Origin: Terebella lapidaria
Taxonomy: Eukaryota > Annelida > Polychaeta > Terebellida > Terebellidae
Length of the DNA: 64,000 bases
Assembly (NCBI GenBank): GCA_949152475.1
Contig: OX424561.1
Coordinates: forward strand, 29,072,481-29,136,480
Reading direction: 5' to 3'
Made by a program: the position numbers and the translations under genes. How positions within the stretch are numbered: position 1 is the first letter of the stretch; each line of letters opens with the position of its first letter. Positions 1 to 64,000 of the stretch are shown one piece after another. The notes beneath the pieces are model-generated. The model was given only the letters and a program-made list of their open reading frames with translations. It did no database searches and was not told the origin of the DNA.

Positions 1-172
1 ATCGACTGAGAAAAAAGAGAGCTATTTATCAAAGACTGAACTTTACATGCATTTTGAAAAAAAATAATGTATTCTCAATAATATGCTATGTAAAAAAAAG
101 TAGAGACCTATGATTTGAAGGGAGTGGAATATTGATGTTATTGAATGTGTGTATCGTGTATCACAGACTATA

Positions 173-736
173 CTCGGATTTTTCTAACTCGTTTACACTG
201 TTTTTCGCTAATATTTTCGTGATGCTAAACGCTATCGTTCTATAACTTGGCATACTTCATCTGGGAGTCAAACGGCAATTTTCTACCAAATTTCAGACAG
301 CTATCGCGAAAATTGACAAAGTTGGCAATCTACCTCATTGTTAAATTTCAGCCCAAAACGGGATCTCGAGAATCTGAGCATATTCGAGGAATTGGTCCTG
401 TTTACATCCATCAGGATTCAAAATATTCTTGTAGCTTTGAACCAGAAGATACACTGGGGTGTATTCTACACAAACATATTGATTTTGAAACATTGCTCCG
501 CTACAAAACCGAGCAAATACACAAAATTGTGTGCGGGCCCAGAAATTAAATAATATGGCTAAATTTAACATTGGGGTAGATTGCCAACTTTTTCAATTTT
601 CACGATAGCTGTCTGAAATTTGGTAGAAAATCGCCGTTTGACTTCCAGATGAAGTATGCCTAGTTATAGAACGATAGCATTTAGCATCACAAAAATATTA
701 GCGAAAAACAGTGTAAACGAGTTAGAAAAATCCGAG
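173..736. mobile_element. Foldback MITE with ~178-bp inverted repeats, TA target site
   Basis: The two ends are inverted copies: the left end starts CTCGGATTTTTCTAACTCG and the right end finishes CGAGTTAGAAAAATCCGAG. The match runs inward to about 350 on the left and 560 on the right. Both ends abut TA (171-172 and 737-738), as in Tc1/mariner-type insertions. The short central part (about 350-560) holds only short open frames without recognisable domains, so the element is non-autonomous. Confidence 0.85.
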
Positions 737-738
737 TA

Positions 739-1429
739 ATTATAAAAGCCCAGTCACACGGTGGTGTACGTACAACGTACGACCGGGAACCGAAATAACC
801 CCGAGCATCCGCATCAACTGTACGTACGGGGCTTGGGATGAGAGGTGAATGTGCGTGTGTGAGTGAATGTGAATGTTTCGAATATTCAATCCTTTTTTTT
901 TTTTTCACAACGTATGTCAACTTTCTTTTGTATTGAATGAACTAATTGCTGGATAATAACATAAGAATAACAAAGATTTAAAAACTAAGACATCCACTGT
1001 CAAAGTGTATGGTCTGGAAATGATTCACACTCAATACCCAATTTTAGTAATAATATGACTCATCAAATTACCATTATTCACGATCAATATTATTCATGTC
1101 ATGTGTCCATCGATAAGTGGGCATGCCAGTCCCACAGTAATCATTACAAATAGCTACAAAAATCAATAGATCGAACGTAACCACCGGAGTATTATGTCAG
1201 CAGTGGGTTTGGCAATTTGCCAATCAATTTCAAAATCCCATGTTTCGGTGTCAGTTTTTCTCAACAACTTCACTATATAGATAAGCCCAAACTGGATAGC
1301 ACTCACAGTAATCGCGAAGACTTCGAAGAGTGTAGCTCATTCTCAACACATTTTGCCCTCGAGTTGGCGAAATTGCTTCGATTTGGATTTTTTTCAACAA
1401 ACTAGAGCTCGGACACATTTCAAGACAAA
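739..1429. other. Non-coding stretch upstream of the first PHYHIP-like gene
   Basis: AT-rich DNA with a poly-T run near 893-905 and no convincing coding potential. It presumably holds the promoter and 5' untranslated region of the gene that starts at 1430, but no TATA box or other element can be assigned with confidence. Confidence 0.5.
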
Positions 1430-2524
1430 ATGGCGAGGGCTGATTCCCCACTGCCAGATTGTGAGTATATTTGAAAATTTGTCCCAATAAAAATCTGCAC
1501 CTTTTAAAAACAAAAATCTCAATCAAACACTTCACTTTTTTTGTAAATATTCAGTTCTAATAAAACATTTTACCCCCAGAGGAAAAACAAAACGTGACGA
1601 GTTAATACTAGTAGTATTCGATCAATGTGTTTCGAAATATTCAGTTCTAATGAACCATCGATCCCCCGTTAAAAAATGTGACGAGTTAATACTATAGTTG
1701 TATTTTTTCAATGTGTTTCGTCATCAATTTTCAGTTGTTTTCTTGATTAATATTTCATTGCAGATGAGCGATACTCGAAACAAGATCTACAAAGGCTGCT
1801 AGAAAAAGCTCGGTCATATGTAGGCCTACAGTCAAGAAGTTCTTTGAAGTACGTTGAAATAGATTGGTTCTGTCGTGAGAAAAGCGAGGAATATTTCGAT
1901 GAAATAAAAGATGAAAAAGGCAATATAATGAATAAATACCTCAAAGACAATCACGGCGATCCTCGAAATCCCATCAACGGTCGGCTCCATGGGTTATTCT
2001 TCAACCCAACCATGGATTACTGTACGGAAGAGCCACCAGACGTTTCTCCATATGGAAATATCCGTCTTAAGGTGTCAGCCAGTAAGCTCGCCAGGAAAGC
2101 GCCCAATCTCTACTTCTCCGATTTCTACTGCATCACCGGATCGATACATTATGTGCAGCTTGTTATGACATCAGATGGGTCGGAAGCAGATCGTTTCTGT
2201 CGACAGAAGCTCGTCGCCATCAGCGCAACCGACCGCACGGAGAACCCGTTCTTTTTCTACACGGAGACGACAGATGGGGCATCAGGGTCGATGTCAGAAG
2301 CGGCCGCCGCGGCTGCTGGTGGTGCCGGCGGTGGCGGCGCTGATGGACCTAAGTGCACATCCGTTTGCTCGGCCTCGAGGACGCTCTGGATCGAGTTGTT
2401 CTACACTGAGGATGTCGATCTCAAAGACGAGCTGCCCCTCTCACACGTAAGGCGCATCGGATACCGAAGCGGCGGTGACGTGGGCCTTCGTAAAAGAATC
2501 TTCTGCGAAGTGTGTGTACTGTGA
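1430..2524 (+). CDS. PHYHIP/PHYHIPL C-terminal-domain protein, paralog 1 (two exons)
   Basis: Exons 1430-1460 and 1764-2524 give 263 residues. Exon 1 encodes MARADSPLPD plus one base; donor GTGAGT and acceptor TTTCATTGCAG join in phase 1 to complete a Tyr. The body matches the C-terminal domain of phytanoyl-CoA hydroxylase-interacting proteins: WFCREK, YLKDNHGDPRNPINGRLHG, LFFNP, then APNLYFSDFYC, HYVQLVMTSDGSEADRFC and ELFYTEDVDLK. The vertebrate proteins carry an N-terminal fibronectin-III domain that is absent here. Residues near 180-205 form an Ala/Gly-rich loop. The tail ends in a C-x2-C pair (CEVC). Vertebrate PHYHIP binds phytanoyl-CoA hydroxylase and is mainly neural; the function of these short invertebrate proteins is unknown to me. 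Two paralogs follow on the same strand. I chose the ATG in exon 1 because paralog 2 has the same small exon and intron phase. Confidence 0.85.
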
Positions 2525-2918
2525 ATTGGAAGTGGACTAGTGAACTTCTTCACCTTGTGCCTAGAAACATTGTGGAGTCATTAGGACCATAACAAGTCCA
2601 TGAAAACTTGTGTCTGTGATTATCTATAACAAATATCATGGTGTCGTTCGGACTACACGTCTATGAATATAATTGGGTGATTGTGGTTTTTGTGAAAAAA
2701 AAGTGTTTTTGGGACGGTTTCATAGACCCACACGCTAGTGAACCGCCACGGTTTCTTACACAAGAGACCATTGAAACATTGAAACTGAGGAGTTATATTG
2801 AAGCAGTATTTATTGAGATGAACGTTTACGAATGCACATGTAAAACTATATTTTGAAATGCACATGTATTATGGAAATAGATGTCACAGAGATATGTGTT
2901 GTGATCCTGCTGAGAAAC

Positions 2919-2924
2919 AATAAA
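2919..2924 (+). terminator. Poly-A signal AATAAA of PHYHIP-like paralog 1
   Basis: AATAAA lies about 395 bases after the stop codon at 2524, following an AT-rich stretch that would be the 3' untranslated region. It is followed by T/G-rich sequence (TTGGTTCTATTTGTTTGGG), the usual downstream element. Confidence 0.6.
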
Positions 2925-3865
2925 CAAATATATATTGGTTCTATTTGTTTGGGTTTATTTTGTATAAGTAATTCCATACATTGTGACACGATCCTGAGTT
3001 TTTTTTCTATCGCCTAATTATAACCTCTATTCGATAGTTTCATATAAAATGGCCGATTTATGTACTGTGACGTATACATCGAGGTCCTCGAGATTGCATC
3101 TAACTCAATCACTCAATCTCATGTTAGGTTGCGTACGTGGTGAATTTCTATTTTGATCTCTGACGCTAGAGGAGACGGGGTACGTCTATGATATATTACA
3201 TGGCTTCTTATGTGCTCATCACTGAAACAAGGCAACCTAAGATAGATCTTCAGAGGTTTTGTCTCCAAAGACCAATATACACATGTTGTGCTGGACAGGA
3301 TATTGAGTTCAAACATTCAAGGTCACAAAAAGTGTCCCTTATATGACTAATATACTCTTGACTAAAACTTGACTTCTGAAAATTTATCCAAATCTTCCTC
3401 AGCTTTCCTCAAGTTAGAAGCCAGGTCACCATCAGCACGGTATCATGACTTCTTACGTACTACTATATGTACTCATATTACAAACCTGTGTACGGTGTAC
3501 AAATATGGCGCCACATTACAATTTTGAATGGACTTTACCATGTTTATTTCTTGTATTTTTTTATGAGTACTCGGGGCTATCTGCGCAAGTTTAATGGGGA
3601 GATAGGCCAATATTGACCTGAGGTAGATCTGCAATCACGGGAAATTCAATTTTTCTGGCCAGAAAACAGTATCCGGCCAAATAGTCAAAACCAGTTATCG
3701 ATCCCAGTTATCGATCAGCCATGGTAGGTCTATTTCTGTGAAACGATGAAACTTACGCCACAGTATATAGAGGTTAATTTAATATGTGTGATCATTTGAC
3801 AGGACACAACAACAAAATTCACACAACTTGCTCGTATCTATAATGAGAACCAAAAAAGGGCTTAA
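2925..3865. other. Intergenic stretch without recognised genes
   Basis: No reading frame of note and no clear transposon ends. It is AT-rich intergenic DNA between the end of PHYHIP-like gene 1 and the repeat element that starts at 3866. Confidence 0.4.
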
Positions 3866-4758
3866 AGGTTACCGGAGTGATTTACCGTGTTAGATAATAA
3901 TTTTTTCAGTAAAATTTGCTGATTTGACATTTCATATTCACTAAAGGTCAAATTCAGGGTCGCCGAAAAAACCATGCACCTCATGTGATACCTATATATG
4001 CTCATAATACAAACTTAAGCTTCATCTACAAGCATTATGTCTGCAATAGTCAAGTTGCATTATTTACTCCAAATGTAACCGCGACAATTACCACTGTAGG
4101 TCATCTCAGTTTATGTTTAAGGTCACAAAAAAACGCCATAATGAGACGGCCTCTCCGATTACAGTCTATTACAAACCTAAGGAGTATGTACAATGAAAAA
4201 AATATTGTCAATGCCCCAGAGGCCAATTTTTGCATATAATATCGTTGCATATCATCCCAGGGGCCTCATGAGGAGTTCTAGGCGCTCCATCTTTTGACGC
4301 AACATCATGTATCCCAATTGGCACATTGTGAAATAAAAATCTAAAATCTGATCAGAAAGCTTCAGATCAAAGTGCAAATTTGGTATTTTTTACCTCCCAA
4401 ATGACTGTTTTAACCCCCCCCCCCTCCCCCCCCCCCCCCCCCCCCCCAAGGCCATCGGCACTTATTTGAAAGTGCTAATATCTAAGCCCTCAAGATATAT
4501 TCAAGCTCTCTAGGAGTACGCTTGCGACTGAAGGAAAAAAGTGGCCAAAATTGAAGCCAATGTTATTTTTTGCCTAGAAATGGCACCAAAAATGATTACC
4601 GACCCGTCAGAAAATCAAAATAGCAGCCGCACACAGACCGGCGATTCAAATTTCCGAAGGAATCCACCGTAAACTATATAGATATACATGTGGAAGACAG
4701 ACGGACGACGGACGCAACAACAAGACAATAGGATTTCGGACCACAGAGCCGGTAACCT
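3866..4758. mobile_element. GGTTACCGG-family repeat element, copy 1
   Basis: Begins AGGTTACCGGAG and ends GCCGGTAACCT, an inverted pair shared with the other members of this family in the window. Inside are phrases that recur in the family, such as GGTCAAATTCAGGGTC, and near the right end the segment with GACAGACGGACGACGGACGC. A poly-C tract (about 4417-4447) sits in the middle. There is no coding capacity. This is a diverged member. Confidence 0.7.
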
Positions 4759-5014
4759 AAAAATTCAGGTTATTGGTCGCCGCATTACTTTAACTTCCGG
4801 TGCCGCTTAGCACAGTGCACCTTTTTCCACCTGCCGCTCAGCGCACGAACTGATATTCTAGCATAAACATCATTCAATTTTATCAGTTTATTTGACTGAC
4901 GATCTCACAGCAAGAATTTTGGCCAACGCATTTGTTTCATGCGGCGACCACTTTTGCTACTCTGGATCCCTGACGTTTACTTGTAAACGCAACAATCACA
5001 ACTTGTCACTTCAT

Positions 5015-5395
5015 TATGGCGCCCCGTTCGTGTCACCAAAAAGGGAAGTTATTTTTTTATTTATCTCATACGTATGAGATAACAAGTCATACGTAGGAGA
5101 TACTAACACATACGTATGAAATACTAAGTCCACGTAGGAGATACTATGACATACGTAGGAGATACTAAGTCATACGTTAGTATCTCATACGTATGACTTA
5201 GTATCTCATACGTATGTGATAGTATCTCATACGTATGACTTATTAAATCTCATACATATGACTTAGTATCTCAAACGTATGACTTTTTATTTCATACGTA
5301 TGACTTAGTAACTCATACGTATGAGATACTATCTCATACGTATGAGTTAGAAAAAAAATAAATTCTCTTTTTTGTGGCACGAACGGGGCGCCATA
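5015..5395. mobile_element. MITE whose interior is an array of ATACGTAT palindromes
   Basis: Inverted ends TGGCGCCCCGTTCGTG (left) and its complement (right) are bordered by TA on both sides (5015-5016 and 5394-5395). Between them, about 5070-5350, the motif TCATACGTATGA or a one-base variant recurs well over a dozen times, separated by short spacers such as CTTAGTATC. Every motif is itself a palindrome, so the whole array can fold on many scales. Confidence 0.85.
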
Positions 5396-5794
5396 CTTTA
5401 TCTACACGTATGTGTGTGCAGCTAAGCTGGGGGCAGCAACGCCTTCGCAAGTATTGATTATTTCGGATTTCTATTTTCGGGAAAACCCAGTTTCGATACA
5501 GTTTTCCTGGTGACGTTCTTTTCCGGAAAACAATGTATTTTCCGGAATTGTTTATCAGATGTGAAAGTGGTTGTAGTATTATATCAGAGAAGAATTATGT
5601 CATCAATTCTTAAATTGGATGCGCAGTACACAGAGTGTTCATTGCCAAAGCTAGTCGATATAATATATAGGCTAATGACGGATGGATGGGTGTCACTATC
5701 TATCTTATCCTTTGACTTCGTCTTAATGCCGAGGCCGATTTGACATAAATACTGGATTATACCTGCAAAAACAGACACCTAAATAGCGAGCAAA

Positions 5795-8700
5795 ATGCCA
5801 CCTCCACAACAAGCTGGGCCACCGCTTCCCCCTGGTGAGTAGGATCTGAAATATCCATATCAATAAATCATTATATAGATCTATAGGTATGTAGCGTATC
5901 ATTGATAATTTACAAAATTTTTATCACGTTTTAATCATACCTACTACGTACTTAATACCTACTTGCATTGAGGTTTGCATGTGTATTATGTACTAATCGT
6001 CGGATAGTACTAGGCCTATATTTGCCGAGCTTTCCTAGAAACTGATCAGCATTGATTAACTTTTCTGCGCTGGCTATACAAATGTACAATAGGGCTGGAA
6101 AGCGGAAGTACTGATCGATGACAAATTCCAATGGATTTAGGGGCCGGTCATTATTTATCAGGTGGGGGGGGGGTAAAAACTGGGGGGGGGTCACACTTTC
6201 ATTTTCAACGTTATTGGGGGGTCATACTTTTATTTTCAATGGAACTGGGGGGATCGGAGTTCGAATTTTAGTTAATTTGAGAAAATTTGTATGTTGAAAT
6301 AGTGAATTAGGTGAAAACAATCCACTCAACCTGGACTAATGGTTCACTGGAGTATACAGCATGTGGAATCCATCCCTTTGTCACATTATCAGTGAAACTA
6401 TAGTTTCGCTGAAATTTGATCCTAGAAAGGACCATCCAGGAACACCCAAAATCAGGAGATGTCGTGAATCGACAACCGCTCATAACCCCAGACTGAAACA
6501 CTGTCACCAAGAATGAACTATGGACCTTTAGTAGAACACAGCAGCACTGCAGCTGAATACGGTGCCAGCTAGGATGATCAACATGCAGGGCACTGTCACA
6601 GACTAACAATGGATCACCCGGCCCATACCATGCTGGCCAACACATCTCATAACATCCAATGACCCCGAACCAGCATGTCAAAATTACAGACCGATTTTCA
6701 ACTTAACACGTTGCCAACACATGAACCCCGGCCACTGAGGATAATCCTCGATGAGCTCAGGACTGTCCTGGACCGCCATGAACAAAATATGGACCTTTCC
6801 ATCAAGGATTGCAAAATAGTCCTGGATCGTCCCGGATGATGCCATAGTGAATCTGATTTACCTGACTTTCTTGGTGGCCAGGACATTGCTAGACAATCAC
6901 GGATCATCACGGAACATCATGAACCCATCATCGAGGCAACACAGAATTGATTCAAGGCCGGGAAAGTACCAGTCCAGGATGGCCTGATTCATCGATGATA
7001 TGTGGAAGAGTTATAATTTTTCCGAGTTCACTCTGGGGTCCAGTTAGTCCGTATATTTAAAGGAAGAAATAAGATTCATGGTTTTGTTTTCATTCCTCCA
7101 ACAAATTTCCAGTCAGTGAATGAACTGAATGACCTTTAACCCGGGTCTCGAGTGTTTCGGGGGGGGGGGGGGGGGGGGTTGGAAACGTGGGGTTTGGAGT
7201 GAGAAAAAGATTTCAGTATTCTGGGGAACATGATCCTAGACATAGATGTCTTGGGGGGTGTTTTGTTTCTTACCCTCAACATCCAATCAGAGGCTGTCAA
7301 TACCATACCGATATAATATACCCACAAATAGTAATTGAATCAGTTGTAATGGCACAAATTCATAATATCCACTGACTTAATAGTGTAAAAAATTGCGACA
7401 AAAGTCACAATTGTTTGAATAGAATGTGAATGAAGTGTAAAACCAGCATTTAAGTATCATATACTGGCTCCTTATAATTGTTACCATTGTGTATTATGGC
7501 CTTGTATATGTACATGGGGATTGGGGGGGGGGGGGGGTCACACTTTTATTTTTGATCTTGGTGGGGGGTCATACTTTGTTCTTCGATATCGGTGGGGGGG
7601 GGGTCAAACTTTGAAAACTCATTTCTCGGAAAATCCATCCAACCCCCCACCCGATAAATAATGACCGGCCCCTTATTCGGACTGGGGATAAGCACCTGAC
7701 GCCTCCCCATCTTTTAACACGGGGTGCATTAATATGGTGATTTTAAGTATATAAACGATTTCTTCAGTGTATTATAGTATCCATACACGATGAAGATTTA
7801 CAAAACTGTTGTAAAAGATAAAAATTGTCGAATTCCACAACATATCCAAGCTTCGAAGAGGCACTGAAAAAACGGCACTTCGAATAAAGCCTTGCTCTAG
7901 CAAAATTGCCGGCAGACGGCCTGTTATTCTAATGAAATTTGACACATTAAGTATACCTGCTTTGTACTTTCGCTAAAGTTATTTGACACAAGACATGTTA
8001 GTTCAGCAGTTATTGACGATGTTAGAAATGGGCGATAATTAGGTTTATCCCCGGCGACGCCTTATTCACGAATATTTCATTGGAATTCATCACCGATCAT
8101 ACTTCCGCTTTTCAGCCCTATATTGAAAATAATATCATCTGTGGGGCATGGTGCTGCATTAATCGTTTATCCTCACGAAGAGGAAGTGTTTGTGGCGTAA
8201 TTGAAATATGTCAGGCTTCGATTCTCGTTTATTGAAGCCCGTTTCTAAAAACAATTGGCAAAAAATGAAGTATTACTGATCGAGCTTGATAATACATGTA
8301 TAGAGAACAACATAGTTTTGTTGAAGCGTTATGATAGTGCTTTTAATTATCGCGAAATTTTATTGTATGCATCAGCAATATATTACCACGAACAGAACCA
8401 GATTTTGATCATTTTAGAGTGAAAACAAAGCTTTATCAATTATGAGTATTCAATATTCTGCAGGCCGTATGACAACTTCTTGAGTAGGCTTACGCTTGAA
8501 TATGATTGATGACGAGTATATAACACTGGATAATTATGAAACATGATTTTATTTTTTTTAAATGAATAGGCCTATCTGTACTAAAGTCAAGTTCATATGT
8601 CAGTGAAACATATCACACCCTGACGGCACATGACTAAGGCCTATAGAAACTATCGAAACTGAACATGGGCCTATCCCTAAAAATACATACATGTAACTCT

Positions 8701-9502
8701 TTTGTGAGCAAAAGGGCGAATTATTGTCACAAGTCTCATCAAACAGTATTATCTCTCTATTACAGCTGATCGTTACTGTAAAGACGACTTACAACACCTA
8801 CTGCAGAAAGCGCAAACTTTTCTGCGCATGAACTGTCCAGTATACCGCGAAACCACATGGTTTTGTCGCGAGAAATTCAGGGCCTACTTCGACGACATTG
8901 ACGCCAATCACAGTGGCGTAATGACGAAATACACGAAAGATAATCACGGCGATCCCCGCAACCCAATCAACGGTCGAATCGACGGTCTCTTCTTCAACCC
9001 GTGTATCGATTACCTCACTGGACAGCCGCCGACCGACTCGATCTACGGCGATACACGGATCAAAGTCCGAGCAGGCAAGCTCTACAAGAGGGCGCCCAAT
9101 CTCTACTTCTCCGATTTCTACTGCGTCAGCGACAAGCACTTCCCGCACTATGTACAGCTCGTCATGACGTCAGACGGTACCGACGCCGACTGCTTCTGTC
9201 GGGCGAACCTCGTCCCCATCAGCGCCACCGACAGCGTCGAGAACCCGTTCTTCTACGTCGATGCCCCCGACACCGACGTTGCCGACGTCAGCAACACAGG
9301 GGCCATCGCCGACGTGGAACCGAAGTGTTTCGTCGCCTGCTCACCGTCGACTCGTAAAACCTTCTGGGTTGAGATGTTCTTCACTGACGACGTCGACTTG
9401 AAACTAGAACAGCCGAGGTCCCAAGTTCGTTATTTTGGACACAGATTTGGCGGCACTGAAGGACTGAAAAAGAACACAGGTTGCCCAACTTGTTCAAACT
9501 AA
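5795..9502 (+). CDS. PHYHIP/PHYHIPL C-terminal-domain protein, paralog 2 (two exons)
   Basis: Exons 5795-5834 and 8766-9502 give 258 residues. Exon 1 encodes MPPPQQAGPPLPP plus one base; donor GTGAGT, acceptor CTCTATTACAG, phase 1 exactly as in paralog 1. The domain is well preserved: WFCREKFRAYFDDI, YTKDNHGDPRNPINGRIDG, LFFNPCIDYLTGQPP, APNLYFSDFYC, HYVQLVMTSDGTDADCFC and EMFFTDDVDLK, ending CPTCSN with the same C-x2-C pair. There is no FN3 domain. The loop before the last strand is short and acidic (DAPDTDVADVS) where paralog 1 is Ala/Gly-rich and paralog 3 has a very long insert. The exon-2 coding region is GC-rich compared with its surroundings. The 2.9-kb intron carries a Harbinger-like element (6140-7672). 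Confidence 0.85.
6140..7672. mobile_element. PIF/Harbinger-like non-autonomous element in the intron of PHYHIP-like gene 2
   Basis: Inverted ends GGGGCCGGTCATTATTTATC (left) and the matching complement at the right end (about 7650-7672). Both are flanked by TTA (6137-6139 and 7673-7675), the three-base TWA target typical of PIF/Harbinger elements. Subterminal poly-G stretches with GGGGGTCAYACTTT occur near both ends in the same orientation. A 124-codon frame on the minus strand (6307-6681) has no recognisable transposase motif. Confidence 0.8.
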
Positions 9503-11619
9503 ATAGGCCTTCTCATAGCGTCAATATTTGACACCTTTAACAAACAAGTGATGCTTTTGCGAATATTTTAACTTTTACAAATTTAAAATTTTTAGATTGG
9601 GTCGATCATTTTCATCTATACATACACGTATATTATCGACTTTAATACATGTACTGTCATTAATTGATATTTATAACTTGATATAATGAGAGAATCCATA
9701 CATTTTGTGATTTTATAATTTTTTTTTTCGATAAATGGAACTACGCGTAGGCCTAGAAGTAATTAATTTTGTAAAAATGTATTTATAGCTGATTTATAGC
9801 TAGGCTTGTGATACTAGTATACTGTTATGTTGTTATACTTATTATGTCATTGCTAGACTTGAACATAATGCTTATACAATGTTATGCATTGTACTGCAGA
9901 TTAATTTACCATGGAAATGAAAGAATTTCCATGTGTTTATAATTCTCGTAGGGGAACCATAACCTCCATACAGTATCTACTGGCGTTAGTCATATATAGG
10001 CCACCCCCAGGCTTTCATCAGACAGGTAAAAACTGAAGAAAATACTCTTTTTGTAAAATTTTGGCCACCAATTATATACATGTAGGTCTAGCTGTATATC
10101 AAGCCTTTATGACAAATGAACGTGTATTGAGGTTGTACACTATTATGGGTATGCATTTTATTTATTTTTTGTTGTTGAAAATATGTACATACCATACATA
10201 TCAGTTTTTGGATTGATGTGTTTTAAAACGAGAATTCACCCATGCATCTTGTCAAGATTTTTTCATTTGTGAGCCGGCAGCAGGCCATATACAGTATTTA
10301 TATGTGAATCTAGACTGCAAATGAGATGGTCTAGCAATGGGCGTAGCCTGCCGTACCTAGGACTGTATATAACTATTAAACATATGTCTGGCTGTTTTAC
10401 TGCATCCAATCTTTGTCAAAAAAAAAATTTAATAAATTCCTGGCAAAATGCCAGGCTCGTGATGTAATGACGCACTTCGCTGAAGTAGGTTTTCTAACTA
10501 CCGAAACCAAATTAACGTATTTCCCAAATGTAGGCCTGTAGCTACTTATACATGTCCGTATTTTCTCACATTCATGCGTTCATCATAATATTTCGAGGAT
10601 CAGCACGGTGACCGTGGATTTACCCTCATTCACCGGTATCATATCACTCGCAATGTGGGGACAACGAGCTGGACCGTTATTGCCTGACAGTAAGCATTGT
10701 CATGGAGCGACCAATAATATAGGCTAAATATTATGAACGGGTAATATGCCTGGACTACTAACACAGTATTGAAAATTTAATTTAGTAGAACTACACGTAG
10801 AGACAAAATGTGTGCGGGATATGAATAGCAACAGCAAACACATTTAGGAACGAAGTTCTAGTAAGGGACCCACTCAGAAGGGCTAAAATGTGAAATTGAC
10901 AAAACCATCAAAATAACATTGTGTGTTTCAACCCCAAAATACCTATAAAGTGGGTCATATTCACTGAAATTCATTTTTAAGAAAAACAAAGACAGAATTT
11001 TCTGAAATGCTGTTTATTCATCAACGGACTGGTGTGCATGTTTTGTGATGTGAAGAAAATTAATAGGGAGGGGGGGGGGGGGGTTGGAGGTCACCGTACT
11101 GACTTCCTCGCTGCGGGCATTCATACAGTCTAATATCAGAAAATTTTACCGGAATTTGGTAAATTCGAAGAAATTCACTGACTTTTCACAACTTTGATGA
11201 CATAAAACAAACAAACAATTAAGTCGGCGACCCCCATATTCAATAAAAAGGATTCCACATTTTAGCCCATCCCGTTGACTCACTAGAACTTGCCCTTAAA
11301 ATCAGCGAGATTACGTTGGATTGCCGAGTCTCGCACAAGAACTGCCGGAGATTGCACAGAAACTACCGGGACGTGCACGAAACTACACTCTTTGTGCAAA
11401 AAAGTAGATTGTTGCAGGTGTTTATGGAAACAACATTGGATAAACTTATGTCCATACAAATTTACCGATACATCATTGGCAAACACACTTGGGAGTACAA
11501 CGCTACAACGTGAAAATCTGGTAACCAATTTCCGAAACACCACTTTTATCATTCAATACTGCGGTGTCTTAAATTCTCATTCGCCGTCACATTCACTTGA
11601 CACCACTCATTCAGTTTTT
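9503..11619. other. Intergenic stretch after PHYHIP-like gene 2
   Basis: Contains the 3' untranslated region of gene 2 (no canonical AATAAA close by) and AT-rich DNA. There is a poly-G run near 11070-11083. The open frames of about 90-120 codons around 11283-11661 show no domain and overlap each other on both strands, so I do not call them. Confidence 0.4.
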
Positions 11620-12150
11620 ACCTCGGTGAGAACCTTTCCATTGTGGAAAACAGAACGTTGACCCTGGGGAAAACCTTCTAGCCCCGATTGAAACATTTTC
11701 ACCTTGTTGAGACTCTTTCCACCTCAGTGAAAACCTGCTCGCCTGGTGAGAATCTATTCATCTCGGAAAGACCGACCCCAGTTAAAACATTTCGACACCC
11801 ATCAATGAAAACATTCCCACCCTGGTGAACTGGAGTGAAGAGGGTTTCACCGAGGTGACGTTTTCACCGAAGTGAGAAGGTTTCATTCGAGGGAGAAAGT
11901 TTTCACCAAGGCGAGAAGAAACTCCTTACCCAGATGAAAAAGGTTTTCATTGGAGTGAAAAGGTTTTCACTGGGATGTTCTGAACCCGGGTGAGTATGAG
12001 ACAAGGTTGACAACGTTTTAATCGGGGTGAGAAGGTGAAAAGGTTCTCACCAGAGTGGAAAGGTTTTGGGGTGACAGGGTTCATCGGGGTGGAAAGGTTT
12101 CACCCGCAGTGAGAACGTTTTCTCTGAAGTGTAAAGGTTCTCGTAGTGGT
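11620..12150. repeat. Degenerate ~20-bp minisatellite with oppositely oriented halves
   Basis: About two dozen imperfect copies of a short unit resembling GGTGAGAAGGTTTTCACC. In the left part (to about 11830) the units read mainly as GAAAACCTT/CTCACC. In the right part they read as the complement, GGTGAGAAGG/AAAGGTTTTCACC. The unit is nearly self-complementary, so the region can form a large imperfect hairpin. Confidence 0.65.
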
Positions 12151-13945
12151 GGAAACTGATTGGGGTTTGAAATATACGTGAGGGCGAATTCAAGCCACTG
12201 TACAATACAAATTTCCGTGAACGATTCATGGTCTTCTGACTAATAACGTGAATATAAATCTGATTTTTCTTTCATAAAAATACCTTACTAATAGCATAGG
12301 AATGATTCACTTGTACATACTACATGTATGTGCACAATGGTGTTTCCAGCTATGCCAAAACATATAATATTTCTGACATTGGGGAACGTTTGGCGCGAAC
12401 CCGTGGCGTAGCAGACCGTGACGTATGTCAGTATATTATGCCAAACGTCAGCATCTTTGTAAGACGGCTTTCTAGTGTAGTGAGTTCTTAGTTTTATCTA
12501 CGCGACCCTCCTTGATTCGGTCAATGAACATCAGAATGATGCTATAGTCTTCATAATTTTATGGTATATGGATAAAAAATTTTCTTTTCGTTTACACTCT
12601 AGCGTTCATCATTTTGTGTTTTGAATTATTATAATGTAATAAATAAAGCGAAATGAATGAAATTGATTAAAAACAAGTACACTAGCTGAGAAGTGCACGC
12701 TAAAATGTGATCACCTGTACAGTTGAGTACACCCGTGTATTTATACCGTACATTTTGCTCAGAAATTTGCAGTATTTGAGCTATAGAATAGATAAAGCGT
12801 TTAATGACGTTATGATTTTTTTTGCCATTTCGCCATGACTATTGATACTGCATCACATAAGGTGTACATCTTATATTGTAGTTTTTCAGGAGCGGATCCA
12901 GGGATTTGGGGGAGGAGGAGGGGTGCGAACTATCTGAACGAGCCAATTGCAATCAGTGGCTCAGAAACCAGGGCCTTTTGTGTTTTGTGGTAGCTTCCTG
13001 GCCTAATCTCGCTCCTGAGTGTGCATTACATGTGCGTGCAAACTTATTCTAATTACCATGTTTTCGAACATATTGCAACACCAGGTCGGCCCCCGCGGGT
13101 CCGCCTATATAGTTTTGGTAAAACAATCGTACATATCCTGCACACACGGGACTTGCAGATTCGATGAGGTGGGATTTAGGTGCTAGATAACCAGCCTCTC
13201 CTGAGTAAATCGCCAGATAATCACCGAACTTTTGACGGGGTGGGGGAGTGCGGGGTCGGCTTGAAATTTTCAGGAGAATTAGGAAGCAAAGGTTGGTTGT
13301 CTCCATAAACACCCCAGACATCATTGCTGTAACCCACCGCTAATATTATATGCTTAAAAATTTACAGTCCGCAGGTATCAGAAGTTAACGGACAGCGAAT
13401 GGCTTGTTGCGAATACTAGTACCCAGAAGGGGAACATGTATATGCAGAGTAATCAATAAAAATTCATACTAGCATTAATACATACAGTATGAACATAGGC
13501 CTACATATTTGCTTACATGTATGATGCGAACTCAAACTCTTTTTCCAAGGTTATTCGGTGCGATATAACCGTTAGCCAATCAAGATATGACCCACACTAA
13601 GCATAGCTTTCTACATTATATGATCACAATACAAATCTACGCACTAAATGATTGAGGGTAAACATGAGATCCACCCTATTTCTATTCCACTGATAGATCT
13701 ATGCTCGTTACACAAATGTTGTCTTCCAATGACTTATGATCAATTTAGGTCCTCTACATCTTGGAGTAGTTTAACACCTAACCGTCTATAAACATGTGTG
13801 CCTGCATAGCCGTATTGCATGCAATATACTTCACTAAAGCCGAGTACAATATAACATCTATCATATAATCCGATTCTAGAAGAGTTGCTAATGTCCAATG
13901 CCAATCCAATGCCATGTTCATACCAGTATCATTATTTGATTGCCG
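12151..13945. other. Intergenic stretch upstream of PHYHIP-like gene 3
   Basis: AT-rich DNA with no called gene. By analogy with paralogs 1 and 2, a small first exon of gene 3 could lie here, with a few codons and a phase-1 GTGAGT donor, but I could not identify it. Confidence 0.4.
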
Positions 13946-15172
13946 ATGTCGTTCTCGCTAGACCAACGCTATCAGTTGAATCATCTCCAAGCGTTACTTG
14001 GGAAGGCTAAAACATTCGTGGAGAGGGCGGGACGTCGTCTGGTCGTATGCCAGTGGTTCTGTCGCGAGAAGTCTCAGGGCTACTTCCATTTCATTGAGGG
14101 AAGATGCAACGGTATCATGGAAAGAGGAATGAAAGACAACCACGGCGATCCGAAGAACCCTATCAACGGACGCCTCTCGGGTCTTTTCTTTACCCCGAGT
14201 GCATTCAACAGACAAGTACCTTGGAAGTCACCCTACGGTGACACTCGCCTCAAGATCCTGGCTAGCAAGATGGTAGAACGAGCGCCGAACTTATACTTCT
14301 CAGACTTCTACTGCGTCAACGATGCGCAGAATCCACACTATGTGCAGATTGTGATGACGAATCCGGGTTCTGAAGCGGATGACTTCTGCCGGAAGCACTT
14401 GATCGAGTTGAGTTCAAGTGACAACCCATTCTTCTACTGGACAACGAGAGATGTCGTCGAGTTGGTGGCCGAACCTTCCAACAACAATGATCCCGAGAAC
14501 GAGGGTTCCACTGAGTCAGGAGAGGATGCTGATGAAGATGGTAGCACCACGGCAAGAGATGTAGAAACTGTTGAGGAACTGACAGAAACTGTTGAGAAAG
14601 GTGAAGGTGAACAAAGTAAAGAAGCTAAAAATGGTGCCACTTCAAAGCGAGATCTGGTTGACGAAATTGAGCAGATGGCAAAAAAACAGGTCACGGCGGG
14701 GTTGAAGAAAGCTGAAGCTGAAAACGGCAGTGTCACTTCGAAGCGAGATCTGGAGGACGAAATTGGGGACGGAGAAGAAAAGCAACCAGCGAAGAAGCCC
14801 CGACTTGACCAATGCCAGAATCATGACGAAAGTGGATCTCACGATATCGACTTAAAGTCCGAGGTCTCAGAAGAAAATCCATCTCCGCTTGTAACGAATT
14901 CTGCTCCGGCAACATCTGGGATAAGACCACAGAGCAGAGCGCAGCCTGAGACGCGCATCGTCAAGGAAACCACGTGCTACATAAACTCTCAAAACCGTTC
15001 GACATTCTGGATAGAGCTGTTTTTCACGGAGGACGTCGACATGAAGCTAGGGGAGCCACTGTCCCCTGTAAGTCGTTTCGGTTATTTAACCGGAGGCCTG
15101 CCAAAGAATAGCGACTGTTCCGACTGCTGTCTGCGTCCGAGGAAGAACAAACGAGGAGCACGGCCCTTCTAA
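13946..15172 (+). CDS. PHYHIP/PHYHIPL C-terminal-domain protein, paralog 3, with a long acidic insert
   Basis: Read from the ATG at 13946 the protein has 408 residues. The domain is present: WFCREKSQGYFHFIEGR, MKDNHGDPKNPINGRLSG, LFFTP, APNLYFSDFYC, HYVQIVMTNPGSEADDFC and finally FWIELFFTEDVDMKLGEP. Between the strand NPFFYW and FWIELFF lies an insert of about 180 residues. It is rich in Glu, Ser, Lys and Thr and holds two copies of a unit built on TSKRDL-x-DEI, plus a basic patch KKPR. The C-terminus keeps a Cys pair (CSDC) and a basic tail. Alternatively the first coding exon here starts at 13962: CTCGCTAG then ACCAACGC matches the acceptor position and phase of paralogs 1 and 2, so an upstream small exon may exist. 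Strand and order match paralogs 1 and 2. Confidence 0.8.
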   Translation: MSFSLDQRYQLNHLQALLGKAKTFVERAGRRLVVCQWFCREKSQGYFHFIEGRCNGIMERGMKDNHGDPKNPINGRLSGLFFTPSAFNRQVPWKSPYGDTRLKILASKMVERAPNLYFSDFYCVNDAQNPHYVQIVMTNPGSEADDFCRKHLIELSSSDNPFFYWTTRDVVELVAEPSNNNDPENEGSTESGEDADEDGSTTARDVETVEELTETVEKGEGEQSKEAKNGATSKRDLVDEIEQMAKKQVTAGLKKAEAENGSVTSKRDLEDEIGDGEEKQPAKKPRLDQCQNHDESGSHDIDLKSEVSEENPSPLVTNSAPATSGIRPQSRAQPETRIVKETTCYINSQNRSTFWIELFFTEDVDMKLGEPLSPVSRFGYLTGGLPKNSDCSDCCLRPRKNKRGARPF

Positions 15173-15831
15173 ATCAATGGTAAGTGGCCCCATTTCGGTG
15201 GTTCATAGCAAACTTTAGTCCCGAAAAATCCAGCTTTAGCCATTATAATATTTCGATGTACTATTGGGATTTTTTTTTGCATTGACTATTTTGACTTGAA
15301 TGGATCTTGAGGGGTAAAAATACAAAATTACCGATTTTATTTCCAGCTTCTTGAGCAACATTCCATCGAGACATTGCTTGCAGAGATATTGCTTGCAAAC
15401 CTGGCGATTATATCGCAAGATTATACTCTTCAAGAAGAATATATGTATACTCGTCTGGACATTTCGAAATTTACGAATTGAAGGTCACATTCTGATCTCT
15501 CATTCCAACAAGAATTATTATTGCAATGGTTCATCGTGATATATACTGTATATATAAACAATGCTCTCCTATAAAGAATTCAACGATACCATTGATCAGT
15601 GTAGTACAAGTATTGTCATCGTTACATTTAGATAATGAATGTTTCTTTGTGTTTTTATATGATCTGCTACCTGCATTTTGCTCATGTAATCATTTTGATG
15701 TTAATTGTGTATGTAAAATTTAGATATTTCAGCTATATTACATTTACATGTACGGGACTACTATTATTTACATGTATGATCTGATGTTTTAGCTTCATTG
15801 TAGCCATGTAAATCACATATTTTTTCTATCC

Positions 15832-15837
15832 AATAAA
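15832..15837 (+). terminator. Poly-A signal AATAAA downstream of PHYHIP-like gene 3
   Basis: CCAATAAAAATC lies about 660 bases after the stop of paralog 3, at the end of an AT-rich stretch. It is a plausible cleavage signal for its transcript. Confidence 0.45.
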
Positions 15838-16706
15838 AATCATAAACGAAACGATGAGCACGTTGATTCGCTATGATTTGTGTATATTGGTATGCAGGTG
15901 CTATGATGGGCTCCAGAGAACGATAGGCACAAACCCCCAAAAACCTAATGTTGCTCGAACAAATTCAGAAATATTTTGGTTCCATACTGATAATATAATA
16001 TATGTAATATAATACTGACTTTATAATATAATAATATCATATTTTGGTTCCAAACTGATTTATTCACTGGGTGCTGAGTAATGTCCATTGGAAAATTGGT
16101 TTTTGACTAGTATCCATGGTTTTCTGTGGCTGCCGACGGATCGGAAAAAGATGGAATACACGAAAATTCGCGATAATTCAATCATCAACAGTTCAAATTT
16201 ATTCGCAATAAATACGTTTAAGCCATCACAAGATTAATAACAGGGAGTAAACACGCACATACTGACATAATTATATTTACTACATGACGATATGGAATCA
16301 GCAATCAGCCTCTAAAATTAAACAGCATTGATGGTAATTTTTCATGGTTGCATGATGTTTTCATTACGGATCAATACACAGGTAAACAAAGCACCCGCTC
16401 AACTATAAAATCAATATATCGTAGGTATGTTGACGTTTATAGAAAGTGTTTCTTAGGACGTCTCAATTTTGGATATCAAATCCATTAACTCCAACAAAAT
16501 TAATATTTTCTATACCAAGATAGTCCACTGCGGCCAAAACGGAGGCGAACATATAGATGGTCCTGATCGAAGTTGACTTCAGATGATGCTGAGTGGTAAA
16601 TCAGAGGGTCACATCTATATGACATACAAGTTGTAAATTGGACTCTGCATACACACATATGTAGACAAAGCTACAAATGGCAGATCTTTTGGCGCCCTTG
16701 AACTTA
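15838..16706. other. Intergenic stretch without recognised features
   Basis: AT-rich DNA without notable open frames. No repeat ends were recognised until the inverted-repeat element that begins near 16707. Confidence 0.35.
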
Positions 16707-17451
16707 AGGCCTAAAAAAATAATTTTCTGTTTCTCGTCCCCGCCCGCCTGTGTTCAAAAGGAGCCCCCGGATTTTTTTATTTGCGATTCTCAAATAAAAA
16801 ATAAAAAGTCCCGCCCCTATTTTGAAGATAATGAATGATCGAGACACCGAATCACAGCTTGCAACTTAGGCATATATATACCTCCTTGTTTCCACTCTCC
16901 TCCAAATGAGAGAAAGACGCTACCAGTTTCCAAAACAGGTATTCTATGTGGTTACGTGTATGTTATAATACATATAAAATTGTGATCATTAATTGATTTG
17001 CTATATTCCTTATGTATACTTCAATGGACATATTAACTATTAGAACGGTTCTCTACAATTACTCATCATGAAAATATATTATCAACTAACGGTTTTTGAT
17101 AATAATACTATTAGTGCACAAAATCATCCTGTCTGTGCTGACTGCTAAGAAGATGGCACACCAGGCAGTAGTGCCAAGGTTTCCGGCCAAGAGGTTTCAA
17201 GCCCAAATGAATCAAGCCTCTAGAAATGAAATCATCAAAGTCATGTGTTACACATGATTTCAATTCTAAAGGATTGATTTATTTGGGCTTGAATGCGTCT
17301 AAAAAGTGCCTCCCTACCCAATTTTCTCTTGAGCTGAGAACGGTATTTTTTGCAAAATAAAAAATGGAAAATAAAAAATAAAAAGTCCCTCCCTACCCAG
17401 TTTTGAAAAAATAGGAGGACGAGAAACAGAATATAATTTTTTTTAGGCCTA
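16707..17451. mobile_element. Inverted-repeat element, ends AGGCCTAAAA / TTTTAGGCCT
   Basis: The left end (AGGCCTAAAAAAATAATTTT, then CTGTTTCTCGTCC) and the right end (GGACGAGAAACAG, then AATATAATTTTTTTTAGGCCT) are inverted copies of about 35 bp. Just inside each lies a second pair of related phrases, AATAAAAAATAAAAAGTCCC. No clear target duplication and no coding capacity are seen. Confidence 0.6.
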
Positions 17452-17889
17452 ACCTACATTGAGTGGTGATTATCGATGTAACGTTCGACGCTAATAATGT
17501 AAATCGACCGATGCAGACAGAATGCTTGTTGATGAAGCTTAGGTTTGTACTATGAGCATATACTGTAGGCAATCACATCAGGTGGTTCTTTTGGTGACCT
17601 TGAATTTGACCTTCAGTGAATTTTATACAAAGCAGCAATTTTACTGAAAACAATTCTGACACTGTGTATTTCTCCGGTAATCTATTTTTAACCCTTGGGC
17701 TACTATTTTCTGAATGCACTACATCATTTTACGCAACCCCTCTTCCAAAAATAACGATACAAATGTTCACTTGATAAAATGTATCTCCATTCACATGTGA
17801 TCTGTATTCATTCAGTATCCAGCGAAAAATGTTTGTCTCCCAGGATGTTATTTATGAAAAGAACGGTGTACTTTTGCTACGGACGTGTA

Positions 17890-18014
17890 CAGAGTGAGCC
17901 AAAACAAAATATACCGAAAAGGAATGTTTGTGGTGTATTATATAAAATAATAAATAATAATAAGGCACGCCACCAATAAGTAGTTTCGGTATAGTTTTTG
18001 GGGGGCTCACTCTG
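17890..18014. mobile_element. 125-bp MITE, ends CAGAGTGAGCC / GGCTCACTCTG, TA target site
   Basis: A short element with inverted ends CAGAGTGAGCC and GGCTCACTCTG. The inversion continues into ATATACCGAAA / TTTCGGTATA. TA lies on each side (17888-17889 and 18015-18016). This is the form of a mariner-type MITE. Confidence 0.8.
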
Positions 18015-18016
18015 TA

Positions 18017-18887
18017 TGAAATATTATAATATATGATTATATGACATATAATCTTATAACACTCAAGTCTGAACAGTTATACGAGCGAAATACCGAGTCG
18101 TTTATATGTTCGAGTGTCTCGAGATTTCAGCAATGTTTATATTGTTGGCAATGAAAGTCAAAAGGGAACCACTGAAATTTCAAATCAGGTTTGTACAAAT
18201 GAACTGCCATACAATGGCGGGTAATCTGAACAGCCTATTCATAATTGATCCGAATTCAGTTGAAATTTGAAGTCAATCAGAACGACAATGACATGGTACC
18301 ATATATACAGTTTTTCTTGAAGGGTATGCCAAACTTGAAGACATTCTGTAGCATACTGGCACGTACTATCAGTATGAAATATATGTACAGCTGCTGAATG
18401 TTTCAATTATGTGAATGCCTGCTAGTTTAGTTGATAAGCGCACGATTTTTTACATCGGATTTCATGTCATGTTGTTGTGTTTAACGTATTTTGATTGCAC
18501 TTCTAAATATTGCATTCATTTTTAGCAGAAATTCCAGAAAAATATGCTAACTGACATATCTGATATTGAACAGCGTAAAATGGATATAAATTTTATATGT
18601 ATTTATTTAAACACAATACATTCATATTTGACATGGATTCCAGGTGCATATATAATTCATAAATATTTCAAATAAAAGAGATTACAAATCGATTTGTGTA
18701 GCCTGGTACATGTATTGATTGTGCGAATTTCATCCCTTGTTCACGAATATTAGTATATTCTCTTTGAAACGGTAAACAATTGTTTGCAAAGATTGTGATC
18801 CAACGTGAATATTATGACACACAGACGAAAAATTATTCAATGCGCAAGAACAACAGCAGAAAACAAACAGATAAAGGGCTAAGACAG
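18017..18887. other. Intergenic stretch without recognised genes
   Basis: AT-rich intergenic DNA between a MITE and a repeat element. No frame with a recognisable domain. Confidence 0.35.
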
Positions 18888-19981
18888 GTTACCGGACAAA
18901 ATATGTTTTATATTTTAGATCATTTTTTAGTCATTTTTTCCCGTGACCTTGAAAATAAGGTCACTGGTCAAATGCAACTTCATGAGAATATCCAGCAAAC
19001 ATGTATATCATTCCCCATATGTCCATTGTTTGCTAAGCTGTAAATTCAATAACAAGTAAAACAAAATAGCAATTATATGACCTTGAAAATAAGATCGAAG
19101 GTCGAATTAATGGTCATCTAAATATTCCGCATACATCATCATAGGTGCACAACTGATTCCTAAGCTGCGAAGTCGATAATAAGTGAGATATTAGCCATTT
19201 TGTCCTGTGACCTTGAAAATGAGGTAAAAGGTCAAATTCAAGATCGCGACAATAATATGCATATATCATTTCCTATATGTTCATAATTGATTCCTAAGCT
19301 GTAAAGTCGAAAAGAAGCGATACATTAGCCATTTTTCCTGTGACCTTGAAAATGAGGTCAAAGGTCAAATTCAAGGTCATCAGAATATTCGGCATATATC
19401 ATTTCCTATATGTCCACAATTTTGATTCCTAAGCTGTAAAGTCGATAATAAGCGAGATATTAGCCATTTTGTTCTCTGACCTTGAAAAACTGGGTCAGAG
19501 GTCAAATTCAAGGTCACGAGAATATTCAACATATATCATTTCCTATATGTCCACAATTGATTCCTAGTCTCTAATCTCAATATTAAGTGAGATATTGGGC
19601 ATAATGTGTCCCATTATAAAGCATAGGAGAATTTAACATGGGGAAGTCCCCTTTGGGCCGAGTTTGGGCCAAAATGGCCCACTTCCAGCAGTTCAAGCAC
19701 AACGAAACTTATACACATCACAGCAGTGTATATGAGGAGTGTTATGGCCGCCAAAGTCCAAAATCAGGCATTTTTCGTCAAAAACGGCCGCCATTTTGAA
19801 AAAAAATTGCGAAAATCGGAAAACTTAAAAAAGAATTTCCTGGAAATATTTTGAGGTATTTTTGTGCAAAATTTCAGAAAGATTCGACCGTAAACTTTAA
19901 AGATAAAAATGTGAACGGACGGATGGATGACAGACGCAACGCCACGGCAACTAGGTTATCGGACCAAAGGTCCGGTAACCT
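18888..19981. mobile_element. GGTTACCGG-family repeat element, copy 2, with ~134-bp internal minisatellite
   Basis: This is the clearest complete member: left end AGGTTACCGGACAAAAT, right end AGGTCCGGTAACCT. The interior repeats a unit that includes TTAGCCATTTTGT, GACCTTGAAAATGAGGTC, AAGGTCAAATTCAAGGTCA and TTGATTCCTAAGCTGTAAAG. The TTAGCC landmark recurs at 19191, 19325 and 19460, spacings of 134 and 135. The right third is unique to the family: CAAAATGGCCCAC, then GGCCGCCATTTTG, GAACGGACGGATGGATGACAG and a small hairpin TCGGACCAAAGGTCCGG at the tip. No coding capacity. Confidence 0.8.
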
Positions 19982-20125
19982 GAAAAGACAACTTTTCTAA
20001 CCTGAATACATATGATACAGGAGTAGGCCTATACAAAATGTAATTATAATTCTGTGGTCAATGATGCATGCACATTCCAGACATTCATAACCCATAAAAT
20101 TAAGGCCAAACAGACAATGTCAATC

Positions 20126-20941
20126 TCACAATTTATCGCCGAATCTCACTTGTTTGTTTTTCTGGGCCAGGTGAGATGCCTGAACATCCGGTGAACATGC
20201 GCGCGCAGTCTTCCCCTTCGTTCCCGCAACGGGTTTTGGTTTAGATTTAGATTTGTTCTCCTTCCCCGGCGACACTTTGCCTGTCGACATTTTTCCGTCT
20301 TCGTCGTCGCTGGGGTCCTCGTTCATCTCGAGGAGCACGGACTGAAAGAGCGATGACCCGTAGGGAAGGCTGTCTTTCTCGTAGGCGGCCGTGTCGAAGT
20401 TCTTCGGGTCACTGACACGGCAGATCTCCGCCCACGCGCGGCGCGAGTTCGATTCCGCCTGCGTTGGAGGCGCTGACGTCGTCGACGCCGGGAGCAGCAA
20501 CCGCCTGTCTTTAGCCGACGTCACGAGCACGTCGACGGAATGACGTCGGCCTCGGTTGTACCGCGCGCCGGCCGCGGCGACGGGGTCCTCAATCACATCA
20601 TCGCCGCCTCTGCCACGTGGTGAACCGCCATCGGCGTCGCTCGCGGGCGAAGCGCTTCTCGGTTGGGGGTCGATCACTACCTTCTTCTTTGTTTTAGGTA
20701 CGGGACTTGATTCATGGGCAGTCTCTCTGGTCGGCGAATGGTGTTTACTTGGTTTCCTTTTATCCTCGTTCGTTAGGCTTCCAGATCGGCCACGTGGCGT
20801 GAGCCCATTGGACAGTTTCTGCGCCCCTGGGCGAGGCGTCGAGGCAGTACCAATGTTGCTTAGCAACAGCGTCTGGTTGAGGCTCATCGCCGGAAGTGAA
20901 CTCCTGCGGCGTCCGTGGTAACGTGCGCCTACGTCCGCCAT
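20126..20941 (-). CDS. Single-exon protein of unknown family with a C-terminal PP1-docking motif
   Basis: 271 residues from an ATG in good context (AAAATGGCGGAC) at the complement of 20941. I do not recognise the family. The sequence is basic, Ser/Pro-rich and probably largely disordered. An N-terminal segment GARYHGRRRSSLPA and a later GARYNRGRRHSVDV look like two copies of one module, each with a basophilic-kinase (RRxS) site. Around residues 190-225 is a more ordered-looking block with RRAWAEICRVSDPKNF, SLPYGSSLFQSVLLEMNE and an acidic DPSDDEDG. The last residues contain KQVRFGDKL, in which KQVRF fits the RVxF motif used to bind protein phosphatase 1. The coding region is GC-rich within AT-rich flanks and has no stop over its length, which argues for a real gene. 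A regulatory subunit or scaffold for PP1 is an inference only. Confidence 0.7.
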   Translation of the reverse strand: MADVGARYHGRRRSSLPAMSLNQTLLLSNIGTASTPRPGAQKLSNGLTPRGRSGSLTNEDKRKPSKHHSPTRETAHESSPVPKTKKKVVIDPQPRSASPASDADGGSPRGRGGDDVIEDPVAAAGARYNRGRRHSVDVLVTSAKDRRLLLPASTTSAPPTQAESNSRRAWAEICRVSDPKNFDTAAYEKDSLPYGSSLFQSVLLEMNEDPSDDEDGKMSTGKVSPGKENKSKSKPKPVAGTKGKTARACSPDVQASHLAQKNKQVRFGDKL

Positions 20942-20947
20942 TTTCAA

Positions 20948-23585
20948 AAATTCAGTGTTCTGCTATGAACGCGAGTATATCATGAGATATTGCGTTGTAG
21001 CTGATGTATCCCCATACAGTTAAAACATTTAATTGATCACAAAAGATTTTCTCTCATAAGTTTGGTACTAATATTCCCTATGTATAAATAGACGTTCGGC
21101 AATCTTCAATCTCATGCAGATATGTAGTTCACTGACTCATAGTTTCCAACAATTATCCTGTTGCGGTACCGAATTTGTCTTCACAAGTAAATAACTTCCC
21201 TGGACATGTGAATTCGTCCTTGCTTTTTTCAGTAATCCCAATAGATTGTAATGTATATGTAGCAAATGAAGTCGACGGCACATAAATTGTGTACCCGTGG
21301 ACATAAGATTGCAAGTCGCGAGTGTTCCTCAAGTGTTTTCTGCGTGACGATCACATAACGTACACATATACTGAGGTTGTAAATCAATTCAAGATGTTTA
21401 CCAGGATCATCCAAAATGTCGAGTCAGTTTTCACCCAAATCACGAACGCGTAGAGCCTTTGTAAGTACGAAACCACTTCATGCTGCTGAAAAAATCGTCA
21501 ATTTGTCATGTATATAGCGAGGATTTTCGGAGGGTGTGAAAGGGGGGGGGAGATTATGGGGTAGTTGATGTCGGTGGGGGTTGTTGGAGGGAGGGGGGGG
21601 GGAGCTGAAATGTCGTGCTAAACAAATTGCAATCGATAACAACGTAACATCAGGATTTAGGGGTGGTTGGGGAGGGGTCGGGGTGTGACACAAGGAGACA
21701 TCTCGCCCGCGAGCCAACAGCGGTAATAAACGATCCCCAGTAATCACCAAATTAATTAGATAATTAGTTATTGAGACATGGATTCATCATTTGTCTCAAG
21801 AGCCGAATTGCGAATAAATGATATTACCCCGTTGGCTGGAACATGAGTTAATATATTTTCTACTATAAAGAACTATTATATCGACCGACGTAAGTTTTTC
21901 ATCATTGAACTGAATATATCAGAGGCAACGTTTTCTGAAAACTTTCTGCCTGGATATGTAACATTATATATTGGCTCCAACTATTCACACAAGTTTGAAT
22001 GCCAGACACCTGAAAGCAGTCTACAATAGCCCAGTAGTAAACAACACCGCAGTCAATAAAGGATTGAAAGCGTGTCATATCTCCAACTCAATAGTGTGTT
22101 TTTTTCTAGAAAATGTTTGCACATAACACTTCCTGCACCAAGTCAAACACGAATTATCCGACGAGTGGTAAAGACTATGGTCCGTCGAGGGCCTATTCAT
22201 GGCGACCTATGTGGTATATTCCAAAGAAAACCGAATAAACATTCCAAGCAAACACCCTCTCGTTGTTTACACCTTCACTTTGGCCAGTGTCAAATTGGAA
22301 TTCCCCTGACATTGTCTCCAAAGTCTTCTGTGCTATAAATATTGTCCAATCCAATCCATCAGTATCTATATTATAAATTACATTATTCCAAAGTACGGTT
22401 CAAAGGCGCTTGCATGATCAATCACTCTCCCTTCTTCGCTTCAAATGGACTCCCATGTTCTACCGTTAATTCAGCTCCCGGGCACTGAAGCATGTTATGG
22501 TTTCAGTGATGCAATTCCATCCTTCGTAGTTGACCTTTTACATGTACGCAGAGCGAAATGTCCCCTCTCGCTGCCAATGTCGTCACACTGGGCTGCATTA
22601 GTCGGCGAACTGTGCCATAATCGATTGCTATTTTGTGTTTCCGTTCCCACTATTTACTCCTGGATGCGCAGCGGCAGAGGTTGCAGTTTGTTGTGTCATC
22701 AATTCAAACGATGCGTGTAGAATTCGCCATCGACGCCGACGGAAAACAAATAATGTTTTAATATGGTCGTTCGTTATGAACCTTTGAGCATTGAATCCCA
22801 CAAAAATGTTTATCCGGCGAACGCGACGCGATAGGATTCCTGAATCCACGCCGTGACGCATTCATCTGTACATCACAGACCATCCATGAGAATAAATGAT
22901 CCTAGACGGCCTGTTTTCACGCTTCAAGCATCGTTTTACTTCGACACTGCATTCTAGTTACATATAATAAACTACACACTGTAAAAATGCTATTGCTTGG
23001 ACACGTTGCTGCGGTTATTAATACGCACACAACCGAGAAAGGTTGATATCAATAATCAGTGTCAAACAAAAACATGTCTAGCTTCAGATTTATTAATAAT
23101 TCCACACGTTTCGAGTAGGCCCTGCCGCAGACGTAGGCTACTGTTTGCTTTATAAACGTTCCCGTCCCGAATGGTGTGATCTATGGTATTCTACAAAATA
23201 TTTGTGTGTGAATTATTAAACATAAAAGGTGTCACAAAGTGAACAAAAGGGAATCATGTTGATTATAGCGCGAAGAATATTGCAGAAATAAGGATACATC
23301 GTTTATTATTTTTTTTGTATGCGAGTACCAAGAACTAGTGGAAACCAATTACAAATCGATCTAATTGTGCCGAGAGTAATCGATAATCAATAAAATTTCT
23401 CGTGTTAAAAAAGACATGCTTATGTTGTGTGCAATGGAGGAAACATAATTTCGCCCAAAAATACCGGACTCGAAACAGTTTGATTACCTTTATACGATTG
23501 TATATAATGATTATATTATTGATAAGAAACGTTTCATAGGAAAGCGTATGTGTAGAGAACAAATGGCAATATAATGACAACAAAG
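20948..23585. other. Intergenic stretch between the PP1-motif gene and ACOT/BAAT gene A
   Basis: AT-rich with a few G/C-run patches (21541-21602, GGGGGGGG tracts). Overlapping open frames at 22072-22861 have no recognised domain and run on both strands. No gene is called. Confidence 0.4.
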
Positions 23586-23591
23586 TTTATT
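23586..23591 (-). terminator. Poly-A signal AATAAA of ACOT/BAAT gene A
   Basis: On the minus strand AATAAA follows the stop codon of gene A (complement of 23616-23618) by about 25 bases, giving a very short 3' untranslated region. Confidence 0.55.
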
Positions 23592-23615
23592 CATCTTAGT
23601 GCATACATGTGTACA

Positions 23616-26600
23616 TCATAACTTGTGATTCACGCCAGTAATACGACCAGCATTGCAATGTTTTCCGAGACTGGTTTTGAAGAAGTGCAGTATTTCCTCC
23701 CAAGAAGACTCCTGGGCCCTCGCGTGGTCTCGCGCATTGCCTCCCCAGCAAGCCAGGCTGTCTGTGATGACAATGGTAACACGAGTTATTATACAGACTA
23801 TAGACGTTCGGGGTATTGGTGAGGATAGGACACATTACGATCTGAATGTGATAGTATTCGATAAATATCAGTGACGACTTTTCTACTGGTAAATACGCAA
23901 AACAGACCTGGTATCTGGGTCGTGTGAAAAACATGTACATGTATGTTGAGTTATGGGTGCCATATGTGGGCAGGAAAAATTATCTGTTTTCCAGAACACC
24001 AATTCAGGATCATTTCATACCTAATCTACTCCTTTGAACAAGTCTATAAAGATCTAGGCTACACTTCAAAATACCCACTGAACATAGCGTGATAGGTAGC
24101 GAAGAAATGCGGACTATGTGGCGGCTCAAGTATATGTCCGGCGCCAGGATACATTAGCAGGCGGTGATTCGGTTTGTTGTGCTTCCGGAGACGCTGGACC
24201 ACGTGCTCCGAGCATATGGGAGGCATGGAACGGTCATCGGCTCCGTGAATAAGGAGGAATTCGCAGTCAGCTTTCTCAACCTGCATGATGGGGAGCAAGT
24301 GAAGTAGACTACGTAATTATATCGGATTTCTGATAAAGTGGCTTTATCTTTGCGGGCATCCATTTGTAGATTGGCCTGGATTGGATGCGACTTTAAACAT
24401 CAATATTTGATATGGTGTAGGTATATCATGTCTCCAGAAAAAGTTGAAAACGTTCCAATGTGCAGTGGTAATTATAAACTTACTTCATTTATAAATGCTG
24501 TGCAATACTCACAGGAATTTGATATTTCTCTCGCTCCTCCATCGATAATTTGTACATGTTTTCAAATATTAATCCGCCTGTGGGGTGTCTTTCTTCGCGC
24601 ATCGTGTCAAGTCTTAGATGATAGAATCATGCAAAAATATGGTTACACGTATCATAATGGACTCTTATGGTATGATACTTTCCCATTTCAGACAACTAAA
24701 ATATCGCAGTATAGGCAAGGATCGTATAGAATATCCTTGGTATAAGATAAAAGATTCTCACATTTGTATACCATTATAAAACATGAAGCTTACTCGCAGA
24801 CGGGATAAGTGATGCCTCGATAGGAGTGTTGTACCAACGTAAATAAGTCGACGCCGTTAATCGAAACACAGGCTTTGATCTGTAAAATATGCATTTCTTT
24901 TCTGAACATTTACAAATATATATATATACCTAATGACAAAAATACATAAGTGATATATATCTTATGCATATTGTGCTAATAATCAAACGTCAAAGCGAAT
25001 GAACGTTTCATTCAAATAATAAAGAATATATGCGAATGTATCTTTCATCTAAATAAACACCCGCATGCAAATTATGTGATTTCTACATGTGAAGGGTCAC
25101 TATAAATGTTACTGACCTTGTGACACAATGAGGAGACAATAAGAGCCAATTCACCGCCTTTAGATACACCCATGATACCAGTGAACGGTTTCAGAACCTT
25201 GGGGTGACTTAGTAAATAGTCAATTCCTTGCTGAAAACGGCACCAGTCACATATAGGTTAGGAATGTATGTACTTTATAGGCCTAATAATACATACACTT
25301 ATATTACATGATACAATTATAATACAAGATAACAATAAATCTCAATACACATTTTGTTAAAAGAACATGATGGGGAAACATTTGTTGAGTAGGCATTTCA
25401 TACTCTATTCTCATTTGTAACATATTATTTACTAGTCACGCAGCTTGAAGCAAACAAACCAAACATTTCATTTCCAATATTGCGAAAATTGAAATACATC
25501 AACTTTCAACGAAAAATGCAAGAAAGTGTACATATGTACCATGTACTGGTATTAGATTACCTCGAAGTACTCGATGTCGCCGATGAGACCCTCTCCACGC
25601 CCGGGGGTGAAGTACTGCAGAGCCAGGGCTGCCACTCCCCGGGAGGCTAGCAGGGCCGAGCGGTGCTCCACCGTACCCCCCACCGTCCCAAACAGATCTA
25701 TTACCCCGGGGAACGGACCGGGACCTGCATGGCGTACATGTATATGTATCTAACAGTATCTTAGCAGGAGTTGCAAGAGTCAGTAAATATAATGAGCTTG
25801 ATTAACTCTAAGTATGCCATACGCATATTATCTTGTATAATGTAGTGATGAATACAACGGAATTGGAATAGGCCTAAGGTTCAGATGTGAAAAGTGAACA
25901 GGTCAGTCAAGCATTTACATAATCTACAACTAACCAACCTGCCGGAATGAATAAAGTGCCTCTAAGTCTCCCCTCTCGCACAACGATCCTCTGAACTCCC
26001 GTTCTCATGAATCGCCTCTGACAGCACGCCTTGGCCAACCAGTGGCCCCGGGATACCACATCCAGGCACGCGGTCGCATCCACGAACCCATCGAGCAAGT
26101 ACACGTGGGTTGCCAAGGGAACGGTGACGTCAGCTTTGGCCAGTCGTCTACCAGGCTTCTGTCCAGGTTCCTGAATTTGGCTCCAGATCAGTCCCATTGG
26201 CTCAACCTCTGTGTGTACACGTGCATTAGGCCTATTAATTGTATATCCCTAAGTCGCCTTTAATCTTGACACATTATTAGGATTGAAATATTCTGGGATC
26301 TGGGAATTAAGGCGCATTTTTTAACGTATGTTTGACGTCAATACAACGGAATTGCTAATGCATTAATTCAGGGGGCTTACGATTATGAAATGTGGCAGCA
26401 AAAGCAACAGAATAACCTTGAATGTTAAGTCAATATTTCATTGCATATCCCACCGTACTGTGATCTCACATACCTGTGTAACTGCCACCGCGTGCCGGAC
26501 TCGTCTGAACGTTGACAGTTCCCGCGCTGTCGCTGACATAGTGCGCATGCGCGTACAACTTGACGCCATCCTCGTGCACGCGACTCAGCAAAGTTACCTC

Positions 26601-26693
26601 CTGTTCCGGTTTCAAATCGCGCACTACAAGTGTCCAAATATCGTCAACTAGGCACTCTTTCGGCGAAATCGTTATAGAGGGTGACCGGGCCAT
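23616..26693 (-). CDS. Acyl-CoA thioesterase / BAAT family, gene A (eight exons)
   Basis: Complement join 26474-26693, 25939-26208, 25561-25724, 25117-25230, 24794-24879, 24513-24612, 24079-24280, 23616-23761; 433 residues with all junctions in frame. Residues 1-120 form the acyl-CoA thioester hydrolase/BAAT N-terminal beta domain ([35 protein letters not shown]). Then [13 protein letters not shown] opens the alpha/beta-hydrolase domain. The triad is Ser241 in GVSKGGE, Asp in HGADD (333-334) and His367 in [11 protein letters not shown]. Vertebrate type-I ACOTs hydrolyse acyl-CoA to acid and CoA. BAAT, which conjugates bile acids to glycine or taurine, uses Cys at the elbow, so Ser here favours thioesterase. 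Length is close to the human proteins (about 420). The C-terminus is NHKL, at best a weak peroxisomal signal. Gene B follows the same exon plan upstream on the same strand. The acceptor of exon 6 is the least certain. Confidence 0.85.
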
Positions 26694-28176
26694 AACAACA
26701 CGCCTGTTTTCCTCTGCAAATTATATAGCCCCAAAAATCGCACCGGTTTCAGGCTACCGGTATTTTGTGGCCATGTCAAAACACATTCAGTAGCTACATT
26801 CGGACTGGGTTAATTTCATCACATCGACATGCCTTTATCTAGGCCTATATGTCCAGACTATTGGTAAACATGTACATCAAGTCAGTACACAAGGTGGACC
26901 TGACTGCATCCCAGTTATCGACATCTACATGCGTCACCTGGACTTTGAGTATGAGTATCGCGCACCTATATATATGTAGATTTCGTGGAGTGTGTACGCA
27001 AAACAGTCACAACGTTCCTATATAGGTATGTCAAGTCAAGAGATACATATCGCATTACGTAGCCTATAGGTCTGAGTCTACCGTATTGATGCGCATATAC
27101 CTACCGTAGCCCTCAAATATAAGGTCATGGTCTTGAACTCGTTTTACTAGTAGTTCTTAGGCTAGTTCATTATGGTTTTACTGGCGCTTCAAATAATTAG
27201 AGAAATGAACAACAAGCAATGAAGACAAATATGCTTAGTGTGTACAAGTGAACTTCTGGAGGAGTAAATCGAATAACCTTTATTCAGTTGATTCTGTTGA
27301 ATACGAAACTATTAAGGTGTGATCGCACGTAACTTACCAGTGACTGCACTGAGCCACTTCTCCATTGACTTATAATGTGAAAGTAAAGGTAACAAAATCA
27401 CCAGAACAATACAATCCCCTGACCTAAAACTTGGCTAGCACACACACATATACTCATGGATGATGAACCGAGACATGGTTTCATAAATTATATCACGAAA
27501 GCTGTGCAATTTGATGATTAGATAAATGATTTTATACGTTTCACCAAAACGAAGATTCGAGTGTTCTGCTTGACAAACACTGGCTGTTGCATATATTTAT
27601 TCCTTGTTGTCGTCAAAATAATGAACATATCGAGGGCTATACTTTCTGTGAGATGAATACAATGAGCTGAACATTCATAATCCCAAACACCTCGGTGCAC
27701 CCGAGTGCATATCACCTGTGAGTTTTACTGGCCTCACTAGCTATTTGCTGCATAGCATAATCCTTTCGCTCGCCCTGTTGTGAGTGTATTTTGTAGACTG
27801 AGAAATAGGTCGGAAAATGACATATGAAAACGATGAATTTAACAAATTTAACATTGCTTAGTAAGAAACAGAGTCTCGGTTAATAATCCTTGATGGCTAA
27901 CAATCAGAAAGGCAAAGTTTCACGTTGATTGGAAGTGTGTAAATTCATGAATTTGTTACCTTTATATTTACATTATAAGTGAATGGACAGCTGGTCAATG
28001 CCAGGTTCATGACGATCACATGCAATCAATCCTTAAACGAACAGGCACCCATAACACCTTCTTTTACAGTATAGCCTACTGATTCCAGTACTGAAGCTGT
28101 TTATTCGATGCTAGGCCAGACTGAAGTACATTCCATACCAATATATAACGCAGTACTGGTAGCTTGCACCACTAAG
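26694..28176. other. Intergenic stretch between ACOT/BAAT genes A and B
   Basis: AT-rich DNA upstream of gene A on the minus strand. No promoter motif can be assigned with confidence. It ends at the orphan helicase exon. Confidence 0.4.
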
Positions 28177-28318
28177 CCAGACTGGAGGACCTGCGAGACC
28201 ACGCCACATCAGAGAGAATGACTTCCTGACGTTTGACACCATGCGGCACGCTGCACAGTGCATGGGGAGAGTACTCCACGGAAAGACCGACTACGGAATC
28301 ATGGTCTTTGCTGACTTG
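28177..28318 (+). pseudogene. ERCC2: Orphan exon fragment of XPD/ERCC2 DNA helicase
   Basis: After an AG (28175-28176) the plus strand reads ARLEDLRDH, then, one base out of frame, [18 protein letters not shown] followed by [19 protein letters not shown], ending at a GTAAAA donor. This corresponds to the region of XPD (the 5'-3' helicase of TFIIH) around helicase motif VI, normally QCVGRAIRGKTDYG. The Arg of the second R in GRxxR is His here. No other XPD exon was found within the window. With the frame change and the motif loss, the piece looks like a stranded duplicate exon, not a working gene. It sits between two ACOT/BAAT genes and in the opposite direction. Confidence 0.75.
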
Positions 28319-28488
28319 GTAAAAAGTCAAGCTGATGAGTAGTGCATCCTTGTTAGTGATCGCATGTGTGTCGTGCGTAATTGAATACTGTTTTGCATGT
28401 TTTGTACGTGTGGATATGGGGATATTGTTGACACTTCTTGCAAATGTCCTGAATAAAAAATGCAATTCGCTAAATATTCCGTTGCTTA

Positions 28489-28494
28489 TTTATT
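28489..28494 (-). terminator. Poly-A signal AATAAA of ACOT/BAAT gene B
   Basis: AATAAATAAG on the minus strand about 130 bases beyond the stop codon of gene B. Confidence 0.5.
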
Positions 28495-28621
28495 TGAAAT
28501 GCAAAAAAACACCAAGCAGTACACAAATTCACTTTGTACAGTGTAGTTATATGTAAAGATATGTACAGATATGGGTATAATTATAACATGTAGGCCCTAA
28601 TACTAAAACGTAACATTGCCG

Positions 28622-31600
28622 TCACAATGACGAACTGACAGTGGGATGTTCGTTGGCTTTCCGTAGCGTGTCCTTGATGAAGTTGATGATCTCTTGCCAG
28701 GAGTTCTCCTGAGCTTTGGCGTGTAGTGCACACTTACCTCCCCAGTCCATCAAACTCTCTGTATTGGTGGGAACAAATAAATGTAAGGGAATATATGAAA
28801 GTATATGACTAGACAGAACCGCCCACCCCTTTGTAAATCATCTCCTTCTCGGTGAGCTTCGCAAGTTTATTTCATGCATAGACTGTTTCAAACTACGTGA
28901 ACATAAGCTTCATTTTGTGGGAAATCATTTCACATATATGCCAATAATCAGCACAAACTTCTTCTGTATGACAGAATGTAGGCTAAAATTGGAAATAAGG
29001 AGTGACACACTAAATACCTGAATGTTTCCAGATGTTTAACAGCTAAATTCAATGCAGTGATCAACAATGGCCTCCCACTCACAAACACTTAATACCATGA
29101 TATATAACAAAGAAAGTATGACCATCAAAGTATGAACACTAACTGAAGAACGCGTGGTAGGTTTTTCTGAAGTGTGGGCTGTACGGGGGCTCAATGAGAT
29201 GACCGGCTCCAGGGTACATGATCACGCGGCAGTTGTCCCGTCCGTTCTCGCGGAGTCGATCGGAGATCACCTCGGCCATCGTTGGCGGAACCGTGTGGTC
29301 ATCCTCGCCGTAAATAAGGAGAAAATCCGCCTTAGCTCGATCCACCTGTGTGGGTGTGGGTATATGGGGGTTGGGGTGGGAGTTGAAGGTAAAGCTCAAT
29401 AACGGAAGGGAGTGACAGAAAGATATGCTGAGTGGTGCTCTGAATTAGGGAGCATCCAGTTGGACCCTCCCTTCGTCAGCTTAGAATTCATTGCTTATGT
29501 TTGTTGCTTTGTATTCTAGCTTCAAAATATTTTGGGGTATGAAGGCATTGTTTGGTTCAAATTATCTACGAACCAATCAAAAATATTCAATAAGTTATAT
29601 CTTCCTCTTGCATAAATATAGATCTACTCAGCTCAGTTCCTGGAGATATACGTACTGGTATACTATTGGCTCTGAATATTTCTCTGAATTCTGCATATTC
29701 ACGGTATTGTTCAAAGTCACGGATGAACTGTATAGATCCATCTTCAGAACGTGAAGGTTGGGTTAATACTTGCCTTCTGGAAATAATGCAAAATGGCAAA
29801 AACGAATTGCCTTGTGGTTTAGAGTTATTGAAGATATGTGTTAACGAAGCACTTTGTGAGTTTGTATCATAACTGTCATAAAAAGAGAATATACTAGTAA
29901 TAATTCATATAGTCATTATGTAGGCAGTACATATACTTCTTACGAAAGGTATGGGAATTCCTCTCCTTTGTATGAGTGAGTTTGCAAGGTTGGTATGATG
30001 GAGCCGTTGATGGAAACACATGCTCTGACCTGTGAAACACAAAAGACTACACGTACATGTTAAGAAGTTGCACGAACATAATATCAATACAATTGGGTCG
30101 AAAGCCGAACATGTTGGCAGTATTACCTTATCGGGAAATAAAGAACCCATCAGCAATACATATTCGGCACCTTTTGAAACACCAACGGCCGCTATATAAG
30201 GTTTCTGAACATTGGGGTGTCTGAGCAGAAAGTCAACCGCTTCCTGTCAAACAGAACGTTCAAATCATAGAACAAGAAAGTATGGTCAAATGACCAATTG
30301 GAATATATAAACATGGCTGTGTGTTTGAGAATACGTGATGAAAAGTATGTGATTGTCAAGGAAATAACTTATAGTTAGCACAAATAACTAATCCCTCCCA
30401 TTCGTCTATTCAAGTTGAGAAAAAAGATGAGAACAAAGGATTTGAAATTTTGTTGCTTCTCTTTTCGAAGGCAGAATATGATTCTTGCATTCGCAGAGAT
30501 AAATACCATAGTCAATTTCAGCCTAACACTTCACCAGATGATAAGTGGTGAACCATACCAAAGCCTCCGTACAAGCTACATGTAAAGTTGTAAAGCTGTA
30601 TCCCACTGTTGAGCCACATCACCCTGGTCAAGATAATCACTCATATGGGTTCATCAGACAAGTGCTATACCTGTCTGCGGTCAGGGAGCAGGAACCTGAT
30701 ATTTACATATGATGTGAGTGAACAGTGGGGGGGCCGACCCAGCACCGACGCCGAAACAAACCACAGTGGTTTGAAAGTTAAGACACAGTACACCAATGTG
30801 AAGTCCAACGATCCCACAACAAAGAGGTTTATCCGCTTACGGGAGTGTCACCGAATGTCTATTAAATCTGCCAGCATATGTGTGCTATAAGTGTGGTGTT
30901 ACCTCTTGCGTAGCCACAACGTCGTCACAACGCTACACTACATGTAGAAATACCTCAAAGTATTCCATGTCGGAGAGGATGCCGTGGTGTACGGTCGGAG
31001 AGGAGAAGCAGAGCCCGAGAGACGCGATGCCTCTGGAAGCTAGGAGAGCCGCCCGGTGCTCCACCACACCCACTGTGGCACCGAACATGTCCACTGCTCC
31101 TGGGAACGGTCCGGGACCTGCACGGAGTGCCAGTCATACAAGGTACAAGGTTTTCAACTTACACTAAACAGCTTCAGTTCGACAAAAATTATTTATCTCA
31201 TAAGAAATTATAAACTTCTGTAAAAACTTTTCTCAAGAAGGTAGATTCTACACAAGTTATTCGGTCAATTTTATGGACAAAAGCCGCCTTCATATTCCAA
31301 CCTTTCGGCAGAAATAAAGTGGCCACCAGGCGTCCGTCATTGACGGGAATCCGCTGTACACCTTCAGCAAGGTGCACTCTATCACATTTGGCGTAGGCAA
31401 GCCAGGTACCCTGGATGATCTGCCTCAGGCTGGCCTCGCCATCCAGGCATCCGTCCAGGGCATACACGTGCGTCTCTATAGGGACAGTGACGTCAGATTT
31501 CACGAGTCGTCTGCCAGGTTTCTGTCCAGGTTCCTGCACCTGACTCCAAATCAGGCCCATCGGCTCAACCCCTTTTCGTATTGAGTGGGAAAGTTCGATC

Positions 31601-31951
31601 AAGGGTGCTTCATGGATACATATGAGTGTGATTCTTTTAACATACACTCTGGGCCACTTATAACAAAATGCTATATGGTAATTGGATCAATGGTATTTCG
31701 TCTGTGGGTCTATGGACGAATGCACGTGTAGGTCTACCTTCGTAACTCCCGCCCTCGAGGGCTGCCATGGTGTTGACGTCAACAACCCCTGACGTACTGC
31801 TGACGTAATGTGCGTAGGCGAAGTACCGGATGTTGTCCTCTTCGACCCTTGATACCAAAGTTACCAGCTGGTCAGGCTTGAGGTTCGTCACTCTCAGGCG
31901 CCATTTCTGGTCCAAGAGGCACCGTCTGGGGGTAATGTCAATCTGTGCCAT
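28622..31951 (-). CDS. Acyl-CoA thioesterase / BAAT family, gene B (eight exons)
   Basis: Complement join 31738-31951, 31302-31571, 30954-31117, 30127-30243, 29944-30029, 29656-29776, 29144-29345, 28622-28758; 436 residues, all junctions in frame and of the same phases as gene A. N-terminal domain: [38 protein letters not shown]. Hydrolase domain: GPGPFPGAVDMFGATVG, nucleophile Ser239 in GVSKGAE, Asp in YGEDD (339-340), His373 in [16 protein letters not shown], then WGGKCALHAKAQ and a helical tail. SINGSII corresponds to the INGS strand of human ACOTs. Ser in place of Cys at the elbow suggests acyl-CoA hydrolysis. The C-terminus VSSSL is not a canonical PTS1. The acceptor of exon 2 has a weak pyrimidine tract (CGAAAAG), but its phase is forced by both neighbours. 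Confidence 0.87.
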
Positions 31952-32112
31952 CCTAGGCCTGCTACTCGTACGATCTCAACATCTGTCTGAGGTCACATAT
32001 ATATGTGTAGCGTCAGCGTATTTCAAATACTAATTTAGCGTCCTACAACTGTGCAATGAGAAGGGCGTTCCGCCGATTTTGTTCCGTACGATTAGGTTCA
32101 ATGTTAATTTTT

Positions 32113-33395
32113 AGGTTGCCGAACCATCGGTCCGATAATCTATTGCGTGGCGTTGCGTTCGTTGTCCGTCAGCGTCGTCGGCGTCGTCGTCTGTCTACAT
32201 TTTTATCTTTAAAGTATACAGACGAATCTCTTTGGATTTTTTTGCACTTAAATGTTTGAAAATATTTCAAGAAGGATGTATTCTTTTAGGTTTTGGGATT
32301 TTCGCAATTTTGATGGGAAAAAAAAACGTCCCGTTTCTGATTTTGGCAGTCATTTTCTCAAAAACTGTTCGAACAACTTTGAGATTTTTTTGTTTCAAGA
32401 GATTCCCCTCATGTACCACTGTGGCGTGTTTAAGTTTCGTTGTCCATTTTGATTTTTCGACCGGTCCCAAATTTGACATTCTTATGTAATTATCTTGTGC
32501 TTTATAATGGGACACATTATTTTTAATATCTCACTCAATATTGAGGTTAGAGATTAGGAATCAATTGTGGACATATAGAAAATGATATTTGCTGAATATT
32601 CTCATGGCCTTGAATTTGACCTTCGACTTTATTTTCAAGGTCAGAACACAAAATGACTGATATCTTGCTTATTATCGACTTTACAGCAATGGAATCAATT
32701 GTGCATGTAGGAAATGATGTATGCTGAATACTGACCTTGATTTTAAATCAATTGATTGGGAATCAATTGTGCACATACAGGAAATGATACATGCTGAATA
32801 TTCTTGTAATCTTGAACTTGACTTTTGACATTATTTTCAATTTCAGAGCACAAAATGGCTATTATCTCGCTTATTATCGTCTTTACAGCCTAACAATCCA
32901 TAGTGAACATATAGGAAACGATATATTTTGAATATTCTCATGACCTTGAACTTTACCTTCAACTTCATTTTCAAGGTCGCATGATAAAATGGCTAATATC
33001 TCGTTTATTATCGACTTTACAACTTGAGAATTATCGTGGACATATAGGGAATGATATATGCCGAATATTCTCATGACCTTGAACATGACCTTTGACTTTA
33101 TTTTGAAAGTCAGAGCACAAAATGGCTAATATCTCGCTTATTATCGACTTTAAAACTTGAGAATCAATTGTGGACATATTTGAAATGATATTTAAGCCGA
33201 ATATTCTGATGACTTTCAACTTGACCTTTGACTTCACTTTCAAGGTCACAGGGCGAAATTTCTTACATCAGTCATATAGGAAACAATATATGCTGAATAT
33301 TCTCGAGACCCTGAATTTGACCAGTGACATTATCATCAACGTCACGGGACAAAATGGCGAGTATCTAAAATATAGAACATATTGTCCGGTCACCT
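32113..33395. mobile_element. GGTTACCGG-family repeat element, copy 3
   Basis: Opposite orientation to copy 2. It starts AGGTTGCCGAACC with the hairpin tip ACCATCGGTCCGATAA and ends TTGTCCGGTCACCT. The ATGGCTA-type landmark recurs at 32858, 32991 and 33124, a spacing of 133 each. Lies upstream of gene B on its 5' side. Confidence 0.75.
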
Positions 33396-33939
33396 TTATT
33401 AGCCTTTGAGCTAATTTTAGACACTATCTCTGAGTACTATGATAATAGCTGCGGAAATTGCGTGAATGTCCATATACCACCAGGCAAAAACCTCAGCAAT
33501 TCGTCAAACGTCCTTTTGATCTGAAGTCAAGTTCAACGAAAAGCCTCAAATGATTGTTGGTCATATCTTTTATTAGGATCGTCCGATCATCATCGAATCA
33601 GTTTGAAGTTGTATATATATATTTCCATTCGGCATAAAACCATATATTTGACCAAATTTCATATGTCTACCTTGAACTGAAATAAGAGGTAAAGCTTTTG
33701 ATATAATATCAATAGCTTTATAGAAATGTTGGCCTATTTGTCTTTTAGGCCTAGATTTCGGCCTTTCGAGCAATTCAAGTCATCCTATTTTTATACACTT
33801 TACGGATCGCTTGAAATGTTATGCTCGTGCAAGATTATCAAAACGTTTTTGAGCGATTTGTAAAATGCTGTCAAAAGTCCAAAATTGCCACGAAAACATT
33901 TTGTGTTATTTTGAAAAATAATTTGAAAAATTACAAAGA
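33396..33939. other. Spacer before the duplicated ACOT/BAAT block
   Basis: Low-complexity AT-rich DNA; no gene. It contains phrases also seen after gene C (GGCCTTTCGAGCAATTCAAG), so part of it may derive from a decayed repeat. Confidence 0.35.
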
Positions 33940-34080
33940 AACCAAAAATACCTCCCAAAATTTCTTCAAAAGCTACCTGACTATTCCGAAATGATAGCCA
34001 GATAATTTCGATTATGACGCATGGATGGCGAATACATAATTGTATATTTGTAGTTCAATTTTATTCCACTTTATAAATTT
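33940..34080 (+). pseudogene. Remnant of an ACOT/BAAT last exon and 3' end, left edge of duplicated unit 1
   Basis: The stretch AATTTCTTCAAAAG, then ATTTCGATTATGACGCATGG and GTAGTTCAATTTTATTCCAC parallels the end of gene C (CTTCTTCAAAACC, CTCGATTATGATGAATGG, GTAGTTCAATTTTT) and of gene D. It matches 46640-46780 even better. No open frame is left. It indicates that an older copy of the gene once stood to the left. Confidence 0.55.
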
Positions 34081-34890
34081 AGGAGCCCTTTTTGTTTTTG
34101 TTTTTGTTCTGGAAATAATTCTGCAGTGAAGTCATATAGCAGCTACACCACACGCGTTAAAATGCATTTATATTTCAGAAATTATCACGAATGATCAGAA
34201 ACGTCTCTTTCTGGCATTGAAACAGCTTTTGACGTAGACTGAAGCCAACGCCAATATAAACATCTATAGATGTTGATCTATCGTGAATACATGCTGTGTT
34301 CTACCATGATTAACGACTTACAGTACAAACATGGCAGATGATAATAATCGTACCTCTTTATTACATGCTCACGAGGCATCGAATTGAGATAGGCATTCGT
34401 GCATAGACCTGGATATCATTGCAATGCCAAGTTTGATATACATGTAATATCGTTGCGTTACATCACCAAAATATTCACCTACATGACAGAACTCACCAGT
34501 TGATATGTGTTAAACTTGTATACTCCATATTAAACCAGGCATTTACACCTTAACCCGTTATTAGACCAACTATCCTGAATAAAGTCCACGGTCGAGTCTT
34601 TGGACCTTGTCACTGACACTGATATCAGCTCAATATACTCATAGATAAATGAACGTGTTTTGATATTTTTTTCTCTCAATAAAGAGACATACGGTATTAA
34701 CAGGTACATGAATATTCGAAATTTTAACTAGAGTAGTTCCTGAGAATAAACTGGAGTTTAAATAGACGATGTATTTTACATGCTTCACCTGCATATACAT
34801 GAAGCTATGCTAATCTATAATATTAGCTAAATGGTAGTCGATGTATAAAATAAACGTACATGTAAGTCAATCGGGTTTTCTTTTTGATCG
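34081..34890. repeat. Left arm of duplicated unit 1 (non-coding)
   Basis: Matches 46790-47620 through diagnostic phrases such as TCTTTCTGGCATTGAAA, ATGATTAACGACTTACAGTA and AAAGTCCACGGTCGAGTC. It has no coding capacity and lies upstream of gene C. Confidence 0.7.
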
Positions 34891-34892
34891 CC

Positions 34893-35106
34893 AGGACGTA
34901 CGGTGTAAGACGGCGGCCATTTTTGATTTCGAGTTTTCGCATCGTGTTTTCGGGTTTTGGCTTCGTACGTGTTTTCGGCTTTTTGCTTCCTCCGTTTTGA
35001 ACTTCGAGTTTTCGTTTCGTACTTTCGCCTATACGCTTCGTGTTTTCGCGTTCTCGTCCTATTTTTTTGAAGGCGAAAACCTTCGAAAACCCAATTGCCG
35101 CCGTCG
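34893..35106. mobile_element. Small inverted-repeat element filled with a TTTTCG minisatellite
   Basis: Ends GACGGCGGCC and GCCGCCGTC are inverted. Between them runs a simple array of CGTNTTTTCG-type units that on the minus strand reads as a KTRKHDAKTRN-like repetitive peptide. The element is absent from the equivalent place in unit 2. The peptide is an artefact of the repeat. Confidence 0.55.
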
Positions 35107-35879
35107 TACATCATAAAAGATGAGAATTTCTTGAATAGCCGCGTGAATGCCCCTAGTATAGAAAAATAAAAAATAATAATATACACAACAGAACGACCTA
35201 CAAACCGGAATGTATAAACAAGGCCCAGATCTTGGCCAGTGATGCTGCGATGTGTGCTACATTTGCGCTGTTAGCACGATAGAAGGTTCACCCAGTCTCT
35301 GATTCTTATTGCTGTCCTTTTCGTTGAAAAATGTCTCGATCCGACAGTTCTAAGCACACGAATGCATCACAACAAGTCATTTGCCAGCCGCGTAGCCAGC
35401 TAGGTGTAGAGGGGGGTTCATTTCGGTCTGGGGTCTCGGGGAGGGGGGGAGGGGGCATAAGCCATAAGCCATGTGGTAGAATATTTAGAGGGATGATTAA
35501 CTAGAGGGAAGTTACTCAAAATTCAGTAACTTGTTTTCGAATTGAATATTCAAGCAAAAGATTGATAAAGATCGAATGTTTTGAATCACTCGGAATGTAG
35601 GCCAAAAAATATAAAAGGGACCGAAATTCACTTCTAGGCAACTTGCTGGGGATCTTTCCAGTTACTTCCTAAAGGTACTAGTTTGTACATTGGTATCTCG
35701 GACACTGCATCGAATCCCTATTCTAAGATAATGGTCAATATTTGACAGAAAGAATATTTTACTCCCCCTGTGTCGCCATCAAATTACAAAACGTTAGCTT
35801 ACAAAGTTGACAATAACATGACCTGACCCCTAATCAAAAGAACTAGGTCGGTCAACGCTCTATGCCATTTGGTAAGGTG
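35107..35879. repeat. Duplicated non-coding segment upstream of gene C
   Basis: Shares phrases with 49550-49810: CTGCGATGTGTGCTACAT, GCGCTGTT-GCACGAT, CCGACAGTT-TAAGCACACG. No gene. Contains a G-rich patch near 35440. Confidence 0.6.
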
Positions 35880-36582
35880 TATGGTAAATGATATGTGCTG
35901 AATACTGCTGTGACCTTGGATTTGACCTTTGACCTAATTTTCAAGTTCACATGACATAATGGCTAATATATCGCTTATTATCGACTTTACAGAATCAATT
36001 GTGAACATATGTGGTATGACGAATATTGGCAGGACCTTGAATTCGACCTTTGACCTCAATTTCAAGGTTACAGAACGATATGGTGAATATGTCGCTTCTA
36101 ATCGACTTTATAACTTGGGAACCAATTGTGGACATATAGACAATTATATACACTGAATATTCTGATGACCTCAAATTTGACCTTCAGGGTCAGAGCATAA
36201 AATGGCCAATATCTCGCTTATTATTGACTTTACAGCTTGGGAATCAATTGTGCACATATAGGAACCGATATATGCTGAATAGTGTCATGATTTTTCACAA
36301 GGTTGACAAGGTTGACAAGGTTTTCAATGTCAGAGCGCCAAAAGGTTTATATCTCGCTTCATTTTTCTCTTGAATTTGACTTCATTTTCAAAATCATATG
36401 ACAGAATTGCTCATATCTTTCTGATTATTGAATTAACAGCTGATAGCAATCAATTGTATATATCACAGGCAATTGATGTATACTGGATATTCTCATAACC
36501 TTGAATTTGAACAGTGACTTTATTTTCAAGAACACGGGACAAATGACTAATATCTAAAATAAAACATATTGTCCGGTAACCT
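35880..36582. mobile_element. GGTTACCGG-family repeat element, copy 4 (one end preserved)
   Basis: Ends TTGTCCGGTAACCT at 36582. The interior has the family unit (TTGACCTTTGACC, ATGGCTAATAT, TCGCTTATTATCGACTTTAC). The left end is not recognisable; the element is cut or decayed there. It is an insertion in unit 1 without an equivalent in unit 2. Confidence 0.65.
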
Positions 36583-36889
36583 GTCTTCGCCTCTGGGCTA
36601 ATTTTCATGATTACAGCGATTTTGTTATTTTTCAAACTCTGCCCTTCTGATCAAGATTTTATGTCCCCCATCCTTCAATTTTGATTCCGGCGCCCTTGCA
36701 GTCGGTCGCGTGACGATATGACGCAGAACGTTGTATATGTAGTGAAAATAACTTGTCCGCACTTTATTTTCGGGTTTGTTGGTGATCTTTATATCCATAA
36801 AACCATAATCTTGGCCCTATTTTTTTTATGATATGTAGCAAGCCTGTCGGTGGGGTGGTTTAGCCGGAATTTTTGCGTGTACACCTTCA

Positions 36890-37005
36890 CATTTTTTTTT
36901 AGGGGGGGGGGGGGGGGAAGGGGGGGGGTTGTTCTCTTTATTTTTCTTTGGGAGTGGGGGGGGGGAGTCGTTGACTCCCTCCCCCCCCCCCCCTTGGCTA
37001 CGCCG
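36890..37005. repeat. Poly-G / poly-C inverted tract
   Basis: Two G-runs (36902-36930 area, then 36957-36965) followed by a C-run (36981-36993) can pair as a hairpin or form quadruplexes. The flanks AACCGCCCC-type are not conserved. Runs this long are also places where assemblies tend to be wrong. Confidence 0.6.
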
Positions 37006-37424
37006 ATTGCCACCGTGTTCGTACTGAGGCTCACAGGAGTAACGCACGCTTTTTATACTTGTATATGTCCGAGTGTAAAACTTCATAGGTCTATAGTCAT
37101 CTTTTCGATTGTAGGCTGCCTGGTTTGTTTGAAATGTACAACGTATCAATTTAATTCAGCGTATAGGCCTATATGTAGATAGGGTCGAAAAAAGATATTC
37201 AAACTTCTTGGTAGGCCGACATAATGGACAATTGAGGTTGTGGTAACCTCGGTGTCCGGGATTCTACCTGAGCTGGGAATAATCTATGTACAATCGCATT
37301 ATTGTGGTGCTGTATTTATTGGGCCTACACTTTGAAACATACATCATAAATTATGGTTTTGCATCGTGTTCTGCCGTCTTTGATGAGGCTCTCTCCGTAT
37401 GAACTGACACTAGTGACTCGAAGG

Positions 37425-40400
37425 ATGGTTGCCACGGTTACAATATCACCAAGTCGGCTTTTAGTGGACGAGCAATGGTCGCTGACCGTGAAAGGCCTGG
37501 ACCCATCGCAGAGAATCACATTGCTCTGTCGTCTGCACGAACCAAACATCAAACTTTCCGCACATGCGCACTACGTCAGTGACGAACGCGGCGTCGTTGA
37601 CGTCTCCACAATGGCGGCCGAGAGCGGCGGTAGTTATGCAGGTAAGCTGTAGCCATACAAATTACACTGACTTCTTTATCGTTTAATTTAGTTACACATC
37701 CTAATTGATTGCTAATTTAGGCGTCACCTGCTCATACTGTATTCATGAGTTATGTTGGAATCAATTTTAAAATCAGCCAAATTTAGCATTCTTGTTTGTC
37801 ACACAAACTTGAAAGTACATCTCGAGATAGTCGGAAATATATAGCAAATATGCACAGTTCGACAACAAATACTCAGAAAATTGCCGTTAATCGTGCATGC
37901 AAACAGTGGATAGAGAATGATCAGCCTGTCTACATTGCCGGTTGCCACAGTATCTAGACAAACTAGACGATTAGACTAGGCATTTCGGGGTAATGCATGA
38001 AAAAACCAAAATGTTTGTTTTTATATGTTTGTCTAGGGCAATGAGTCCGAAAATAACGTCCGTCTAGCTCTATCTACGATGTATCATTTCTGAGATATCG
38101 ACGAAAATGAAAAATGCCGACTCAGCAAAAAAATTTGAGGTCAAGGTCAAAGTTCATTCCTAGTACCCCTCAGATATATTTGTCTACGGCCACGAGTCCG
38201 AAAATAACATCAGTTGCCCTCTACTACCACAGTGCCGAAACCGACTATGGTAACGCGCATTACCATAATCAAAAATGGCGGCAGGTATTTGTGGTTCGAA
38301 TTTGATCGAGCTTAACAACTTCAATGAGAGGCTATTTTGAAGCATTCAGCAGTCTGTGATATAAAGTTGATTGTGCTGCACACAATTAATAAGGCGAGTT
38401 ACAGAAAAATGGGCTTTATCTACGAGATATCGGCGACTGAAAATCGTGGCTGACTATGGTAACGCCCGAGTCAAAGGATACATTGACTATGGTAACGCAT
38501 AGTGTCGACTATGGTAATGCATTCACTACTTCACTTCAAATAATATATATAACACAAGAATTGAACTATAATTTTTACGATATTCGTATATTTACTGCAA
38601 GTAATAGTTCTGTTTCAGGTTACAGTGCAATTTTTTCTTTAAACCTGCAAATATATACTGTACTGGGTGTAGTACCGTGCTGAAACCCATGCTGACATCG
38701 TGAGATGTAGAACCACTGAGTCGCATGTGATTAGTCCCGGTTACGTGCTGACACTTCGTAATTTGATGACAACAGGATCGATGGACTGAACACAGTTTGC
38801 GGACGATGTTCCAATATATGAAAACACAGGCCGTCACTTTCCGACGTCACTGCCCTGAATACAGGAACAAGGACAAGGGTGCGTCGGACTAGTAAATATT
38901 GAAATATTTGAATAAAATGGGACACTTCTTACCCCTCGCACATCAGTTGTAAGAAAGTTGCCTCGAACTAAGTTCCCTACTCCTCTTATTACTCAGTATA
39001 TTTATCAGAGATAAAAGATGGCAGACGGATAGAATGGCATCCGCATTTAGTGGACCATGGAGTAACATAATAGTAGATTAATTGGGGTGCAAATTCCCAG
39101 AGGCCCAAAGAGCATGGTCCCAAAATCAATGGCGACATACCGGTATTAATATTTACCCAGACAAACATGGTTTGTTCTCGATATAGGATAAAAGGCCTAG
39201 ATAGAAAACAAGATGAACTGTGCCACAGGTATGACCCACAGGCCCAACACTCCTTTTATAACCTCTCTTTTGCCTTCTCTTTCGTATTTTAGGCATGATT
39301 GTTGTCGTGAAAAGGCACCAACATAGCCTACGTTAATGGTGATCCATGTTCACACGACAAAAACACCCGTCTGCCTACAAATTCTCTACAAATCACACTC
39401 ATATATCGTCAATTTACATGCGACTCGAACGTACAGTGTGACCAGTGAGGGTCGCCGCGACCAGATCTCATGCGACTGGCATGCAACCGAGTCGCTGCAA
39501 CTGACTCGCATAGTCTGAGGGCAAGCTTAAATCAAACTTGCATTGTCTCCCGTTTTTGAAATTCCTCAATATTTCTGACAATTTGATGGGGAAATGCACA
39601 GATTTGTAAAATGCACAGATTTGTCTCATCATGGTAGCATAGGTCTGAAATGGTAATATTGATGGAGTTGCTGACCTGTGTACAGTAATAAAATCGTATA
39701 GTTTGTTTTACATGGATTTGTGATAAAATAACAGATGATCCGAGAGTTTTCAACACATTTTTATTCTACCCCTCAAATCATTGTTATGTTGACAAAGAAT
39801 TGTGTTTGTGTACGAAAGCCCCATCGCATTACCATAGTCATTAAATTTCCTACAAATCACATTACCATAGTCTGACATTCGCGTTACCCTAGTCAGGACA
39901 CAATTGTCCACACTCCGTTTCCACTAATATATCACCAAGTGACTCATTGCACATATTCGGGATTAACCTACATGTATCGATTTCGCTATCTGTCGAAGAT
40001 CCACTCGATTTATACACGTTATATGCATATAAATTCACGAGCAAATTCGAACCACAAGTGCCTGTCGCCATTTTCGACTATGGTAATGCGCGTTACCATA
40101 GTCGGTTTCGGCACTGTGTACTACGCACCGTTTCTGAGATATCGACGAAAACGAAAAATGCTGATTCAGCGAAAAAATTTGAGATCAAGGTCAAAGGTCA
40201 TCACTAATGCCCTTAAGACAAGTTAGTATAGGGCCAGGAGTTCGAAAATAACGTCTGTTTCGCTCTACGACGTACCGTTTCCGAGATATCGATGAAAACG
40301 AAAAATGCCGACTCAACAAAAAAATTCAAAGTCAAGGTCAAAGGGTCCCTAATACCTCTTAGACATGTTTGTTTAGGACGACGAGTCCGAAAATAACGTT

Positions 40401-43400
40401 AGTTTTGCTCTACGGTACACCGCTTCTGAGATTTCGACGAAAACGAAAAATGCTGACTCAGCGGAAACATTTAAGGTCAAGGTCAAAGGTAATCCATAAT
40501 ACCTATGATGTCTGATGTCATATGATGTCTGTTTCACTGTACTATGCACCGTTTCTGAGATATCGACGAGAACGAAAAATGCTGACTCAGCTAAAAAATT
40601 TAAGGTCAAAGTCAAAGGTCATCCCTAATACCCTTAAGAGATGTTTGTCTAGGGCCACGAGTCCGAAAATAATGTCCGTTTCGCTCTACGACGCACCCTT
40701 GCCGAGATATCGACGAAAACGAAAAATGCCTACTCAGCGAAAAAATTTAAGGTCAAGGTCAAAGGTCATCCATAATACCCTTTAGACATGTTTGTTTAGG
40801 ATGATGAGTCCGTTTCGCTCTACGACGCACCGTTTCTGAGATATCGACGAAAACGAAAAATGCCTACTCAGCGAAAAAATTTAAGGTCAAGGTCAAAGGT
40901 CATTCATAATACCCTTTAGACATGTTTGTATAGGATGACGAGTCCGAAAATAACGTCCGTTTGGCTCTACGACGTAGCCTTGCCGAGATTTCGATGAAAA
41001 CGAAAAATGCCAACTCAGCAAATAAATTTGAGGTCAAGGTCAAAGGTCATCCCTAATACCCTTAAGACCTGTTTGTTCAGGGCCAGAAGTCCGAAATTAA
41101 CATCCGTTTCACTCTACGACGCACCGTCTCCGAGATTCCGATGAAAACGAAAAATGCCAACTCATCGAAAAAATTTAAGGTCAAGGTCAAAGGTCATCCA
41201 TAATACCCTTTAGACATGTTTGTTTAGGATGAAGAGTCCAAAAATAACGTCCGTTTCGCTCTACGACACACCGTTTCTGAGATTTCGACGAAAATGAAAA
41301 ATGCCGACTCAGCGAAAAAATGTAAGGTCAAGGTCAAAAGTCATTCATAATACCCCTTAAGCATGTTTGTCTATGATGACGAGTCTGATAATAACGTCCG
41401 TTTCGCTCTACGACGTACTGTTTCCGAGATATCGACGAGAATGAAAAATGCCGACTTAACTAAATAATTTAAGGTCAAGGTCAATGGTCATCCATAGTAC
41501 CCCTTAGACATGTTTATCTAGGATGACGAGTCCGAAAATAATGTCCGTTTCGCTCCACGACGCACCGCATCAGAGATATGCATGAGAGCCTCAAAGATGA
41601 CTCAGTTAAATTATTTCAAGCCCTAGGTCAAAGGTCGTTTGACGGATGGGCTTCAAAATCAATAGGCTTCTTCCCTGGTAAGTTTCACAGTCATTGCCAT
41701 AACACTTTTTGAGTTATCGTGCGGAAACCATAAACATTGATTTCATCCTCACGGACCTCACGGACCCCGGAGCCAGCTAGAAAACAACAGGCTTCTTCCA
41801 CACAACATTTCTGCACAGCGGTGGAAATTTTTTTGGCAAAGATACATCCAGGCAAATTAAAATTACCGTGCGGAAACCAAAAAGTGAAGGAAAAAAAGAA
41901 AAAGAAATGTTGACAAAACCATAAAAACATTTCTGCTGAAATGCCTTAATACCAATGACGTCATGAGACTGTGTGTAGAATCCGCCCGCGAGGCGGGGCT
42001 TTGAGGAAAAAATTGATGCGAAATAGACTGGCCCCAATTTGAATACTGATTTGGCAACTCAATTTAGGTACGTACTACGCATTTTTAGACCCCAGTTTGT
42101 ACAATTTGCTTTAATTTCCTGGGAGCCACATTTTCAATATTGGCTGTGCTAAAGCCACATTTCCAAAAAGACAAGGTACATTGTTTATCTAATGAATGAA
42201 ATTTATCTTGAATATATTTTATACACGTACCACTATTATAATTGTCATATCTTTTTCTTTCATTATTAAAGATTTTTGTGTGACAAGTTGACACTATTTG
42301 GAGTTGAGCCCATTGGACTGATCTGGAGTCTCACTCAAGAGCCGGGACAGAGACCTGGCAAACGCCTCCTTAAACTTGACGTACAGAATCCGCTGATTGC
42401 AAACGTCTACGTTCTGGACGGTTTTCTGGACACTGCCAAGGCTTTAGGCTCGGTGGACAGTGGCAATGCAATGGCTTCGACGTCATGCGAGAGAAGTTAC
42501 ATGGCAGAGGGTGTAAGTCGAATACCAGTAAATGAAGGCAGCATGCAAGGAACATTGTTCATTCCAAAGGGTATGTGCACGTTATTAGGTCATATACCTG
42601 TAACAGAAACAGAATGATGCTGGAATTTCTTGGTGAAACTGTATTTGAGTTACACATTTTAATATTCAAAAATATATATATTCTTGTTAAGGGCAAAAGT
42701 TTAGTTTGTTGAAATGCTACCAGGATTTTCCACACATGTGTTGATGACTTGCACCTACCTGCAGGCCGTGGTCCGTTTCCCGGAGTGGTGGACTTTTTCG
42801 GCGCGGTGCCAGGGCTGTACGAATATAAACCTGCCTTACTGGCATCGAGGGGCATTGCAACATTTACCGTCAGATATCTGACAGAGGACGGATCTGGACT
42901 CAGCATGTGCTCGGATGTTGGCCACTTCGTGGTATGGGACTCTTGAAGAAACTTGATGTAGTGGAGCCGACAATTAAAGTAACGTTACAGTTGCTAATAT
43001 TATTAATTTATATATAACTCTATATGTACTGAATCCCTATCTGAATTTTCTTTTAACTAGTTAGAAATATTCTAACAATTGAAAAGGTTTTTTTTTATTA
43101 TTTTGCAGACAGCAGTTGATTACCTATTGAGTCACCCGAAGGTACAGAAACCGTACGCCGGCGTGATTGGTGTCTCAAAAGGTGCTGGGCATGCACTTCT
43201 TCTAGCCACTTTCTGTCATAAGGTAAAAGTATTCTTATATATTTGCGTGTATTCTATTGTTATTCACATACCGGTATTCTTTTCTCATCATGTATATACG
43301 TTATCTGTGCTCACAACGTACATTTTTTAAGAACTTTCAACTGGACAGCTGATTAGAATATTTTTGTTTCATCGAAGCGTCAAATAAATTTCATAGCAAC

Positions 43401-45535
43401 AATCTTCATTCAAATTATTACGATAGTAACTCCACAACGACATGATAATACTCCATAATATGAATTTTTGGCGAATGTAATAATGTTCGTGTACATGTCA
43501 ATAGATAAGGTGTATGGTTTAGATAATTTTCTACTTCAATTTCAAATACCGCATTGGTCCTAAGAAGAGGGGCGTTTTATTACAAGACTTTCATCATTAG
43601 CCCGCGTTAAGACGTGCGAAATTTAGGAGACATTTTGGAGAAATCATTATGAAATGTACAGTGTTTATTGTGTGTTGATTTTCTTACAAAAAGATAGATA
43701 TGATGTTTGAAACAATATAATACCTTACTATAAGTAAAAAGGACAGTTATAGAGTGACGAACAGGGCATTCTTCTGCAAAAGAGGGAGGGGGCTCTTCTA
43801 TTAGGACACGTGCATTTTTTAGGACAAATACAGTATATTAATGTCGTATAATGTCGTTTAATTCAGATAAAAGCCTGTATTGCGATTTCACCGTCCGACT
43901 ACGTAACGATGACAGACGCAACATTTGGCTCGGAACGATTCCTGCAAAAAGGTAGGATATAGTAACTCATGTCTGCAACTTGCAGATATTTCTGTTCAAA
44001 CAAGCTACACGTAAAGTGCGCTATCACATACCATGAATTTATCGTTACAAACAGTAGGAACACACAGTGATTTCCGACAATGTGATAACCTTTGCGGGAA
44101 ACATCATGTTTGCACTATTTTTTTTCTTCACATTTTTGCTTCACGTGTCACATATTTGCTTCACGTCTACGTCAACGTCGTTATAAGTATATTGTAGTCA
44201 AATATAATACAGCCTGCTTCGTTAAAGATTCAGATGCTTCACATAAATATACAGAAACTGATGTTGTGAATATGGTCAGTTTCCTTATTGATAATATCTT
44301 TGTGGAGTTTGGTGGTCGAGTATTTCATCAGACTATTGGTATTCCAATGGGTACAAACTGCACCACTATTGGCAGACCTGTTTTTATACTTATATGAATC
44401 AGATTTCATCCAACATCTACAAGAGGAGGCACTGATACAATACACTGACAAAACTAGTTGAGTGTATTTCCCAGCACGCGGGAAAGATCTCGTTCAAACT
44501 GGCGGAAGAACAGAAAGCACTTGACCTTCGGTCTCGTGCTCTCTTGTATTCTTCCGCCAGTTCAAACTCGATCTCTCCCGCGTGCTGGGAAATACACTCA
44601 ACTAGTTTTGTCATTGTATTGTATCAGTGCCTTTTGCAATAAAACAACAAGTTCTCACATTTGTAGGCCTACATCAAAGTATGTTTTTCCATGATCTCAG
44701 TACATTTTTACAATTGCAGACTTTAAACATTTATTTTACTTATTTTAAGAAAAAAATACTTTTCAGAATGGACTTTGCTAAAGGGGATGTTACCGGGGAA
44801 GGAATCAGTTTCACCAGAATAAATAACCCCTCGGAGGAAGAACGAAAGCCTCATCAAATACCGGTAACTAGGAAGAGAGTATCCAAATATAATCAATATC
44901 CTATATGGTGGCCACTCTAATATCCGTAAATGATGCTTCACTCATATGTTTTTTTTTCCTTTAATTTCGTAGGTTGAGCGCAGTTCAGCGGAATTTCTAC
45001 TAATTCACGGCGAAGACGACCAAAATACCCCACCGATAGCGTCAAAACTTATTGCTGGACGTCTCCATAACAACCAGAATTATCGCCTCTTGTTGTACCC
45101 TGGGGCAGGTCATCTCATTGATCCGCCGTATAGTCCACTTTACAGAGCAACATACAACCCTCTCACGCGTCAGTGTCAACTTGATGGATAACAGTGATGA
45201 ATATGGTTAAATAAATGAATATTATATGAATTGATGAATAGACAATTTTTGGCATCTGAAACATCGGAAATCGCCTTTTTTTCGTCAGCATTATCGGAAA
45301 ACTTACGATGAATTCTTGAGGCATTCACATCCTGACGTATTCATTCCGTTCAACACAAGTGTACGAGTTGTATTTGAATGTCGTATATTGTAGGCTGAGG
45401 TTGATGTTTTCAGGCAGTGTAGTTGTGTGGGGTGGAAACACGAGACAACACTCCAAAGCACAGGACTCGGCTTGGAAGGAAATCCAGAACTTCTTCAAAA
45501 CCACTCTTACGCCTCCCAAAATCCCGGCAACATAA
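37425..45535 (+). CDS. Acyl-CoA thioesterase / BAAT family, gene C (eight exons, probably broken)
   Basis: Join 37425-37641, 42304-42570, 42765-42931, 43109-43222, 43867-43951, 44767-44863, 44973-45168, 45414-45535. Domain order as in A, B and [49 protein letters not shown], Ser elbow GVSKGAG, Asp in HGEDD, His in [14 protein letters not shown], then WGGNTRQHSKAQ. Relative to D, exon 5 is 85 not 86 bases (one base missing near GGCTCGGAACG), which shifts exon 6 and soon meets a stop. Exon 8 has one extra base and ends in PAT instead of ARL. The exon-2 acceptor lost its AG in a small deletion, and the next AG (42302-42303) removes one Gly codon in frame. An in-frame ATG at 37353 would add 24 residues (MVLHRVLPSLMRL and so on) resembling a mitochondrial presequence. 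It may be a pseudogene or contain base-call errors. Confidence 0.7.
38100..41630 (+). repeat. 147-bp satellite array in intron 1 of gene C
   Basis: Each unit reads roughly GAGTCCGAAAATAACGTCCG, TTTCGCTCTACGACGCACCG, TTTCTGAGATATCGACGAAA, ACGAAAAATGCCGACTCAGC, AAATTTAAGGTCAAGGTCAA, AGGTCATCCATAATACCC. The TTAAGG landmark lies at 40179, 40326, 40471, 40600, 40747, 40881, 41028, 41175, 41322 and 41469. Most steps are exactly 147, with three shorter ones caused by small deletions. The left part (38100-38227) is split from the rest by a transposon. It has no long frame worth calling as protein. Confidence 0.9.
38228..40118. mobile_element. 1.9-kb inverted-repeat transposon inserted in the 147-bp satellite
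   Basis: Ends CACAGTGCCGAAACCGACTA and its complement; the inverted repeats run about 90 bp, to GGTTCGAATTTG on the left. The TACTAC target duplication sits at 38222-38227 and 40119-40124. Just inside each tip is the perfect palindrome-forming phrase ACTATGGTAATGCGCGTTAC (complement on the other side). Further copies of GACTATGGTAAYGC are scattered toward both ends (38455-38520; 39830-39900). No transposase-like frame. Superfamily uncertain. Confidence 0.85.
41631..42060. repeat. Non-satellite tail shared by both satellite loci
   Basis: Follows the array directly and has a counterpart at 49300-49510: GACGGATGGGCTTCAAAATC, CCCGGAGCCAGCT, TTCTTCCACA, CATTTCTG, AAACCATAAAA. It therefore travels with the satellite as one unit. 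Confidence 0.65.
44195..44427 (+). pseudogene. Reverse-transcriptase fragment, probably Penelope-like, in intron 5 of gene C
   Basis: The plus strand encodes FVKDSDASHKYTETDVV, DNIFVEFGGRVFHQT and GIPMGTNC, the motif-B region of a reverse transcriptase seen in Penelope-like and related retroelements. It is a short decayed piece with no other domains, and it abuts the palindrome at 44428. It is absent from intron 5 of gene D, so it entered after the duplication or was lost there. Confidence 0.6.
44428..44631. repeat. 204-bp near-perfect palindrome in intron 5 of gene C
   Basis: Two arms of about 80 bp are inverted copies (GGCACTGATACAATACAC; GAGTGTATTTCCCAGCACGC; CTGGCGGAAGAA). A short loop with AGCACTTGACCTTCGGTC separates them. 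The right tip GTATCAGTGC also occurs in intron 5 of gene D, in its normal place. The left tip is thus an inverted copy of host intron sequence, not a plain transposon end. Confidence 0.75.
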
Positions 45536-45562
45536 TACTCGATTATGATGAATGGATGACAA

Positions 45563-45568
45563 AATAAA
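45563..45568 (+). terminator. Poly-A signal AATAAA of gene C
   Basis: AAAATAAACATG lies 28 bases past the stop of gene C. The equivalent signal in gene D is at 59835. Confidence 0.55.
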
Positions 45569-45639
45569 CATGATTATATGTATGTAGTTCAATTTTTTAT
45601 ACGTGACCCTATGTACTGTACAAGCGTTTTCTCCTTATA

Positions 45640-46030
45640 TTTCAATTTGTGCATATCGGATCTTTGGGCCTCTCGAGCCCACATATCGGGCCTTTTTCCA
45701 GCAATTCGAGGCACTCCATCTTCATACACAATGTCACGGAACGCAGTAAGCATGTTCTGAAACAAAATATCTCAACCAATGTCTGATCATGGTTGATAAA
45801 GTCAAAATTCGCTTCTTTTTCTTCGAAAATGGCTGCCATTTGGGAAAAAATGTGAAAATAAACAAAATCTAAAATAAAGCTTTCCTGGAAATATTGTAAG
45901 GTATTTATGTGCAATTTTTCCGAAATATTTGACTGTGAATTTTAAAGATAAAAATGTTAATGGCCAGACGGACGACAGACAAGTAGATGGACGACGGACG
46001 CAACGCCATGACAATAGGTCCGGTAACATA
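45640..46030. mobile_element. GGTTACCGG-family repeat element, copy 5 (right part)
   Basis: Contains the family right-hand segment (AAAATGGCTGCCATTTGGG, GACAGACAAGTAGATGGACG) and ends GGTCCGGTAACAT. No left tip was found. Lies just after gene C. Confidence 0.6.
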
Positions 46031-46589
46031 AAACTCACAATGTAAACGTTCACACAAACGCTGTTACAGTATCCGAAATTCCCACCTGTTTATCATCGGC
46101 CAATTATGCTGAAAATATCACCCCAGAGGTGGAAAAACCTCTAAAATTGAAGTGAAATGATGCCATCTTTGCTTCTTCAATGATGAATTCATGCAGTATG
46201 TTCATCAAAAACTTCAGGTAAAATCTCCATTCATTTAATATTGGCTAATGTACTGAAAACGTCCAGAGCCACCCGAAATTCATTGAAAAAATAATTGAAA
46301 TAATCATTATCATGTTTATTTCACAAACAATGGCTGGTCAATACCAAAATTACAACAGAAAGATACGAAAAAATCTCAACTGGAAACTTTAACCGAATCA
46401 CCATTCATTTATTAATATTTCTCAAATGTCTTGATACCTCTAAGTCCAGGGCAAATACATTGGGGGGATATAAAATTTCCCCTACATCAATCATTGTCAT
46501 GTTTTACTTCATGAGAAATGACTGGTCGTTACTAAATAAAGTGAAAAACCTCAACAAACAATTTCAATCAAAATGATACGACGCCATCG
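46031..46589. other. Spacer between the two duplicated units
   Basis: AT-rich DNA without genes. Phrases such as CCATTCATTTAATATTGGCT and CACCATTCATTTATTAATAT suggest weak internal repetition about 180 bp apart (46228, 46402). Confidence 0.4.
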
Positions 46590-46790
46590 CCGCCACCGAC
46601 GCATGACAACCTGATCCCTCAGTCTAGCCAACCCTCTGGGGCGAGATCAATTTCTTCAAAACCTAATTCACTACTTTGAAATGGTAATAAGATGAATCTC
46701 GATTGTGATGCACGGATGATAAATTAAACAGTAATAATATACATTTGTAGTTCAATTTATTCCACTTTACAACTTCATGCCAATAAACAA
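46590..46790 (+). pseudogene. Remnant of an ACOT/BAAT last exon, left edge of duplicated unit 2
   Basis: CTCTGGGGCGAGATCAATTT then CTTCAAAACC would read LWGEINFFKT, which parallels WKEIQNFFKTT of gene C exon 8. It is followed by CTCGATTGTGATGCACGG and GTAGTTCAATTTATTCCACT as in the 3' ends of C and D. Only the last part of the exon survives. Same remnant as 33940-34080. Confidence 0.6.
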
Positions 46791-47685
46791 TTCGAAATTG
46801 GTTGGGAAAAAATATATGTTTGATAACTGGCGCACAAACCGGAACTATCGCGAATAATTAGAAATTTCTCTTTCTGGCATTGAAAGCAGGTTGGTCAAAC
46901 CCACAGTCAGTCACCAAACTTTCACGTAGGCTGAACCCAAGGCCGATAAAACATCCGAAATGTTGGTCTATGGTGAACACATGCTGCATGTGCTCTATCA
47001 TGATTAACGACTTACAGTACAAACATGGCAGGTGATAATAATCGTATCACATGCTCACGGCGTATCAAGTTGAGGTAGGCATTCGTGTAGATACTTTTGC
47101 AATGTCAACACTGAAGTACATGATTGTATTCGTTGTCTGACATTGCAAAAATGTACAATCTTTCCTACATGTACATGACAGTACTCAACATTTATCATGT
47201 TATAAACTTGTACACTCGGTATTAAATCAGACCTGGCCATGATGGCATTTACACCTTATCCCATTATTAGACAAACCATTCTGAGTGAAGTCCACGGTCG
47301 AGTCTTTGGACTTCGTCACTGAACTCAATACACTCTCAGATAAATGAACGATACGTGTCGGGCATCTTTTCTCTCTCTCAAAAAAAGAGACATACGATAT
47401 TAACAGGTACATGAATATTCGAAATTTTGAGTAGAATAAATTGGAAGTTAATAGACCATTATGCATGTTTCACAGTGAAGCTATACGAATTATGTTTTAA
47501 TCTTGTACACTCGGTATCAAACCAGGCCTGGCCTGATTAGCTAGACGATCTTTGATGTGTGAAATAAACGTACGTGCAAATAACTGGAAACGTGTTCCTT
47601 TTTAAACTAGACGTCAATGCCTGAAGATTTCGGTGTTTGAAGATTTCGGTGTTAAGACTAATTTATAATATTTATAGCACGTTTG
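46791..47685. repeat. Left arm of duplicated unit 2 (non-coding)
   Basis: Counterpart of 34081-34890. Identifying phrases: TCTCTTTCTGGCATTGAAAG, GATTAACGACTTACAGTACA, AAGTCCACGGTCGAGTCTTT. No coding capacity. Confidence 0.65.
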
Positions 47686-47956
47686 CCACGGGCTCTACGA
47701 CACACGAAGGACACACACAAGATATCGACGAAAATGAAAAATGTCGATTCAGCAGAAAAATTTGAGGTCGAGGTCAAAGTTCATCCCTAATACCCTTACA
47801 CAAGTCCGAAAATCATGTTCGTTTCGATCTATGATGCACCGTTTCTGAGATACCGCCGAAAACGAAAAATGCTGACTTGGCAAAAAATTTCAGGTCGAGG
47901 TCAAAGTTCATCCATAATACCCCTCAGATATGTTTTCTAGAGCTACGAGTCCAAAA

Positions 47957-48963
47957 GTACGGAAGCCCGTAGAGGCCAGAAAATGAAAGGTGTGAAAATA
48001 TATAAAACATAATTATCTGTAGGACGTGGCTTGAAATATGAGGAGAATTCTTGTAAAGCAATATACGTATAGCTAATTAGGCCCTAGTATCCAAATAAAA
48101 GTCGTGACATACTGTATTAATGACTATACTGTTTTTAATGAGACAATGATATATTGGGTATTGGGGGAGGGGGGGGGGTTGTTGACATGCAAATTATTCA
48201 ACAAAACTTAACTTTCACACTTAGCATTATATAGGGATCATCAATGAATTCATGTTATTTGTTGTGGCCATGGCAACTGGGCCCTCTGCAATTATGGTTG
48301 CTACCATCGATATATAGGTTAAAGGAAACAAATAAAAACAGTGCATATTCGATGGTGGTGACAAATATTCGTCAAATTATCTGATTAATATTGTGTGTTC
48401 CTTTTTTTCTTAGTTTTTTTCCCGTATGGATTATGTATTGAAAGTTGCCATATGGTCCATAATACCAATCAATGACATGAAAATATGTACATTTCATCCC
48501 CCAAACAAATATTCGTTAATTTTATTGAGGCATTCTTGGGCCATATATGTTACAATATAAATCGGCATTGACCGATCAGAGTCACTTTGCATGTGACTAA
48601 CGCGCACCACTCCTATGGGATGCTGGTATTCGGAGAGGGGGGGGGGGGGAGAAGTTTTTTTTATAAATCCAGGGTTAGTAACTTGATAATATCGACTTAG
48701 TATATCGATAATGTATCTCAAATAAAATGTAAATTTTATTTTATTTTAAAATGAATTTCTATGGATAGACCAAAATGCTGTGTTAAAGCACTAAATAAGT
48801 GGTGGACGCCAGATAATTATGTGGCGGCCGCCAGATAATTATGTGGCGGCCGCCAGATAATTAAGTGGCGGCCACCAGATAATTAATTGGCGGCCGCCAG
48901 ATAATTATGTGGCGGCCGCCACCTAAATATATTTTCACACCTGGCACTAACGGTCTTCCGTAC
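47957..48963. mobile_element. 1.0-kb inverted-repeat transposon inserted in the 147-bp satellite
   Basis: Ends GTACGGAAGCCCGT and ACGGTCTTCCGTAC are inverted, with a second inverted match GGTGTGAAAATATAT / ATATATTTTCACACC inside. AAAA lies on both sides (47953-47956 and 48964-48967). Contains a poly-G tract (48171-48178), a second G tract near 48638-48649 and, near its right end, a 22-bp minisatellite. No transposase frame. Confidence 0.8.
48800..48923 (+). repeat. 22-bp minisatellite with NotI-like GCGGCCGC core, about six units
   Basis: Units of GTGGCGGCCGCCAGATAATT plus AT, repeated six times with few changes (GGTGGACGCC, GGCGGCCACC variants). Each core GGCGGCCGCC is a palindrome. Lies inside the transposon at 47957-48963. 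Confidence 0.85.
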
Positions 48964-49510
48964 AAAAGTAACATTGGTTTCGCTCTACAACACCCCATTT
49001 CCGAGATATCGATGAAAACGAAAAATGTCGACCCAGCAAAAAAATTCAGGTCGAGTTCAAAGTTCATCCATAATACCCCTTAGACATGTATGTCTAGGGC
49101 GGCAAGTCCGAAAATAACGTCCGTTTCGTTCTACGGAGCACCGTTTCCGAGTTATCGCCGAGAACGAAAAATGCCGATTCGGCAAAAAAAAATTCAGGTC
49201 AAGGTCAATGTTCATCCATAACCCTCTTAGACATGTTTGTCTAGGGCGACGAGTAAAATATAACGTCCGTTATATTGACCTCTAGGTCAAAGGTCGGTTG
49301 ACGGATCGATCTCAAAATTAATAGGGTTCTTCCCCCACGAACCTCGGAGCCGGCTCAAATACAATACGTTTCTTCCACAAATCATTTCTGACTAGTGGCG
49401 GTAGATTGGCAAGGATCCATCAAAGCAATCTAAAGTCATCGTCCGGAAACGAAAACGGTGGAAGGAAAAGGAAAAAAAAATTCTGCTAAAACCATAAAAG
49501 CCTATCATAG

Positions 49511-50309
49511 GCCTATGAAGTCCAATAATCTATCCCTCGCCAGGATGGGAATTTCATTCGAACAGCCACGTGAATGCCCTGTAAATCTTCACCAGAAAAT
49601 AATATGTACACAGCAGAACAACCGTAGCCTACTTTGACACCGGAATGTACAAACAGGGCGCATACCCGGGACAGTGATACTGCGATGTGTGCTACATGTG
49701 CGCTGTTCGCACGATATAAAGTTTACTCTGATCCTTATCGATGTCCTTGTCGTTGAAACATGTGTCTATCCGACAGTTTTAAGCACACGAATGCAACGCC
49801 ACTTGTCTTTTGCCAAGGATAACTCCTCTTAATTGTTGACGTTATGGTTATGTATTTTACAAAGGTCGACATGCATCGATTGCCATCGAGCACGTACTGA
49901 GGCTCAAAGGAGTAAAACACACGCTATATATAATGTGTGAAACTTCATAGTCAGCTTTCAGTGAATTATATTTGTTCCTGATTCGTTTAAAATGTATCGT
50001 AAAACATAAATTTCATTTAGCGCATATATGTACAGGTAAATAGGGCCAAAACAAACACTTCCTGGTAGGCCGACGTCCATAATTGTGGTTGTGGGTATTG
50101 TGTCTGGGTGACCTCAGTGTCCGGGATTCAACCTGAGGTGCGAATCATCTACTAGGCCTAATATGTACAATCACATGTGGTGTTGTATTAGGCCTACACT
50201 TCGAAGCATACAGTGTACAACATGTTTCTGCGTTGTGTTGTACCGTCTTTGATGAGGAACTCTCCATGTAGCTAACTCTCCATGTGCTCTGACACTAGTG
50301 ACTCAAAGG
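49511..50309. repeat. Duplicated non-coding segment upstream of gene D
   Basis: Counterpart of 35107-35350 and 37030-37424, sharing CACGTGAATGCCC, GTGCTACATGTGCGCTGTT, GTAGGCCGAC and GTGTCCGGGATTC. Closest to gene D it preserves the region that in gene C encodes the N-terminal extension. Here that frame (ATG at 50222) stops after 17 codons, next to a small direct duplication of AACTCTCCATGT. Confidence 0.6.
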
Positions 50310-53300
50310 ATGGTTGCCACGATTACGATATCACCCAGTCGACTTTTAGTGGACGAGCAATGGTCGCTGACCGTGAAAGGTCTGGACCCATCGCAGAGAA
50401 TCACACTGCTCTGTCGTCTGCACGAACCGAACATCAAACTCTCCGCGCATGCGCACTACGTCAGTGACGTACGCGGCGTTGTTGACGTCACCACAATGGC
50501 GGCCGAGAACGGTAGTTATGCAGGTAAGCTGCAGCCCTGAAAATCATACCGAATTCTATCTTACGGTATTTAATTCAGTTACAGGTTGTAATTGATTGCG
50601 AATTTAGATGCCTCATGCTCATGCGATATTCATGACTTTGTTTCCTGGGTTGCCACGTTTTCCATATTCACTGTCCGGAATCCGTTTCGGCAGAGGATAT
50701 TGGGAAACGATATTTTTCGGTTGGGAAACGATATGTTCGATTGGGAAACGCCAAGCTGCAAGGGGGTATGTGTTGTTTTCCTCAATAAAGTATGAAAAAA
50801 TAGGTATAATCGTTGATCAGAAGAAAGACAAACATGCGCTGATGTTGTATAAAGTCTTCAGTGTCGACCAAACCTGCTATACTTGAAGTAATATCGTTTT
50901 TGTGACGTGAAATGTGATGAAAATCACACCGAAAATCAACAAATGAACACTGATGATTAAATATGTGTCTGATGGACACAAAAAGTAAAACGAGTCAAGA
51001 GAAAGGTGTATTACATGATCCCCACCGAAAAGAAACATTTTACAACGTCTCATTAATAAATGTTTGCTGATTTTCTGAACCATTGATGATTCGGTGGGTA
51101 AACGATACTGTTCCGATTGGACAACAGTTCTGATATAGATGTTTCGATTAGTAAACGATATTTTATTGGAAATGTATGGCCCGTTAAGGCTCGTTTTTGG
51201 CTATTATTCATTCATACTTATTATTTCTTCCAACAGATGGCGTCTTGTGGCCTAAACGCCAGGTGTTATAACTGTCATTCCAAGTTTGAGGACTCTAACC
51301 ACATTGTGAAGCACTCATTTGACAAACACCAAGAAAAAAACCTTTTCAACACTGAGACCCGCTGTGGACAAGGAAACAGGGAAAAATTAGCTTAGAAATA
51401 TTACCGGAGAACTGTACAATGTTAAGGTCTCAAAGTCTGCAATGGTAATTTTTCAACAATGTCTGCCCAAAGGGACATTATTTTCTATATGCTTACAATT
51501 GATTCTTAAGTTGGAAAGTCGATAATGAGCGAGATATCAGCCATTTCGTGCTCGGACAAAAAAAAATGTCAAAGGTCAACTTCAAGCTTATGAGAATATT
51601 CGGCATATGTCATTTCCTATATGTCAACAATTGATTCCTAAGCTGTAAAGTTGATAATAACCGAGATATTAGCCACTTTGTTGTCTGACCTTGAGGTAAG
51701 ATCAAAGGTCACGAAAACTCCACAATTGATTCCTCAGCTGTAAAGTCGATAATAAGCGATATATTGGCCATTTTGTGCTCTGACCTTGAAAAATGAGATC
51801 AAGGCCAAATTCAAGGTCATCAAGAAATTTGACGTATATCATTTCCTGTATGTCCACAATTGATTCCCAAGCTATAAAGTCGATAAGGAGCGAGATATTA
51901 GCCATTTTGTCCTGTGACCTTGAAAATTAGGTCGAATGTGAAATTCAAGGTTATGAGAATATTCATTTATATCATTTCCTCTATGTCCACAATTGATTCC
52001 TAATCTCTAATCTCAATATTGAGTGAGATATTAGCAATAATATGTTCCATTATAAAGCACAAGAGAATTTAACATGGGAAAGTCCCTTTGGGCCAAGTTT
52101 GGGCCAAAATGGCCCACTTTGAGCGATTCAAGGGCAAAGAAACTCAGGCATGTCGCAAAGGTACATAAGGGTGATCTCTTCAAACGACATTCTGAAACCG
52201 TCTGAACAGTTTTTGAAAAAATGGCCGCCAAAGACCAAATTTGACCAATTTTCTGACAAAAAAGGGCGCTTTGACCTTTCGAGGTCATTGAAGGTCAAAT
52301 TTAAGATCACCACCGAAACCACAATATATGATTTCCTATTTGAATGTGCCAATATGTAAGCTCCATCTTTAAGTGTTCTAGGAGTTCACTCCATATAGCT
52401 CCCATTGTGAAGGAAAAATTGCGTGAAATCCAAAAAAGTTTTCAAAGGGGGAAATTTTTTTGGTTGGATACCATAGTGACTTGATTTGGGACGAAAAAGT
52501 TTTTTTTTTCACCAACCTGTCGAAAATTCAAAATGGCCGCCACATGCAGACCGGCGATTCAAGGGCAACAAAACTTATACACTTCAGATAGGTACATAAG
52601 AGGAATCTTTTTAAACAAAAATCTCAAAACTGATCGGACAGTTTTTGAGAACACAGCTAAAAATTTTGGGCCTTTTGAGCCTAAATATTGGGCCTATCGA
52701 GGCACTTCATCTTAATACACATTGTCAAGGACCCAAATTAGCATGTTTTGAAACAAAAATCTCGAAACTTTTTCTATTATGTCGAGCCGGGCACATGATT
52801 CACCTTATTTCACACCCAAAATGTTGTGCATACAGTCATATAATTAATAATTCACTCGAGGTAACCTTTCACTAAAGACCACACAGTATTGCTTGTGTAT
52901 AACAGTTGATCTCGTATTTCATATGTACAAAACTTTGCGTTTCTCAATCGAAACAGCATGGTTTACCAACCGGCGCCTTCTCTATACGTATCGTTTACCC
53001 ACCGAAACATCAATGGTTCAGAAAATCAGCAAACATTTATTAATGAGACGATGTAAAATGTTTATTTTTGTTGGGGATCATGTAATATACCTTTCTCTTG
53101 ACTCGTTTTACTTTTTGTGTGCATCAGACACATATTTAATTATCAGTAGTCATTTGTTCAAAACGGAGTGATTTTCATCGCATTTCATGTCACAAAAATG
53201 ATATTACATCAAGTATAGCAGGTTTGGTCGACACTGGAGGCTTTATACAACATCAGCGCATGTTCGTCTCTCTTCTGATTAACGATTACACCTATTTTTT

Positions 53301-56300
53301 ATACTTTATTGAGGAAAACAACACATACCCCCTTGCAGCTTGGCGTTTCCCAATCGAACATATCGTTTCCCAACCGAAAAATATCGTTTCCCAATATCCT
53401 CTGCCGAAACGGATTCCGGACAGTGATATTGGTTGTGTCAGTGTTTTCCAAAGCCTCATTGCACATTGCTTACCTGGTGTTTAACAATGATTGTGGGGAT
53501 TTCTTCTATACGTGTATCACTATTATAATTGTCATCATTTTTCGTTATTATAGATTTTTGTGTGACACTATTTGTTAATACTGTTTGTAGGAATTGAGCC
53601 TATGGGACTGATCTGGAGTCTCACTCAAGAGCCTGGACAGAGACCTGGCAAACGCCTCCTTAACCTTGACGTACAGGATCCGCTGATTGCAAACGTCTAC
53701 GTTCTGGACGGTTTTCTGGACACTGCCAAGGCTTTAGACTCGGTGGACAGTGGCAATGCAATGGCTTCGACGTCATGCGAGAGAGGTTACATGGCGGACG
53801 GTGTAACTCGAATACCAGTAAATGAAGGGAGCCTGCAAGGAACTTTGTTCATTCCAAAGGGTATGTGCACGTTATTAGGTCATATACCTATCACAGAAAA
53901 AGAATGATGCTGGTATTTCTTGGTGAAATTGTATATTTCAGACCTGAAGTTTGCTTGAGTTACACATTTTATTATTCCAAATATATATATATTCTTGTTA
54001 AGGGCGAAAGTTTAGTCTGTTGAAATGCTACCAGGATTTTCCACACATGTCTTCGTGACTTGCACCTACCTGCAGGCCGTGGTCCGTTTCCCGGAGTATT
54101 AGACTTTTTCGGAGCAGTGGTAGGGCTGTACGAGTATAGACCTGCCTTACTGGCATCTAGGGGTATTGCAACCTTTGCCGTCAGATATCTGACAGAGGAC
54201 GGATCTGGATTCAGCATGTGCACGAATGTTGACCATTTCGTGGTACGAACAAACTTGTTTCATTTACAGTTATATTACTAGTTAATAGTACAGTTATTAA
54301 TATTAGTACTTCATATATAACTCTGTACTGAATACGTCTCTGGATATTCCTTGTGTAGGTTCGAAAAATATTGTATAACTAGTTAGGAATATTCTATCAA
54401 TAGGATTTTTTTCATAATTATTTTGTAGACGGCAGTTGATTACTTATTGAGTCACCCGAAGGTACAGAAACCGTATGCCGGCGTGATTGGTGTCTCAAAG
54501 GGTGCTGAGAATGCACTTCTTCTAGCCACTTTTTGTAATAAGGTAGATATTCTGATATATTGTTATGTATTCTACTAATATTATTCACATATTAGTGTAA
54601 CTTTTCACATTTGTATAGAAAACTCAAACATATAAATACACATACATGTACGTTACGTCATTCTAATATTCATATGTGCTCACAACGTAAAGTTTTAGGT
54701 ACTTTCAGTCGGAGAGCTGATTTGAAAGCTTTGTTCATCGAAGCATCAAATGAAATTCATAGCAATAAGTTTTATTCAAATTATCACAAAGTAAACTCCA
54801 CGACGACATTAAAATATTAGACAATATGGATTTTGGGGCAAATATAGTGTACATATAGGCCTAATGTACATTAAATATTGGATATTAAAATCAAAATCAG
54901 AACATTTAGATAATTTTCGATTTAAAATTCAAATATGTGTAAATATAGGCCTAAATGTCGTATACCATACATGTATAATCCAGATAAAAGCCTGTGTTGC
55001 GATTTCATCCTTCGACCTCGTAACGATGACTGACTACACATTTGACTCTGAAACGATTCCTGGAAAAAGGTATAGCAATCATATCTGTAAATCGTAACGT
55101 ATTTTTGCTCTGTCCATCTACACGTAAAATGTTGTATCAGTGCATTTTACAACAATAAAACAATACACAAGTTCTCACATTTGTAGGCCTATATCAAAAT
55201 TTATTAATTCATGATCACAGTACATGACATGTACATATATTTACAGTTACAGACACCATTCTAATTATTATAGAAACAAAAATACTTTTTCAGCTTGGAC
55301 TTTGCTGGAGGAGATATTACCGAGGAAGGAATCAATTTCACCAGAATAAATAACCCCTCAGAGGAGGAACGAAAGCCTCATCAAATACCGGTAAATAGGA
55401 AGAGATTATCCAATCATAATCAATGTTTGGATAATTCCAAAGTGATATTTTACACATATGTAGCATATTTTTGGACAGGACCTCCCCAAAACAATGCACG
55501 TAGCCACTTACATGACACAACTACACTCACACGCCACCGTACCCATACTTGCATGCACAAGACACGATCGATACTCACATTCCATTCACGCGCATCCATG
55601 ACAACATAGAGAAATTACAGACGAGAATACAACACGTGCACAGATGACTTCACATTCAACTAATCAGACACAACTTCCGCAACACTAGGCGGGAAAACTA
55701 GCGGCTTGGCCGAAAAAGCGCGTCGCGCCGCGCGTCGCGCCAGCGCGTCGCGCCGCGCGTCGCGCCAACTAGCAGATTTTAGGTACAAGTTCACCACATG
55801 GCAGACATTAAGTTTGGCAACTTTGGCTTGAGTCCACGCACGAAGTTCATAATAAAACGGCTGTCTACACCGACAAAGACGTGTACAAGAGTGCACATAG
55901 AACTTTGGCAAAATCATAAAATATACAGTGTGGAGAGAAGAACCGAAAATGATTCTTCTGTGACCTTAGCCTATCTGGCGATTAGCTTTGTCTAATGGGC
56001 GAAGTGCACTGGCGCAGGCGAAGACGAAGCGAAGGTACGAAATGAAACCAAAACTAAAACTAGTATACACAGAGTTCTGGTAAATTGCGGTTTGTATTTT
56101 TTGGCTGGTGAAGTGGTGATCATCTTCGGAATCTCTTGGGGGTACAGACGAAAGCAAGACGAAGCGAAATGAGTGAAAACTATAGTGGTAATTCAACCGA
56201 CGAATACTGTATGGGAATACTGTACTGTATTACAAAGGATTGCATTATGGGCAAAGCGTTTAGTAATACTTCAATAATTGTTCACGATAAAGCCTAAGTA

Positions 56301-59300
56301 AAGTCAAAATAGATGTTCGAATTTTATATTTCATATTGAAGAACACATTGAAATATACAGATTCTTTTTTTACAAAATCGATTTATCTTCATTAGTTATC
56401 GAAATATGAAACTTTTTGTGGGCAATATAGGCCATATTTTCACTTTGATATTTTGCCTCATTAGCTATTATAATTAGTATTCATGACGTCACACCGGGAT
56501 ACTGATTTTAATTAGTGATTAAGAGTGTCATTCTGACGTAGATTTGCATGGTATCACAAATGTATATTATCGGAAGATGTAGCTATATAAATTTATACCA
56601 TGATTATAGAGTGGTACACCAGCATAGCAACCATTCCTTTGATACTGCCTCTAGCAACCATGGTTGCTAAGAGCGTAACTCACAGCCTAAAGCAGATAAA
56701 GCAGAACTGGTTTCATAAAGCTTTGTACGAGATAAATAAATGAAGATAATTGATCATTGTGGTTTTTACGGCGTGCAATTATCATAATTAGTTCCAAAGT
56801 TATGAGGACTTTTATTACAGTTTTAGGCTGTGAGTTACGCCCTTAGCAACCATGATCAGTGCGATGTCCTTTTTCGTGTGTTAAAAATGAGTTCTGAGAT
56901 CATACTTAGGGCCTATGTAGGTTTATAATGAATAACGATTTGGAAATCATGCAGATAGATAATCAGGTCAAGTTGAGTAAATGTATTTAAAAATTCATTT
57001 ATTTTTTTTATTTTTTATTTATTGCAATATCGCTGGAGAAACGATCAAGCAATACATTGCAACATTGCACGCACACGCAATGACAACAGTAAAATATGTT
57101 ATTGGCGTGAAAGTTGTCCCTGGTATTGTGTATATTGGTTTTGTGTGCCTCTGCGATATACTTGTAGGTCTACATGCGCATTAGCAACAGAGGAGGACAA
57201 GTTGTAATGATCTGAGCAATACTATGCTCAGCATGGTGACCTCCATAATTATTCATATCAAAAACATACATACCTTTCCGTTGATAATAAAAGCTAAAAA
57301 ATCAGAATCTTGTCGTTTGTATGAATTAACCAAGCGTTTTTAATAAAGTTTTTTATTGTCATCATCAAAATCTGGTTGGGTTGTTCGTGATAGGTTGATA
57401 CTTACATTAGCCCCCTGAGTGGGTCGAGTAGATGTCATCATTATTAAGTGTAATGTATCTATCAACCTATTACCGCTTATAGCCAGATTTGGATGATACC
57501 AATAAAAACCTTACATCTAACACCTTCAGAATAGAAACAAAGCCCGACCAAACATTCATATCTGAAGCCACACTGGCGTCATCAGGAGCAGTCAGTGTGT
57601 AATTATATTTGTTTCTACTGTACACCAGATGGAGTAAGTGCACATCTGCTCAACAACTTATTAAACCAATTTAGAAATTCAAAACAAACATGTATCAGGC
57701 TCTGCGTATATTTTGTGCGAGAGAAGAAAGTCAAAGTCAAGCCCCCCCCCCCCCCCTCCCCCACTCCCATATCTACCAGGGCATTCCATTGAAAGACGAC
57801 GACTATTATATCATTTATCTGTTAGGAGTACATTTAGTTTTTAACTCCGTCGAACACCGAAATTATAAATTGAATTTATTTATTTTTCACAAGAAAATAC
57901 TAATCACATCAACACAATATTTAGAAATGCCAAGAAAGAGGAAGAGAAGAAGAGGAAACTCCTTCTGAAAGTTGTAACGCAGCAATATATAGATATTTAT
58001 TTAGTTGCATACCAGTACTGAGAATGTGTCAAACTAATCAAGCTATCTTCTGAACGAGATTAAGTCCTTCAAATTTTCAATCATTTTATTTGTCTCAAAA
58101 CTAATTTCTGTTCAAATTCTGTTGAATACAAAAAATATTTCTCAATGAATATATATGTGTGCGTATTTTATGTATATTCAGTGTGGCCCTACGTAATTCA
58201 CACATTGTGAAATGCATTACTTGGTAATGGTGATAGATCTATATCAATTAAAATTATTATCACACTGTTTTCTCTCTGGCGGCTAAACACAGTGATTGAA
58301 TTAAGCACAGCTGTACCACAATGTGGGTGGGTTGAAGGGGGGGGGGGGGGGGGTGTTAAGCCCCTCGTTTATGACAGGGTACACATGAAAATTTTAATTT
58401 CATACTTTCGAATCCCCTTCACATCCCTGGCCAGATAGCGGGATAAGGAAACTTGATTCCATTTCTAGGCCTACTTTCGCTTCGCCTTCGCCGAATATTT
58501 GAAGCCTCGCGATGTCATCCGTATGTACGAAGTGCCGTGTACGCGTTGACCAGCTGCTGCCACCGACTGCACGAGGATGGGATGAATGGTTACCAGTTAC
58601 TTTTGTACAAAAGCCGTCAACACAAATTTCGAAAGCTCGGAGCCGATTTCGCATATTATCATAGATAGAGATTGATGAAGTGTTCAAGTGTATGAACTCA
58701 TTGATTCAGCCAGGTCCACATCTGTGCTGCATTTTCAATTAAACCCGAAGCAACATAGGCTATAGTGGACATAAAATCAGGCAAGGCCTAAATCTAGAAT
58801 CTAGTACTCGGCGAATAATACTATTCACGTAGGCCTATTCAAATGATACGTAGTTGGCGCGACGCGCGGCGCAACGCGCGGCGCGAAGTACTTGCGCGAC
58901 GCGCCTTTTCCGCCAAGCCAAAACGAGCAGCCATGACACCTTCTCCAGAGACTTCGAGCGAAGAGCGAATTCTGAACTGAGAGTGAAAACGTGTACCGTG
59001 ATCATAGAGTGGATAGAACACGAGAATTATTGTACAAGAATATCAAGAGAATTACCTTGTGGGGACTATTTCGTTCAAGTTGGGATAAATTGTCATATCA
59101 GACTTAGGGACCGTGAATGGTGCGGAAGGACATTGACGTCGCGTTTGTTTGAAATAAATTGACGTTCTAAAAGACCGCAGTCGTTCTTCAAAACCGATAC
59201 AGCCCGAAGAATCGTTGTTATCACAAATACATGTATTTTTCCCTTCAATTTCGTAGGTTGAGCGCAGTTCAGCGAAATTTCTACTAATTCACGGTGAAGA

Positions 59301-59820
59301 CGACCAAAATACTCCATCCATAGCATCAAAATTCATCGCTGACCGTCTCCATAGCAACCAGAAGTATCGCCTTTTGGTGTATCCTGGGGCAGGTCATCTC
59401 ATTGAGCCGCCATACAGTCCACATTACAGAGCAACATACAACCCTCTCATGCGTCAGTTCTGACTTGATGAATAATAGTGATGAATACTGTTTAATAAAT
59501 AAATAAGTGATGGGTATCTAAAAAAAAGTACTTAGTTTTCAAAAAAAAATCTGGTATAATTTCGTCAGCATTATTGGAAAACTTACGAGGAATTCTCGTG
59601 TTCTATCCACATCCTGCTGACGTATTCTTTATGTTCATACGATGTATTCGAATTGTGTATTTGAATGATGATATTGGTGTTTTCAGGCAGTGTAGTTGTG
59701 TGGGGTGGAGACACGAGACAACATGCCAAAGCACAGGACTCTGCTTGGAAGGAAGTCTTAAACTTTTTCAAAACCACACTCACACCTACAAAGTCCTGGC
59801 AACATAATGCTCGATTGTAA
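50310..59820 (+). CDS. Acyl-CoA thioesterase / BAAT family, gene D (eight exons, intact)
   Basis: Join 50310-50523, 53591-53860, 54076-54242, 54429-54542, 54984-55069, 55294-55390, 59257-59452, 59687-59820; 425 residues with every junction in frame. N-terminal domain [45 protein letters not shown]. Hydrolase domain [15 protein letters not shown], Ser240 in GVSKGAE, Asp in HGEDD (331-332), His363 in [28 protein letters not shown]. The C-terminus is HNARL; ARL fits the PTS1 consensus (S/A/C)(K/R/H)L, so import into peroxisomes is plausible. Ser at the elbow favours thioesterase activity. Near-identical to gene C in exon sequence. Intron 1 (3.1 kb) and intron 6 (3.9 kb) are swollen by transposons (50669-53425 and 55703-58919). 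The corresponding introns of C are 4.7 kb for another reason (satellite) and only 0.1 kb. Confidence 0.87.
51237..51395 (+). CDS. C2H2 zinc-finger fragment carried by the transposon
   Basis: ATG directly after CCAACAG (a possible splice acceptor). The 52 residues contain CYNCHSKF, then [11 protein letters not shown]-x2-C-x12-H-x4-H, a complete C2H2 finger. A single N-terminal finger is common in transposase-related proteins of animal DNA transposons. The frame ends shortly before the nested repeat, so the rest of the protein is missing. Likely the residue of the autonomous parent. Confidence 0.5.
   Translation: MASCGLNARCYNCHSKFEDSNHIVKHSFDKHQEKNLFNTETRCGQGNREKLA
51400..52867. mobile_element. 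GGTTACCGG-family repeat element, copy 6, nested in the transposon
   Basis: Starts TTACCGGAGAACTG and ends near GAGGTAACC. Interior minisatellite with TTGATTCCTAAGCTGTAAAG and GACCTTGAAAATTAGGTCG. Right-hand segment with CAAAATGGCCGCCA. Nested inside 50669-53425, so it is the younger of the two there. Confidence 0.65.
55703..58919. mobile_element. 3.2-kb transposon with GCGCGTCGCGCC-rich inverted ends in intron 6 of gene D
   Basis: Left end GGCTTGGCCGAAAAAGCGCG, right end complementary (CGCGCCTTTTCCGCCAAGCC). Subterminal arrays of GCGCGTCGCGCC follow, up to GCGCCAACTA / TAGTTGGCGC. The outside flanks read AAAACTAGC (55694-55702) and AAAACGAGC (58920-58928), a nine-base target duplication with one difference, as in Mutator-like elements. 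No recognised transposase. A poly-C run (57741-57756) and a poly-G run (58339-58353) lie inside. Confidence 0.75.
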
Positions 59821-59834
59821 TGTATGGATGACGA

Positions 59835-59840
59835 AATAAA
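59835..59840 (+). terminator. Poly-A signal AATAAA of gene D
   Basis: GAAATAAACATA lies 15 bases after the stop of gene D, in the same position relative to the stop region as in gene C. Confidence 0.55.
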
Positions 59841-60025
59841 CATAACTATATATGTGTGTAGCTCAATTCATTCCACTTCACAAATGTACTCATTGCATCG
59901 GGATGTTTTGTTTTTGGGATATACTCACAATGAAATGGAAGAAAGTAACGTTACAACAAGTGCGAAATTCATTCTTATGAGGCCATCGATTTTGAGAAAA
60001 GAAATTAGCCCAATGACTAAGATAG

Positions 60026-60381
60026 TTACCGGACAATTTAGGTTTAAGCACCTCAGGTTTGATATTAACGTTGGTATGACCTTGAGATTTACCAATCGAG
60101 GTCTTCTTCGTGAACTTCAATGTCATTGTGGAATAAATTGTGAACATGTAGAAAATGATGTATGCCTAATATTTTGATGACCTTGACTTTGACCTTTGAC
60201 CTCATTTTCAAGGGCAGAGCACAGAATGGCTAATATATAGCTTAATATCGACTTTACGGCTTAGGAATCAATCGTGAATATGTAAGAATGATATATGCTG
60301 ATAGAATAATACATGCTATTATATCTTGAATTTGGTTATGGCTAATATCTAATAAAAATAGAAAACATATTTGTCCGGTAA
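60026..60381. mobile_element. GGTTACCGG-family repeat element, copy 7 (short)
   Basis: Starts AGTTACCGGACAATTTAGG and ends TTGTCCGGTAACAT. Two diverged interior units with CCTTGACTTTGACCTTTGAC and ATGGCTAATAT. The smallest complete copy in the window, with only about two units. Confidence 0.7.
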
Positions 60382-60519
60382 CATATCTTAGCCCTTGGGC
60401 TAATTTATTGGTTCAATCGTTTTTGTCAATTTGGCGGTCAGTTTCGAAAACTGAGTGCCTTGAATCGCTCAAAAGGCCCGATGCGTGGGACCGAAAAAGC
60501 CCAATATATGCACAAATTA

Positions 60520-61010
60520 TCTTATGAGGCGAAAACGTGTGTACATAAGCCTTAAGTTTGTATTATGAGCATATATGAAGTCATATATGGTGTGTCTTTT
60601 GGTAACCTTGAGGTTGAACTCAGACGACCTTAAAGGCTAAATCTCAGGGTCACGGGGATCTGAAATGTGTAAATTGGCCTCTACAGACAAAATGCTTGAA
60701 GATTTAGCTTATATTTATATTATGAGCATATAGGAAGTCGTATATATTCAAGTGATATTAAGGTCATTTGACCTAATATCCCGTCTGATACCAAATGTGT
60801 AAATTGACCTCTGGGGTTAAAACACTTGCACATAGAGCTTAGGTTTGAATTATGAACATTATAGGTAGTCATATATGGTGCATCTTTTGGCCTCTGCAGA
60901 AGAAATGATGACAGATATAGATGTTATAGTTGTTTTAAATTTATTACATACACATATCTGTTGGTGACCTTGAACTTGACCTCCGAATACTTTCAGTATT
61001 ATAGCTCAAT
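60520..61010. repeat. Diverged tandem repeat, unit about 150-170 bp
   Basis: Recurring phrases TTATGAGCATATA, GAAGTCATATATGGTG, TCTTTTGGTAACCTTGA and GTAAATTGACCTCT. Related single units occur near 3990-4140 and 17480-17640, so this is a dispersed family. No coding capacity. Confidence 0.55.
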
Positions 61011-61552
61011 ACATGTAGCATGTTTGCCGATAAGCTACATAACTTTTGGTGTTATGTTATAAAATTATATCAACTTACGCTGCGGTAGCTAGATACACAA
61101 TCAACACATGAACCTATTACTATAATTGAAATTGAACACCGTAATTGACTTTTTCTGGATTACAAATAGAAGCTGGCCAAGCAGGGCCAACTATATCAAT
61201 GTATTGTGACATTACGCTGCGTCGGTTATCAGTAATAAATATCTAGTAATGTGCGACAATAGTTCAATAATTGTTATTGTCATACTGTCGGACGTTTGTT
61301 TACATTTGGCGCGTATCAAATCGAATGAAACTCGCTCGTGAATAGTGAGGACGTTTGACTCAATATTTCAAGTGTTTAACGATACTGTTCAAATAAAGTC
61401 CCACAGGAGATAAATTCAGAACACATTTCATTACATTAATCTAATGGATCGACAACTACAGAAGGAATGAAGCATTTCTCGTTTCGCCAACCAAAGGGGT
61501 ATTGAAAAATAAGAACAGTTTGAGACATATTTCAAACTGAACATTCATCATT
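61011..61552. other. Intergenic stretch upstream of the calmodulin-like gene
   Basis: AT-rich, no frame called. It must include the promoter if the ATG at 61553 is the true start. Confidence 0.35.
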
Positions 61553-63621
61553 ATGGAAGAACAACTGAGAAGGGTAAGCCAATGTTTTATTCCGGAATAT
61601 ATATAGCAGATGTTGTAGTCAGGTGTCGACCAGCTGAACGTTTGTCTGAATAAACAACACGAGTAAAAGTTTCGTTTCCACATGTAACGAACGTTATTCC
61701 ACTTTGTCTTATATGCTGTTGAGCTACCTAATATACACTTGATATCTCAATACACAAAGAAACTGGAGTATTTTTGAATATGTATATCCAAGGAATGGAT
61801 ATTTTGAATGTCTTAGTACATGATGTAATCGTCCATCAGCAACGTTAATCAGACGTTGTTAGGTAAGACACCAGTAGTGGACAATAGCTGCATTTGAAAT
61901 ATAATTCAGTATCAAGATGCATGATACGTATGCCTTATACTGGCATTCATTTTCACGCAGTTACTCGCTTAGTACATTGTTTAGTCATTACTATTACCAT
62001 TGAATGTCAGTTGACAGGTGAGTATCATATAATAAACTGTAATACGACACCCGCGCTCCCAAGGCAAATGTCACAAGGGGCGGAGCGGGGAAAACGGGAG
62101 TGGCGCTTGGTTTTGCGGAGGCAAGGGAGACAGACTATTTACAAGTAAAGAAGAAAATAAAATCCTGGGGGTACATTGTATATTATAATGTATTATGTAT
62201 ACATATTGCGTGGTCTGGAAAATACTCATGCTGTTGTCAAACGAGATGAAATTTATCCTTCATCTTGTAGGATTCACGTTTTCGTAAATGATAATTAGTG
62301 ACAAAACAAATGATATGTATTAGTTTGATTGTAAATTGGCAGCAAAAAGCCGAATCACCGAATCTATAGCCAAACTTTATTCGGACATGAAACATGACGG
62401 GCTTTTATAAATCAATGCATCAAAACTGAACATGGTCCTATACATGTACATGATGAATGGGAACGGGACAGTTTACAACATGTGGTGCAGCGTGGAACAT
62501 CGCATCGCTCCATCCATTACTACAATCTGATGTAAAACTCACATAGATAAGCGAAGGAAATACCCGTAAGCCTACTGTCACGGCGGAAACACATACCTGG
62601 ATAGGCAAGTGACATGATATCACCATCAAGGGGCAGAACACTATGGCTCTGTTGAGAAGGCAGAGCCGGTCGGCTTCCGTTAGGCCGAGGACTTCTGCCG
62701 AAAACGACGAAATCACGGTGGGCTAGACGGTCATCATTGGTAGTAGCTACTTGTAGAAATTGACTGCCGAATTCGTGGTTTGTTTGATGTATTTTTTTCA
62801 TCCTTCTTTCCAGACTTATCACGTGGAAAAACTGACAGACGAACAAATTGCAGGTAAGTCAATATTATGTAACTCAAACAAAACATGTTAGTTTACAACA
62901 AAAGTGTTTTATCTGAAGTTTATAATGACGATACAATTGGCATTACATAGTAAAACACTGAAATTTATAAATAAACTAAATATATAGACATTGAATACAC
63001 TTGAACATATAGAGAAGTATGTTCGGGTTTCCAAACGCTACTATGAAAACAATCGTTGATGAAAATCTCTAAATGTTTGCAAATGCGATCAATATATTAA
63101 ATTGTTCCAATCGATATTCAATACTTCGTTCACACATTGAAGCCATCTGTTCGACCGTTGAACAGGTAGAAAATATCCTCTCAAACACCACTAGAACATC
63201 ATTACGTTTTTTTTGTAGACGAAATTTTTGATATTACGAATTTTCAAATTCTCATTATAAGAAGAGTATATAGCCAAAATATCTAGTGATAATATTGTTT
63301 ACGTTTCTAAAAAAATATTTTACGTTTAAGTGCACTAGACGTTCGTAAATTGAGTGATAATAGAATCAGGACATTCATACATGTAGTCTCCAGTTACTGA
63401 GAGTATCAACGTTTATTTACAAAAAAAGCACCTGAGATAAGTTCCCTCATTCCCTACACGTACACAATAATTTGTAGAGTTTCGAGAAGCTTTCGCGCTG
63501 TTTGACAAGGACGGCAACGGTTTCATCTCCACCAAGGAGCTGGGTCTGGTCATGAGGTCTCTTGGACAGAACCCCACGGAAACAGAGATACAGGGCATGA
63601 TCAACGAGGTCGACATTGATG
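61553..63621 (+). CDS. Calmodulin-like EF-hand protein, first three exons (continues beyond the window)
   Basis: Exons 61553-61573, 62814-62853 and 63478-63621 (all with GT/AG). The start reads [20 protein letters not shown], then [49 protein letters not shown]. This is EF-hand 1 of calmodulin with loop [12 protein letters not shown] and the linker to EF-hand 2. The intron after EVDIDG (phase 1) is at the position used in many calmodulin genes. Canonical calmodulin reads MADQLTEEQIAEFKEAF, so this protein has about nine extra residues at the N-terminus and several changes (R for K, ALF, NGF). It is therefore a divergent paralog, not calmodulin itself. The remainder lies outside. Exon 1 codes only seven residues; its identity is less certain than that of exons 2 and 3. 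Confidence 0.8.
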
Positions 63622-63629
63622 GTAATTGT

Positions 63630-64000
63630 TAGGTTACCGGACCTATGGTCCGATAACCTATTGGCATGGCGTTGCGTCCGTCGTCCGTCGTCCGTCCGTC
63701 GTCCGTCGTCCGTCGTCCGTCCGTTCACATTTTTATCTTTAAAGTATATGGTCAAATCTTTCTGAAATTTTGCACAAAAATACCTAAAAATATTTCCAGG
63801 AAAGGTTTTTTTTAGTTTTCTGATTTCCGCATTTTTTTCAAAATGGCGGCCATTTTTGACGAAAAATGCCTGATTTTGGACTTTGGCGGCCATTCTCTCA
63901 AAATCTGTTCAATAACTTTTTTTCTTACTGATGCATAACACTCTTCATATGTACCTCTACGATGTGTATAAGTTTCGTTGCCCTTGAATCGCTCGAAGTG
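63630..64000. mobile_element. GGTTACCGG-family repeat element, copy 8, cut by the window end
   Basis: AGGTTACCGGACCTATGGTC (hairpin tip), then repeated CGTCCGTCGTC (63677-63722), the CAAAATGGCGGCCATTTTTG core and CCTTGAATCGCTCGAAGTG. Inserted in intron 3 of the calmodulin-like gene, nine bases after the exon end. Orientation opposite to copy 2. Confidence 0.75.

Follow-up and report, generated by a model that had tools for sequence, protein, structure and literature searches.

Among the described systems closest to the locus studied here, Cg_HINE of Crassostrea gigas is outlined in PMC7492417 as a left flank containing a microsatellite as well as a subterminal repeat with its complement, followed by a short satellite-like array and a right flank of ~60 bp holding a subterminal repeat and a palindrome, its copies being dispersed, without target duplication and without a linked autonomous partner. 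The DINE-1/HINE elements of Drosophila, mites and mosquito are described in PMC4067079 as having a 3' palindrome, central repeats and an unmodified target, and the Pearl elements of bivalves, in the description of PMC7492417, as carrying up to six central repeats of ~160 bp in a HINE-like frame. We found that a tandem array in a 64,000-nucleotide stretch (the window) of the annelid Terebella lapidaria (GCA_949152475.1, contig OX424561.1, forward-strand positions 29,072,481 to 29,136,480) is alike in this architecture, and its 147-bp unit is alike in length to the consensus monomer of Cg_HINE cluster CL6 (147 bp in Table 1 of PMC7492417; average of 146 in its text). Its subterminal repeats lie 3 nt from the 5' end and ~40 nt from the 3' end (2-4 nt and ~38-60 nt in DINE-1/HINE; PMC4067079). 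With canonical Helitrons, as defined in PMC4067079, it shares a CTRR 3' end (here CTAG), a palindrome few nt upstream (~11 nt in Helitrons, 8 nt here) and insertion between A and T without duplication, but it has TT instead of TC at the 5' end of most copies, and subterminal inverted repeats, which are absent from that definition. On the other hand, its target is A|T and its end CTAG, whereas Cg_HINE prefers TT (PMC7492417) and DINE-1/HINE elements show a TT preference with variable terminal Ts (PMC4067079). We consider it very probable that the array forms the tandemly repeated centre of a non-autonomous Helitron/Helentron-type rolling-circle transposon with dispersed copies, whose superfamily placement is mixed, since the A|T target and the CTAG end are Helitron-like and unlike the TT of typical Helentrons; the family is new, and its kind is known.

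In the window this element (element 1; minus strand, 37963-41949, delimited by comparison with the heads and tails of fetched copies) has its 5' end at 41949 and its 3' end (CTAG) at 37963, and the bases flanking it also fit an A|T insertion. It opens with a decayed 5' end that holds the subterminal repeat and its complement, i.e. the hairpin (41925-41949, minus strand; located by a match at minus-strand window position 22055), continues through a single-copy left flank with an A/T-rich tract (41571-41924, minus strand; shared in part with element 2, and shared with fetched loci) and the main part of the array (40125-41579, minus strand, unit starts 40136-41426; TRF, autocorrelation, alignment and profile), and, after an interruption, closes with the severed rest of the array (38023-38221, minus strand; profile hits 38023-38090 and 38092-38227) and the 3' flank (37963-38022, minus strand; from sequence), in which the palindrome is decayed and a match to the 3' subterminal repeat (AGGCATTTCGG) lies at 37978-37988 on the plus strand. 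The interruption is a 1.9-kb terminal-inverted-repeat transposon (38228-40118, strand not assigned; 81-bp arms, 93%) situated inside a unit and bordered by the target duplication TACTAC (38222-38227 and 40119-40124); the segments 38092-38227 (model positions 1-136) and 40125-40135 add up to 147 bp, as counted without joining them. The interval 38100-41630, which the preliminary description presented as one array, is therefore split by this transposon, and the exact 147-bp period claimed for it is borne out by TRF (period 147, 7.3 copies, 40527-41579), by autocorrelation over 40110-41630 (lag 147 strongest at 0.643, lag 294 at 0.508, next best lag 281 at 0.401) and by the unit starts (40136, 40283, 40428, 40557, 40704, 40838, 40985, 41132, 41279 and 41426), whose successive steps (147, 145, 129, 147, 134, 147, 147, 147 and 147) are exactly 147 in 6/9 cases. 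In alignment, the step of 134 arises from the loss of 13 bp between direct repeats of GTCCG (unit 40704-40837, minus strand); similarity among the units of element 1 is 83%, and TRF also reports a 294-bp period, i.e. some alternation of unit variants. The TTAAGG landmark, said to recur at seven positions, is exact at five of them (40600, 40747, 40881, 41175 and 41469) as well as at 40471, and is present as variants at 41028 and 41322; variants also occupy 40179 and 40326, a pair reported as one more step of 147. As alignment still keeps the 147 spacing, that step and the reported five of six TTAAGG steps of 147 hold as spacing, although the latter series omits the steps of 145 and 129.

A second copy of the family (element 2; minus strand, 47607-49517, with its 3' end at minus-strand window position 16394, an approximate 5' boundary and units from the profile) lies where a further array had been proposed (47.7-49.3 kb), and comprises four full or partial units split by a second inserted inverted-repeat element (47958-48962, strand not assigned; TRF, sequence and inverted-repeat arms). 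This insert contains a 22-bp tandem repeat (48792-48921) and is flanked by CAAAAG (47952-47957 and 48963-48968), a tentative duplication. Both window copies are diverged, and each was invaded by another transposon; tRNA and Rfam searches of the window found none.

Across 25 arrays from 20 fetched loci, 140/193 steps are exactly 147 (counting arrays of three or more units, hits above 75 bits and loci from L017 upwards), and in a one-chromosome sample chosen without regard to window likeness the same holds for 31/37 neighbouring steps below 200 bp. TRF on the window together with loci L017-L046 (274 kb, a biased set in which most loci were picked for the 147-bp unit) reported non-overlapping arrays with a period of 147 in 33 cases and of 134 in 8, other periods occurring in one or two arrays each. 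A genome-wide search, as had been proposed, recovered 36,708 unit cores across the assembly, besides 5,377 copies of the 3' terminus (at most 2 mismatches; unit cores and 3' ends counted without checking each for a whole element) and 3,516 of the 5' terminus, with no hits for the controls of the three patterns (reversed for the 3' terminus); the number and the dispersal of end and unit sequences are thus documented genome-wide. Among exact ends listed on one chromosome, 64/83 5' ends have a same-strand 3' end within 6 kb (17 of the 100 listed 5' ends, outside the range of the 3' list, were dropped), in comparison to 1/83 in the opposite-strand control, and the median length of the paired elements is 2.2 kb. 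The number of units per array varies between 3 and 20 from locus to locus, and the flanks of fetched copies are conserved as far as sharp edges. The 3' end had no exact match in viral contigs, and four sequence strings had no occurrence in open-licence texts.

Within the two-ended elements (n=21), the 11-bp subterminal inverted repeat is exact in 16, and one of its bases covaries between the ends (11 G/C, 8 A/T, one mismatched and one unreadable), being complementary in 19/20 readable elements. This covariation largely reflects a division into two subfamilies, and the 19 elements therefore do not count as independent cases. The undecayed 5' hairpin has a 10-bp stem (0/200 shuffles as stable), and the 3' palindrome a stem of 6-7 bp ~8 nt from the CTAG end, with moderate stability (15/200 and 3/200 shuffles as good for two variants). 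The 5' end reads TTAAGG in 18/21 two-ended elements and begins with the TC of canonical Helitrons in one (L002), while the 3' end reads CTAG in 29/30 and CTAA in one, a count that leans towards CTAG because the search pattern contained it (with up to 2 mismatches allowed). An A precedes the 5' end in 19/21 two-ended elements and a T follows the 3' end in 21/21; the host 3' side is T-rich (first base T in 30/30, next T in 27/30), but with a 5' side ending in A the target is A|T and departs from the TT / T-rich one expected of HINEs. Among the 20 joined flanks tested, 3 matched a clear empty site, in each case at A|T and with no duplicated target (one of the 21 elements was dropped for too short a flank, and weaker junction hits at L005 and L025 were not counted). 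Two of them are gap-free (95% over 120 and 97.5% over 119) and the third (93.4% over 121) has a single gap away from the junction; at the first, the uninterrupted copies have other bases at the two positions immediately 3' of the junction. For the other 17/20, the sequence available for comparison yielded no clear empty site. Taken together, fetched copies directly show the boundaries, the pairing of the ends and insertion at A|T with no duplicated target; in them, traits of HINEs (subterminal inverted repeats 11 bp or more in length, a palindrome near the 3' end and no target-site duplication at the three empty sites) coexist with those of canonical Helitrons (A|T insertion and a 3' CTRR with palindrome).

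The same architecture, with a strict period of its own, characterizes a 134-bp family in which 44/91 steps are exactly 134 (hits below 40 bits and loci L001, L009 and L037 omitted). In the window it forms arrays at 18927-19564 (minus strand; TRF and profile), 32557-33366 (plus strand; TRF and profile), where the array is followed by a decayed 3' end with palindrome, 35880-36555 (plus strand; profile) and 51512-52000 (minus strand; TRF and profile), and a single unit at 60130-60260 (plus strand; profile). Its 3' end pattern is the commoner one (12,467 vs 5,377, each not checked for an array). We claim no homology between the 147-bp and 134-bp units, as their best local score (24) is below the shuffled maximum (32); TGACCTTTGACC-like runs are present in both.

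The length of 147 bp invites the explanation that units were selected to wrap one nucleosome core each and that the array acts as a phasing platform, given that the modal length is exactly 147 in the family and in the chromosome sample unrelated to window likeness (31/37), that 147 equals 14 turns of 10.5 bp, that the consensus has high SS periodicity (reached by 12/500 shuffles and 17/1037 background segments), and that the mean over 80 units exceeds that of shuffles (SS 5.66 vs 2.68; AA/TT/TA 3.65 vs 2.57; WW 3.61 vs 3.00). However, the WW and AA/TT/TA values of the consensus are unremarkable (equalled or exceeded in 414 and 203 of 1037 background segments, and, for the ~10-bp AA/TT/TA periodicity, in 106/500 shuffles), the 134-bp unit, off core length, scores higher (28/1037 for WW and 7/1037 for SS), a unit of core length leaves no linker, and a family of the same architecture keeps another strict period and has the commoner 3' end pattern, while oyster clusters of this architecture are reported at 138-181 bp (PMC7492417). 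On the whole, the ~10-bp periodicity of units against shuffles and window background is mixed. In one window unit the AA/TT/TA periodicity was reached by 46/500 shuffles and 131/1037 segments; the ~10-bp signal of the raw array (WW 2, AA/TT/TA 0 and SS 4 of 500 shuffles) was set aside, since any 147-bp array has a 10.5-bp harmonic. We regard selection for core length as highly unlikely: the other modal length of the 134-bp family (44/91 steps), a finding which the preliminary description itself had named as fatal to the idea, speaks against such a link, and the match, which the preliminary description had allowed to be chance, looks, judging from the sequences, like a coincidence, 147 being one outcome among several unit lengths. 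Constraint on length, also proposed earlier, is not borne out by the indels per substitution, which are similar in the units (0.061) and in the non-repeated sequence that accompanies them (0.094 for 5 short tails and 0.084 for 9 long tails, kept from 25 arrays after end-less or odd-length tails were dropped), the difference being small and derived from few tails.

The companion suggestion of a recently homogenised array is right in that units of one recent subfamily are ~95% alike between loci (12/25 arrays compared, up to six units per array), and wrong if taken as local homogenisation, for the similarity of adjacent units within a locus is 0.942 and that between loci 0.949-0.952 (0.952 for same-index and 0.949 for different-index units, with the exception of the first head-side unit, which differs). 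As units are no more alike within than between loci, homogeneity predates dispersal as a mobile element. This comparison also weighs against a true satellite, amplified and homogenised locally with no mobile element involved, to which the tandem copies, the alternation of unit variants (294-bp TRF period) and the range of copy numbers (3-20 between loci) would be congenial. The constant ends, empty sites and paired 5'/3' ends of dispersed copies contradict that reading, to which we give hardly any credence and which no longer stands for elements whose empty site is known; long unassembled arrays may exist elsewhere, and for the fetched arrays, short, dispersed and lying within a transposon, the earlier label of satellite is misleading. 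Another proposal is that the arrays are kept as dispersed regulatory platforms, for most units hold a half-site direct repeat (AGGTCAAAGKTCA) of DR1 type, which we take to be a putative nuclear-receptor site. It occurs in 199/262 units of the 147-bp family and in 46/91 of the 134-bp family, and 13/13 DR1 sites of the window fall within arrays or units of the two; yet it is no better conserved than other parts (ranks 12, 16 and 18 of 39 non-CpG windows in the 147-bp unit, and 29 of 97 in the 134-bp unit), which makes such a role very improbable. Less remote, and still unlikely, is that a mixed-end element (Helentron-like subterminal inverted repeats, the halves of which covary between subfamilies, with a Helitron-like A|T target and CTAG 3' end) multiplies its units during rolling-circle copying itself, in which case an exact period would be maintained because transposition adds or removes whole units.

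In the non-autonomous rolling-circle transposon that we favor as the carrier of the array, the minus-strand order runs from a host A through TTAAGGCATTTC(A/G)GC with its nested complement (the 5' hairpin), then through a tract of oligo-T, unique sequence over several hundred bp and ~3-20 units of 147 bp to ~60 bp with the 3' subterminal repeat and palindrome, CTAG and a host T. Such an element may be mobilised in trans by a Rep/helicase, among many encoded in the genome, and transferred via a single-stranded intermediate ended by the 3' palindrome; unequal exchange or slippage may have raised the number of its units in source elements, with whole units gained or lost, after which the element would have spread the array round the genome, the constant period being inherited. 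Helitron_like_N gave 150 scored hits of 234 candidates, with open frames of up to 2,866 aa, and the Helentron-type RGSPH motif is present in both proteins checked. The 3' end had no close match in two Helentron-type gene loci nor downstream of other Rep hits in the eight stretches searched (the loosest pattern matched only with 6-9 substitutions), and none of 100 listed 3' ends or 48 variant ends is near a scored Rep hit (nearest ~100 kb, by eye), a weak negative that covers a small part of the genome.

Provided that every unit core stands for a complete unit, the cores would occupy ~5.4 Mb (36,708 x 147 bp), or 0.7% of the assembly. A tempting coincidence of length thereby receives a plain explanation, and a usable rule follows: where a strict short tandem array occurs at many loci, fixed flanks should be sought before chromatin is invoked. 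Moreover, this family, with its mixed Helitron/Helentron end signals and subterminal repeats that covary, offers a data set on the ends needed by rolling-circle transposases.

The 147-bp array, carried by element 1 (minus strand, 37963-41949), is real: TRF reports a tandem repeat of period 147 at 40527-41579, autocorrelation peaks at lag 147 (value 0.643), and the unit steps from 40136 to 41426 are, in order, 147, 145, 129, 147, 134, 147, 147, 147 and 147 bp, which bears out the period claimed in the preliminary description. Its reading of the 134 step as a deletion also stands (13 bp lost between GTCCG repeats), and the spacing of its TTAAGG landmark holds by alignment, the motif being exact at only 5 of the 7 positions listed. 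The satellite had been placed at 38100-41630; the array does occupy the right of this interval, but most of the left part (38.1-40.1 kb) belongs to another transposon, a 1.9-kb element (38228-40118) whose 81-bp inverted repeats begin with CACAGTG. In this transposon GACTATGGTAACGC motifs recur close to both ends, and a 6-bp duplication, TACTAC, flanks it on either side. The unit broken by this insertion (38092-38227 plus 40125-40135) is exactly 147 bp by count, and the window units share a mean likeness of 83% (i.e. they are more diverged than recent-subfamily units). The second array, in the diverged copy element 2 (47607-49517), is likewise interrupted by a 1-kb inverted-repeat element (47958-48962; CGGAAG.. 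ends, a GC-rich tandem repeat of 22 bp towards one end, tentative flanking duplication CAAAAG). The window also contains blocks that are alike and in the same order (37004-37756 with 49877-50642, 74%; 42217-42934 with 53504-54245, 88%), with intervals between them that carry arrays of different period, 147 bp in one copy and 134 bp in the other. It further contains a tandem repeat of 21/42 bp (5062-5350) based on the palindrome CATACGTATG and three open frames matching PHYHIP_C (1844-2524, 8828-9502 and 13940-15172), apparently a local gene family.

As the preliminary description had proposed, the unit was sought genome-wide (762 Mb, 438 contigs; window at G000:C7:29072481-29136480). Searching with one window unit yielded 1,199 candidates, of which the 40 with the best scores provided 116 matches; twenty 8-kb loci were fetched from among the best of these, so that this sample is biased towards the window unit. 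The modal step was 147 bp both at the fetched loci (140 of 193 steps, 164 within one base, in 25 arrays of at least three units) and among the first 100 listed exact matches to the unit core on one chromosome, a sample not chosen by window likeness (31 of the 37 steps between neighbours that are shorter than 200 bp). Certain length changes recur at the same position, a 133-bp first step being common to five arrays. At up to two mismatches, the whole genome holds 36,708 matches to the unit core, 5,377 to the 3' end and 3,516 to the 5' end of the 147 family (counted as places matching the pattern rather than as whole elements); backward-read control patterns for all three had 0 matches each. Among the fetched loci, L031 (1-3362) has a longer array of a diverged relative of the unit, in which matches return at intervals of 1,202 bp, a pattern resembling a higher-order repeat of some eight units; L036 (6010-8001) carries an 85-bp tandem repeat of 23 copies that runs off the locus end.

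At the fetched loci the array flanks are conserved as far as sharp edges, beyond which sequences are mostly unrelated. On the window plus strand, arrays begin at a short head, (A)CTAGACGTCAAGGCCT..GGAGGCATTTC, and finish in a long tail with a terminal hairpin, GGCATTTC..GAAATGCCTTAA(T). Read on the minus strand, the element comprises a 5' subterminal repeat with nested complement, a microsatellite-like tract, a unique part, the array, and a short right flank that bears a subterminal repeat and a palindrome, which is the layout described for Helentron-associated interspersed elements (HINE/DINE-1) and the oyster Cg_HINE elements. The 11-bp repeat AGGCATTTC(A/G)G matches exactly between the two ends of 16 of the 21 elements. 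The variable base within it covaries between ends (11 G/C, 8 A/T, one mismatched in L020, one unreadable in L012), but since the two base states for the most part separate two subfamilies, these events are not independent. Compared with shuffles, the 5' hairpin has far higher stability (0/200 as good) and the 3' palindrome moderately higher (15/200 and 3/200). Among the exact ends listed on one chromosome, 64 of 83 5' ends had a same-strand 3' end within 6 kb (wrong-strand control, 1/83), the paired ends giving a median element length of 2.2 kb.

In the 21 two-ended elements, A precedes the 5' end in 19 and T follows the 3' end in all 21. When the joined 60-bp flanks of 20 of them were compared with the window and fetched loci, three had clear uninterrupted copies: L018 1402-3228 versus L014 (95% over 120 bp, gap-free, with two mismatched bases immediately 3' of the junction), L018 3483-5571 versus L025 (97.5% over 119, gap-free) and L022 3011-4801 versus a different stretch of L022 (93.4% over 121, with a single gap that does not fall at the junction). 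The element thus inserts between A and T; target duplication was absent at the three sites. At L031 3743-3850, a related element is directly followed, in head-to-tail arrangement, by an inserted 147-bp element.

With regard to the machinery, Helitron_like_N gave 150 scored matches among 234 candidates in the genome (the longest open frame reported being 2,866 aa), and both proteins examined contain RGSPHAH or RGSPHIH, the serine in RGSPH being described as a Helentron-type feature (PMC4067079). A gene sharing the 147-family ends was found neither in two 10-kb loci with Rep genes nor in eight 3.6-4.0 kb stretches downstream of other Rep matches, and none of 48 places where 3' ends have differing upstream sequence (compared by eye) lay near a scored Rep match; the oyster study reports a similar failure to link partners to Cg_HINE (PMC7492417). 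As no gene with matching ends was found, we infer rolling-circle mobilisation from the structure of the element. Two of the eight stretches hold 134-family units (L043 447-734, L044 1512-1860) that follow Helitron_like_N genes downstream at a distance of no more than a few kb, a possible lead to the autonomous partner of that family.

The strictness of the period had been ascribed to length constraint or recent homogenisation. The mean difference between units is about 10%. For every substitution they show 0.061 indels (0.074 for units of one locus), versus 0.094 (5 short) and 0.084 (9 long) in single-copy tails of the same elements, so that the array is at most mildly depleted in indels. The units are indeed homogeneous, but in 12 arrays of one recent subfamily likeness is the same whether units of different loci (0.949-0.952) or neighbouring units (0.942) are compared, so that homogeneity predates dispersal. 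A link to nucleosome length, which the preliminary description expected to fail if modal lengths differed elsewhere, is made unlikely by the 134 family, also in the window, where 44 of 91 steps are exactly 134 bp (63 within one base) and which carries its own palindrome-bearing 3' end (12,467 genome matches). In the 147 consensus, the ~10-bp signal is unremarkable for WW (reached by 197/500 shuffles and 414/1037 background segments) and AA/TT/TA (106/500 and 203/1037) and high for SS (12/500 and 17/1037). The mean of 80 (related) units exceeds shuffles (WW 3.61 vs 3.00, AA/TT/TA 3.65 vs 2.57, SS 5.66 vs 2.68), and one 134 unit surpasses the 147 consensus (WW reached by 28/1037 and SS by 7/1037 background segments); there is thus some periodicity, but none favouring the 147-bp length. 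Most satellites are said to have nucleosomal length or 5-10 bp (PMC8122249), candidate centromere repeats are described as having no conserved unit length (PMC4053949), and reported oyster clusters span 138-181 bp, one at 147 (PMC7492417). We judge that an exact 147 in one family falls within chance expectation.

The 147 element is filed strictly as neither HINE nor canonical Helitron, because it lacks the TT target of the former and the 5' TC of the latter, and it probably works like both. We class it as a new family within a kind already known, that of non-autonomous rolling-circle elements whose central repeats are satellite-like.
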